Origin: Xiphias gladius
Lineage: Eukaryota; Chordata; Actinopteri; Istiophoriformes; Xiphiidae
Direction of reading: 5' to 3'
Length of the DNA stretch: 64,000 nucleotides
Assembly (NCBI RefSeq): GCF_016859285.1
Contig: NC_053407.1
Coordinates: forward strand, 24,733,857-24,797,856
Part shown: in pieces, positions 1-64,000 of the stretch
Layout: every line of letters begins with the position of its first letter
Position numbering within the stretch: position 1 is the first letter of the stretch
Translations under genes and position numbers: made by a program
Notes under the pieces: generated by a model
Told to the model about the DNA's origin: nothing
Seen by the model: the letters and a program-made list of their open reading frames with translations, nothing else
Database searches by the model: none

Positions 1-226
1 CCTTGTTTGTAAGTGTGCATTAGTGAGTTAGCAGAAGGGTTTTCCTCTGTCTACTTTCCCATGCTTCCAATCCCATTATGCGAAACCGCTGTCAGCTGAA
101 GCTGTTTTTTCAGACCAAGGTCGGCTCTTTCCAGTCCAAAGTGCCAGGATAAACCGAGCAGATCAGCCAGACAACACAAAGTTTGATTCTAAGATGAACT
201 TCTCTTTCTGCCTCTGCTACCTTCAG

Positions 227-1201
227 CTCATCTGACAAGAGCGTGAAGGTTTGGGACGCCAGCTCCAGAGCATGTATCAACACTTTCTTCGACCATCAAG
301 ATCAGGTGACAAAGACGACCCTGCTTCTCTTCACTGAGTGTGTTACAATCAAATTCAAAGTGAGAAAATCCATCTGCTGTAGGCGCTGAAGTGTTGGGGG
401 AAATCAATATGGCCAGTGTCACGGACTGGCCCTTCACATAATCCTTCTCTGACGTTTCAGCTCGGGCAAACTAATAATCCCAGTTGTCATTAGATCTCTG
501 GTAGCAGACGCCTGCGGGGAGTTGGATCTGTTCTGCAACAAAACCTCTGATTGAAATGGCACATCTCCTCCGAGAAGAGATCAGAGATGGCTTAGTCTGC
601 CATGTTGTTTTTGTGTCTCATCATTGTGTGACTGCAAAAACAGAAAATCTACTGGGAAAGTTTGCAGCCAATTAACTGTTCTAGCTTTGCTTTGCTCTTG
701 TATTTGGAACATTTTTTTCAGCCTTTGTCTGCTTGGTTCTGTTGCATTATGCAAGGACATCCTTTTAAAAATGCAGTATTTACTATAATGTTCCACAGCT
801 TTGGCAATTGCTCTATGGAACATTGTTATGTTAATCTAAAGTTAAGGCTTTATTAATGTCCTCTAAAGTGTCCCTGGGTTATGTGAAAGGTGCTTGAAAT
901 CAAAATTATCATTATTATTATTATTATTGTTATTCAAGAATAATACATGATAGAAAACCTGGCAGGGTGTCACACTGCCCTAGTCCTCTGAGTCAAGCCA
1001 CATGTTTTGAGTAAAGATATCATTGTTCAAAAGTGTCGATACCTGTTTGTAATCTATGCCAGTGCAAAGGATTATTGAAAATCCTATCTTTTCTGTTCCT
1101 GTCGTCCTCAGGTGTGGAGTGTAAAGTACAACAGCACCGGCTCCAAGATCATCTCAGCTGGAGACGACCGCACCATCCACATCTACGACTGTCCCATGTG
1201 A
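227..1201 (+). CDS. wdr61: WDR61/SKI8, C-terminal WD40 repeats (3' end of gene)
   Basis: WD40 beta-propeller scaffold shared by the cytosolic SKI complex (exosome-linked 3'-5' mRNA decay) and the nuclear PAF1 elongation complex. Two coding exons are visible: 227-305 and 1112-1201. They encode the last 1.5 propeller blades: '[11 protein letters not shown]', then 'FFDHQDQ' joined to 'VWSVKYN' and ending '[12 protein letters not shown]' before TGA at 1199-1201. The paired 'VWD' and 'IYD' strand ends and the terminal 'HIYDCP' are typical of this family; vertebrate WDR61 is about 305 aa, so roughly 57 aa are present here. Exons are bounded by AG at 225-226 and 1110-1111 and by GT at 306. Upstream exons lie left of the window. 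An AATAAA follows at 1345-1350, giving a short 3' UTR. The family call is firm; only the 3' end can be judged. Confidence 0.9.
306..1111 (+). other. last intron of wdr61
   Basis: GT...AG intron of about 0.8 kb between the last two wdr61 coding exons. It holds an (ATT)n microsatellite at about 908-929 and no other feature I can support. Bases 1-226 are also intronic; a good-looking GTAAGT at 9-14 could be a donor, but the eight bases before it do not clearly extend the WD40 reading frame. Confidence 0.7.
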
Positions 1202-1344
1202 TAACAGACGTCCAGTACAGGCGGCAGGACATCAGGATCTTCTGAGCTGTTGTTTGCTCAACTCATGGAGTTGAAGTTGGTAATTGGGGGGGGGGGGCAA
1301 ACTGTAAATGTCATGGATTATTTTGCACTGGCCAAGTACGGTCA

Positions 1345-1350
1345 AATAAA
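1345..1350 (+). terminator. polyadenylation signal of wdr61
   Basis: AATAAA lies 144 bases after the wdr61 stop codon, followed by a T/G-rich stretch ('GGGTTGTTTTTGTACTTC') that fits a downstream element. The expected cleavage site is about 1365-1375. Confidence 0.7.
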
Positions 1351-2155
1351 AGGGTTGTTTTTGTACTTCTGTTTTCTTTTTTTTTTGAGTTTATGGTTTG
1401 AGTCCTTGAAAAGCAGTTTCATTTCACTGATCCAGTTTGGTAACAGAACTTTGCAAAGCATTGATTGTAAATTGAATATTTTTAGGTTTCCGATAAAATA
1501 AGTGATTTGGTATAAAGCCCTGAAACTGACAAAGGGCAGTAAAATAATATCAAATAATCCATAAATGTAGATGATAGTTAATTCACTAGATTGTAGTGTA
1601 AAAAGCTTTATATGTCTCCTTTAACCTCCAATAAGTTGGTTAAAAAAATATCATCCATTCCCTCCTTTTCTGTTTAAACTCTTCCTATTTATCTTAGTTC
1701 ACATTTAATAATTGATCTGTTATCTATTTAGTTATATCTGATAACCTGTCACTGTTTTGCAGATCCATAATTTGGATTTGGGTAAACTGCAACCATGAGT
1801 TTTTGTAGACTAAGCTGAGTGTTGATAAGAAATTAGTTTTAACTCTAGTGCTATGTATAGTGTCTGTAGGCGGAACATCATGGCAGACCGGTGAAAACTA
1901 AGAGATTTATTCTGCTTCTTCATCTGGCAAAAGCAATGCAGAAATGTAAGTTAAGAGGAAAGTTTCAGCAGCAGTGAGCAGGAGATGAAGTATGATCTAG
2001 TGCTCCATCCAGTGGCCCAGGAGGGGTACTGCAGCCTCACAATATACTGATGTCGCTGTAGCAGAAGGTTTTTTTTTTTTTTTTTTTTTTTTAATAATCT
2101 TTATAATGTACAGATCATGATACTAGTTACCAACTACTACAGTGATTCAGAATTC

Positions 2156-3946
2156 TTTATTACAGTTCATCAAATGTCCACGCTCTTTACATGATTCTTG
2201 GCAGTTGTTAAATACAGGCGTAGCACTTCCTCCATACAGGCAAGGGTCCGTTTCATTTGCCTTTCAGAGATTGTGGAGGAAAAGTTCAGTTCATCATGCT
2301 TATTCGCTTGAACACTGTTGTACAAACTGAAAATTGATGCTTGCACACACTAAAACATTTAAGTTTATAAAAGAGAGGGCACAGAGTGTCGCACCCCGCC
2401 GCGATGTTTTTTCTGGCTTCAACAGTAAAGGGCTACATTCACATGCTTCTCTGACCTGTCTTCTAACATGACATTAGCTTTGACATACCTCACACACATT
2501 AAGTGACTAGTGAAATCTGAAGGCAGCTTTGGGAGTTTAGTTTTGTCTGCTGGTGTGGTGCTGCTGCCTTTAATCCTTTCTCCGTTTTTGTGGTGAATCA
2601 ACCAAAAAGCAAAATGGCCCGGAGGTTAAACTTTCTGCCCTGTCACTAAATAGTAGCATACCTGACCCCCAGTGATCTGAATAGCACAAATAATAATACC
2701 CAGAATGATCAACGTTAGAAGTCAAATGAGGAAAATACATTCCCAATTCTCTCATGTAGTCTAGAGCCTGCAGCGTTAAGCCTATTTACACCTCTTCTGC
2801 TGCGTCACATCTCTTCTCATCTTTTTTCTTCTGTCGTCAAGCTCCACTTTGTCACTTTACACAGATATGAACAAAATAAAGCAGAAACACCTGCCCAATT
2901 AGGTCTTTCAAGTTATCTGCATGTAGAATTCATCATTATACCTGCACTACTGACTTCACAAATTGCCAAAGCTCGATAAAGAGAGACTTTATGTCAAACT
3001 AAACAAACTTGGGTCCGGTTTCACAAAGGCCTCTATAGATAAAGTCAATATCTGTTGTTCTGTAAATAAACCGAACAGCATATTTTATCATATGTTATAA
3101 TTTAAACAGGATTGCTGTAATTAAATACAAAACAAATCTCAATGTTTCTTCATTTAGGCCTAAACAAAGGTGAGATTCTTGGCAGATGTTTCAAACCTCT
3201 GCACATTATTTTCTTTGGCTGGAATGCACTTTGAAATCAAGCTCTCTTCTGCTCTTTCCTGTGCCCATTAGGGCAGAAGCAAGCCATTTGTGTCTCTGTA
3301 CTTTGGCACTTTGAAAACCCTTTACTGCCGTGTACCTGTAGCTCTATTTAAAAAAAAAAAATTGACCCGGCTGGAAAGTACTGTCAAAACATGCATCATG
3401 TATTATGAGCTTAGGCTGCCTGGGCGCACAGTGAAAATAAAAACAGAGTTGCTGTGTATAAGGAGTTCCTTTCCTTATCCATTTATAAAAAAACATTGAG
3501 AGCCGCTCTGTGTTGTTAAAATATACAGTATAGGAGCAATGACTGTAGTTATCTACTGTTTTTTAACAAGCAGCCTGTCATTTTTCATTGGATCTAATTT
3601 TAAGAATACATGTTTTTTTTTTTTTCTGTTTTTTTTTTAAACAGCGGTGCATTTAGTTTTGGCAAAATGCGACACATTGTTTCCACAGTAATAGTTTAGC
3701 AAAAAGAAACAAAAAGGCCAGAAGGAGCTGGTTTGAGAGATGGAAAACGACAAGGTAAATGACACCTGTGACTCTCAAGTGTACCTAAAGACAAACATCA
3801 CCACCTGCACTAATCATACATGTATTAAACCAACACAGTCTGACAGGCTCGTAGCAGCAGCTGCACAGTAAGACTGGAGACAGATCCGGGTCATTATCTC
3901 CTGAGTTGAAGCCTGGTACGAGGCTCTTCTGACTCCATGTGGCCTC
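2156..3946 (-). other. probable 3' UTR of slc25a44
   Basis: About 1.8 kb after the slc25a44 stop codon with no coding signal. It is AT-rich with T and A runs (about 3613-3640 and 3351-3362). On the minus strand an AATAAA at 2156-2161 (TTTATT on +) is a candidate end, immediately followed on the minus strand by a poly-A-like run (T run at 2070-2092 on +). The 1351-2155 interval between the two convergent genes shows no gene. The extent of the UTR is inferred. Confidence 0.45.
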
Positions 3947-6295
3947 TCACCAGTGTCTGGACTCTATCAGCTCAGTTCGCAGGCTCAGTCTCTTCAGAGT
4001 CTCGTATCCCACCACGATGAGCACCGACGTGGGCGTGGAGGAAATGATGCGGGCTGACAGCCCCTTGGTCATGCCCCAGACGCCCTCCTCTACCAGCAGC
4101 TGCTTGAATGTCTCGGTAACAGATGATCGTCCCTCCACCTTCAACAGACAGGGAGGTGTTAAATCATCACCGTTATTTGCCAAAAAAGTGAGTTCATTCT
4201 TGACCTTGGAAACAAAATCTCACCAGAAGGTACATTTTATTTTCGAAAGCTCCAAAACAACTACTTAATGGATCTTGTGGTGAAATTGTTTCGTCATCGA
4301 ATTTTCTGGTGTATAGTTTGTCTCCAAGGACTAGAGGCAACATCTAATATAAGTCAGGAAAGGTTCTGCATGGTGGTTCTCTGTGGTCTTTGTTCTGAAT
4401 GTGTAAGCACTTAACTAAAACGAGGTTACTAGTGTTTACAGCTGTCAAGAAAGTGAAACTAATAAATGCTGCACTGCAATCAAGAGCAGGTTTCGAAATT
4501 ATTGAGCAATATTGTGTAAGCGCAGCTATAGAGAAAAAGAGCTAATGTCAGCTGCATTTGGTGTTGAGAGATCAGTGCAAGGAGGTTCTGATTTTTTTGG
4601 AAAACCATTGCAAAGTCCCAATGTTCAATGAGTCAACGAACCAGGAGTCAGTGGACAGTTGGAGAAAGATCAAGGAGGACATTCACATCCTCCCCCAAAG
4701 ACCGTCGTTAAATAAAGACAGGTTACAATCTGGCCCCAATATAAAAATCACCCGTTATCACACGACTAGGACGCTGTATGTGGGTCACGTGATAACAACT
4801 CAATCATCACCATAACAACCGAGCAAACTCCACCTGCTGATGTAGGTAAGAGATAAGAGATAGGGCCTGAAGCTTGGAAACATTTTTTTCCAGTGAGTGG
4901 ACCTTGTCCTAGGAAATTTCTACATCTGTTTCCATCTCCAACCTGCAAGCTAAAAGGACAAAAGTAGGTTTGCCAGGCAAGCCTTCCATGAACAAGACAT
5001 TAAACGTCTACCAGCTCAGGCACCGTACTCCTCACTAAGTCCAGTTTCAGTATGAGCCTTTTTTGTTAAACGCTGGCTTATTTCAAGTCATGTCATTTTA
5101 AGGGCATACAGAAGCTACACTCTCCCCTGACAACTGTGACCTAACAACACCTGCGCACCTTGTTCATTCCACTTTTCCAAGATTTAAATTTTGGTAAGTT
5201 CATTCGTCATTGAATGGCAGCCATCTCAGAAAAACCTGCCTAACGGAACGGAAAAAGGTGTTTACCTGTACTCTCGCTCGGACAACATCCATGGGGTTGG
5301 TGATGGTGGAGGCTGTCGCTGCTGCCATTGGTCCTGCCAAAGCCTGCAGAATCAGGTGGGGGCACTCGCTAGGTGCCAACAGGGACAGCTGCTCTGGGAA
5401 CACAAAAGATTTGAACACAGAGTGAGGCCAAAATATGTAACTTTAACAACGGTATTTTTCTCTTCTCGTAGATTTTTGCTGAAGCTGCATTTCCCCCCAA
5501 ACACTAACTTTTTATCTTGTGTAATTTTTATATATTTTGTCTTGATTACATTAGGCCAAATAAACTGGTGAGCTGGATTTCAGTCCACACTCTCATCATA
5601 TGCATGTAGCAGCTAAGGGAAGCCATTAACAGAAACCACAGCTAGCAAGGTGTTGATTTACCTGCATAAAAATGATAAAAAGGCCACCACAGTGCACTGT
5701 TTGGGATGTATGTGAGTAGCGACGCCACATAGCCCCTGTAAAATCCCCTGAATCCATCAGCTGCAAATATCTGCACCATAATTTCCCGCGTTTGCCCGAA
5801 AGTCAGTCGGCGCTTGGTTGATGCGAGCATCATTTTGGGCTTGGCCTTGAAGCGAGTGAGGTGTTCCCCCTGTCCTTGCATCATCAGGTGCTGCGACACC
5901 ACATCTATGGGCACAGTGATGGTCTGGGCCACCAGGGACGCTGCCCCTCCCGCCACCACGGACTTCACCGTGTTACTGGGCGAGTACTGGGACACGTACT
6001 TGCGCACCAGCTCATAGGTGGTGATATAAGCCTGTCCTGAGACTAGGGTGAACGTGTTGACCATGAATCCACGGTACAGGCCGCGCACTCCCTCTGCTCG
6101 CAGGATCTTGCAGAAAGCATCAAAGGTGCCGGAGTAGAGGGCCTTTCCCTTCTGCACCTGGAGGCGGGTTCGGATGAGGCTGGCCGGGTAGACCGTGGCC
6201 CGGGTGGTCAAGGTCATGAACACACCCAGGGAGTAAAACTTCCTCTTGTCAAGGTCCTCCCATTCGATAATTTGGATTGCGCCTTTCTGCTGCAT
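3947..6295 (-). CDS. slc25a44: SLC25A44, mitochondrial branched-chain amino-acid carrier
   Basis: Inner-membrane carrier of the SLC25 family; the mammalian orthologue imports branched-chain amino acids into mitochondria. Three coding exons on the minus strand: 5662-6295, 5266-5393 and 3947-4138. They join in frame to 317 aa (human about 314). Start is the first Met, 'MQQKGAIQIIEWEDLDKRKF', and the end is 'ELIESRHW'. The three carrier signatures are visible at residues 37-42 (PASLIR), 129-134 (PIDVVS) and 245-250 (PMDVVR). The first has Ser where most carriers have an acidic residue; the same Pro-hydroxyl departure is typical of this subfamily. 'GLYRGFMVNT' and 'GFYRGYVASLLTYIPNS' are near-identical to vertebrate SLC25A44. 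The first coding exon extends upstream to an acceptor at about 6370, implying a non-coding first exon further right. Fish can carry two slc25a44 copies; I cannot tell which this is. Confidence 0.94.
4139..5265 (-). other. slc25a44 intron 2
   Basis: 1.1-kb phase-0 intron with canonical ends. No gene, RNA or recognisable repeat could be supported. The adjoining intron 1 of the coding part (5394-5661) is also featureless. Confidence 0.8.
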
Positions 6296-6847
6296 GGTGC
6301 CGGGCAGGGCAGCGCTGTGCCCCTAGAGCCAGGTGTCTACAGTCATCAACCCTCCAACTGCCATCATACCTGTAAACCAAGAACACGCAGCTTATTCAAG
6401 CCCTGCGACCACATGCAAAGAAGCCGCTGGCTGCGCCCACATTTTCATTTATTTATTCATTCCTTCATTCAGAATTTGGACCTTAGATGACTGTCAGTCG
6501 ACATTATAGTAAGAGATCAGAGCTGAAATATTTAGTCAAATAAGTAAGTGTGAGGACTTGCTGCCTTTCTTCGTCTTATGATTGTCAACTGAACATCTTT
6601 GGATTTTGGATGTTACATCAACACCTTGGGCTCTAGGAGATTATAATGGCAATTTTTCGCACCTTTATAGTGAGATTTTACAGGGAAAAAATGATTCATC
6701 AGGAAAAGATTTTTTGCAGATTAATCAGTAATGAAGTCAATGACTAATTGCAGCCCTATACAAGATAGGAAACTATACCTTGATTATCAGAGCTGCATCG
6801 TAATGTATCAGTACAAAAGGCCTTCACTCAATGCAAATGAAGAATTA

Positions 6848-7165
6848 GGGATGCAACTAACAATTATTTCCAATATCCATTAATCTGCCAATTATTTTCT
6901 CAAATAATCAAATTGGTCTATAAATCACCAGGAAATAGTGAAAAATGCAGATCACTATTTTCTAGAGCTCGAGTTGACATCTTCAAACTGCCTTATTTTA
7001 TCCGACCACCAGTCCAAAACCCAAAGATATTCAATTGACAATGATAGAAAACACAGAAAAGCAGCAAATTCCCACATTTAAGAAGCTGGAACAAGTGAGT
7101 TATTGGTACTTTTTCCAAAATTGTTGACAATTAATGTCCTGTCAGTCCTCTAAATCGATAAAGAA
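6848..7165 (+). repeat. interspersed repeat, family B ('GATTAATCTGC' type)
   Basis: Runs from 'GGGATGCAACTAACAATTATTTCC' through 'CCATTAATCTGCC', 'AATAGTGAAAAATGC', 'CCAAAACCCAAAGATATTCA' and 'AGCAGCAAATTCCCACA' to 'AAATCGATAA'. The same ordered landmarks recur at about ten other places in this window in both orientations. This marks a non-autonomous, probably DNA-transposon-derived fish repeat. A fragment of the family's right end also lies just upstream (about 6705-6765). Confidence 0.75.
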
Positions 7166-7913
7166 ATGAATCTTTTAGCTTTGTGATACATCAAACAACT
7201 GGCCTGGCAATGATCTCGTATTTATCACCGCGAACTCTGAATTGCTGCTGATGGTCAGGTCAGCACCTTGCCCGGCTTTGGATAAATGTGCTATATAAAC
7301 AACACTCTAACACAAGGAACCTTAAATTTTGTGAGCCGTTACAATAACCAGGGTCTTTTCTATCACCTCCTGTACCGTGCAGCATTTCTGCAGCCAGGAC
7401 AGTGCGTCCTTTGTGTGTAAAGTTTGTGCATATATTGTGCACTATGCAAATACATAAAAGAGGATATTTAAAACCAGGACACTCATCGAGTACCTGAGCG
7501 CATCAAAAACGTGTCAATGTCTGAATTCTCAGTTCATAAAAGCAGTCAATAGAGTTCAGTCGGTGACCCAAGGCTGCATTGGAATTGGGGAATTTGCTGG
7601 TGTGTTTAGTTCGCCCAGTTACCCCCGCCTGGCGCTGGAAATATTACTCTTTGACGTTGTGTGGCAGCCAGTGGCACAGGAAACACTGCACGGGTAGAGG
7701 GAAGAGCGTATTTCACTAGCTATCATAAAATTCTGGATGCAAATGTCCTGCGGCGAGTCGAGACGGTTCAACTGAAGAGAGGTTGGCTTCCGCAACAGGA
7801 CGACGACCCACGAGCGACCTCAAGAAGCGGAAAAGCTGAGGCCTCGTGAAACAGCCCTCACGGTCTCGAACATCACTGAAAATCTGTGGGCAGATTGTTA
7901 AACGTGCTGAGAG

Positions 7914-7916
<3 letters not shown>

Positions 7917-7962
<46 letters not shown>
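7917..7962. repeat. (GT)n microsatellite
   Basis: About 23 uninterrupted GT units, continuing into GAGTGAGAGA. It lies in the 5' flank or first intron of slc25a44. Confidence 0.95.
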
Positions 7963-7963
<1 letters not shown>

Positions 7964-8039
7964 TGAGAGAGACTAACTAAAAAATATCTCAGGACTTGAA
8001 TTGATCTGAAAATTCCTAAAAAAAAAAAAAAAAAATCAA

Positions 8040-8950
8040 GAATAGAAGGTCTCTACTCTGGCTATAGAAAGCGTTTGGAAGCTGGGGTCACTAAGGACCG
8101 GCTTTGTGTCAGGCGCCCAAACTTTTCCACGTGCCACTATCACTCTTGCGCGGTACTTGTGTGTCCTGCGGGGCTCGAGGTACAAGTCACAGCTTGACGG
8201 ACCCGAAAGACCTGTCACGGCCGTGGGAGGGGTGACTCCTCGTGCTATCGGCGAAACAGATCGGGAGCCCACAAAGAAGAAGAAGAAGAAGAAGAACGCG
8301 GAGGATTGCGCCGCGGGCAGCTTTGACGCGGAACCGCCATGCTCCGGTGTAACAGACACACTCTCTACCGAACGTTGTGCTCAGGCCCCGTACGTAGAGA
8401 TACGGCGACTGGGGAGAGGTCTGAACGGCTCGCAAGCGACATGCAGGGGGGCATTCCTGTGCAGCCAGTATCCACAGCGGTAGAGGACAGACAGCAACAC
8501 AAAATAAAAAAATCAAAAATCAAAACAAAAAAACTGATTTGTTCTTGCTATAAGCACACGTTAAAAGTCAAGCGCAGTTCCGTAGCGTTGTCACGGGAAA
8601 GTCTGATCAGTCCACCCGACACTTTTATTGTTACAGCGGTCGGTGAAGCAGAAAGGGGGGGGGCACACGTGCAATGTCACAGCGCGTACTCACGCTGCCG
8701 TGTTGGGTTAGCTAACAACGACGGGCTACCTCGCCGTGTGAGATACAAACCGGAGGATTTCACGTAAACACGCCGGTTAAACCTACCTGTCAGGGGGGCC
8801 GTGTAGCTCGGGTTCACCTTCCGCAGAAACCGTCGCGAACCTGGGCTGCTTCGTTGCACTTCATACGGCCTGCTCTGCTACGAGGTGGGTCGTGTCTTCC
8901 GTCCATTACTGCTAGGAACAAACATTGTCAAGGGTTAAAGGTCATAGGTT
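8040..8950 (-). promoter_or_regulatory. CpG-rich candidate promoter/first exon of slc25a44
   Basis: This 0.9-kb interval is markedly richer in CG dinucleotides than its surroundings. It is the only such island between slc25a44 and ireb2 apart from the ireb2 start. On the minus strand 'GCGGAAG' followed by GTGAAC (donor after 8818) is a plausible end of a non-coding first exon that would splice to the acceptor at 6370. A (GAA)n run lies inside at 8274-8297. Open frames here (up to 142 codons) have no family resemblance and are explained by GC content. The promoter assignment is inference. Confidence 0.45.
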
Positions 8951-10358
8951 GCGTTTGAGTGCAGCGTAGTGTTGCTGTCGTTACACAACGTTTCTCGGCT
9001 AAAGTAATAATAATAATAAATAAATGCGATGTGAAAATGGCCTTTTCCTCCCAAGTCGACGCCTTTAACGGTTATGTTTACGAGCTGTTTGTGTAATTTT
9101 ACGACGACGGTGCATTCACGTGCCGACGCAAAGGTAGGAATTCCGCCAAACGGCTGTTGTAAGGTACCTGGAGCAGTGGTGGAAGAAGTGCTGAGAAAGT
9201 AAATGTAGCAACACCACAGTATAATAATTCTCGATTACAAGTAATAGTCCTATATCCAAAATCTTACTTTAGTAGTAGGGTGAAGTACTATCAGCAAAAT
9301 CTTCTTTAAAGTTCTAATTATGCAGCAAAATGCTCCCTGTCAGTGTCATATTATTATATTACTTTACATGAATGTGTTATATTATATTGTTATTAATACT
9401 ATTTTGTTGATGACACTTTACTTTAGCATTCATTTGCAGTATATAAAAACTTGCTAAATGGTTTATGACACACTGTAATGTAGTTATAAGCAGACATTTT
9501 AAGTGTTATCCATGTGCAAAATTTGTCAACAATTATGGCATCACCTATGAAAACATATTTTATATTACTATAACTGTGTGTTATTTTATTATCAGTGTAT
9601 ACACCGGTCTCCACTTATGGGTGGCCAGAGGGGGAGTTATAGTTGTTGAAAAACACATGAATTAAAACACATTTTAAAGTAGTTGTGCACCCACAAATGG
9701 AGGCTGGTGTATAAACGTATGAGCGTAGATGGACAATATTGAACAAATTCTGTACATTGATAACACCTAAAATGTCTTTATAAATGTCCTTATATCAGTA
9801 TCTGATATCTGGACAGTACAGAAACTTTTAAATCAGAAGTAAAGTGAAAAGGTTATTGTATTGTATAATGTCTAGAAGTGAATGCAAAAGCAGCAGCTTC
9901 AAAAGCCAGCACAAACATCTGAACACCAAATAATAATGTAATGGATATTTCGTATACGTACATTAGATGGCAGATTGTTCCATTAACTAAAATTTTTATA
10001 AATCACATTACCTTTTCTTTCTCTGACCAAGGTCACTTGAATGCTGCACAGACATTGTCAGAGGCTCCCTGAAGGCAGCGCCAGTATATGCAATGGAGTC
10101 ACATCTGTACTGTCACATGGGACCTCTACAGCACGTTTAAAGTCGCAGTCAGATTCAATAACAGAAACATATTGTCATGTTTACTAATTAGCTGTTTATC
10201 ATTTGCTATATGTGATTACAAACTATGGCAGACGTTTTGAACGGTGACTTGGCAAAAATGTTCTTATAGGCAAGACTAACATGAAGGCTGCTTCCAATCT
10301 AATAGGTACAGATACATGCACCAAATTCAACTTTACACTGTTTAATTTTCCATCAGGT

Positions 10359-11563
10359 CAGTGTTGGAGGAAGTACTCAGATCCTTTAATTAAGTGTCAA
10401 AGTAAAAGTGCTCATTATGCAATCAAATGACTCCTGTGATTTATTATTATATTATATCTGACTTTATTAGATTGTTAATAATGATGCAAAAACGTGTAAA
10501 CATTATTTAACTGTTCAAGCTGCTTGAGGTGGAGTTATTTTAATTATAGTTACTTAGTTTTGTCCAGTGGTTCCCAACCTAAACTACTATTTGTCACCAA
10601 ATATTTCGATGCTAATACTTTTGTTCTTTTACTTAAGTACATTTTTGAATTTGCACTTGAAGCACTCCACCATGAATCGGCACCTTAATGTGTTGGAGGG
10701 GTTTGTGTTTCCTGGCGATCCTGGGAGCTGTGCTGTCGGGGGCAACAGCCTAAGAGCGATCCATGCAAACCTGATGGAAGTTTTTTTTTGGTGGAGACGT
10801 GTCACCTCACCTGGACCAGGGGAAACCGGGCGGTCTTTCTGGAGCCAGACCTGGGAGGGGAGGAACAGCCTGCCTGATCTGAACCCGAATGGTGCTTTGT
10901 TATTGGACGTATGTGCTCGTCATGGATTGGCCATAACGCCCAGTTCGAGCATAGTGTGTTTCATAAGTGTACTTGGTACCAGAAGAACCAAGGCCTAAGA
11001 CTGATGATCGATGGTGGCTGCCGTGGTTGCAGATGCAAAGACCCGGGTGTAGGAGGAGTTCGGGGAGGCTATGGAGGAGGACTTTTTGTTGAACTCAAGG
11101 AAGTTCTGGCAAACCATCAGACGACTCAGGAAGGGAAAGCTGGGCTTGGCCCAGGCTCTGTTCGGCTAGGGAGAAGAACTGCTGACTCTGACTGGGGATA
11201 TCATCGGATGGTGGAAAGAACTCCTGAACCGACCAACATGTCTTCGGAGGAGGAGGCAGAGTTTGAAGAATCGTGGGAAGCCTCACTCATACTGTGCCGT
11301 AAAACCACACTGACAGTTGTGAGATTGTATTTTAGGAGCTTTTCATAAGTTTTTTTTATATAGTATAATATCTTACAATCTTTATCTGAAAAGTAACTAA
11401 TAAATGTAGTGGAGTAAAAAGTACAAAATTTCCCTCTGAACTGTAGTGGAGTAGAAGTATAATGTAGCATAAAATGAAAATACTCAAGTAAAGTACAAGT
11501 ACCCTCACAACTACTCTTAAGTACAGCACTTGAGGAAATGTACTTAGTTGATTTCCAGCACTG
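10359..11563. mobile_element. TIR element (family A) enclosing a LINE relic
   Basis: The left end 'CAGTGTTGGAGGAAGTACTCAG' and the right end 'TTTCCAGCACTG' form an inverted pair. Internal landmarks ('AGTCAAAGTAAAAGTGCTC' type text on the left, 'ACTCAAGTAAAGTACAAGTACC' on the right) belong to the same family as copies at 44518-44790 and 55600-56010. No transposase remains. The middle is occupied by a LINE fragment, so the element was either hit by or captured that LINE. Confidence 0.55.
10669..11290 (+). pseudogene. LINE (non-LTR retrotransposon) relic: endonuclease and pre-RT fragments
   Basis: Decayed piece of a non-LTR retrotransposon common in fish. It starts with the element's 5' leader ('GAATCGGCACCTTAATGTG...'). 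From about 10840 it encodes endonuclease-like text '[17 protein letters not shown]' and, after a frame change, '[11 protein letters not shown]' and 'LMID'. At about 11006 it jumps directly to the EN-RT linker: 'EEFGEAMEEDF' and 'KFWQT' type text in shifted frames, ending near 'NMSSEEEAEFEE'. Stops, frameshifts and the missing middle show it is dead. The clade (CR1/L2/Rex-like or other) is not resolved. Confidence 0.75.
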
Positions 11564-11830
11564 CCCCAGTTTAATGATGATAATTATTTCATTATGGATT
11601 AATCTCCTGATTATTGATTGTTTGGTTTGTAAAAATTCTGAAAACAGTGACATCTTCACAATGCTTGTTTGTCCAACCAATGATCAAAACCTCAAAATTA
11701 AAAAAAATGATTATAAATTCTTCAAGTAATTGAAAGGAGAGGCAGCAAATCCTTAATAGATAACATCTTAAAGAATTAATACAATAGTTGCCGATTAATT
11801 TTCTGTCAATTGACAAAACCTTGCAGCTCT
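11564..11830 (+). repeat. interspersed repeat, family B copy
   Basis: 'ATAATTATTTCATTATGGATTAATCT', 'ACAGTGACATCTTCAC', 'GTTTGTCCAACCAATGATCAAAACC', 'AGCAAATCC', 'CCGATTAATTTTCTGTCAATTGAC' and 'GCAGCTCT' occur in the family order. It abuts the right end of the TIR element. Confidence 0.7.
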
Positions 11831-12179
11831 ATTTGAATTTACTGTTAAGTAGTTTAATTTCTAACAAAAAAAATCATATTTTATAAGATCTGTATATGTT
11901 TTCTATGCAAAAATCTGAATTTGTAAAATGATTAGCAACTAAAGCTGTAAATATTTCACTCTGAACTGAGTAGAAGTTTAAATTAGGGAAACCAAAAAAA
12001 CATTTATCTCACACAAAGAGAAAAGATGCATTTTACACCAATTAGCTATTCATTAATTCCCCTCTACAAAAAAGTAAATTAGAATGAAATGGAAATACAA
12101 AAACATTGTACTTAAGTACAGTACTTGAGTAAATGTACTTAGTTACTTTCCACCACTGCCACAGTTTGATGACCTTCTG

Positions 12180-12486
12180 TTTTAAAATTTTCATTTTTTA
12201 TTTTATTTATATCACCCCCGCTCTGGAGGTTGTTATCGCCTGTGTTTGCTTGTTTGCTCGTTTGTTTGTTTGTTTGTTTGTTTGTCAGCACGATTAACCC
12301 AAAAACTACTGAACCGATTCGCCCCGAACTTGGTGGAGGGATGGGGCACAGGCCCGGGGATGAACCCATTAAATCCTGAGGCATATCCGGATCACTCTAT
12401 TTGACTTTTACCCCCCCTGAAGTCTGGTGTGCGCCGTTCGACATTAACCTTGGCGGAGGCGTGCGAACCGATGAGCGCATTTTCTA
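12180..12486 (+). repeat. fish interspersed repeat with (TTTG)n, ending just before ireb2
   Basis: Landmarks 'GGAGGTTGTTATCGCC', a (TTTG)n run at about 12255-12285, 'AAAACTACTGAACCGATTC', 'CTTGGTGGAGGGATGGGGCA', 'CCTTGGCGGAGGCGTG' and 'GCGCATTTTCTAGTTG' are those of a repeat I recognise as widespread in fish genomes. Its 3' end lies about 130 bases before the ireb2 start codon. Family name not known to me. Confidence 0.65.
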
Positions 12487-12619
12487 GTTGTTTTTAATTT
12501 TTATTTTGTTAGTAATCGCCCGAGGTGGGCGTGGCTTTAGAGCTCTGCGCTCCCATTGGTCGGCTCGGCGTTGCCCTGTGCAGTCGCGAGGACGGGTCGT
12601 GTTGATTTCAGAAGTCATC
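12487..12619 (+). promoter_or_regulatory. ireb2 proximal promoter / 5' leader
   Basis: Short GC-rich interval directly before the ireb2 ATG. It contains a KLF/GC-box-like GGGCGTGGC (12527-12535), an inverted CCAAT box ATTGG (12555-12559) and CG-rich sequence around 12563-12600. There is no TATA box at a clear spacing, as expected for a housekeeping promoter. The transcription start cannot be fixed from sequence. Confidence 0.55.
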
Positions 12620-15600
12620 ATGGCGCTCACTTCCCCAGTCAAAGGTAAAGAGGGGTCTTCTGCTAACCTTACCTCGGAAAGCCGACATCCGATCGGCTTT
12701 TTACCCTTAACAGACAGGAATCGAATAAAAAAAAAAGACACCCTTCCCCCGAAAAGGGCTCTCGGTTGATTTTTAGTTGACATTACATTAAGTGTACCGG
12801 CGTGAAACTGTTAGGAGACATGAAAGCTAACAGCAGCTAGCTTCGTTAGCCTTTCTCTACAATTAACCAAGAGCCGTTATATTAAACCAGCACCGCAAGC
12901 TAGAGGAATCTTTGCTCTGCTCGAAATGACAGGATTACTATTTAGCTCAGCTTAAACTGTGCGTTAATTACCTCGCTTTTTCTAATCTCAAGACGTTCAG
13001 CCAGTGGGACGATAAGTAGCGAGAGTGTGCTCCGCGATAAGGAGCCGCGTTAGCAGCATGAACCCTAGCTGGTCCTCCATACCTAGTCACCAGGACTCAT
13101 GCAGGATGCAGGAGACGATTTGATGTACGAGGGTGTTCGTAGACGGCATTGCCACGATCACCATCTGTACATTTTCCACCCTGCCTGCTCGCAACAAATC
13201 AGCTTGTCATTGCCATGCTTCGGTTTCAGTTTTATCGATCGGAGGGACAGGGTACAACGAGACAAAGTGTTCTTTGGCATCCAGGACCTGTTTTGTCTCC
13301 GTTCACAAAGCAAAAAAACAAACAAACAAAAAACCCAAATGACAACGTAGCACCGAGTCGGTTTTGTAATAGTTTTCATGTCTAGTGACAATAGGGATTT
13401 TCACCTTTCACCTATATCTCTAACCCTCCTGCTTTATCGGTGAAAACAGGTTCCCTTAGGGGTTCACCTCCACTGGACCTCACTAGTGACCAGCCGCTGT
13501 TTTCGTTGTGATGTATTTCCAGTAGTACTGTATATATTTTCCACCCTGCCTGCGTTGCATGGGCTTATGGCCTTGGGTTTTAGCATGCAGGTTCGTTAAG
13601 GGAGACGAGCACGCTAGCTGTGCCGAGGTTGGGTTGTTATGTGAAAAAAGTGAGTAAACATCAGAGCGACCCTCAGGCTGCTTGTGAATCATGTGACCAG
13701 AAGAGGCCAAATTGTACAGAAAATGTTAAATGTATAATTTGACAAGGTTGAATACGTGAGCATTTTTTTTGCTTTAACTCTTCCCATCATCCTGCCTTAT
13801 GAATGTATCATACGTTTTTTTTATTATTATTATTTAATTCCTTGACCTTGCATCTGCAGTGGAGCCCAGAGTACAAACACTGTCCTTTTATCAGTATCCA
13901 GCTATGTTTAAAAACTCTGTTCTGAACGGATTCATGCCCGCTTAGGTCAGTTGAGCTATTTTACAGCATTTAGTCTATTTGCCTTCGTCCTGAACAGCAG
14001 TGATAATGCTCTTGCTGCAGTGCCCCACCATACTGCAGATGAGGAGGCTGGGTAGTTTAAGTGTGTCAGTTTACATTGGCTTATTATCAGATTTGTTGGA
14101 ATTTGATCGAACCAGTTCCATCATGTGTCCTGACACTTTTTTCCCAAGTACGTGTGAGGGCCTTGACTTTCACCTCCGCACGACCTCGTGATTGATTGCA
14201 GGGTTGTTCTTTAAGGACATTCTTCTTTCCTTCTTCCTGTATTTATTCAGTAAATACACATTGGAAATTTGGGAAACCAAAAACTGCACAGCATGCATTA
14301 TATTAAAGACATTATTTTTTGGCCAGTCCAGGTGTTTTCTATGTAGTTTCAGTCTCATGATAATCACAAAAGCCAGTAACCTGAGAGCCAGAGTTACAGC
14401 ATTATGTCCCGTTGAGAGACCAGTGAGTAATGCCAAAACCCAAAAGATTATGGTGTTCACAAGGGCTCAGAAATGGCTCAGCTTAGTTTTTTCATCAAGT
14501 CTTAAAGGAGAATTTCATCGACAGTAAACAGATACAACCTGAATTTACCATCATCCAGCTTTTGGTCAAAACCTAGCATCTTTGAGTCTGCATTGTGATG
14601 TGAGTTGTATCAGTCTGATAAATAGAGATGGGATAATTTATTTAATTTTACTTCAGCAACCTTTCTTTCCTTTAGCCCTTTAAGTTAAGGTAACCACATC
14701 CTGCAGAAGCTACTTTTACCACAAATAAAGACAACAAAGGAAGGAAGATATCTTTCGTTTTGCTTTTCTCTGCATTCGTATGCTGCCCTAAAATGCATTT
14801 TCAATAATCTTTTTTTGTTACCTTCTCCAAGAAACTTATCCACAGTACAGTCAAATTCAAAGTTTGGCTGGTTTTGAGACCAACTGCTTAGGTGCTAAAA
14901 ACCATTAATACTACATGGTATGTAATAAGCCAGTTGTATGGATGATGTGTATAGTACAGAAAAATGTGGGCCGCTGCCCAGGTTCCTAGTGGTGGCTTAA
15001 GCTGCAGCCTCACCTGAACTGCTTTGTTTTGAGGAGATCCCCACTGGGCAAATGTCAGTAAGATGGTTGACTGTCCAAAGTACAAAAACTGCGATTTGAG
15101 TTGATCATATCTAGAAATGGGCAGGTCTTGTAACACATAGGTTCGCCTTGTGGGAGTTGTGCGTGTGTGTGTGTGTGTGTGTTTTGTTTTTTGTTTTGTT
15201 TTTTGATAAATGTTTGTTTTCCCCTCCGCAGAGCACCCATATAGTCATCTAATCGACACACTGAAAGATGACAGGATCAAGTTCTTCAATCCACAGAAAT
15301 TAAACGATCCACGATATGGTGAGTTAAGGCCCTCTGACTAAAAGAAAGGGGCACATAGATTTTAAACATGGTTTCCCTCCTCTCAGACCCTTTGCATGTA
15401 GTATTGGTTTTACTAAAAGATTCACTGGTTTTAAGAACACTGTACAGTAGAAATCTATCATCATATTGTACAATGCAGGCTACAGAATAAGGGTATGTTT
15501 ATCTCTGGTGTTTTCCAGGATAGCAATGGAAACATGTATGCATTTAAAAGGTCTTAAAGAGCATTCGTAAATATACCTGTAAGATGAATTGACCTTTAAG

Positions 15601-18600
15601 AGCCTACATTGGTTTTGCTCTATATGGTCTTGAAAAGTTCTGAGTGCACACCCAGTTTGACAGTCATGTACAAAGGACAGTGGACTTTTAATGAACAATT
15701 AAATGCAACTACATTTTGCTAACCAGGGGAACTTAAATATCACCACCTCTTTTTTTGTTTGCTCTGTGTAGACAAGCTGCCTCTGTCCATCCGTGTCTTA
15801 CTGGAGGCAGCAATTCGTAACTGTGATGGCTTTTACACGAAAAAAGAAGACGTCCAGAACCTGTTGGACTGGCAGCAGCAGCAGAATAAAGCCGAGGTGC
15901 CGTTCTCCCCAGCGCGAGTCCTTCTCCAGGACTTCACGTGAGTTTCACAGGGTTTATATCAGCGCCGGTCCTCTATGCTATAAAACATTTCCGAGAAGCA
16001 AAATTGGGCACCGGGCAACCACTGATCCAGTCAGTTTCTTATATGAATCATGTCACCTCTGAAATGTAATGACCAAGATGTAATCAGTTTCCCCTTTACT
16101 AGAGAAATCAGAGCAGAGGGCTTAGTGATGGGTTGTGGGCGAAGCCGCTGACCCACTGGATAACGTTGAGAGGAAAAACATGGTCTTTCTTTGTACTGAA
16201 GTTTGGGTTTGATTATTTTCTTCTTCTGGTTTCCTTTGACAGGGGTATTCCTGCCATGGTGGACCTGGCAGCCATGAGGGATGCTGTTGCCAAACATGGT
16301 GTGGACCCCAGCCTAGTCAACCCTAAATGCCCCACAGACCTCATTGTAGACCACTCATTACAGATTGATTATAGCAAATGGTGTGTTTGCATTTGTATTT
16401 TACCTTTATACATTAAGTAAGTTATTTTTTTTGTAGTTAAAAAAGAAAATTGATCTTCTTAATTAAAAATGTTTTGTTCCTATTTTTTTTTGCCCACAGT
16501 GCCATACAGAATGCCCCAAACCCCGGTGGAGGGGACGGCCCAAACCAGAGCCAGGGTCCCACTCGTTCCACACCCTCCAGGCCTCCGTCCAGAGGAGGCT
16601 CACAGTGCGGAGGCCAGCGGGGCACATGTAGTAAAGCTGCCTGCAGTGACCCTCCAGCCTCCCCGGGTCGACCTCCAGCCTCTGTCCAGCAGATCGAGAA
16701 CACCCCTCTCCTCTGCCCCTTCCACCTGAAGCCTGTGTCTGAGTAAGTTTTGAAGGACAGCGGGGCTGTAGATGTACAGTATGAGGGTGATTTAATCTGA
16801 ATGGCCGTGAAAGGAGCAAACGGGCCTCACATTTTCAGCTGTCTGTGAAGGAGTGTTAGATGTGAGCAGTTCTGTATTTACTTCATTTTGTTTGCTCATT
16901 AATTTGTTTTAAATAAGTCGGAGAAAAGTTATTAAAATGATGATAGAAAACTTTGTCAAACTTTTTTCTTTGTCTTAGTTTTGCATTTCATATTTGTAAA
17001 CACTTATTAGAATGTCACTTGGTAATCAATATCCCAACTGTGTTTTACCTCTTTCAAAAGAGGGAAAATGCAGGTCACATGACTTGAAATATTATTGCTG
17101 ACTGACAAAGAGTTTCCCTTTACCATGTTTACTGTCTGTTCTTTTTTCTGCAGAACTGAAACAGCTCTGAAGAATCAGGAAATGGAACTGATCAGAAACA
17201 AAGAGAGACTTCAGTTCTTTAAGGTAAAGAGGGAAGAGCAAAATCTGTTTTTATTACATCATGTTAGAAAATCAGAACAAGAGAAATGTCTCTTTTGGAA
17301 ACTGGTGTGGTTTTGTATTGTTGTATTCTTTTTACGAATTTTTTATAGAATGCCAGCTGGTTTATAGTTTTTATTAGTCAGATGCTTTTACCACAAAAGA
17401 AAAAAAAGTCTATAGTTTGGCTCATCGAAATGTTATGTAGCTCTCAATAAAAAGTTGAGGAACTTTAAATCTGTCTGCTTTAGGGAACAGCACAAAACTG
17501 AGAGACAAAATGAAATGTTTTCTTACTAAGTGCCGTTTTACTCTCCGACTACCAAACAGTGGTGCTCTAAAGCATTCAAGAATGTGAACGTGGTTCCTCC
17601 GGATGTGGGTGCAGTCCACCAGGTGAATCTGGAGTATCTGTCCAGAGTGGTCCAGGTCAGCGATGGTTTCATCTACCCTGACAGTGTGGTGGGAACCGAC
17701 TCTCACACCACCATGATCAATGGCCTGGGCATCCTGGGCTGGGGTAAAAACACTTTAAAACTTTAAAGTTATTACCAGTTGTTTTTGTGAACATTGTCAG
17801 CCGGTCAAGCAGCTCAAGAACTGTAATTTACAACCGTATTTGATAGTTGTCCTCTTCTGAGGCCTGAGGAGAGACAATAAAATAGTTCAGATATTTAAAA
17901 ACGTAGAGGGAAAGTAGAACTCACCCTAAGAGGGAATCAAAAACGATCTAAATAAATGGTGAATGAAGGTACTTTCCTGTGGATCCACTCTACAGTGCAA
18001 ACAAATTTCTGCTTTTCCTCCTCCAGGTGTTGGGGGAATTGAGTCAGAGGCTGTGATGCTGGGCCAGCCAGTGTCTCTGACTCTTCCTCAGGTGGTGGGC
18101 TGTAAACTGGTGGGCTCCATCAACCCCCTAACCACCTCCATAGACATCGTCCTCGGCATCACAAAGGTAACGCGGCTCTGCCGCCCCGCATGCGTTGTGA
18201 GGAATGAGCCTGTGAAACTTCCTGTAACTGTAACAATATACACAAGAGGCCTGTGGTAGCAGGCAAAAAAACAGTAACTTGACAGGGAAGGTTTTATCAC
18301 TGCAAACTGCAAGAAATGAAGGTAAAGTGGACTGTGACATCTACAGACTTGCTGTTAAAATATAAAGGGTAACAGCACTGTTTACAGGCAAAACATTTAT
18401 TTTTGTCTCATGTGAGTAGTAATGTGTTATGTTCTTTGATTTCTCTCAGCACTTGCGGCAAGCTGGGATCGCTGGAAAGTTTGTAGAGTTTTTTGGACCT
18501 GGTGTCTCCCAGCTCTCAGCCCCTGACCGAACCACCATCGCCAACATGTGCCCCGAGTACAACGCCACTGTCAGCTTCTTCCCCGTCGACCAAGTCACAC

Positions 18601-20260
18601 TAAAGCACTTTAAAAAGACAAGTGAGTGTTTTCTTCACAGCTACGAAACGCTGCGCTGCATTTCATTCACACATTCGATGTGGGAATTATCCTTAGTGAA
18701 ACAGCTCAAAATTTCTGCCTTAATTCACCAGTTCTTTCCTGCTAGCGGTTCACATTTACAAATAGTAGTTTTATAACTGTTAACTGTCTAAGACGATACC
18801 ATCGACGGATTGTCCCCCGATTCAAGAACCAACCTGACCTAAGCTTCTTTTCAGATTTTACCCAGGAAAAACTTGAATTGTTGGAATCTTACATGAAGGC
18901 TGTAAAACTTTTCCGAAGCTTTGAGGACCCCTCAGAGGACCCCCAGTATTCTGAGGTAATTTTTACATGTGAATCCGAGCGACACTTCCTGACAACTGAT
19001 GTAATAATATTTCTGAGGCCCTAATGTGCAATAATGAAGTGCAGTAAAGAGATGATGCTTCAACAGTCCTAACATCTTGTTTATGAGGAAAATAATTCCT
19101 CTTAATTGTTTTGTAAGACCAGAACAGTAGCAGTGCTCCATCATGGGCGTATTTGCAAAAGTTAGCCAAGAGTGTAGGAGTAGAGGTCCTGACTCGCGTT
19201 ATAAAGTGAAAGACAAAGTGTTGTTCTCTGTGTAGGTGATTGAAATCAACCTGAGCTCCATGGTGCCCTATGTGAGCGGACCGAAGAGGCCTCAGGACAG
19301 AGTGGCAGTCAGCAGCATGAAAGAAGACTTCCAGAGTTGCCTTGATGAGAAGGTAACGGGAAGAGAAAAACACACACGCAATAAAAAACTTTCAGATCCA
19401 TGTCTGCTACTTTACTCTGCCAGTCCTCAAACTGAGTGTGACGCCGGTGGGGCTTTTTGTCACCCGAGAGCTGAGGGTTATGCATTTCCTTCGGTCTCCT
19501 CGTAGGTGGGCTTTAAAGGCTTCCACATCTCCAAGGCGAAGCAGGAGACCCGCGTCCCTTTCCTGCACTGCGGTCAGGAGTACCAGCTGGCCCACGGCTC
19601 GGTGGTCATCGCCGCTGTTATCAGCTGCACCAACAACTGCAACCCATCCGTCATGCTGACTGCAGGTAAAAGACTGAGTCAGAAAACGAGGCTGTGATCA
19701 CATTTCCTCTGGAAAATAGTCCCTCATGTAACCTGTGCATCGGTCAGAGGGTGAGCTGATTGTTAAGATTCGACTGAACGTGTAAGATTGACAGCGGCAC
19801 ACAGTAGCATTAATGATGTGGTTGTTTTTTCTCCGAGCTGGCCGAACGTTTTTGATAATCTAGTCATTCAGTCTTTTATTTTACCGCCAAACTGCCAATT
19901 TGTACATTTCTGCTTCAATGCATGAAGCCAGTTATAACTACTCTCTCACAATATTTTCTGTCTTTTCTGTTACTCACAAACACAAATCTGCTTCTTTGTG
20001 ATACTTAACTTGTCTGTGTGGCTACTTACTACATGCACATTTGCATAACGTGGCGGTAATTGTGATCTTCTTCTTCTTCCTCAGGTCTACTGGCCAAAAA
20101 GGCCGTGGAGGCCGGGCTTGTTGTCAAGCCGTACATCCGGACCAGCCTGGCTCCCGGAAGTGGCATGGTCACTCACTACCTCAGTACCAGTGGAGTCCTG
20201 CCTTACTTTAGCCAGCTGGGGTGAGCATGTGTACACAGTGACAGCACATGCGCCCGCCCG

Positions 20261-20308
<48 letters not shown>

Positions 20309-23300
20309 AATACCAAGGCTGACCTGAGATAAACCTGTATTTGCAGTTACAGTGCACAGGTTAGGTCTAACATTGCTCCGCTCTGGTGTTGAAAGAGTTA
20401 GCACGTTAACACGTGTTAATTATCTTGTGTCATAATTAGTGTTTTGTGTGTGAAAATGTTGTCACACACAGGCACAAAAGAAGTCTGAAGGATTTAATTC
20501 CTTTACACAACATTATGTTTTGCCTTCCCATGGCAGGTTTGAGGTGATAGGTTATGGCTGTGCCACCTGTGTGGGAAACACAGCACCGTTGCCAGAAGCC
20601 GTCGTGGATGCAATCAAACAGGTGAGATTTTCATAATCATAAGGTCCCGCTTTTTATTTGGATATCAAAATAAAGCTTGCATTTATAGTTCACAACAGTT
20701 ATATCGTGACCATTCACTTTGTTTTAGGGGGACCTGGTGGCCTGCGGTGTCCTATCTGGCAACAGGCACTTTGAAGGCCGCCTGTGCGACTGCGTGCGCG
20801 CCAACTACCTGGCCTCCCCTCCGCTGGTGGTGGCTTATGCTATTGCGGGCACTGTGGGAATCGACTTCGAAAAAGAGCCTCTAGGTGAGGAAGACACACG
20901 TCAGGGGCTGCCTTAAGCTGCGGCTCTAAAATCTGAGGTCCATTAGGGGATTTTAGGAATCTGGCTGATTATAGTGAGTGAGCGTGTAATGATTCAGTGT
21001 CTTGTGCAGACGTGTCAGAAAAGTGCAGGTTAGTGGTAGTTTAAGGTCTAAACGAACCCTTACCTGCTAGTGATAAGGTCCTTAATTATTTATATATATA
21101 TTGTATTACAGTAGAATAAACATAGTTGAGACCATAAAATAAACCTTCTTACTGAAAACATAACTTGAAGAATTATCTTTTTTTAATTCTGTGTACAACT
21201 CCTGTGGCGTGTCTTCTCACTTTACGCCATGGAAGATGCCAGCCTTTCTATTTTTGAAGCTGCCCTCCCAAGTTCCAGTGCGTAGAAACCAACATTTAAA
21301 ATGTTCTCTCCTCTAAAAACGTGAAGCAGGCTGGACAGATGTTGAGAGAAAAAGCCGTGCTTTAATATCGATACTCTTTCTATGGTGCTAAAGTTGGACT
21401 TCCTGTTGTCGATGCAGGCGTGACATCGGAGGGCAAGGAGCTCTATCTTCGTGATATCTGGCCGTCCAGGGAGGAGGTCCAACAGACTGAGGAGGACACA
21501 GTAATCTCCTCCATTTTTAGGGATCTCAGAGGGAGGATGAAGGTGAGGAGACAATCTCCACTGGCTTTCTTCTCCTTACTTTCTTTCTGTCTCTCTTTTG
21601 TGGCTGTCTGTCTTGTGCGTTACTCGAGTCACGTGAATTATTGTTTACAAATGTTGCTGCGCTTTCTTCCAGAAAGGGAACACATTTTGGAACAACACTG
21701 AATGTCCGGATTCTGTGCTTTTCCCCTGGGATCACAAGTCCACATATATCCGCTCACCGTGTTTTTTCAGCAAGCTGGTAAGTTTTTATGTCGATCCCGG
21801 AGGGATTCCTGGTTTCCATTATTGAAGTAGCGCCGCTTTTGTTCCCAGTACAACAGAAAAAACTTCAGCAGTTCAGCCGGTGAGCTCCTCCTCTGCCTGT
21901 CTTTCCTCTCAGAGTAAAGAGGTCCCTCCTCCTCAGTCGATCGAGAGCGCTCACGCCTTACTGTTCCTCGGGGACAAAGTGACAACAGATCACATCTCAC
22001 CAGCGGGCAGCATCGCCAGGGTCAGCGCAGCTGCCAAGTACCTGCTGAGCAAACGGTCAGTTTCCCTCTCGGCCCCAAGGAAGACCAGATTTACTAACTT
22101 GGCTAGCGCCACTAGCTAAATGCCCTCTAATCTTTCTCTGCCGCTGAAGTCACACAGCTCGGTAATCAGTCAGAATGGCTTGTGGAAATCTGACAGCAGT
22201 TGCTAAATATCTTAGATTTACAACCACTGTGGCTTGTTAGTTTTAATCTGCACAAGTTCACAACAATTCTGATTGGCCAGAGGACATGCATTATTTGCAT
22301 TTGCATTGTGTACGTCCTGCATTAATACTTGTCGCCGACAGACTGCAGTACTCATGTCACTATCTCCTCCGCGTGAGAGCAGTAAACTAAGATTTATTCC
22401 AAGGTTGACAGACATAATGCCATCATATATTTGGCCCAAAAATATAATTAAACACTAGTTTGTTTCGTCAATGAAAAAAAAGCATTCATCGTTTTTGCCA
22501 TTTTTCCATGACAAAAACAAAATAACTAAATAAAAAAAGAACCAAAATTGTGATGTATTAAGATTTTCAGACATTGAAAGATGCAGAACACATACAAAGA
22601 TACAATGAACAGAAACTGAAACAAAGCCAACCTCTTTGGCCACAGTCACAGTTTACACTGTTCTTTTATCACAGAACAAATTGAAATGTATTTGCATTTC
22701 ACTTTGAATATTTCCCCCCAGCCTGACACCGCGGGAGTTTAACTCCTACGGCGCTCGCAGAGGGAACGACGCAGTGATGACCAGAGGCACGTTCGCCAGC
22801 ATCAAGCTCCAGAATCGATTCATCGGCAAATCGGGCCCCAAGACTTTGCACATTCCCTCAGGCCAGACAGTAAGTAGACACTTCACCGAACCAGGAAGTG
22901 CATTTATGAGAGACAAATGCTGTTTTTTTCACCTCTGACAAAGGTGATCCTGAGTTCTTCTTGTTTTGGCCAATACAAGCACCGTTCCTGTTACAGTGGG
23001 GGAACTCGTGGCCTTCGAGCTGTATCACAGTGTGTGCCCAGCACTATCGGCTGCTGCAGGATCGGCCCAGACTAGACAGCTAGTTGTTTTTTTTGTTTTT
23101 TTCGCAAAGTCAGACCTGCTGCTGATAACCTGTCCCCTTTCCTGTCTGTCTGATCAGCTGGATGTCTTCGAGGCAGCTGAACGCTATCAGAGAGACGGCA
23201 TTCCCCTCATCATCCTGGCAGGCAAAGACTACGGCTCTGGAAACTCCAGGGACTGGGTAGCTAAAGGACCATACCTGCTGGTAAACTACTATAGACGCAC

Positions 23301-24386
23301 TGTACACTGACCAGACAATACAATAAACAGCCAGTAACAGCTGTCATTTTCTCATTTAGTCAATTTAGGTTTACTGACTTTCACCTGTTAGTTAACATGG
23401 TACATTAGAGTGACTTAATTCCACTTCAGGGTATCCACTCTTCAAGAACATGAACCCCTGATTCTATATTTCTTTAATATATTCGTAATATAGAATATCA
23501 CTGAATTTTCTTCATTTGAGGGGAAGGAAAAGTTTATCGGGTAACCTTTTCTTTAATATTTATACAACCCTGGCTGGCACATTAGCATATATCTGAAAAG
23601 CTTCCAGATAGTCCACGCCCTCGCTTGTGTCCGCGATTGACCTGCTTCTCTCGGGTCGACAGGGGGTGCGTGCGGTCATCGCTGAGAGCTTTGAGAAGTT
23701 GCACAAGAACCAGCTGGTGGGAATGGGCATCATGCCGCTCGAGTTCCTGCCCGGCCAGAGCGCCAACTCGCTGGAGCTGAGCGGGAAGGAGAGGTTCACC
23801 GTCACCCTGCCAGAGAGCCTGAGTCCGAGGCAGCAGCTCACTGTCAAGGTAGGCGACAGGCGGCCGGCGGCTGGCGCCGAGCTGTGGTGGCAGTCACACA
23901 CAGCTTAGATGTCTTCAAACTGCCAGAAGCGTATCTGGTTGTTTGTAATGGACCCCCTGGAAAGCAGTGTGGCTACTGAGAAGAAGATTATTTTGGTCAA
24001 ATTGAATTAATTGTTCTTTATGGCGGTGGCAGGAAGTATTAAAATATGTTTTTGCCAAGCAGGTTACGGACAGATTTTGAGAATTCAAAAAAAGGTAAAT
24101 ACAGACACCTGCAGATGGTATCTCTATGAAAGTTGGTGAAAATATTTTCCATCTTCCAAAATGAAAGCTGCTTTGTTTGATCCACTAAGGGCCAGAGTGG
24201 GCACAGTGTAAATCAACTGGTTTTGCACGTTTATGATGGCACCGTAGTGAAGGACTTGTTTGTGTTTTCTTGCAGACCAGCCAAGGAAAGTCCTTCTTCG
24301 TCACCGCACTGTTTGAAACCGAGATGGACGTTATCTTTTTCCAGCACGGAGGGCTTCTTAGATACGTTGCTCGGACTTTACTCTGA
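12620..24386 (+). CDS. ireb2: IREB2 / IRP2, iron-responsive element binding protein 2
   Basis: Cytosolic regulator of iron metabolism that binds IRE hairpins in ferritin and transferrin-receptor mRNAs and is degraded in iron-replete cells. 22 coding exons: 12620-12644, 15232-15318, 15772-15937, 16243-16380, 16500-16742, 17154-17223, 17560-17743, 18027-18166, 18450-18621, 18855-18955, 19236-19352, 19506-19665, 20085-20220, 20537-20621, 20728-20884, 21418-21542, 21673-21777, 21913-22055, 22722-22869, 23158-23280, 23663-23848, 24276-24386. Phases stay open to 973 aa (human 963). Aconitase-fold landmarks: '[11 protein letters not shown]', '[10 protein letters not shown]', 'SCTNNCNPS' (C522), '[10 protein letters not shown]' (C588, C591) and 'GSGNSRDW' (S864, R865). 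The roughly 70-residue IRP2-specific insert in exon 5 separates it from IRP1/aconitase-1. The exon count equals that of human IREB2 as I recall it. Start: first Met after the promoter, giving 'MALTSPVK'. Call is very secure. Confidence 0.97.
12645..15231 (+). other. ireb2 intron 1
   Basis: 2.6-kb first intron beginning GTAAAG. GC-rich near the 5' end (12645-13100), then AT-rich. It carries a (GT)n run just before the acceptor (about 15160-15181) followed by a T-rich tract. No gene or known repeat could be assigned to the middle. Confidence 0.75.
16500..16742 (+). other. ireb2: ireb2 exon 5: IRP2-specific cysteine-rich insert
   Basis: 243-base exon coding residues 139-220. It starts with the shared aconitase text '[13 protein letters not shown]', then diverges into a Pro/Ser-rich stretch with three clustered cysteines C175, C182 and C187 ('[13 protein letters not shown]'), and returns to '[13 protein letters not shown]'. 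Mammalian IRP2 has the same insert with three clustered cysteines, reported in the literature to influence iron/heme-dependent turnover. The spacing here is C-x6-C-x4-C rather than the mammalian C-x5-C-x3-C. Confidence 0.9.
20262..20307. repeat. (CA)n microsatellite in ireb2 intron 13
   Basis: About 23 CA units starting 41 bases after the exon-13 donor. A GC-rich CGCCCGCCCGCC run precedes it. Confidence 0.95.
20885..21417 (+). other. ireb2 intron 15
   Basis: 0.5-kb AT-rich intron. It contains a TATATATATT stretch near 21090 and no other supported feature. The other ireb2 introns over 300 bases (15319-15771, 15938-16242, 16743-17153, 17224-17559, 19666-20084, 20221-20536, 22056-22721, 23281-23662, 23849-24275) likewise show only the landmarks given elsewhere. 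Confidence 0.7.
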
Positions 24387-25594
24387 AAGCAGCCTGCAGC
24401 CTGGCCCCAAGCCCACTGAGTGTGCGCTAGGCTCATGAACGGCAGCCCGCATTATTACCGCCAGTTTTTTCTTCAGCATGGATGAAAAAGGGCTCATTGG
24501 AGTAAACAAAAAGACTGATGGTTTGTCTGTTTAAGCTGGATGAACGTCTCCAAACTATTGGAGTCCTGAGATGACAGTTTCAGCCTCGTTTCTCCTCACA
24601 TGACCGTCAAAAACAAGTGCAGGAAGAAGCGCTGACATGCACTCAATTAAGAGATTGTACCCTGGGTGACCTATGAAGAGCACTTTTTGTCTTTTGTTGT
24701 TGGAGACTGAGGGGACATTTTTTTTTGTCATTATAGCCAAGAAGAAATGAATCCTGTCTGCTTCTGTTGTCATTTGGTTAAAAAACAAAAAAAAAAACAA
24801 CCCTGCCTAGAAAGGCGAAGATGGTGCTAGGTACTATGGCATGAATACATTGTTTTTTCGGGGATGCAGTGCTCAACCTCCAAGTAAAATGAATTTCAAA
24901 AAGTTGCAGAATTGATGTCAGTTGCCCGAATTTCTAATTGGGGCCAAACAATCTTATGTTATAAATTAAAGATCTGTTAACATTTCCTCAATCCAACCAT
25001 TTGCAAAAAACAAAACAAAACACATTTGCCTCTTAATACTCATTTCATATCCTGTGAAAAAAATGTGAAATTCTTCTTTTTGCTGTTACTTGTAAGACAA
25101 AGCTCCCTGCATTACCGTGGCTCCTACTACAACTGACAGTCCTCTGCATCTCATTAAAGGTAAATTATAAAAGCTTTTCTGCATAAGGAATTCGTTAATA
25201 CCAACTGCACACGGCAGCAGGTTCTTCTGAAGGTTTGATTTATTTTCAGCAAAAAGTACCTATTTAAAACACGATTAGTATTTGTACCCAAAGTATCATC
25301 AAAGTGCAACTTTATAATTATGTAACATTTAAATTTTCATATTAACCGGTGCTGAGATGAAAGACAGTTGTGATGTTGAAGGCTATACTTACACTTGTCA
25401 TTTTGATGATTTTTTTTTTTTTTTTTTCCCTTAGGCATGATTGAAAACAGCAGATTTTGTGCCATCACACTGCTGAATCACCTTAATGGCTTTTGTGTAT
25501 GTGTCTCAAATTACCACGTCCAGTTCAGTCTCTTTCTGCAGCCCGATGACCCCCAGCAGTGTTTAGCATCATTAGCAGAAATATTTATTTGAAG

Positions 25595-26040
25595 GGGAAC
25601 TGCCCCGATTTTACACATTAAAGTCTTTTTACACGTCTTGGAGAAAACTATGGCATATGTGAAAGAAATAAGTTGTATGAAGCTTTTTCCTCTTTATAGT
25701 CTGATAAATGGCCTCAAGTGATGTCGCCTGAGGCAGCGTCGGTTGGGTCTGAAGACTACATGATTGAAAATGGGGGGGAATCTGTTAGCGTGGAGTTGAA
25801 AGGTGTGAGTTTACCAGACCTCTGTAACCTGCTCCTCATCCCTGGTTCAGGCTGGCAGCTTGGGGCTAAATTAGCCGCTACTAGCATAACGCTAGTATCT
25901 CTGACTGAACTTTTGGCGGTTGCGTCGCATTGTGGGTAACACGGGCACCAGGTTTTGACGAGAAAGAAGAATGCAGAGAATAAAAACAGGACCCTGGTTC
26001 TGCTGCATCAATTTTGATCCTTTTTTTTTTTTTTTTTTTA
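25595..26040. repeat. interspersed repeat in ireb2 3' region
   Basis: Begins 'GGGGAACTGCCCCGATTTTAC', carries 'GTCGCCTGAGGCAGCGTCGG' and 'GGCTGGCAGCTTGGGGCTAAATTAG', and ends in a T run at about 26020-26039. Base composition and text resemble a repeat I recognise from other fish loci. An AATAAA sits inside it near its end. Family not named. Confidence 0.5.
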
Positions 26041-26334
26041 GCTGCCGATCATGAGTCTGTGAATGTTACAGAAGTGCGATGCTAAATCGGTGGAGCACTC
26101 TTTTAAAGCAAGCCTATGTAACTTTTGCTAAACAGTTACAAAAATGATAATTACATTCTGAATGCTAAAATATAATGTAACGGTAGCACACGTAGGGAAG
26201 AGTCAGCAAAGTTCGCTAGCTGTAATGGCAAAACCCCAGAAGGTGTTGAACTGAGGTAGGGTGCATTTTGTTATTAATGAATTTATGTTTTTATTTGTAA
26301 GAAGAAGAATGCGTTCTTTCTTCTTTTAAAGGAC

Positions 26335-26580
26335 AACTTTGACATTTTGGGAAATTCGCTAGATCGGAAACAGCTAGCCTGGCTCCGTCTAAAGGTTAAA
26401 AAAAAATCCACCCGTCAACACCGCTAATTAACATGTAACACCTTGTTCGGTTAATTAGCTACAGAGGTGCTGGTGGGTGGATTTTGTGAACTTTGGAGAG
26501 AGCCAGGCTAGCTGATTCCAGTCTTTATGCTAAGCTAAGCTAACTTCTCCTGGCTTTATATTTACTGTACCAGTCTTCTC
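26335..26580. repeat. fold-back MITE-like repeat
   Basis: 'CAGCTAGCCTGGCTC' at 26371-26385 is mirrored perfectly at 26500-26514. Inner segments ('ATCCACCCGTCAACACC...TTAAC' against 'GTTAATTAGC...GGTGCTGGTGGGTGGAT') also pair, so about 145 bases fold into a long hairpin. The flanking text ('CATTTTGGGAAATTCGC', 'ATGCTAAGCTAAGCTAAC', 'TTTACTGTACC') is that of a very common fish short repeat. Confidence 0.75.
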
Positions 26581-29500
26581 ATCTACCTCCTAAACCGTTC
26601 CTTCAACAACTGGGCCTAATTTTTTTTGGACACCTGGTCCTGTCACTTAGCACGATGTGAAGGTTAAAGCTGCGTCGAAGTGACAAGTGTAAACAAGGCG
26701 CTTTTTCATGCCGCTGCAGGTTGACGTGTGCGTCCGTGTTCACTCTCCGGATCTCACGCTCTCCTCTTTTATTAAATACAACAAACGCTCCTTGCACGAG
26801 GAGATTACCAATCCATCCCAGTGACGGATAAATAATCAATGCTTTATCGTTTACCAGCTGAATTGCAGTGTGAACTGACTGAACTGAATTTTAAGTGACT
26901 GGACACCAGCCCTGCCTAAAGTGCGGGCATTCTTTGATTTATAATCCACAACAAAGAACATGTATTGAGGTACTGGACATGTCATTAAGATTCAGTGTGA
27001 AATAATTCTTTTTCTTTTTTGTGTCAGCTCGGTATGATTCAATATTTGTGCATGACACCATTTTGACCTGGTAAAGAGTACTTTGGTAGATAATGGCACT
27101 TTCTCTGAAATCATCCCTCCATTGCAATTGTCACATTATATGGGATGTGGATTGGAGCCTTTATGAATTTTAATTTTTTTTTTTTTTTTTTTTAGAGAGC
27201 ATGATGGTGTGTCGGCTGTGTTTACGAGAAGTTATTTATTGACACCTACACTATTTCTGTGACATGCCCAACCACTAACCGCCTGAAAGCGTTGCCAAAC
27301 CGTGTCGTTTCTTTTTGTCATACAAGAGTGAACGAAGAGGGTGTTTCGCTTTGTCCGACTGCCAAAATGAGCTGACGCGAGTAGCAAGCTGTCAGCTGAT
27401 GATGTCTTTTGTTTGGGAGCCTCCAGTGTGAAGATCAGAGTTTCTACAGTGCTTCATATTAAAGGACCTGTAGGTTTTTTTTTTTGGTTTGTTTTGTAGT
27501 TCCTTAGCAAGCCCAGGCTGTCTTCACAGTTTGCTTTCTTAGTCTGAGCAGGTTATTGTGGTTTGTCAGAGATGTGTGATAGCAGAACGGAACGACAATG
27601 TGGACTGGAGTGGGCAGGGGCGGGGTGTGAAAGCTTACCTGTAGTTTCATCATGCGTAGCAGTGGACTAGGTCCGCTGCTGCTGCTGCTGCTTATTATCT
27701 CAGTTTAGGGGGGGGGCAAGGTATGCTAACCGGGTTTCTGGCTGCGCGTGAGAAAAGGCGTCATATAATCATACTGTAAATAGTTTTTAATAAATTGTAA
27801 AGCAAAGCTGGCGCTGCAGCTGTCTGTGAAGCACCAGAGTGCTCTGTAAAGGAAACTTCGCTGATTTTACACATCGGGCATTAATAATTAGGGGCAGTGC
27901 CACTCGGCCTGTGAAAACAAGTAGTAGAAGATCCTCTGGTGGGGCGTAACCCTACCGATGTCATCAGGGGTTGGCGACGAGAACTCTGAAAGATGTGGGT
28001 GTTCGCCCGCAGAGGATGAAATGGAGTTGAATTGTGATCCAGCGTTTCTGCAGCCTATACTAACTTTAAACCAGCAACTAAAAGCCAGCATTATCTGTGC
28101 CTATTTAAAATGAGCTTTTCTGTTAGTTCTTCAGGATAACCAGAAAGTTTTCTTCCTACAGTCGAAGATGGAGTCGGCTGATTAAAATGTCTTGGAATGA
28201 CGGCTACTGGATTGTTTTAAGCCGATATCCACTTTATTTACATGAACGTGTGACATAAAAGAAAAGACTTTTTTAATAAGGATCTCTTGAATTTTACTGA
28301 GGATGACTCTTTACAGTTGAAAAATAAACTGGTCAGTGCTCTCTGGTGGACAATCTATGCAATGGAGACACTTTATACATGATCTTAAATATATCATTTG
28401 TCTGTTGCACTGCAGTTTTGTTAGTCACTGTCCAACATACGCAGATACTGATTTATTTGTTATGAACTGGACAATAATATTTTTGGGTTGGGTTTGATTG
28501 TACTTTTACATTTGTTTAGGTCTTAATGGGGTTTATTTATAACCTTTATCAACCTCTCAGGAACTGCAAAACAGTAAGAGGAATTTAGTTCTATGAAAAA
28601 TGAGTGTTGAGCTCTACTGGGTTTCAGTAATACGCATACACACAGCTGTTTCTTGGTTTTCAGAAATGGTACCATTATCGATTAATCGAACCTTTTTACA
28701 CTATACATCATTGTACACTGTAGGCTGTTCTTGCCAGGAGCTGCTTGGGATTCACTCACAGACTCAACTGATTCATGACAATTGGGCCGCGGATTCGGAT
28801 TCTCGAGGGGAAGCTGTTCAGCCATCATCAGACCAGTTATACACCCGATAACCTGAGTCACAGGTGGAAAAGAAAATAGCAACAAATAGTGCATTTGCTT
28901 CTCAAAAAACACAAGAAAAGGTACATCGAGTGGTTGTTTCTTAATACTGCATTTTGTCCTCAACAGCAAAATTTACTATACATCTATCACCCCCATTCAA
29001 AAGCTTGTTTTAGACCCAAACACTGCAGCTCTAGGTAATAATTTATAATTTTAAGTGGGTAATGTGAGAGGAGAAGTGGAGAAATAAGACACTTAAGTCT
29101 GAAGTTCTCAATGAAATCTCCAAGTGTAAACAGTGCAACTTTTATTGATTTGTTTTAAAAGATTTTTCTATGACAGTGCATGTTGCTGACATTGCTCTGC
29201 ACATTGACAAGTGATGACATACAGTATGAGGACACAGTAACAGCCAGTTTTAATTGTGTGCTGTCTAATCTAACATCAGTTGAAAACAAGCATGTATGTT
29301 GGGAAAAAAAAAACGGTGCAAAGAAATGTCTGCAAGTTGAGTGATGCCTAAATGACAACAAATGATGAAGTGCAGCATCACGGCTGCACAGTTTCAGATT
29401 AAGTGTGTGCAAATGTGAAGTTAAAGCTTTAATCGTAAGGTGGCAGGCCCCGCCACATAGAGCTGTGACGCGGGTTAGTTGCTGCTTGATTTTAAAACTC

Positions 29501-29841
29501 AGTTGTCAAAAACAGCAGATTTGAGGCTTCAGGGAAACGTTAGGTTCACTATGACATCAGTCCGTTTAGCATTTCATGTTAATCTCATTTCTACAGGTCA
29601 ACATCATCAGTCCAGCTCTGGTGCTGTCAAACTGGCTTTTAAAAAAGGACTATTCCAGTGTTTTTATGTCCTTTTTCCCATTTGATAGAATTCAGAGAGT
29701 ACTGTTCAGTGCTGAAATTATGAACAATTTGGTAATTAAACTGATCATTGAGAAAGAAATCAAACAAAATACCAAACGTTCACTGGTGGCACTTTCTCAA
29801 ATGTGCAGATTTGCTTTTTTCTTTTATAAATCCCAGTAAAT

Positions 29842-30132
29842 TAAAGGTACCCAGTGGATTTTTTTTTTTTTTTTTTTTTGTAGGCTAAATTATGTTTACG
29901 TTCACAGTTTCTCTCCGAAAACACAGTGTATCTTAGTGGTCTAAAACATTCTGAATGCGTTCCCTTGCACATAAAACATTTGCAGAGCCAATTTTTGAAA
30001 GGAAGCTAAACTATTTTAGATCCGCGTTGGCAGCTTCCGTTAGGAGAAAGAGCGTGAAACCATGACGACCCACACTTAAAAACACTGCTCCATAGTGCTA
30101 TTACTGGTCAAAAGCTCCACAGGGTACCATTA
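29842..30132. repeat. MITE-like repeat with short inverted ends
   Basis: Left end 'AAAGGTACCCAGTGG' and right end 'CAGGGTACCATTA' are near inverted copies. The interior has a long T run, 'GTAGGCTAAATTATG', 'CATGACGACCCACACTTAAAAACACTG' and 'GGTCAAAAGCTCCACAGGG', text I associate with a dispersed fish repeat. Confidence 0.55.
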
Positions 30133-30196
30133 AATATCTTTGGGTTTTGGACTGATAATACAATCTCTAGATGTCATCTGGGGCTCCGGGATATTA

Positions 30197-30214
30197 TGTA
30201 TGTATGTATGTATG
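30197..30214. repeat. (TATG)n microsatellite
   Basis: Four to five TATG units directly after 'GGGATAT'. A minus-strand fragment of family B follows at about 30235-30305. Confidence 0.85.
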
Positions 30215-31670
30215 GTGTTCAAGATTTCGCGTTTATTGAATAAGCAATCGAAAATATAATCAACAGATGAATCGATAATGAAAATATTCTTAGTTGCAGC
30301 CCTGGTATTTCAGGACAAAATTGCCACGTTTGAGGCCTTAGTTTCCTTTCATTTCACTACAGTACACCGCTCTGCTTGGTGAGACTTGAAACTTGCTTGA
30401 AGTGGCTAATCCATACAGTGAGAACATGTCTGCATTTATTGTATTTTTCTCACAGCTAGTCATCATTGCTTGATAACGCTTGGTAAGAAGTGTCAACTGA
30501 CACTTACTGTACAGCATTACCACAGCAATGATGCTGGTTTGACAAAAACAGACTGACGGGATGTTAAGGGTGAGGATTACTTGTTTCAAGTCTCTGCAGG
30601 TTGATCTGCAGTTAGTGAATCCAAAGGCTGACTAGAAAGTTTAAAAAAAAAAAAAAAGCAATTACAAAACTTGCAACATTATATGCAAGAATGTAGAGAA
30701 AGAAAAAAAAAAAAAAGTTTGCAGTAAATGGACTTAAATGTTAAAAAAACATTATATCATTATGGCTGTGGAAGTAACTAATGTAACAAGCCTCTGCACT
30801 GCCCACAACTGTGTACAACTTTCTCCCAACACCGGATTGAACTTGGCGTCGGGAGGCGAAACACCGTTCACACTTAAAAAAAAAAAAAGGCACAGACATG
30901 TTTAGACACGTGTTATGAGGGTAAAGTTTGCACAATGATTCCAATCAAATCAAAACATTAAACCCGCAAGCTTCACCCAAAATACAATGCAACTCTTGGC
31001 CACGGCTGCAGCTTGCTAATCAGTTTGCTCTCTATACCCTGGAGCCCGTCCCCTCAGTATCAATAGTATTTTAAATCTGACAGAAAAGAAAACATGGCTG
31101 GTACTTAAGTACTTTATCCACCTGTTGGAAGTGCTCATAATTCTTTTTTTTTTTTAACTGTTATTTCATCCCTTTAAGTCATTTCCAAAAACAAAAAAAA
31201 AAAAAAAAAAATTAGAGTGAGACTCTTGGCCACTTTCTTCATCTGGGTCCCCAGAAAGATTTGATGAGAGAGAAGCCGCGCTGTAAACAATTAGCCACTG
31301 CTGATGTGAAGGAGCTCCTGATCACACGAGGGAGGAAATCCTGAGAACAATGGACTCGGTTCATTTCCCTTCTCTTGTGGAAATCAATGGAATCATTCAT
31401 CTACACTATCTCTCTTTTTGTGTGTGTCCATATCTTTGTATAGGCAAACTCTTTTCATCTAATAAGAAAATATTTGTGGAAGGTTAAATGAAAATATACA
31501 ATTATTAATACAATAGAATACAGAGCTATTATGTTAAAGGTGATTAAAAAACAGCTTGATTGTATCTCCCTTTACAATGCACGTATTTTCCTTGGTTTAA
31601 AGGCAAAAGAGGTAAAGTGTATAAGAAAAAGGCAGCCTGTTTTGTCATCCAAAAGGCTGGTGCTCGAGGA

Positions 31671-34600
31671 TTAGGCGATCGCTTTCGCTTCTGGTAAGAA
31701 AGCCTCCCAATACTTTATCAGCTAGAGGGGAAAAAAAACAAACAAAAAAAAAAGTCAATAGTGTCAGGTTCCTTCATAATTGACAGGCAAGAAGTGGTTA
31801 ATGTTTCGGATTTACAACAAATTTTCTGCAGTTCTGAATCACTTTCTCAATAGACAGAAAATTAATTAACAATTTTGATAAGTTAAAATTCCAAACATCT
31901 ATCAGATTCATTTTCTCACACATTTCGGGCTTTTCTTTGTTTTACATCATTGAAAATCGAACATTTATGGGTTTTAGACTGCTGGTTGGACAAAACAAGC
32001 TATTTGAAGACGTTACTTTGGGCTCGTGAAACTTGAAAAGGAGCATTTTTCCTTATTTTTGTGTGTACTGCTTCATTAAATGTTTTAATAAAAAAGTATC
32101 AATAAATAATGTGAATAATCGTTACTTGCCGCCCTAGTCTCTCTCTTTCCCATCATCATGTAAAAAAAAAAAAAAAAAAAAAAATCATTCATACCTTGCT
32201 CCTTAGCCCATGTTTTACATCCTAAAATATTCCACTTAAAAATCATCCCTCTATGTTTCCAAGGAATATTGTGGGTCACTACGCCTCTGTACTTTTTCCA
32301 TCTTCCCCTTTGCATTTAGAAAATCATGTAGAATTCACACTTTTGAAGTATTTATGGATAGAAGATCATCAGTTAAATTGCTTAAATGTAAAAACACGTA
32401 TAACCAATTCAATTCCAAATCCTGTAAATAGAAATAAAATATGATTTTGTGACATGATGGAGTCAAAACAAACTGCCACAGCTGGTTAAAAAAAAAAAAA
32501 ACCTCTCAGTATCAAAACTATTTAGAAATGTACACTGATTGGTCTGGCACGAAGAATATTTGATTATCGAAATATAAAGTATTCCTGTTTGAGAATCACT
32601 CACTTGTTGCTGAGACTGAAGCACAGACTCCAAGTACTTGATTATCTGTATTTTGAAATTCTTGGCCTTTTCTCTCTGTAGGGAAAAAAAAAAAGTGTTT
32701 ATCAGTAACGTCAAACATTTTCAACCAGTGTCATCCAGGGAATAGAAAAAGGATAAAACATTGGTACCTCGAAGCGAACGACTTCCTTGCGAACAGTAGC
32801 AGAAACTCTTTCAAAGTCTCTCTCATACTGCGTCACTTTGGCCTCCCACTGTTTACAAGAAGAGAGGAAAAGTTTCAAGTCCCATTATATGTAAGACACT
32901 TTGCACCAGAATATCAATTTTAAAACAAAAGACAGTAAATTATTAAAGTTAGAAATTATAAAAATATTAATACTGACGATGAGTCAAAACTTGCTTGCTG
33001 AGTCAACATTATGATGGTAAGTAAAAATGTTCAGAACATCTATTACAGTTTTTCTGAATTTGGAGAATTTTAAATTAAAAGTCAAAATGACGTAATGAAT
33101 CTCTCACTCTGTTTTGATTCAATATGAATTAACATTTCATATTTTTTAGTATCTTCTTATTTTTACGTTTGAAAGTCTAAATATTTATTTTTGTCTTCCA
33201 ACATCCACGTCCCATGTTAGAATGAATCTTTGGGGTTTTTTTCCCCCTTGTCTTGTGAATATTTGGACACTTGTGTTGTTTACGACAGGATCAAATCAAA
33301 TCTTGACTTTTCAGTTTTTTTTAACTGACCTGATGTGAGTGGGACAAAGGGAAGAAAAGTATGAGAATTATTAAAAAAAAAAAAAAACAATCACTGCTCT
33401 TGCAAGTAAAATGCCCATGTTTGGTTAAAGAGATATTTTTCAGTAAAGATCCTACATATCTGGCACACTGATGTTCAGTACCTCTAGTTAAAAGTAAATT
33501 ACAGAAGAGTGTATTTGCTTTGTTGTGTTTAAAGTTTATAGGGAAAAAAAAAAAAAAAAGCACATTTAACTCATCCGTTTCATCGTGCCACCCGTTTCTA
33601 ATAATATCTGTGATTACAGGAACAAGCGAAGCCCTTTGAAGTGGCTCTTTCATTACTGAAACATTGTCCCCAGTCTTGAAAAAGACCACATCAAACTCCA
33701 GACCAGCCAGGCATCCCAGCCTCATCGGAGTTATTTTCACTGTGTTGATTTTGGCCTGTGTTGTACCTCGGCGATCTCCTCTTTGGCCAGCTGCAGTTTG
33801 TCCGGCTTGTTGGCCCACAGCAGCTTGGCCTCGGTCTCCCTCTTCTTCTGCAGCATGGCCTGAGCATCCTGCCAACGCTGCCACGCCTTCATCCGGTGAT
33901 CAAACGACCCCTGCAGGTCGCAAACACACAGAGGATCATTTCATGTTTACATTAGGCTATTTACTTTAGCCCTGTAGCCTATCCTGAACCGCTTTCAAGA
34001 TAAATGTCAAGCCTTTATTTGCTGTCAACAGAAATGTTGCTTATGTCGAATATAATCCAAGTTTATTTGATTTATTTAGCTTTCAAATATATTTTGAGAG
34101 ACGTGGTAAGTGAAAAGGCTGCATAGGGGACATGGCCAACATTTAAGCACTATGACATTCCCATACTGCATCCCTTTGTACCGCATTTTAAGTCAATCAA
34201 TCAATTTCCCCATGCTTGTCTGCTTTTGTTCTTCACTTAAATTTATCACTTTAGTGGCATTTCATCTTGACCCTGAAAGTGCTTCTCAAAGTAAAATTTT
34301 CTGGCAAGGATTTTCTTGACAAGGATTCAACACAATTACGTGCACTGAATTAAAATGGCAGACTGGACCTCAGTGCTTAAAGAGAAATGAATACTTCACT
34401 ATGCAGGATAACCTTTGATTAGTTCTATAGAAAATTTTCGCAGTACCCTCACGGCTCCAAGCAGGCGGATGAAATCTGCGATGAGTTCGGCAAAGCTGAA
34501 GGTGTCGTTTGCAGCCTGTTCCTGGTGTAACTGCTCCATCTTATCCTCCACCTCTGCCAGCTGGGAGAGCGCTCGGGACAGAGCCGTGTTGTCCTCTGCA

Positions 34601-36015
34601 CTGCCCAGCATGGCCGTACTCTTGGCAAAGCTCGCCGTGTTCAACGACAGCTCTAGAGGGGAAGAGCCACCCAAACGTCAAGCATATTCCACCAATTACC
34701 GTGTGGCAGCAAATACATGGGAAATAGATTAGAGATGATCTCTTGTGAGCTTGGGTTTAAGGAAAAATAGCACTGAATATGACTATGGGGCCCACAAGTC
34801 AAGATTTGTATTGTAATTCTTATAAACCACAAGGATTAAAGCCTCACTGTGTAGGATTTTAACACTGTGGCAGAAGCCAATTCCCACCACACATTTTCTC
34901 ATTTTTCTGCATTCAAAAACTTAATGCTATCAAAATAATTTCCAAGTTGATATAATCACATTTTTCACACGGTGGCTTATTAAAAAAAATCTGTATCAGT
35001 ATCACTAATCTGATCGACCGATAATCAGGATTGGATGCTTGGTGATAGAGCATCTGTTACCGGCCAGAGACAACGAACCTTTCCTGTGGACGACCAGGGA
35101 TTCGACCAGAGCATGGAGCTTCCTGAACTGCTGGTCTGCGGACTCCACCTCCTGCAGCTTCTCCTCAAACCACTGCAGCAAAACATACTAGTCAGTACAA
35201 CTCCAACATCAAGGCCCCTACATGTTGAAAATCCCACTGTTATTCCGTGTTACAAGTTCTGAACTGTCTTTATCAGTATAACACTATCTTGTATGCCAGT
35301 GAAGGCTTGCATACAAGATAGTGTACATTTAAAAATACAAGAACCCTGATTCACCATTTGAGCAAATGATTTTTTTGCACTTCTGTTCTTCTGCATTTAT
35401 GCGGTTGATTGATATTTACTTGAATATCTGAATAAGCTCAGTGTTTGCATGTATGAGGTTTTTGGATTGGCATGACTGGTTGCCTCATCTTTCATATTTA
35501 GACAACTATGCGCTACCTCCTAAGTATACAGATTGGCAAAATATTAGCTTTCACCATAGCGAGTGCACACGGGTCAGTTTACAAAACAATGTGTTTGCCG
35601 GTCGATCCCGTCATTTAAGCAGATCACAAATACTGTGCCATAACAAAAAAAAAACCAAAACAAATGAAAACATTTTTTGGCTCTGTGCAAATTCTCTGCA
35701 GAATAAATTCAGATACATCAGGAAAAAGTTAACAGCTCCGTTTTGTCGAGCCACTCCTTAAAAGTGAGTGGAATGTTCTGCTTTTGTCTGGAACCACACA
35801 CATTTCTTCATTAGAAGAATGACCTGCTACGTGAGGGTTTCTCAGAAACGGCATCCGTTGTGAACAGCAGGAGTGTGTGTTTGCAGCTGAACTCACCACA
35901 TCTGACTCATTCATCTTGATGGTCATTTTACTGACAGCATCTGTTGCTTTGTTAATCATTTTCAGGAAGCCGGCGCCGCTCAGGGCCTGGGTGCTCACTG
36001 CTCTGGGCAACTGAA

Positions 36016-36092
<77 letters not shown>

Positions 36093-39000
36093 GCTGTAAC
36101 ACAGCCAAGACTGCACTTACATACTAAAACATCAGGTATCCAAAAGAATCAAGAATAAATAAAACGGCAGGGGAATAATACATCCCTCCTCCAAGTCTTT
36201 GCCAAAAAGATAATTTCATTAGTTGCGTGCCAAGTTTCACGGTCTTAGAGACCAGGGTATTTCAAAGTGATTAGGGCAAAAAACTAAAATGTTTTTCCTG
36301 TAAAAAGCTACAAAGCCATGAGGCTCTTCAAAATCAATTTCAGCTTACGTCTTCTCTCTCCAGGAACTCTCTGACATCGGGATCTTGGAGAAGCGATGGG
36401 TGATTTACCACCCTCTGCAGATACCTGTCAGATGGGAAAATTGTGAGAAGAAAACTCACTTTCCTGCTTGTATGAGCATCGCAACATGATGAAACTTTTA
36501 CTTTTGTTTAGATTTTTGTGGCCAAGGATTCGTTTCTCTTACCTCTCCAAAGCACCTCTTCTTCTCTCAACAAAGTCTGCAGATGAGGAATCTTCCTTTC
36601 CCACCTTCACCTTTGTCATACCTGCGCAAGAGAACATCCATTTTCATAGCTGATGGAGATAAGATTCACTCTTACAGCTGAAGAGAAAATGCGAGGAAAG
36701 GAAACGTTTAGCCAGTCAGTCTACCCAGGATGCTCTTCTCAGGTGGTGGGGGCACGATGAATCCATTTGGTCCATGTTTTTCAGAAAGCTTCTCATAGAG
36801 GCCGAGGAAGTCGCTGAAGCGTCGTCTCACTGTAAACGTTTTGCTGCGGAACATGGGCAGTGTGGTCTGAAAGAGACAATTTTCTTCAATTAAAACCCTT
36901 GTATTATAGTATTTGTACCTAACAAGCTTAAGTCTGGTGAAGAACTACTCTAAAATTCTGACAATCTATTTTTGCCCTTCAAGGGCAGTACATGGGCATT
37001 TTAATACACCGACCAGTATTTCTTCTCTTTTCACACCGTTACCACACATCTGATGAGTATCTGTATTAACTTCCTCTGGACTAAAGATGGAAACCTTCCA
37101 TCCTTCTCGGTGTGACACTGACAAGAGTTTTTACCTGTGTGGATACTTTATAGGCCATGTAAGCGTTCATCCCGTCCCCTGAAAAAAAAAACAAAAAAAA
37201 ACATGGAAGACATTAATTGAGTTGGTGCAAAATAAGCACACTATTTGATATAAATATTTATAGAATATTACTCAAGGCAAGCTGCTTGTGGGTTTTATTT
37301 ATGGTACTTTAATCACTGGTCTCATTTCTTGAATTTTGAAATCATAAAATCGTAAAAAAAAGACTCAAGCATCTCAGAATAACCTTTGCTTGCTTGATGT
37401 TTACAGCGCACAAACCAATTTGAATCCTCATTGTAATGAATTAAAGAAAACCCAGACACATTACTTATTGAAAACGGGATAAAAATAATAGCCCTCACCT
37501 ATTTTTTCAGGGTCTTTGACAGAGACAAAAATGTCAAATTTGTCTTCCTGCTCCTCTTCTTCCTCTTCTTCCAACTGAAACAGAAAGTGAACATTTCCAG
37601 TAGCAATTACAGCAAAATTTGGATTTTTGTAAAAACTGGAACTGTTTCTTGAAGGAGGTGGGACTTGTTTGTTCCAGTGGAATTTTAACTGGTCAAAAAG
37701 TTGCTTAAACCTCCCTTATATTTCCAATTTCTCTGAATTCTGACATTTCAGGGAACCTTAACATGAATAAAGGGGTGTGCAGAAATAGCAAATAGTTGAA
37801 CTCCAACAGTTTTAAGTCTTTACTTTGTTAAAGTCACACTGGGAATTTCACTCTGGGATCAGATATCTATGTACCTCCTCAAGGGCAGCAGACTGTGGCT
37901 TGGCCAGGCTGGCAGCAGCTGACGGGGAGGGGGCGGGCGCAGACGGTTTGGCAGTTACCTCCTTCTTTCTTTCGTTCCGCGGACTGTCAAGAGAAAGCTC
38001 CACTGTGGCTTCTGTTAGAGAGGAAAAGAAAGTAAAGAAACCAGATGTGGGTCATCCCATACTGAATGGAAATGTGCAGAGAGATGTCCTTTATTTATTT
38101 GACATCCTCGACAGTCTTTGCTCTGTTATGAATCTACCTTTATGTATTTATTGACAGCATGTATTCAAATTTGCTGTCAATGTGTCATTTTTGAAGTTGA
38201 ACAGTTGCACTTACTTCGTTATTGGACAAAGAAACAAAATACCTACGGAGAGCGCATGTCATTACACATCTTGATTTTTCCAATCACCACTAATTTTTCA
38301 ATCTTTAAATTAAAATATTTTACACAATTAGTAGCTTTCGCAAGGGCACTTTGACATGCGGACAGAAGGAGCCAGAGTTCAAACCAACAGCAGTATGATT
38401 ATGATAAATGGCTAATTGGTGAACTCCAACACACGGTAAACACAAGATTTCAGTTTCTTTAATAAAGTGTGTGTTGACAGTGTGCGGGATTTCGCAACCT
38501 GTCTTGGAGGTATGTATTAAAAACTTTACAGTAAAATCCTACTTGTATCTCTGCGTGTGATAATAAAGCTTTTCACCTTGACAAGACACAAATCACTATG
38601 CAGGTTCTTTCAGACATGGACTCTAAATACTTAGAGTTTCTCTTCTTTGCTTTCTCCCGGGCTAATACAGCTCAATTTTATGTGGCACAGTGTTTGTTAA
38701 CAGTCACAAGGGCCACATTTCTTGGACAGGGTTTCAGTGATTTGACATCCTGCAAATATTGGATTTTTGCCGTGAGGGGGAACAAACATATATAATTCCA
38801 GTCCGGCACAATAAATGTGACAATGTTTCTGTTGTAACTTCTCGTTTTTTTAAAGACACTAAAGGGGCGTCATATTGGACTATGGGTTTAAGACGTTAAC
38901 CATAAAATAAATCACAGTGTCACCGGTTCAAGTCCAACCGTAGCTCTTTTATTTCATGTCATGCCCTGTCTGTCTCCTCTCATTTCCTGTCAGCACCCTA

Positions 39001-42000
39001 CTATCCACTATCTAATAATTGCAAACATACACCAATAAACACACTGGGAGGAAAAGAAAAAGCATTTTAAAGAAATGCCTCAGTATGACCATCTGTTTTT
39101 TTATTTGTAAATATAAGAACAGAATCTGTACCAACTAAAAATTCCCATATTGAGGCAGAAAAAAGTTGTAGAATCAGCAGTTTGTTTCCTGTATTTTCTG
39201 CCTTCATATTTCCTGTTTGATCATGCACCTGTTGAAGAGTTTTGTTGAGTGTGCATACCTCTCTTCTTGAACAAAACAAAATACCGAAAGTAGACTGACC
39301 CAACATTTTTATCCAAGGCCAGTGCAGATATCTGTTGTGCACACATGGCTACGAAGACACAAAATCACTACAAAGAGTCTGTGCCCAGGGACCCATTGAC
39401 TGGTCTCACATTTTATATGGGAGCATTCCCTCTATCACTAATCCTTCTCGTAGAACACTAAATCCTGATAATGTAACCAAAGAATAAAAGTAGTAGACCC
39501 ACCAGCAAAGATATCCGTCTCCTCTTCAGAGTGGACTCCATTGGTCTTGGAGTTGACGGTGCTGGCGTTGCTGATGCTGGGTGCTGTGGTGATTGCCTCT
39601 TCAGTGAAGATATCAGCAGGTTCTGCAGGATTACTCTCTTGCAGAGGCCCAGCTATGCTAAAACCATCACCAGCAGCAGCTTTGGTTGTGACAGGTTTGT
39701 CCTTCTGCTCTTTATTGATGGTTTTCTTTGAGGTGGCACCCAGCAGATCACCAAGCAGGTCCTCATCGGGTTCGCCAAAGAGGCTCTTCTGTGGCAGCTT
39801 GGCGGATTTAGTCTGCCATGGTTCTGCAAACAAGTCACTTCCCTCATCCTTGAACAGGTCGACTGTTGCCATGCTGGGTTTTTTGGGATCTGCAGCGGGT
39901 GGAGCATCACCAAGGAGGTCAACCAGAGGGTCAACAATTTTGTTAAAGCCAGGTGGCTGTTGGGTGTTACTGGCTGATGAATCACCACTGAAGTCGATAA
40001 TTGGAGCAGTGGAAGTGTCTTGTGCTTCCTGTTTTGCATCGGCAGGCGGATCTGTAACACTGCCTGTCACTTCACTTTTATCCGTTACTGCTTCAGCAGT
40101 AACATCCGCTACCGCCACTTCCTCTTGCAGTGCCTCAGTTTCACTTCCCAATATATCAACAAAATCATCTGAGGGTTCATCTAAAGAGATTTCAGTTGTG
40201 TCTTTTGCTGCAGCTGCGACTTTGTCAGCAGCAGCTTCGGCTACGTTGTTTGTTAGGTCAACGAAATCATCTGAGGGTTCACTGGCAACTTCACTTGCTG
40301 GCTTGTTTTCTGTTTGGCTGCTGATGGGCTCAATTAAGGGATCGTTCATGATGTCAGTGGGAGGCTTCATTAAAACATCACTGGGTTGACTGGCAGGTGG
40401 CAGTTTGGTGTCCGTTTCAGTCAGTGGAGGGTTGCTCTGGAGAACAGGTGAAAAGGGGAAAAAGGTTTAGAGTGCTTGAACAGTGCTGCAACCAACAATT
40501 ATCTGTCAATTTTTTTTTTGGATTAATCTTTAATCATCAAGAACAAAAAAAACAAAAAAAAGATTTCCTTGAGGCCAAAGTGATGTCTCCAATGTCTTGT
40601 TTTGTCCGACAAACTAGAACATATTCAACTTTCAATCCTGTTAAACAGTTTCTCAACAGTTTCTGTTGAGAAACTGGAACCATTGAATGTGTGGCATTTT
40701 GACTTGTAAATGACTAACATGATTAACTGATGATCAAAACTGCTTAAGTCAGCAATTAAAGGATTAGTCAATCAACCAAAACACTTCTTTTAATTTTTAA
40801 TCAATTACTCACTCCCAAAGCCTGACAGAAAGCGTTGTACTCTCTTTATATCATGAGGATCTGATCTTCTAAAGTTAATAACATTTCCTCATACCGTAAA
40901 AGTCAGCTAGAATAAATTGTCCATAAAACTTTTCTAAACTGTTTCTGCATCATACTCCAAGTCTCTGGTATTGGGTTGCATGGTCTTCATTTATTTTTAC
41001 TTTACTTTACTTTATTTTCACTATAATATCGCTAAAAACACAACTTCCACAAACTCATCAACCATGATCACAGTTTGCCGCACTATGATTAAAGGGGGTT
41101 TTAATGGCTTAAGGACAGGTATCAGGAAATATTAATGGATTTTAGGGGAATAAAACAGGCTTCAACAAACACGCTGTGTGACTAGTGTGCACTACACTTT
41201 AAAAATCAAAAAGTAAGTAGCTTGAAACTGAAGAAAAGCAATGACTTGCAGAAACATTTTATCATGTTTCAGAAACAGCTTCATTGGATGAATGCTCGCA
41301 AAGAAGTCTAATGCAGTTTAATGCAGTCTAGTGCTGCAAAAAAAATCCTACTTTCCTACAGGTTGTAATGTTCAGTTTTTGTTGAAACTTTTTGGAGATA
41401 GGTTTACTCAACTTTATAGTCTTCTTACAGGCTGTAGTATGTGGGGCTGTTGGACTGTATTGTGTGTGTGTTTTGTAGTCCACCCTAACAGAAGAAAACA
41501 TTCCGTTGGTCACACCTACTAAACTGTTAACGTCTTATCATAGGTTTTGTGTGCACTTGCCAGTCATGATGTTGAGTGAAACTAAGTGAACAGATTCTTA
41601 ACACAGTGCATCTGTGAAAAAAAGTCTAATCAAATGGTAAAATGTACAATTAGAGGCCAGAGTGAACTATAATGAGGTGATTAACATGGCTTTTTAATAT
41701 GAAAGGCCACTCTGAATCCGCTAACAACCACTGCTGGTCCACTTCCAAACATTACTTCATCTACAGGCTCTGTTAAATGTAACATCCACAACTGCTGACT
41801 AATGTTTTCCATGCAGCAGTGAGTCCAGCTCTCAAAAAAAAAAAAAAATATCAAAGACAGCAACTTTCCAATCTCTCCTCTGAACTTTGACTGTGGGAAA
41901 ACATCCGGGTTCTGACCATGTGATCACAGCTGACTCACATGACAGGAGGCTGCCTGAGCCAGCTTTTAATCCTCATTCAAAAAGAGTCTGAATTTTAACC

Positions 42001-43893
42001 CTCTGATAAACATGAAACAACGGAACATGAAATAACAGAATCACTACCCTGATGTCAGCTTTTACAAACAAACCACACAAACCATAATTCCTGAAGATTG
42101 TTAAGATCTGACTTCTGCTTGCTTTACCTACTATATGCATGGCCTATATGTCTGCACACCCAAATGCTGAGGACTTCAAATTTTTGGTTTTAGAAATGAC
42201 CAAAATGTTCTGCACAGACAACATCCACATGTCACTAACCAAATATAAAACTACATTAAAGAGTAGGGCTGCGAACAAGGATTATTTTTTATTATCGATT
42301 AATCTGCCAGTTGTTTTCTTGATTAATCGATTAGACAATGGTGACAGACACCCATCGCAACACCCTGGAGTCCAAGGCGACATCGTCAAACGTCTTATTT
42401 TTTTTAACCAACAGTCTAAAACCCCAAAACATTAAGCTTACAGCAATGTCAAACTATGAAGAGCACAAACACTCACATTTGTGAGCTTTGTCTAATAGAG
42501 CTGCAAATGATTTACAGCTCTATTAGACATTAGTCGATGTATTTAGGACCATGTACAATATTTAACATCAATTTTGATGCATTGTACCAGGGTTAGCCTG
42601 AGGCAAATTTTCATCTGCAATCCCATGGAAGGTCACAGTTAAAAACTTCCACACAGTGACGGCACAGCACTAAGCAAACTAGGCAAACAAGAAAAAACAC
42701 GTACCAAAAATGACAGACATTAATACATCACTCTCACTCTCACACAGACTCACTCTCACTTTCACATACACACCGTGAGCATGTTATACAAATTAAAAAC
42801 GAGGATATCTGAATTTTCCCAATTAATCTGATGATTATTTTTTCGATTAATCATTTAGTCTATGAATACTCAAAAAACTGTCCAAAATGCCCATCACAAC
42901 CTCGCAGAGCTGGATGCGACGTCTTCAAATGTCTCTTTTTGTGCGAGCAAAAGTCCAAATCCTTAAAAGTATTTAGTTTACCATGATATATAGAGAATAT
43001 TTGGCTCAGTTACACTATTTTTGCCTGAAAAATGACAAGGACTGCAACCAACAACTATTTTCATTTTTTTGATTATTTTTTTTCCGGTCGATTGTTTTGC
43101 CTACAAAAAGCCAGAAAATAGTGAAAAATGCCCGTAAATATTTCCCACAGGCCAAAGTGACATCTTTAAACGTCTTGATTTTGCTGACCAACCCTCAAAA
43201 ATTAGAGATGTCCGGTTTACTATCATGCATGACAAATAAAAGCTTCAAATCACCACATCTGAGAAGGATATTGGACGTTTCCGCCTATAAAATGACAAAA
43301 ACGAGTCTCCAATTATCAAACTCATTGCCAATTCATTTTCTGTCCGTCGACTAAAAGATTAATCGACCAATTGTTTCAGCTCTAGCTAGTTATATGGTTT
43401 GCTAATCGACCTGGTGAAATCACAGCCAGACAGTACTTCACATTGCAGCTGTTTTTTTTTTTAAAGCTGCAGACTCTCTGCATCAAAACCTCCGAAATGC
43501 TTAGATAATTTAAGCTGCAGTGAATACTTTGAGTGTAGCATTATCTGACATGACAGTTGTATATGCGAACATTATTTACTTACTGTTTTCTGTGCGGTAA
43601 GAATAGCAAAAATGTTGGTGGAAACCTCCCACAACTAAACCCAAACTTGCTGAAAGTGCCTCATTAGCTTTCTTCGCTGACGTTAGCTAAGTACCTTGGC
43701 AGTTAATGTCAGTTAGCCAAATCAGAGGCTAGTTAGCTACCGTGAAATCAACATTCAGGCTTACTGCGCTCATGAAGGGGTCGTCCCCGTCGTCTTCGTC
43801 GCTGTCTCGGCCTCCGACTTCTTCGGAGTCCAGCACATCTTGGTCCTCGGAGTCGGGGAACGGAGGAGGACTTCGCTCCGAGCTGGTCGCCAT
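31671..43893 (-). CDS. snx1: SNX1, sorting nexin 1 (SNX-BAR subunit of retromer/ESCPE-1)
   Basis: Endosomal PX-BAR protein that forms tubular carriers for endosome-to-Golgi retrieval. Coding exons 5' to 3': 43765-43893, 39503-40436, 37875-38011, 37499-37574, 37135-37178, 36725-36866, 36543-36621, 36349-36424, 35897-36010, 35079-35172, 34447-34652, 33767-33910, 32768-32848, 32604-32675, 31671-31721. They join in frame to 792 aa, against 522 in human. Residues 1-43 are acidic (ends '[10 protein letters not shown]'); 44-354 come from the giant exon 2; '[10 protein letters not shown]' near 355-364 is a SNX1 hallmark. PX domain about 412-538 with R454-R456 ('RRRFSDF') and P479-P482; amphipathic-helix linker '[21 protein letters not shown]'; then the BAR domain ('[17 protein letters not shown]', '[13 protein letters not shown]' end). 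SNX1 rather than SNX2 by the BAR text. Fish may have two copies; which one is unknown. Confidence 0.95.
31840..32140 (-). repeat. interspersed repeat, family B copy
   Basis: In minus orientation: 'TTCTCAATAGACAGAAAATTAATTAAC', 'GGGTTTTAGACTGCTGGTTGGACAAAACAAG', 'GAAGACGTTACTTTGG' and 'AATAATCGTTACTTGCCGCCCT' follow the family order. Lies in snx1 intron 14. Confidence 0.65.
32160..32185. repeat. poly-A run within snx1 intron 14
   Basis: About 24 A residues at the edge of a minus-strand family-B copy (about 31840-32140). Intron 14 (31722-32603) shows nothing else. Confidence 0.85.
35281..35324. repeat. perfect 16-bp inverted repeat (hairpin), snx1 intron 9
   Basis: Arms ACACTATCTTGTATGC (35281-35296) and its exact reverse complement (35309-35324) around a 12-base loop. 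Stem is too short for a typical pre-miRNA. Confidence 0.95.
36017..36088. repeat. (AC)n microsatellite at the snx1 exon-9 acceptor
   Basis: 36 AC units on + ((GT)n on the snx1 strand). It ends only six bases from the exon: on the minus strand it reads (GT)36 then CTTCAG and the exon starting '[12 protein letters not shown]'. Confidence 0.97.
38012..39502 (-). other. snx1 intron 2, with a SINE
   Basis: 1.5-kb phase-1 intron. It contains a tRNA-derived SINE-like repeat (about 38862-39040) and otherwise AT-rich sequence without a supported feature. Other snx1 introns above 300 bases (32849-33766, 33911-34446, 34653-35078, 35173-35896, 37575-37874) contain A/T runs but no gene. Confidence 0.65.
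38862..39040 (+). repeat. tRNA-derived SINE-like repeat
   Basis: Contains a Pol III B-box-like 'GGTTCAAGTCC' (about 38927-38937) followed by 'AACCGTAGCTC', 'ATGTCATGCCCTGTCTGTCTCC' and 'CATTTCCTGTCAGC', the order seen in a frequent fish SINE whose tail ends in AATAAA-like text (here 'CCAATAAACAC'). The A box is poorly preserved. Confidence 0.6.
39503..40436 (-). other. snx1: snx1 exon 2: enlarged acidic disordered N-terminal exon
   Basis: A single 934-base exon coding residues 44-354, low in hydrophobics and rich in Asp, Glu, Ala, Ser, Pro and Thr. It contains an exact octapeptide duplication 'EPSDDFVD' at residues 96-103 and 130-137. It also has recurrent Leu/Asp clusters: 'DPLVDLLGD' (212-220), '[11 protein letters not shown]' (236-246), '[10 protein letters not shown]' (267-276) and 'ADIF' (317-320). 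Both boundaries are canonical and the frame is open throughout. The reverse strand also has an open frame of 282 codons, explained by composition. Confidence 0.88.
40480..40780 (+). repeat. interspersed repeat, family B copy
   Basis: 'GTGCTGCAACCAACAATTATCTGTC', 'GGATTAATC', 'AAAGTGATGTCTCCAATGTCTTGTTTTGTCCGAC' and 'GGATTAGTCAATCAACC'. A perfect hairpin sits inside at 40646-40676. Confidence 0.65.
40646..40676. repeat. perfect 14-bp inverted repeat with 3-base loop
   Basis: Arms CAGTTTCTCAACAG (40646-40659) and CTGTTGAGAAACTG (40663-40676), loop TTT. Inside a family-B copy in snx1 intron 1. Confidence 0.95.
42265..42530 (+). repeat. family B copy ending in a perfect hairpin
   Basis: 'AGGGCTGCGAACAAGGATTATTTTTTATTATCGATTAATCTGCC...' is a family-B start. 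At 42490-42503 GTCTAATAGAGCTG is mirrored exactly at 42515-42528 around an 11-base loop, followed by 'ATTAGTCGATG'. Confidence 0.7.
43035..43390 (+). repeat. interspersed repeat, family B copy (best preserved)
   Basis: 'GGACTGCAACCAACAACTATTTTC', 'GGTCGATTGTTTTGCCTACAAAAAGCCAG', 'GTGAAAAATGCCCG', 'AAAGTGACATCTTTAAACGTCTTG', 'CTGACCAACCCTCAAAA' and 'TTCTGTCCGTCGAC...ATTAATCGACCAATTGTTTCAGCTCTA' give the full landmark set. Confidence 0.75.
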
Positions 43894-43945
43894 CTTCAAT
43901 CTTTTTTATCAAACACAAGGGGAGGTAACGTCAACCGCTCGCCAA

Positions 43946-43997
<52 letters not shown>

Positions 43998-44375
43998 TCA
44001 CTCACTCACTCACACACACACACACACACACACACCCGCGCAGGCAGGCAGGCAGACCGACCGACCGACCGACCTAAGCACTAAGGGCCGAAGCACTGCC
44101 GCTACACACTGAAGTAGTAGTTCACCTCGAGATCGGTCGAGGAAAAACGAGAACAGACTGCAAACCGGAGGCTCGGGACGTGCAAACGCGCCGCTGTCTA
44201 CTTACTTCCTGATCCTCCTCCTCCGTCTTCTTGTCAGGTTAGCTTCGGTCGATGTTAGCTAGCTGGGCAGTCATGGGACTGAAGCCGTAAATATGGACCA
44301 GGACAGGGGTGCAGCTGAAGTTAGCTAATCCGCACACAGCTCGGTGCCCATATTAGAGACATCCGACTTTGGGAG
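43894..44375. promoter_or_regulatory. bidirectional promoter interval of snx1 (-) and the SV2-like gene (+)
   Basis: Only 482 bases separate the two divergent start codons. The left part (43954-44073) is a chain of tandem repeats: (CA)n, (CACT)n, (CA)n, (CAGG)n and (GACC)n. The right part is CpG-rich ('CGAGATCGGTCGAGG', 'GTGCAAACGCGCCGC') with an ETS-like ACTTCCTGATCC near 44203 and no TATA box. Both 5' UTRs must lie here or begin in upstream exons. In-frame TAG at 44322-44324 shows that the SV2-like protein does not start further upstream in this exon. Confidence 0.6.
43954..44073. repeat. compound microsatellite cluster
   Basis: (CA)n at 43955-43993, (CACT/CTCA)n at about 43991-44012, (CA)n to about 44034, then (CAGG)n at 44041-44054 and (GACC)n at 44055-44073. 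Confidence 0.93.
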
Positions 44376-47300
44376 ATGTCTCGTCACATGCGAACCGGAG
44401 ATGCGGAGGCGTTGCGGCCGCTTCTTCTCGCCGGAGATCACCTGCCAAGCGAGCTGGACTCAGACGAAGGTAAACTCAGTGCCGCTCCATCACTTCAGCA
44501 TTGACTGTGCTTTAAGCGGTGCCGGGAGAAGTACTCGGACGCTTTGCTTGGGTAAAACTACCAATACGTTGATGTGAACATACTCTGTTACAAGTGAAAG
44601 CACTGCACTTAAAATCCTGCTTCAGTGAAAGTATGAAAGTGTCTTCAGCAAAATGTAGATAACGAATCACGAGTACAAGTACTGGCCTTGCCCTGCAAGT
44701 TATCGCTGCTGGAGAGTAACGAAGTATATTTACTCAAGTATTTTAAGTGAACACAATCTTGAGGAACTCGTACCTCACTTGAGTGTTTATATTTGATGTC
44801 ACTGCAACACAGCTGCAACTTAATGGATTAATCGATTAGTAGATCGACAGGAAAATTAATCTGCGACTATTTTCATAATCGAATAATCGTTGTAGTAATT
44901 TCTTACGCAAAAAATGCCGAAGATTTGATGGTTCCACCTTCTCAGATGTGAGAATTTGACACTTGTCTTTGTTGCACATGATACCAAACGGGCTGCCTTT
45001 GGGGGTTTTTTTGTGGGTCCTGGTCAGCCAAGACACAATTGATCAATCAAGAAAACAATCAGCAGATTGATCGATAATGAAAATAATTGTTTGTTCCCAA
45101 ACAGCAGAATGAAAAGTACGGTGCAGCTTGGGTGCAGTGCAAGATACGAATACAGGTCCCCGCGTTCCCTTGCTCCGGGTTGTATGTGCGGTGATTAGTT
45201 TATGGTAATTTGGTGTAAAACAACATTATTTAGGAATATGCACCATGTGAACACAATCTAAACTAAAATTATCAATGTTTTAGGACTAGATTTAGACACA
45301 GGGACTCTCTAAGAGGACAAGGCCACAAGGTTAGTGGCACAGTTTCTCAAACAAATTTGCAAGTAATGATATCAGCAAAAAGCAACAGGCGCACACACAC
45401 ACACACACACACAGTGAACCTGGGAGCCCCGCATGTGTATCATTGAAAATCTTTAACCTAATTTTAAATATCCTAAAAACCACACCTGTTATCTGTAATG
45501 ACAGTTTCTTCTGCATGAGAGGAGCTGTGGAGGGAAGCTATCATTTCATTTATGCTAAGTTTGTGGCCTTGATTTTTGCACCAACAAAGTAAAGGTCTAA
45601 AGCCACTGCTATGTCTTTAATACCTCCTCTATCTTGAGCTTACATTTCACCTGACCTGTTTGCGTGTACGTTTTGCTGCTCCACAGGTGAAATCATTTTT
45701 GACAGGAGCGCGTCAAACATCAAACGTGAAGCCGGGGGGAGTGCAAACAGAAGGTTAACATATGAGGAAGCAGTGGAGGAAGCAGGTAATCTACCCTTTC
45801 GATTGTGCGGTAGTTACTTTTGCCCGTATGTTTTGTCATGATAAGTAACGTCAGATGTGAGGTTAAACATATTTGTGATAAGTCAACGCACTGTGTTCTT
45901 GGTGTTGAGGATTTAAATATCTCACTGTAAACTGGAGGAGCAGGAGCATTCATTGCGTGGGCCTGTAGAACTCAAAATGTTTTGTTTTTTTTTTTCAGCT
46001 GAAAAAGACATTGTCCATAAGCTTTTTTTAATAGTCTATGAAAAATAAGATTTATAGAAATACCAGGATATGACCCAGTAGTGAGCAATGAGAATACAGC
46101 ATATTCATAATAATCTTTTCACCCCAGTTTCTGCCACATTAGATTGAACTGTATATTTAAACTTATACATCCTGACATATTTGTTCAGCAGTATAAATGC
46201 AGTTCAATGTTACTTGCAACTTTGGTGTGTAATAGTGAGGTGTCAGGTTATCATAATGGGCAGGGCAGCTGGACTACATGGCTGTTGACTGTATGCAAAA
46301 TAGGCCAACAAAAAACCAGAGGATCCTGTGATAGCTAACTTCTCTCTGTGTTTATTTCCTCTTTGTCCTGCTTCTGCTCACAGGTTTTGGTTTGTTTCAC
46401 TGGCTACTGTTGGTGGTTTGTGGCTGGGCCAACGCCAGCGACGCTGTGGAGATTCTCTGTGTGTCTTTTCTCCTGCCAACGGCGCGCTGTGATCTGCTGC
46501 TGAGCTCTTCAGACATGGGCCTGCTGACAGCCAGCATTTTCCTGGGTGAATCACAGTCATTTAATAAACCAGTTAGCGTACCTGAGCTGGCACGGGACAC
46601 CTGCGAAGGCAGTAACAGAAAACCCGGGACAACAACATGTCTCCAGTGGGCAGTGGCATCGTTCTCATACTTCTTCAAAATCTTGTATCCGTCAAAGTAA
46701 ATGTAAACAAAGTTGTCTTAATGGCATTAAAAACTGATGAAAAACTTGGATACTAGGTACAAGGGGCAGTTGGACACACAAAGATTAAAAACTAGGTTTT
46801 AAAATGTTTTCAAAGTCTGAACTTTAACTATCCAGTCCACTTGTAAAATTAACAAACAAAAGGAAAATGAAAATATAGTTTGTTTTTCCTGGTCCAAGCA
46901 AGTTAAAAAATATATTTTCAGTATTAATGTTAGCAGACTTCAGGAATAATTTATGATTTATAATTATTTGTATTACATAATACTTGTTGCAAATACAGGC
47001 AGACTTGCTGTTTTAAGCATCTTGTGACATTTATTAACCTTTATGATTAGAAACTGTACCAAAAATGATAAAGCTAGAACTGGAATCAATAACCAAACTA
47101 AAATCCTAAAAGACTGAAACTAACAAATGCACAGTGTAAAGCAAATAAAACTAAACTGAACAGACAGAGTATTCAAAAATAAAAGGAAGGAAAAATCCCA
47201 AATTTTAATAGCTACTATTGTGAATCTTAAGTTAGTTAAAAGTGTAAGTACAAGTGTAAGTTCAAGAACTAAAATGTTAAAAGGAAAATAAAGTGTCCAT

Positions 47301-50300
47301 GAAATGTGAATTTAGTTTGAATGAAATGACAGATATCAACTTATTTGACAAACAAATCAGTATATTACTGTCTTGTCATACTCATATTCTTAATTCCTGT
47401 TTTCTAGGAATGATGGTGGGTGGCTATATGTGGGGGTACTTGGCCGACCAGAGGGGGCGTCGCAGAGTCTTGGTTGTGTCCCTGACAGTAAACGGGGTGT
47501 TTGGAGCTCTGGCCAGCGTGGCTCCGTGGTTCTGGCTCTTCTTGCTGCTGCGGTTCATCAGCGGCATCGGGTGAGCACATGATTGGCTTTTTTTGTTTTA
47601 CATTTATTATTCTCGTGGTAATCATTAACTAACAGCCACACACTCAATCAAGTCTACTTTAGTGGTTAGAAAGACCATCCTGCAACCAACGGGTCATTTT
47701 AATGCTTCACTGAAAGACATTTTGGAAAAAAGAATCACAGAAGTGGTTTAAATTACTTTGGGTAAATTAGGGCTGCAACTAAAAACCATTTTCATCGATG
47801 AATTTGGTGATCATTTTCTCAATTAATCGTTTTGTCTATAAAATGCCAGAACATAGAGAAAATTTGCCAGACTCAGACTTTTATCCGACCAACGCTCCAA
47901 AACTCAAAACACATTCGTCTTCTGTTCATACATGACAAAGAAAAGCAGCAAATCCTCACAATTAAGGAGCTGAAACCAGACAATATTGGGGTTTTTTTTT
48001 TTTTTGCTTGAAAAATTATTGAAAAAATTAATTGATTATAGAAATTGCTACTGATTAATTTTCTGAGACTAAATCAATTGACTAAAAGGTAAATGAAAAG
48101 GCCAGGATATGCCTCCAAAATGAATCAAGTTTTGGCAAAACCGACTAGAATTCAAGGATAAAAGTTCGAGGATAAATGTTGATTTCCTCCCCCCCTGTAG
48201 GGTCGGCGGGTCGATCCCTGTTATCTTCTCCTACTTCTCCGAGTTTATGCCCCGACTGAGGAGAGGGGCAATGATCAGCGCCCTTGCCACCTTCTGGATG
48301 GCAGGAAACATCCTGGCTGCAGGTGGGAGTCAACATAAATTCCTAAAACAGTGTCAGTGTGTGTTGCGGGATACAACATACCATAAAAGTTGTGAGTTGT
48401 AAGTGCTGCCGCCACTGATATTGTGGAAAAACCTCAGTCACATGCTAAGAGTGTTTAGTGTGTATTATTTAGCACATTATCTTGTTTAGACAAACAGAAA
48501 TTCTCTCCAAGTTTTCCTTTATTCATTTTTTATTATTATTATTATTATTATAGTTATAGTTAGTTTGTAAGTCTTCTTATTATATGTTAAATTGATTGAA
48601 TAACAGTTTAAAAAGTTTAAAAACAACAACCATTATTTTGTTAGCATTTTAACAACAACATACTGTTTCCCATGCGTCTGTCACAGCTTAGATGTTGTAG
48701 ATTTCATGTTTGAAAAGCAAAAAAACACCCTAAAAATAAAACTTTGAGACATTTTTCACTTTTCTTTTTTCCCCTATTTGGGCATTTTGCTTTTATTTGA
48801 TAGAGAAGGTAGAGATAAAGACGGGAAGAAAGGAGAGAGGGGGCAGACCCAACATCATATAGTAGAATACATTATTTATGTTATTTACATCAGGTTGATC
48901 TTTTTATTATCTGTCCCTACAAATAGATCTAGAAATGGTGGCAGAAATCCCAGAGCTGGATCTCTACTACGTTTAATCAATGAGTCCTGGCCCTAAAAAA
49001 TTCAAACAAAGATTTAGACTATTAAACTTTCGAGTGAAAGAAGTAAGTTCCTTGTCAGGCACTATCAAAATAAGACAAAAATGACAGAATTCTGAAATGG
49101 AAAAATCAATAGCAGCCTGCGTTGAGCAGTGAGGGACTGTGTGTGTTTTTTGGCTGCAGGTCTGGCCTGGCTGGTGATTCCCAGGACCTGGGCACGTTTT
49201 TCTCTGGGAAAACTGGACTTCCAGAGCTGGAGACTATTTGTGGTGCTCTGTTCCGTTCCCAGCCTCACCTCAGCCCTCCTCTTCGGGCTGCTCATGCCTG
49301 AAAGCCCCAAGTTCCTCATGGAGGTATTCCAATGCGGTACTCGAGTGCTTGCGTCGGCAGGATGCTTTTTGCCCTGACCTGTCTTTGATATTTTTACCCT
49401 GTCTTTGCCAGGCTGGTCGGGAGAAGGAGGCGATCCACGTTTTCAGATTGATGTTTGAGCTGAACATGAAGGGAAGGGGAAAGGCTTTTCCGGTATGAAC
49501 TTCCTGTATGCCTGGATGGATTTGTCGTCTTTGCTTGGTGTACAGATTTAACTGGTTTTCATCTTAATTAGACGATGATTAAGCAAAGAAGTGAAGTGGT
49601 GATGATACAGAGATAAATCAGTAGAGGTGTATAACACAAGCCAACCACAAAAACATATGAAAGGCAAAGACACAATAGATTAATGAATTTACAAAAGCAG
49701 AACAAAAGGTGGAATCAAAAGGTTCTCTAAACACGTCCTTTATGGCTTCAGTAATACATACAGGACTTACAGTACTGCCGTAAGTGTAATGACTCTACTC
49801 TTGTTCTAATCCAATCCTTTTTTGGCAGGAATTTGGTTTGTGTACGAGCTCCAGGCAAAGAGGGGAACTGGAGGAGTACGGAACTTGGGGTTCATGTAGA
49901 GAGCGACTCGCCAGCGTTTTAAAGAAGGTAATGTCACGCACTCAGACAAAGCCATGACTGGACATCCAGAGAGATGATTTAGAGGTTGCCGGAGTCAAAC
50001 AGCAACTGCAGAGGAGAGTAAAAGCACATTTTTTTTCCCCCTCCTGATGTCACTCGGAGCATCGTTTTGACCAATGTGTTACCCTGTGTTTCTTCGTGGT
50101 ACCTGAAGCAGATCAACAGGCTGTGGGGCCCCATGGCCAGAACTTGAGGACTGGGCCCCATTAACATCCCGCTCCTCCTCCTCCCTGTGCAGAGTGTGTA
50201 GTTTGTCTGTGCTGTAAAATTACCTGGGTTCGGGTTCAGGGCTGCGAGTAAACCCGGTTGCCCGATGAACCCGGTTATGTTTTATCATCAGTTTATCTTC

Positions 50301-53300
50301 TGACGATTTCCTCGATCAATTTAACGTCAAGAATAGCAGCAAATCAGAAAAGGCGGTAATCGGGCCCAGATAAACCCACCGGGGGGCTGCGGGGCAGAAA
50401 TTAACTAAATATATCCTATCCTGCTCCCACAACCGCCGTCCCAAATTTAGTTTCTGATCATTTGATTATCTAAAATGTATCTATAAACACGCACACTGTG
50501 AACATAATATCAACCGAAATATAAAATGTATTTAACTGGATTTTGACGGATAAAACCAGGCCTCAGGATTAGGTAAAGAAGCGGGAGCCACTGTAAGACT
50601 CAGTCATGGTACTTCAGTGTTTGTTGTACTTCAGTGGTGCATATTCCCAAACAAGTTTGCATTCAATCCGAGTACCACAAACCAGCGGCCAACTGCCACT
50701 GTGCTTCTGGGGCTTTTTTTTTTTTTTTTTTTTTTTAAAAAGGGTTATTCCTTTTTATAACAACAGCCTTTCATTGTTGAGTGTTGATTAATTATTTCCT
50801 TTTGATTCAACGGGGTCATTTGAAATCCTCTCTTTGGTTTAACCTGCAGGGCTTGGAGCCCATGAAACAGATGTTTAGGGGTTCACTCAAATCCAGGAGC
50901 ATCACTCTGCTCATCATCTTCTACTGCATCTCCTTCAGGTGAGAAATCCCGTCCGTCCGTCCACATTCAAAATACTGGGGTCCTCCTCCGTACCTCTGTT
51001 GTCGCGACGCGTGTTTGAACTCTGCTAATGTGACAAAACTACCGCCAGCAGCTCTGCAGCTTTAGAGGGAGAGAGAGAGAGAGAACTGATGGAAACATTT
51101 TATTGTCGTCAGCCAGAAATCATGTTGCGTAACTGCAAAAGCCTGCTCAAAAAGATGTTAGTCTTTACCAACCTGTCCGTGAGGCGTCATACCAAAGGAT
51201 AGTGACCAGTTACCAGAAAGTCTAATACCAGTGACTCCAGTTTCATTTTCTGAACATGCTGACTCACTGCTGTTTGGGAGACAGCAGTGAGTCAGCCCCA
51301 GTGTGGGACTTAGATAAAGCCAGGTATGATATTACATTAAAAAACAAACTACTTTATCCTTAAATCTCCTTTTAATGGGTGTGTCTGCAGTTACTACGGG
51401 CTGTGGATGTGGTTCCCGGAGCTGTTTGCGAGAGTTGAGGACGGCGGCTCGCCCTGCGCCAACGTGTCCCTCCCGTCGCCGCTTCGCAACCAGAGCTGCT
51501 ACCCGGTCAAGACAGCAGGTGTGTTTCCGGGATAACGAAGAATTTATGCTGAGTTTACTGCCGCCCGCTCTCTTCTTCCGGCCGGTGAGCACAGAACTGA
51601 ACGCGAAGCTTTACATTCAGAGCTCATCCGTGGGAAATAAACCAGAAAACAAGGTCAAGGCTGAGAATGAGATTAAAATAAATAATTGTTAAATTATCTT
51701 TACCTGCAGCTGACTACACATTTTATTTACCCTGTCATCTTGTAAAATTGCTCCTCATAGAGTAATATTAGCTGAAATAGTGTGAAAGTATATAATATAA
51801 TCTTCAAATACACTGTGCAGTGGAGCACCAAGTGCAAAAAGTGATAACAGGGGACAAAACAAAACCATGATCCCTCACACAGGTGACTTAGAGACTCTGA
51901 ACTGCCCTTAAGTTTGAATGTGTTGTCTACATACGTGCTATGACCTGCCTGGGTAATGCTTTATTTTATGAGCGTGTAATTCCCTTTGTAATTTTCAAGA
52001 CGTTTCCTGGAAAGAACTATATCATTTCATTCTGATTACAGGGCAAATAGGGGCAGCGGTCAGTTTGTGCAGCTCCAGTTAATTGGTAGCGTAACCTAGA
52101 GACCAACCTACCCTGATAGTAAATGGTAATAAAAAAAAATGAATGAGGAATGTATATTTATTTGGATTTACACTGCACATTTCTCTATAATTAGTACCAA
52201 ATTAGTTATTTTCAGGAAAACTACTGACACATAAATGAAATGTTACCACTCGTACTGTACTTGTATAAGAGGGGTTAGAATATCGGTTGGTGGGCGTCTC
52301 TTTATTTCATCCCCACTTTCCTCCCTGTGTCTGTTCCTCACCCGACAGTGTACGTGGAGGGCTTCGTCGTCGCTGCATCAAACCTGCCCGGCAACATCTT
52401 CACCATCCTGGTGATGGACAGCACCGGAGGAAAGGCGCTGCTGTGTGAGTCTGTTGTTCGTAAAATGCTATGTGTCATAGCTCAATTTGGGGGATGTGTT
52501 GAGATGCAGCGGCTGTCTGAAATGAAGTTTTGCATCCACTCTCCCAAGGGTCAGTGATAGATAGATCATTGACTTCTCTCAGCACACTTCATCTTTAACG
52601 GTAGGTGAATACTTTTCCGAAACGAAACCTCAGTTGTACTGTTGGGCTAGGGCGGAGTGTGTCTTCTTCACTTTCCCCGTCTAGATTTTGTCAGCCTAGA
52701 ATTAAGACAGTTACCGCCGCGCCTGGGATTAAAAAGAGAAATAAATAATCTGTGGGCGAACATCAGCGCCGACCTCATTTTAGAAAGGTGACTGATCAGA
52801 GTGGACGTCCAACATAAATTTCCAGTGAGTAGTTACGTTAAAAAAAAAAAAAAGCTAAATACTTTTTTTTTTTTTTGTCTTTACTTTACTATTTTACTAT
52901 TATTTTAACTTCATTGAGAATGATCATTTTTAGCAGTGGCAAGTTGGGAAAGTTTGTTCCTAAATAGGGCGCAGGCAGGCTGTAGGTTTTTAAAGGGGGA
53001 AAATCTCAGTGCTTGAACAATCAATCACTTTGGTCAGTTGTATTGATCAACAACTCCAGCAGCCACCCACAGCTGGGTAGACACTCTCTGCTTAATCAAT
53101 AAATGCCTCAATCCCATACGTCAGAATGGCATCTTAGACACGGTTACCACGCCATGAACCCTCGCACCCGACGTCTGATCTTAAATCTCTTGTCGTCTCT
53201 GCTTTGTCTCCAGCCTGCAGCCTGGTGGTGTCCAGTCTGAGTGTCTTCCTCATCTACGTGGTCCAGACCAGAGACCAGAGTCTGCTCCTTTCCTGTGTCT

Positions 53301-54456
53301 TCAGCGGCGTGTCCGTGATCGCCTGGAACGCCCTGGACGTGGTGGGAACGGAGCTCTACCCGACGCAGCTACGGTACCTCGTCTTAAAACTATATCTCAA
53401 GTTCAACAGGGTCCATAGAAGCGGCTTAAGGGTACCCCGTGCAGCTTTTGACCACGAAGAAGACTGCGAGCTCGTGAACAGGGATTTTAAAAAAATGCGG
53501 GTTTCAAACTTCAAACGAAAAATCGTCTTTGCAAACGTGTTACGCGGAAGCACGCTGCATTTAACATGTAATTTAGACCTCGAGATTTCAGACAAAGGGT
53601 TTTGGTGAGTAACTGTGAATGTAAACACAACTTTAAGAGAAAACCCCACATGGCATCTTTTTAGTTTTTATTTTTTTTTCTGTTTTTCACTTAAAAGGCT
53701 TTTATTTTCAAATTTGGATATCATTTTTTTTCTGGGGTTTTATTTAGCCGCCAAGAGACCTGCCAGTGGGTCTCACGATAAATCTAAGGGCTGAGATTTT
53801 TGCTGTTTTTCTTCGGGCCTCCAGAAATCCAAGCCAAAAAGATTGGGAAGCATTGCTACAGGTTACATTGGAGAAATCCAGTTAAATGTTCTCAAGGTCT
53901 CAGACGCGGTTTTGATACTTCCACTGTACTACTGGAAGGGTTTTATTGGCATTTTTTAACGTTTGCGCCTATGATCTATGCTGCTTTATTTACTTGCCTT
54001 TTTTTCTTTTTTCTTTTTTTTTTTTTTTTAGCAAAGATAACATAACATTTTCCTCTTTTCAGAATAAGCAGTTTCTGCTATACAGACAGCACTGGGACAA
54101 ACATAAAGGAGGCGGCGACAAGTTAAATGTCTTTAATTTTTACAGTCGTGCAATACAAGGATTTAGTTTTGTCAGAGGAACTTTTTAAGTTGAGGTTATG
54201 CACATATTAAAGTAGGTAAATAAAACACAGATGCTCACATGTCCTCATTAACCGTGTCTTTCTCGCTTTTAGGTCCTCTGCTCTTGGTTTCTTCACCGGC
54301 GTGGGCCGAGTGGCAGCGATCACGGGCAACGTAGTCTTCGGAAAGTTGGTGGACACGAACTGCGCCGTACCGGTCCTGCTGGTCTCCGCTCTGCTGATGA
54401 CCGGAGGACTGGTGGCTCTTCTGCTCCCACAGACCCGGCAGACCGAGCTCACCTGA
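44376..54456 (+). CDS. SV2-family MFS transporter, short form (546 aa)
   Basis: Major-facilitator membrane protein of the synaptic-vesicle-glycoprotein-2 branch; substrate unknown. 13 coding exons: 44376-44469, 45687-45785, 46384-46545, 47408-47570, 48201-48322, 49160-49323, 49412-49492, 49829-49927, 50850-50938, 51391-51518, 52349-52444, 53214-53373, 54273-54456; all phases join to 546 aa. A hydrophilic N-terminus of about 65 residues precedes TM1. SV2 signatures: 'GMMVGGYMWGYLADQRGRR' (119-137), 'VGGSIPVIFSYFSEF' (174-188), 'PESPKF' (260-265), 'SYYGLWMWFP' (358-367), 'LPGNIFTILVMD' and 'WNALDVVGTELYP' (470-482). SV2A-C are about 680-740 aa with a large luminal domain between TM7 and TM8; here only about 30 residues (372-400) stand there, with two N-glycosylation sequons (N382, N391) and two Cys (380, 394). 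In length it resembles SVOP, but the residues are SV2-like. I do not know an established symbol. Confidence 0.88.
44518..44790 (+). repeat. interspersed TIR repeat, family A copy
   Basis: 'GGTGCCGGGAGAAGTACTCGG', 'GTTACAAGTGAAAGCACTGCACTTAAAATCCTGC', 'CTTCAGCAAAATGTAG' and 'TTTACTCAAGTATTTTAAG' match the landmarks of the copies near 9.2-12.1 kb and 55.6-56.0 kb. Confidence 0.65.
44815..45090 (-). repeat. interspersed repeat, family B copy
   Basis: Minus orientation: 'GGATTAATCGATTAGTAGATCGACAGGAAAATTAATCTGCGACTATTTTC...' at the left and 'AACAATCAGCAGATTGATCGATAATGAAAATAATTG' at the right. Confidence 0.7.
45391..45413. repeat. (CA)n microsatellite
   Basis: About 11 CA units in intron 1 of the SV2-like gene. 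Confidence 0.93.
46546..47407 (+). other. intron 3 of the SV2-like gene
   Basis: 0.86-kb AT-rich phase-1 intron, no supported feature. Intron 2 (45786-46383) is likewise empty apart from a T run near 45990. Confidence 0.75.
47768..48085 (+). repeat. interspersed repeat, family B copy
   Basis: In intron 4 of the SV2-like gene: 'GGGCTGCAACTAAAAACCATTTTC', 'ATTTTCTCAATTAATCGTTTTGTCTATAAAATGCC', 'AGCAGCAAATCC' and 'CTGATTAATTTTCTGAG'. Confidence 0.75.
48323..49159 (+). other. intron 5 of the SV2-like gene
   Basis: 0.84-kb intron with a (TTA)n run at about 48530-48552 and a minus-strand SINE-like fragment at about 48775-48990. Confidence 0.65.
48775..48990 (-). repeat. SINE-like repeat, minus orientation
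   Basis: 'TTTTATTTGATAGAGAAGGTAGAG...GGAAGAAAGGAGAGAGGGGG' is the reverse-complement look of the same SINE family as the copy at 38862-39040, followed by degraded text. Confidence 0.5.
49928..50849 (+). other. intron 8 of the SV2-like gene
   Basis: 0.9-kb intron. It has a poly-T run at about 50714-50736 and otherwise no supported feature. Confidence 0.7.
51258..51296. repeat. perfect 16-bp inverted repeat with 7-base loop
   Basis: Arms GCTGACTCACTGCTGT (51258-51273) and its exact reverse complement (51281-51296), loop TTGGGAG, in intron 9 of the SV2-like gene. Confidence 0.95.
51519..52348 (+). other. intron 10 of the SV2-like gene
   Basis: 0.83 kb, AT-rich, nothing supported. Introns 11 (52445-53213) and 12 (53374-54272) contain only A/T runs (about 52841-52876 and 54000-54030). 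Intron 12's 5' part stays open in frame for about 78 codons but has no SV2 similarity. Confidence 0.7.
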
Positions 54457-55515
54457 TCGCGAGTAATTTTAGATCACTAAATTATCAGCAAACACCCTCT
54501 TCGTGTCCTTTAAAAGAAGGAGACAGGAGGATTTCTGCCTTTTGAAGTTCTCTGATCGCACACAGCTCCTGTTTCTGCCAACAGAGGATGTTTGAATCCT
54601 TTGCCTTCTGTCATCTCTCTGTGCCTTTTGTGGTGCCTCATTTAAAATTCCAGCAAAAAGAAAAAAATATCAAAAGGACAGCAGGCCCTCTCCACCTTCC
54701 AAGAAATATTATTCAGGAAAAGTGAGTGAGGAGAAGAAGAAATGCAATTGTACTACAGTATATAGTGTGAGCTCGTGAGAATTCAAGTCCTTATCAAACA
54801 AGCTATGAACCTTCAAGGACGCCTTTAAAAAGTTTTTCAGTCTCTAAACTTCTAAGTCTTGTCTTCGAAGTCAAAAAAGCAGTTTGAGCTTCAAGGCTGT
54901 CGTCGGCCTCATTTATGAAAAGGAGTGTATTTGTCACCTTGACAGAGAAGGCTCTCGAAGGATGTTTCAGGCTTTAATGTTGTGTTTGTTTATTTATTTG
55001 GTTACTCAAGAGTTCTAGGTTTGCTATTAGTTAAAAAACGTGTCTCAAAAAATATCTGCAGAAAACACTGCGCGTTCCACATCTTTCCTGTTTTACTTTG
55101 TAAAGGCCTTTTGTTTTTCAGGCTCACTGACCTGGAATGTATAAACACACGCCTGCAACTTTGAGCTTGCAATCTCTCAGTCTAAAAACAAACTGAAAGG
55201 ACTCCCATAAGTGTGCTTTTTTAAACTCCAAAGCATCCATCCATACGTACAGTAGATTTTGAGTCGTGCATTCATTGAAAAGTGTCAGTCTGCGCCAAAT
55301 CTGTCATGTCCTCCACAAACTGGAATCACACTAGTGAACCAAAGATTGCTCATTTCCCGACTTCTTCAGGTACAAACGACCAAATCTTTGTATCCGCCTG
55401 AGAGATAAGCTCATTTTCCCACCGGTGATCTTGCAGATGTCTCTGTTTTCAGGGAAGGTTTCACATTACTTTGCGACTACTGAAGCACTTTAAAAATAAA
55501 TACATGAATGAATAG
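54457..55515 (+). other. probable 3' UTR of the SV2-like gene
   Basis: About 1 kb after the stop codon, without coding signal, ending at an AATAAA hexamer (55495-55500). Extent inferred. Confidence 0.55.
55495..55500 (+). terminator. polyadenylation signal of the SV2-like gene
   Basis: AATAAA within 'TTAAAAATAAATACATGAATGAATAG', about 1.04 kb past the stop codon. A further AATAAA at 55630-55635 lies inside a repeat. Confidence 0.6.
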
Positions 55516-55599
55516 ACACTACTTCTTTCATCTCAGCAGAGTCTGTTTTGCTGTCATATCACCTGTACATGTGCTGTCACACAGCTCAGATTGTATTTG

Positions 55600-56010
55600 T
55601 GTTCAGATCATTTACTTGAGTAAAAGTGTAAATAAAAACAGTATAAAAATACTTCACTACAAGCAAAGGTCCTGCATTCAAAAACCCAATTAAGCAAAAT
55701 GTACTTTTGTTGTGAAATATTTGGCGATTCGACGTCTTTGGGCCTCAGACTGAAGATTTTTTTTAATAAAGGATCATAAGCCAAAAATGTTAGAAAGCTC
55801 TGGTTTTAATCTTTAACAATGCGTTTTATTCTATATGCTTACCAGGTGTGTTGTTTTTATTTCAATCTGAATCTCAAAAATAACTACCAGGTGAAAACGA
55901 CAGCATTTCCCCCTTAAAAGTAGTAGAGTAGAAGTATAAAGTAGCATAAAATGGAAACACTTCAGCAGCGCGGTACTTGAGTAAACGTTCCTTTCCAGCA
56001 CTGTTGAAAA
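55600..56010 (+). repeat. interspersed TIR repeat, family A copy
   Basis: Starts 'TCATTTACTTGAGTAAAAGTG', contains 'CAAAGGTCCTGCATTCAAAA' and 'GTAGTAGAGTAGAAGTATAAAGTAGCATAAAATGG', and ends 'GGTACTTGAGTAAACGTTCCTTTCCAGCACTG'. The ending matches the right ends at 11563 and 12158. Confidence 0.7.
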
Positions 56011-57014
56011 CGAGGACGTCCCTGAAAATGTTTTGACGTTTTGAAGGAAGCACTGAGGCCACTGCCCTCCAGATTTTAGAGAAGTAGCCTACAGACACGC
56101 CAAACATTCAACGGGTAGAAACTGAACAGATGGATGAGTAGAACAAAAGTGAGTGTTTACAACTTCCTTTTTTTTTTACATCGTAACTCAAACTGCCACT
56201 CCTTGTATCTCCCACACGTTTACCGTTCATTCACTCCCTTAATACAACTGTCAGTTTGAGATTAAGCAGTACTGTGTCCAGGGGTTTTTTTTTTCTTTGT
56301 TTTGCGGCGAAGGACAAAGGACACAAACATTCTGTATCTGTATTTTTTTATTTGTATAATAAATAAACTTGTAATACTTCAAGAGCACATTTCACAACCA
56401 CACACAGGGTATGATAAACCGTACTTTGGATATTTGAAAGCCGATGCAGATAAAACAAATCGCCAGACACGAATTACGATCTGGAGAATCGTTTTATCCG
56501 ACTGTTTCTGTGAAAACAGACTTTTTTTCAGTGGATTGTTTTACATTAAAAGTAGACTTTCTTACTCTTTACATTCTTCGTAATGGCTGTGCTGCAGTGA
56601 CTGGAAATTCCAGGTCTGAGTGGTTGAATGGTCAACAATGCAACAGGTACAAAAAAAAAAAAAAAAAGGCCAAAATAAAACCGTCCACCACTGCTGCTCA
56701 GTTTTTTTTATGACTGTGCCCCTTCGGTAAAACACAACAGTAAAGGAACAATAAATAAAAACACAGATAATGTGTTAGAGGTAAGAAAAAAAAAGTGCAG
56801 CAACTGAGGGGCCATAACAAAAGAGAAGCCACGTGACCTCTGACCTGAAATCGAAATGTGATGAAAGGCATGAAAACGGTCACCTGACAAACGAGATCGA
56901 GGTAACACCGAAACGCTTAACTCGGAAACGTCGGACGTCGTCGTGAGCACATGATCTAAAGGTATTTTAATTGATTGAAAATGGTCCCGAGGGCAAAGTG
57001 TGACCGGTAAATTC

Positions 57015-57265
57015 GGTTAGAGCTGAAACAATCAGTCGTTTGACGGAAAATTAATCAGCAGCGATTTTGATTACTAATTAACTAATTTAAAAAAAAAATG
57101 GTTTCAGCCTCTTAAATGTCAATATTTTTCTGATTTTCTCAATTTTCTCAATTAATCTTTGAAGACGAAGTGTTTCTTGTTTTGTTTTTTTTAACTATTT
57201 TCTTTTACTGTATGGAGCAAATGATGCATCGCTTACCCTGGAAAACAGTGAGCGGATAAATTGAT
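57015..57265 (-). repeat. interspersed repeat, family B copy
   Basis: 'AGAGCTGAAACAATCAGTCGTTTGACGG', 'AAAATTAATCAGCAGCGATTTTG', 'TTTGAAGACGAAGTGTTTC' and 'GGATAAATTGATAATGAGAACC' follow the family landmarks in minus orientation. Confidence 0.65.
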
Positions 57266-57590
57266 AATGAGAACCGGCGTCGATTGAATCCCGAGAGTTT
57301 GGTGACATTTGTTAAGCGGATTTGTGTCGATCTCCATTTCTCCCGGTAACGTTTGCATCTTTGTGACAAACTGACAAACTGTTTCTGTTTGTCAGGTAGA
57401 AACTGATGATTAAATGAGAGACGGGTGAATCCCTTTTTAATCTTTGTAGCTCGTATTCTCACGCACCGTAAAATATCGATATAATGATAATGTGCTTCGT
57501 GATGATTTCAAGTCAAGTGTTACTGGAGTCGTTTTTGAAAACAGCTAGTTTATGTTTGCCGGGTCAATATTCAGTATCATCACGCCCACC

Positions 57591-57641
57591 AACACACACA
57601 CACTCATACACACTCACACACACACACACACACACACACAC
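57591..57641. repeat. (CA)n microsatellite, interrupted
   Basis: CA units with CACTCATACACACT interruptions, then about 12 perfect units. Confidence 0.9.
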
Positions 57642-59669
57642 CTTAGAGTAGTACTGTATTACATGTCGCAAAGCACACAATAACATTTATACATCTTCAG
57701 TTTTTATGGAGGCCCCACTTAACTGCGGTGGGCATGTGCACTATGACAGCTACTGTAGTCAAAATGCTAACATCGCAGAATGTGAAGTGAAAAAATCCTT
57801 CTTTATCCCCGGGAAGTGGTGAGTTATGGATTAAGAGCAAAATACTGTGGCAAAACGGATTCAGTCGCTGGTAGTTGTTGTCTCAGTCCAGCCTTCGTGC
57901 TACATTCGAGCAATGACTTCGAATAACCCGAGGAGTATTGATTAAGCTGATCTTACGGACTCTTTCGTGGTGACCTGTTGGGTTGTTTTAATTTATACCC
58001 ACAGTATATCTTCTATTCCCCTCAACGTCTACATCTACCTACTTAAAACAGGCCGACAACTGGTAACTAACAAGCTAAAAAGGAAAACTGGTGCGACGGA
58101 TCTGCGTGTCCACTTGTCACGGAAAAATAAGGCCCACCTCGTTTCACCAAAAAAAACCCCGTCCAGTGAAAAAACAAACAAACAAACTTGGTTTTATGGG
58201 TGAAACTGGATCACTTTGAAAACGTATTTTTCTCGGAAGCGGACTCCCTTTGACCATCCAGCCGTGTGGCTGCAGTTTTTACCGCTTTTGTTGTACATCT
58301 TTTTGCGTCCTCGGATTAACGGCACGGAAACACTTCCGTCCGCTCCGACGGCGACAGTTTTTCAACTCGACTCGCTTCGTGTTTTCAAAGCGTTACGCCA
58401 CATCTCACGGGGCCCCTCGGCAGGTGGAGTTTTTTGTTTTTTGTTTTTGTTTTTTTTGCTCAGACGCGATCACGTGACGAAGCGCGAAAGTTTGGTGACG
58501 TCATTAAAAGTGGTCGCATGGTGAAGGGCGGGGGGTATCATCGTATGTGAACGGCCTCCCTTATGGTTCTCTGGTTCTCTGGTTCTCGACGGCCTTTAGC
58601 CTCTTCCCAGTCGATGCCGCGTCTAGTTTTTAGCTCGATAGTCGCAGGCGGCTGATGTCGTCTGTTTTCCAGTGTACACCTCTGATCTGCTGCCACACCA
58701 CGAACTGTCCGGACTTCTCAGGTCCTCTTACTGCCCCCCCAGAGTCAAAACCTAATCATAGAGAAGCAGCATTCAGTTTTTAATGTCTGCGACAAATTCC
58801 CAAAAAACTTGAGGTCTGCATCAACTCAAGGCTTACAACTTTTCTGTTTTCCACTGCCTTTTTATTAAATAACATTTGGGGCTATTCATTCATATCTCGC
58901 ACGCATTAAAATTCCTGTTTTATTCAGCTTTAGCTTATTTATTTTAAAATCATACTCATGGGGTATGAAACTTTTAATATCGCCTTTGTGTTTTCTTTTA
59001 TGTACAAAACTTTGGATCGCGTTGTTGTCGAACGATGAAATGCAAAAACAAACTCGCCACCCTTCGGTCTCGGCGACTCCACGCGCTGAGGAAGGTCACG
59101 AGATGTAGCCGAAAGCTTTGAAAACATAAAGTAAGTGAAGCCAGGAATGAACCATCAAGCGGGATTCTGTCATGGGGATTGTTTCACACTCAGATGCATT
59201 CGAATGGGAGTTACTGTTTCATCTAAAGTAAATTTAAAATTGAAAAGATGCACACACGTCTATGTTTTATTTACTAAGATTTTTTTTTTTTTCCTCATAA
59301 ATCTTGAGCCCACTAAATCTAATTGGGTCGTCAGGGAAGGAAAACAAGTACTTTTGGATGATGAAATGTAAGAAAATTTGGAAGGGAGCGAGGGATTTCA
59401 CATCAGTCACGTCTGATTGTCTTAAGTTTTGTGTACAGCTGTGGCATTCGGGGTTTCTGGAAGCGATTTCTAAAAGTGTGGTGGTGGTGGAAGGGGGCGC
59501 TTTAACAAAACAACAAACTGGAGTTAAACATTCTGGACACGTCCTCATTGACACTGCTTACAGGAGAACGGAGGAGATGCTACACGTGTGATGAGTCCCT
59601 GGACGATCCGTGAGCGGCGGGTGGAGCGAGGGGCCCGGGAGGGCGGCGAAGGTGGCGCGCGGACGCAGG

Positions 59670-61240
59670 TCACTGCGTCAGGGCCAGGAGGATGTCTTTC
59701 ACCAGCATGGTGCCGATCACCATCTTCTCGCAGTTGACCGTCAGCTGGGCGGCGCCCTCCTCTCTGGTGGCCACGGTGACCAACACCAGGCTGCCGCTGG
59801 TCACCGTCCTGCCGGCGAACCTGTGGGCGGGAGGGACAGGAGGACTGAGGTCAAAGCAGCGAAGGCCGGAAGTAAAGAGGAAGCCACAGAGCAAAGTAGG
59901 GATACACACGATTCAAATTAAAAAAAACGACACGAACAGCAGTCTGGTCAACAATGACCTGACTCTGAGTAATGACCACGGACGTCTTTCAAACTTCCAC
60001 ACACTTGGCACGAGAGCTTCCCTGAATGGGCCCTTCCTCTAACTGTGGTCCCAGCTGCCGAAATCCTGGATTGACTTTTGCATCTCTGCTCCGTACTCAC
60101 GCGTTTGAAACCATTACCCTGACTGGCCTGCTACTGGCACCGAGAATAAACTGAAACGGCTAAATGATTCAGATACACTGCGTTTAAACCGGGGTTCAAA
60201 TCAGCACAAGAGTAACTCTCGGAATCTGAGTGAAGATAAGAAATTTCTAGCCTGCTTCACCGCAGATTCGGTTCAGACAAAATTTAACATGGAGGAAAGA
60301 AAACTGCATCTTCAAATAGAGGCGTGAACACTCTCTTGATTTTGGTCTGTTAAGGTGTTCACTGAAATATTGATTATAATTTGGTCAAATGTTAAAATCA
60401 CACAAATTGGTCACATGGGATCGGTGTGAAATGTAAGACGCAACCACCCCATTTGCAGCAGAACATAAAGAAATGGTCGATTTTTGCCTCTGCGTTTTGC
60501 TGTGTTTGGAACCATTGCAGCGGTTGGCCAGATGGGGGCGCTATAATTGCAAGTCAAAATTTTTTGAAAAGCCACAACTGACAAAGCCACATGAGGCTTC
60601 TTCACAATCCAGCCACGAGGGCGCTACACTAAAAGGCTGGTTCCCATAATTACAAAGACACACACAGTCTCACTTATCTTTGTTGTCATCTAGCCACGCC
60701 GCGCAAAACAAACTGTGTCTCAGAACAAGTTTTTGCAGATCAGGATTTTCTTTACGAGACCAGAGGTGACTAAAAATCATGTTTTTTTTGGGGGTTTTTT
60801 TGTTTGTTTTTTTTAATTTCCAACCCCTTCAAATCTGAAATCTGCTCCAACCGCAGACTGTGTGGCAGTTTGTTGTGTCTGAACTAGACATTAGCCTGAA
60901 ATGTGCAACACGTTCATTCAACATTCTCGGCACAGCTGTTCGTGCTTTGACACAACTTGCCCCCATTTGGCCGGAAAGGCTCCTCCATCCTTTCGGGCAG
61001 GCAGCGAACGCTTGCCGTGGCCTCAGGTAGATTGAAGATCAGCCCCCAACGCAGCTTTGTGTTGGCAGCGTGGCGGCTGATTCCTCTCCTCACCCTCTCA
61101 CCTGCACTCTTTGTCCGAACCGCAGGGGACCCTGCTGAGGCTGGCGGCGGCGGTCACCCGCTGGACGATGGCGTGCTCGTTCCGGCACTTCGCGTCCAGA
61201 GTCAGCCTCTCTGTGATTTCATTCATGCCCATCAGCTGAC
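59670..61240 (-). CDS. ap3b2: AP-3 complex beta subunit, C-terminal end (AP3B2-like; gene continues beyond the window)
   Basis: Large subunit of the AP-3 adaptor, which sorts cargo from endosomes to lysosome-related organelles; beta-3B (AP3B2) is the neuronal form. Two terminal coding exons on the minus strand: 61102-61240 ('[15 protein letters not shown]' to 'VPCGSDKEC') and 59670-59820 ('[13 protein letters not shown]' to '[22 protein letters not shown]' stop at 59670-59672). They join as phase 2 inside an Arg codon. The 'GMNEI' entry and the '[16 protein letters not shown]' end are characteristic of the beta-3 appendage domain. AP3B2 is preferred over AP3B1 because of 'LMGMNEITE' and because IREB2 and WDR61 share human 15q25 with AP3B2. 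Only about 97 residues of a roughly 1,080-residue protein are visible, so the paralogue call is less certain than the family. Confidence 0.85.
59821..61101 (-). other. last intron of ap3b2
   Basis: 1.3-kb phase-2 intron with canonical ends. It contains a T-rich/G-rich low-complexity stretch at about 60780-60820. No gene, RNA or clear repeat was recognised. Confidence 0.75.
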
Positions 61241-63639
61241 CTGCAGGGGGGGGGGGGTGAGCAGAGCTCCGATGTTAGCTGCTGCTTGTCTTCTCCCAGT
61301 AGCCAAAAAAAAAACCAAGCAGTTATTATGAATAACTGTACATAACAGGGTGCTGCTTCTACCGGTGTGGGGACTCAGTACAGTGCGGATTTATCCAAGA
61401 AAGAAAATAAAATCAATCATTTTTCAGGTTTATCTACCAGCTACAAACATATACAGTATTATACTCAGATACTGTATATATGTCCTAAAACTGCAGCGAT
61501 TTCTGCATCACCACGAGCGATTCTTACAGGTCCTCTGTGGGACGGATGTGATGCTTACCACATCCATAAAGTACAAAATGCCCCTTAAATTTAACCTGGA
61601 AATGTACTGATGCCTCCCACAGAACACAGTAGAGGAGCGACTCAGTTTTCCCGCTGAATGCACAGCACGAAAGAGGCAAATGTGCGCGCTTCCCGCCTAG
61701 TTCAATGCCCAATCAATTTCCACTGTGGTACTGTGAGATGGAGAAGTTCTTCCAAAGAGGCATCTTTCTCCCCAGGAACTACTGGAAGTGGATGCCTCCC
61801 AGTAAGCACTGATTTTTGGTGATTTGCAGGTCAGACGACATCAGGACGTCCAGTTGAAAACCTGGCTGAAAAATGAATGTATATTGTGTGTGTCTTTAGG
61901 TTTTGGACTGTTCGGACAGAACAAGCCATCTGAAGACGGCATCTCGGGAATTTAGCCCCGAGTTTTCTGACTTGAATTTGTGCCTTTTGCCTGTGGATTA
62001 CAATAGAAAACGTTTTAAAATAAAACACTTTGATTCTGAACTGGCTGAGAGAGGGAGCAGCGGAAGAGAGATCAAAGTGAGCGAGCGAAGAAAAATAAAA
62101 CATTATTGTCATTATTATCCGACTGTTTCACGGAGGTTATGTCATAAAACAAATAACTAACCATCAGACTCTCAGCAGAATGTCTCTGTGGGGACTCTGG
62201 AGATTTCAGTCTCCATCAGAGCCACGCAACAGTAAATAATGATTTAAAAAAAAAAAAAAAATGCTCAGAAATGACTTTTAATTCCTAGAGTAGTTCCTCT
62301 GGTTCTACAGCTCCCGGGACTTTTTTGGCTGAAAAGGGGCTAAAGCTTTGCCTTAGGGGGGGCCTGAGCCAAAAAGGCTGTGAAACATGGGAATAAACGA
62401 ATGATCAGTTCAATAAAAAACAATCAGCAGATTAATCTCTCATGAAAATAATTGTTAGTTGCAGCCTTACACAGAACTACACCTTTAAATATGGTCATTA
62501 AAACTAAGACGTCTAAAAAAAGCTCTTATATTTATATAACAAGAGTTTATCAAATGTGACCACGTGAAAGGGGGGTCGCTCATAATGAAGAACCTGAATC
62601 CCCTCGGCTCTGCGGAGTTTCAGCTCACTGCTTCAGCTTTTCCGAGCCGCAACTTCAAACTCTCTCCGCTCACATAGCGTCGTTTTTCGGATGTGGCAGG
62701 CAGCTGTTTTCAGTGAACAAGCTTTAAAAAAAAAAAAAAAAAAAAAAAAACCCACCGAGCACTACCTGCTCCCCACCAAACAGCAGACGGACGCGGTCAC
62801 AGACCAGCTGGTGAACACAGTGGAGCATTTAGCAGCTAAAGAGCCTGACGTTTCCCTCAGGAGGTGGTAGAAAAACAAAAACCGAGCTAAGAGCGCGAAT
62901 GCTGGGCTTAGACTCATCAGGTGGCCAGGAAACAGGAATGTCGAATGCTAATGTTGCCATATAAACTTTGGAGGTGGTGATACGTCGGTGTTGTGTTGAC
63001 GGCGTGTTTCCGCTGCCCCCACTGGCCTTAAAAAAAAAAGTCAGTTATTGCAGGTTTAACCGGATACAGCCTGGTTTTAACGTTGATTTCAAGAGGCCTT
63101 TTGACCTGCAAATCACATTTTAAAAAAAAAAAAAATCTGTGCTTACAAAGTCTGAATATACAACAAACCATTCAGACAAAAAAAAAAAAAAAAAAAAATG
63201 CATTGTGACATTGCAATACTTCAGGTTCATTTCAGCAAGTTTGAAAGCTCAGATAACAGAAAGATGAACGATGGTGCAAGTGATCGAGTGCTGCTCTCAG
63301 CCTGATGTTTTGGGGGGGTTTTTTTGTTTTTTTTGAAGAGTGAATCAGGATCAGTGGATGAGCATGTCCAGTCATTCCCGGTGGTAGCAGAGTGTGAGTG
63401 GCCTTTGGAAGATGCACTTCAGCACAGGTGAGTCCGTTCTGCAGCTACAGACCCCGGAGATGCAGTTAGGTGTGAGATTACCAAGGCAGGGGGAGGGGAG
63501 GAGGAGGGGGAGTCAGCAGGAGGCGTTAGGGGAAGGCGGACGAGGGTTAGGAGGGGAGTGGGGGTCTGTGTGAGGCTGGCTAAAAGGCAGGTGGGCACAC
63601 AGACGGCTGGGAAGGACAAATCTCTCAAAGCCAACTTAC
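61241..63639 (-). other. ap3b2 intron upstream of the GMNE exon
   Basis: 2.4-kb phase-1 intron. It holds A-rich runs (about 62243-62260, 62725-62750, 63180-63198) and fragments of a minus-strand family-B repeat (about 61900-61960 and 62395-62468). Just upstream of the acceptor a G run on + (61242-61257) provides the C-rich pyrimidine tract. Confidence 0.6.
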
Positions 63640-63660
63640 CTAGATTCTGTAATAGCTTCT
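63640..63660 (-). other. candidate 21-nt microexon of ap3b2
   Basis: On the minus strand a pyrimidine-rich stretch ('TTCCTCCCTCTTCG...CCCCAATAG') is followed by 21 bases and then a strong GTAAG donor. It would be a phase 1-1 exon coding roughly 'KLLQNL' before the Gly that opens 'GQLMGMNE', so inclusion or skipping would both keep the frame. No family member I remember has these residues. Bases 63661-64000 show no further exon. Confidence 0.35.
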
Positions 63661-64000
63661 CTATTGGGGACAGTACGAAGAGGGAGGAACCGTGAACATG
63701 GCACACGTTTAAAGAGTCACTTTGGATTTGTTAGAGCTCAAAACTCGCTCAGTGTTAGTCAGGATGGAAAATGAACACCAGACACCAGAAACATGATGGT
63801 AGCTATTGTCTGCAGGTGCTCTAGCAAACAGTTTGGTCACACTGTACTGAAAAATACCATGCGGTTTCATTTCGGCGTATTTAAAGTCCAATTACAGGTG
63901 TTGCATTTATTTCAACCTAAGTGAAAAGACCTTTGCACTTCACATAAAATGTGTCTACAGCTTATATCATATGGACAAAATCTTCAAATAGATGCTGATG

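Follow-up and report, generated by a model that had tools for sequence, protein, structure and literature searches.

Gene structure and genomic surroundings

The window, a 64,000-nt stretch of Xiphias gladius DNA, contains on its forward strand a gene of 13 exons (44376-54456), which join into one reading frame of 546 amino acids followed by a stop codon. All internal exon boundaries are GT/AG with consistent phases, and spliced alignment of the joined 546-aa protein to the DNA recovered the same exons, in agreement with the 546-aa product given in an earlier note on this DNA; the SV2-like motifs quoted there are present in the protein. The exons and the TM7-TM8 mini-loop are as follows.

44376..44469 (+): exon 1, putative start codon, cytoplasmic N-terminus (exon table, spliced alignment)
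45687..45785 (+): exon 2, cytoplasmic N-terminus up to TM1 (exon table, spliced alignment)
46384..46545 (+): exon 3, TM1 into TM2; D84, E87, F93 (= SV2A D179, E182, F188) (exon table, spliced alignments, residue comparison)
47408..47570 (+): exon 4, MFS motif GYLADQRGRRR, TM2 to TM4; next intron common to SV2 genes (phase 2) (exon table, alignments)
48201..48322 (+): exon 5, GGSIPVIFSYFSEF; I178, F182, W205 (= SV2A I273, F277, W300) (exon table, alignments)
49160..49323 (+): exon 6, TM5-TM6; next intron common to SV2 genes (phase 0) (exon table, alignments)
49412..49492 (+): exon 7, central cytoplasmic loop; next intron at most 3 columns from an SV2 intron, same phase (exon table, intron comparison)
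49829..49927 (+): exon 8, central cytoplasmic loop; next intron common to SV2 genes (phase 0) (exon table, intron comparison)
50850..50938 (+): exon 9, into TM7; next intron common to SV2 genes (phase 2) (exon table, intron comparison)
51391..51518 (+): exon 10, TM7 end (Y359, Y360 = SV2A Y461, Y462) and mini-loop (exon table, residue comparison)
51422..51517 (+): mini-loop TM7-TM8, residues 369-400, with C380, N382, N391 and C394, where SV2s have the luminal domain (coordinates from exon table)
52349..52444 (+): exon 11, TM8; next intron common to SV2 genes (phase 1) (exon table, intron comparison)
53214..53373 (+): exon 12, TM9-TM10, WNALD (W470, N471, D474 = SV2A W666, N667, D670); next intron common to SV2 genes (phase 2) (exon table, alignments)
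54273..54456 (+): exon 13, TM11-TM12, stop codon (exon table)

When four related proteins (three domain-bearing SV2s and one SVOP) were aligned, spliced, to the locus, exons 3-6 and 12 were exact with each of them and the remaining exons were partial; the loop of the three SV2 queries was filled with junk, with an in-frame stop in two of the three. GC3 of the gene is 0.72, against 0.38 GC in its introns. The protein belongs to the MFS, scoring 115.3 bits against a Pfam gathering threshold of 33.4 for MFS_1 and 99.1 against 22.3 for Sugar_tr. Its best NCBIfam model is TIGR01299 (SV2; E 8.8e-110), for which its 367.7 bits lie below the curated cut-off of 637.3, and its best-matching solved structures are SV2B and SV2A. 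Twelve transmembrane segments are assigned by homology, a crude hydropathy scan having given no twelve separate peaks. No close second copy was found among 51 candidates scored in the genome, and the gene appears to be single-copy.

The adjoining gene, arranged head-to-head, is of the SNX1 type, as the earlier note had proposed, and the two are separated by a short gap.

43893..44376 (.): SNX1-to-gene gap, 483 bp from the gene start codon to that presumed for SNX1 (minus strand, 43893, picked by eye)

The CpG observed/expected ratio is 0.90 over 43601-44600 versus 0.58 for the whole window, and the gap is likely a shared two-way CpG-rich promoter. The best RE1/NRSF-like site in the gene carries 7 mismatches, compared with 6-7 in shuffled sequence. 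RE1-like sites at SV2A on C22, SV2C on C20, SV2C on C19 and SV2A on C24 carry 2, 3, 4 and 5 mismatches, respectively, and each beats its own three shuffles; those at SV2B on C1 (6) and at the SVOP/SVOPL loci (6-7) are no better than shuffles. With three shuffles per locus, the RE1 comparison serves as a lead.

The mini-loop, the pocket and the N-terminus

The TM7-TM8 loop, bounded in the alignment by SV2A D470 and V597, comprises 32 residues (369-400), close to the roughly 30 claimed earlier. The same loop spans 124-126 residues in SV2A and the five fish SV2s compared; four SVOP/SVOPL rows have 30-35, and the protein falls in this short-loop range. Two sequons (N382, N391) and two cysteines (C380, C394) are found in the mini-loop, again as described before; a third sequon, N81, falls in TM1. 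An excerpt of PMC5438990 gives "at least three" for the SV2 family, versus the two sequons of the 32-residue mini-loop. An exon for the luminal domain, sought by spliced alignment and tblastn, was found neither in introns 9 and 10 nor elsewhere in the 64,000-nt window (best E 1.7), and the long extra exon between exons 9 and 11 that the earlier note had raised as a counter-case is thus not seen in the genomic sequence. As a positive control, the luminal domains encoded by this genome's five long SV2 genes were compared with one another, and 20 of 20 comparisons gave a match (E <= 3.4e-12). The luminal domain was probably never present in this gene lineage.

Residue roles in the pocket were taken from excerpts of PMC11026379 and PMC12663137. 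Nine of 16 orthosteric SV2A residues are identical in the 546-aa protein, compared with 4, 4, 4 and 6 in the SVOP/SVOPL rows. Among the nine is the racetam-pocket triad SV2A W300/W666/D670 (W205/W470/D474 here), which is complete in 6/7 SV2 rows, fish SV2B lacking D670. The other seven differ, including W454 to F, C297 to A and N690 to T, and two of seven allosteric/gate residues are kept; because of these 7/16 and 5/7 changes, substrate and drug binding may differ from those of SV2A. The D179/E182/R262 network (SV2A numbering) is also kept but is not discriminating, since the SVOPs keep it too. By reading of the N-terminus, no Tyr precedes residue 57, and a tyrosine-based AP-2 motif is therefore absent; by reading of the alignment, the acidic stretch around Thr84 of SV2 has no counterpart. 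Roles of the Thr84 region and the AP-2 motif are described in PMC4746236.

Relationship to the SV2 and SVOP families

The tree was built from 13 rows and 468 core columns, with columns empty in the 546-aa protein, and so the luminal domain, left out; the protein is the sole representative of its lineage and is supplied by one vertebrate genome. SV2A/B/C formed one group without it (100/100, or 99/99 when the long rows SVOPL_C2, SV2_C1 and SVOP_C20 were left out). A search for bacterial relatives by degenerate pattern gave 156 matches, none confirmed, and the E. coli MFS proteins mhpT, yaaU and ygcS were used as the root instead. In the rooted tree the protein joined SV2A/B/C, at 96/99 if a partial fish MFS row was included and 95/99 if it was not; support was 87/97, not starred, when SVOPL was also left out. 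The AU test rejected its union with SVOP, with p 0.002, 0.009 and 0.02 in the same order. Core identity is 36-39% to SV2s, highest (39-40%) to SV2B, and 26-29% to SVOP/SVOPL. At the 28 sites where SV2 and SVOP are each fixed for a different residue, the protein has the SV2 state at 9, the SVOP state at 6 and neither at 13, and its end branch is long (0.74). Six of the 12 introns have the same column and phase as introns in every one of five SV2 genes, and seven lie within 3 columns of SV2 introns; the remaining introns differ. None is exact with three SVOP/SVOPL genes. In 20,000 random placements per gene, chance matches never exceeded 3.

Based on these observations, the gene is probably an intact, separate SV2-clade MFS paralogue, whose split predates the separation of A, B and C and, on the simplest view, also the gain of the luminal beta-helix domain and the long N-terminal tail by the SV2A/B/C line. 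The earlier note had left the choice between a separate SV2 paralogue, which the tree, introns and pocket residues support, and an SV2B copy with a lost loop, which the AU test rejects (p 0.0004). Copies of SV2A, SV2B or SV2C with a lost loop are contradicted by the 100/100 SV2A/B/C group together with AU p values of 0.0004 for grouping with SV2B, 0.0005 for SV2A, 0.0005 for SV2C and 0.0006 for fish SV2B alone. A fast-evolving copy of this kind would account for SV2B being both the best solved-structure match and the closest in identity, and SV2B and SNX1 both lie on human 15q. The group that excludes the protein even without the long rows, the four AU results, the six SVOP states at diagnostic sites, three introns absent from all five SV2 genes (two following residues 31 and 64, one where the mini-loop ends) and the missing long first SV2 exon make it very unlikely. 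Membership of the SVOP/SVOPL clade, likewise free of the luminal domain, is highly improbable: the loop length is alike, residues such as A60, F66 and P158 are in common, and in the unrooted tree the branch side opposite SV2A/B/C holds the protein together with SVOP, but the rooted AU test contradicts a placement inside SVOP, which the earlier note had named as a refuting outcome. The lower core identity also argues against it, as does the absence of exact introns, with 1/12 within three columns versus about 0.6 by chance; W666 and D670, kept here, have given way to F/Y and Y/F in each of the four SVOP/SVOPL rows.

A common ancestor of SV2A/B/C and this gene that had the luminal domain, followed by a deep loss here before A, B and C separated, is unlikely, although the tree position alone would allow it. 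The introns flanking the loop region (475/2, 646/1) are common to both sets, which makes the region homologous and would allow the removal of a single block; in the alignment the mini-loop N-x-S-L then NQ resembles the first SV2 sequon, N-F-T-L-E-N-Q. Such a history takes two events, a gain and a later loss, instead of a single gain; the intradomain SV2 introns 531/2 and 576/1 are both absent from the gene, and no domain remnant was detectable in the window search. The SVOP/SVOPL loops, too, have 30-35 residues, so the simplest view is that the ancestor lacked the domain and that the SV2A/B/C stem acquired it once. That the gene is decaying into a pseudogene, or that its exons have been joined wrongly, is scarcely credible. 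Of the 48 columns that do not vary among the 11 other rows it has lost 10, but by a like count SVOPL has lost 20/68 and still has an open frame in its model. The frame intact over 13 exons, the complete splice sites, the GC3 value and the conserved pocket and MFS motifs speak against decay.

Proposed role and comparison with known systems

SV2 is the target of the epilepsy drug levetiracetam. Alongside the direct observations of gene structure, domain absence, tree position, introns in common and pocket residues, the best reading of the 546-aa protein is an early SV2-clade vesicular transporter. Its predicted location is a vesicle or another endomembrane, with the mini-loop facing the lumen, and its alternating-access cycle may carry a small organic solute. 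As in SV2A, W205, Y359, Y360, W470, N471 and D474 could line the central cavity; F93 may be the luminal gate, and the D84/E87/R167 network could couple TM1 to TM4. C100, in the TM1-TM2 loop, may have a pairing partner in the mini-loop, either C380 or C394. Because the luminal domain, Thr84 region and tyrosine motif are absent, a role as a synaptotagmin-retrieval partner would not be expected, which would leave an ancestral transport job without synaptic additions, probably performed in a broader set of cells.

More tentatively, the gene may represent the stem SV2 lineage as it survives in vertebrates, perhaps in continuity with the SV2-like genes of arthropods. The levetiracetam-type pocket and alternating-access core would then have come first, with the luminal domain and synaptotagmin-binding tail added later in the SV2A/B/C line and the domain-free SV2 class lost in mammals; this suggests an order of events for the assembly of a brain drug target. 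As a natural SV2-clade protein with the triad and without the domain and tail, the 546-aa protein separates the transporter job from the synaptic additions, and bears on the SV2 substrate and on the purpose of the luminal domain and tail. SV2A has no settled substrate according to an excerpt of PMC11026379. Assays of substrate and racetam binding could make use of the protein, and the apparent single-copy status of the gene would make it easy to knock out.

Among known systems, arthropod "SV2B-like" proteins probably have a short loop. Excerpts of PMC7358622 and PMC5627054 present such genes, e.g., fly CG3168, and ten SV2A-related fly proteins as SV2-related, SV2-named MFS members. The name "SV2D" appeared in no paper found, and none on a fourth vertebrate SV2 stood out among the matches listed. 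A transcript from carp gut, given the labels svop and "SV2C-like [A. mexicanus]" in an excerpt of PMC6218049, may correspond to this gene. SVOP and SVOPL (SLC22B4-5) resemble the protein in the short TM7-TM8 loop, the MFS core (26-29% identical) and the TM1/TM4 charge network; in contrast, they have no exact introns in common with it, do not conserve W666/D670 and form a separate clade when rooted. SV2A, SV2B and SV2C (SLC22B1-3; TIGR01299) share with it an MFS core 36-39% identical, the W300/W666/D670 triad and six exact introns. Unlike them, it lacks the luminal domain (32 versus 124-126 residues), the long acidic N-terminus, the Thr84 region and the YxxPhi motif, and it lies below the TIGR01299 cut-off and outside the A/B/C group.

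Gene model and genomic neighbourhood

The SV2-like gene of the window (13 exons, 44376-54456, plus strand) lies on contig C8 of a 691-Mb genome, and its joined exons encode a 546-aa protein. All 12 introns are of the GT-AG type with consistent phases, and spliced alignment of the protein to the DNA, performed with our own script, returned identical exons; the joined-exon protein described in the earlier note was thereby confirmed, and its N-terminus of about 65 aa agrees with the gene model. Human SV2A, a pair of fish SV2s and one fish SVOP each recovered exons 3-6 and 12 exactly and the remaining exons partly. The GC3 value is 0.72 versus 0.38 in the introns, and 0.58-0.76 in eight related genes. 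The window also contains the following features:

5645-6322, minus strand, mitochondrial carrier exon, SLC25A44-like, recognized by eye
about 15.7-24 kb, plus strand, aconitase/iron-regulatory-protein family gene
62598-62867, plus strand, frame weakly matching the GREB1 helicase-like domain at E 5.3e-05 (22.5 bits versus a cut-off of 26.2)

The SV2-like gene has a head-to-head neighbour of SNX1 type on the minus strand; 483 bp separate the presumed start codon of this neighbour from its own, and CpG o/e reaches 0.90 in the head-to-head stretch (43601-44600) versus 0.58 for the window; a (CA)n tract occupies about 43955-44035 between the two starts. The name is based on a Vps5-domain exon and a match to human SNX1; two further SNX1-matching loci, on contigs C1 and C19, could represent SNX2 or another SNX1 copy. 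The SNX1-type gene possesses a very long N-terminal open frame (39441-40466, minus strand, 342 aa) with repeated acidic stretches, the end of which matches the sorting nexin N-terminal domain weakly (E 0.0027, below the cut-off). About 140 residues precede the PX domain in human SNX1. Human CIAO2A is head-to-head with SNX1; here CIAO2A lies 5.4 Mb from the window gene on the same contig. Either the neighbourhood was rearranged, or the window gene was lost from the SNX1-adjacent spot in mammals. The putative promoter shared with SNX1, and the absence of an RE1-like site from the window gene, weakly hint that expression may be broad rather than neuron-only.

Kinship with SV2

The same genome encodes five long SV2 genes, namely two SV2A (C24, C22), two SV2C (C20, C19) and one SV2B (C1), together with two SVOP genes (C19, C20) and one SVOPL-like gene (C2); names were assigned from a 13-row tree, the SVOPL label solely from its position beside SVOP. 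RE1-like sites occur in SV2A of C22 (loci L041-L045, two mismatches) and SV2C of C20 (L046-L049, three mismatches), each better than three shuffles, and weaker ones in the C19 (four mismatches) and C24 (five) copies. The second SVOP (G000:C20:13123900-13128100, L056) evolves faster than the C19 SVOP (branch 0.41 versus 0.08). No second close copy of the window gene was present among 51 scored candidates, and the next-best matches to its protein (to E 0.023) were exons of the five SV2s, with 34-49% identity. Pfam reported MFS_1 and Sugar_tr; the top NCBIfam match was SV2 (E 8.8e-110), yet below the cut-off of the model. The closest solved structures were SV2B (2.5e-99), then SV2A, and the SV2B alignment covers residues 56-375 and 401-543, skipping the luminal domain. 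By homology, 12 TM helices are predicted; in a crude hydropathy scan, twelve distinct peaks could not be told apart.

In the 13-row tree (468 core columns), SV2A/B/C formed one group excluding the window protein at 100/100, with a stem length of 0.88 changes per column, longer than the splits that separate A, B and C from one another. The earlier suggestion of an SV2B-related copy that lost its loop is contradicted by this grouping; trees constrained to unite the window protein with SV2B, SV2A, SV2C or fish SV2B are worse by 24-28 log units (p 0.0004-0.0006). Removal of the rows SVOPL_C2, SV2_C1 and SVOP_C20 left the grouping at 99/99. Since this tree is unrooted and includes long rows, the E. 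coli transporters mhpT, yaaU and ygcS served as an outgroup in three further runs (438 columns), one of which also included a partial fish MFS frame. The window protein then joined SV2A/B/C, with support of 96/99 in the run containing the fish frame, 95/99 in the run lacking it, and 87/97 (not starred) when SVOPL was also omitted; the attachment point of mhpT was poorly supported (bootstrap 40-47). In the same order of runs, union with SVOP was rejected at p 0.002, 0.009 and 0.02, and placement outside SV2 plus SVOP at p 0.001, 0.008 and 0.02.

Introns are a witness to this kinship independent of the tree. Six of 12 match those of each of the five SV2 genes in both column and phase (7/12 within three columns), versus none with SVOP or SVOPL (1/12 within three columns, where the chance mean is about 0.6); 20,000 random placements per gene gave at most three exact matches. 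In a second, pairwise alignment, exact matches numbered 6, 5 and 7 for the three SV2 genes compared and zero for the single SVOP compared. The separate SV2 paralogue proposed earlier is thus upheld by both trees and introns.

Short loop and luminal domain

In the window protein, the stretch bounded by the columns of SV2A D470 and V597 is 32 residues long, in line with the loop of about 30 noted earlier; five fish SV2s and SV2A have 124-126, and four SVOP/SVOPL rows 30-35 (the PDB-derived SV2B row, which does not cover the region, is omitted). Searches with the luminal domain of each of the five fish SV2s recovered the loci of the others in 20/20 cross-comparisons (E <= 3.4e-12), versus a best E of 1.7 in the window gene and nothing better than 0.67 in three SVOP/SVOPL loci. 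In SV2 genes, the domain is spread over three exons, filling the middle one and taking up the end of the first and the beginning of the third. The flanking introns, 475/2 and 646/1 (alignment column/phase), are common to the window gene and SV2 genes; those inside the domain, 531/2 and 576/1, are absent from the window gene.

Because loops are short in SVOP and the window gene and long in SV2A/B/C, one gain in the SV2A/B/C stem would explain the distribution. Fly SV2-related proteins presumably have short loops as well. The domain could possibly have been gained before the window gene split from SV2A/B/C and then lost in the window gene, but this account requires two events. Among the matches listed, no description of a fourth vertebrate SV2 was found in the open-access literature. 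Names of the "SV2B/2C/2A-like" kind appear in 13 papers, 12 of which are, by title, arthropod work and one of which concerns carp; fish models of the gene are probably present in databases under some name.

Orthosteric pocket and predicted function

SV2A residues named in PMC11026379 and PMC12663137 (16 orthosteric, three TM1/TM4, seven allosteric/gate) were mapped onto the window protein. It keeps 9/16 orthosteric residues, including W300, W666, D670, Y461, Y462 and N667 (SVOP rows, 4/16 each; SVOPL, 6/16), all three TM1/TM4 charges, as do the SVOPs (SVOPL with E for D179), and 2/7 allosteric/gate residues (F188, M301). The changes L176N, C297A, W454F, I663V, F686L, N690T and K694R speak for a pocket that would be related, not identical, to that of SV2A. 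Fish SV2B (L053-L054, G000:C1:8370001-8390000) carries the changes D670Q, Y462H, F277Y and E182D in SV2A numbering; the racetam anchor (D670) is gone from this long, domain-bearing protein and retained in the domain-free window protein.

The N-terminus of about 65 aa contains no tyrosine before Y57 and therefore no YxxPhi endocytosis motif, and neither its sequence nor the alignment revealed a counterpart of the Thr84 stretch, which in SV2 binds synaptotagmin-1 according to PMC4746236. In SV2A, C198 (TM1-TM2 loop) is near C583 (domain-TM8 linker), although no disulfide was observed in the preparation studied in PMC11026379; C100 of the window protein could pair with C380 or C394. The window protein is most likely a vesicular or endomembrane SV2-type transporter minus the synaptic additions, as predicted from its sequence. 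In all four SVOP and SVOPL rows, W666 is replaced by F or Y and D670 by Y or F, whereas the window protein keeps W and D.
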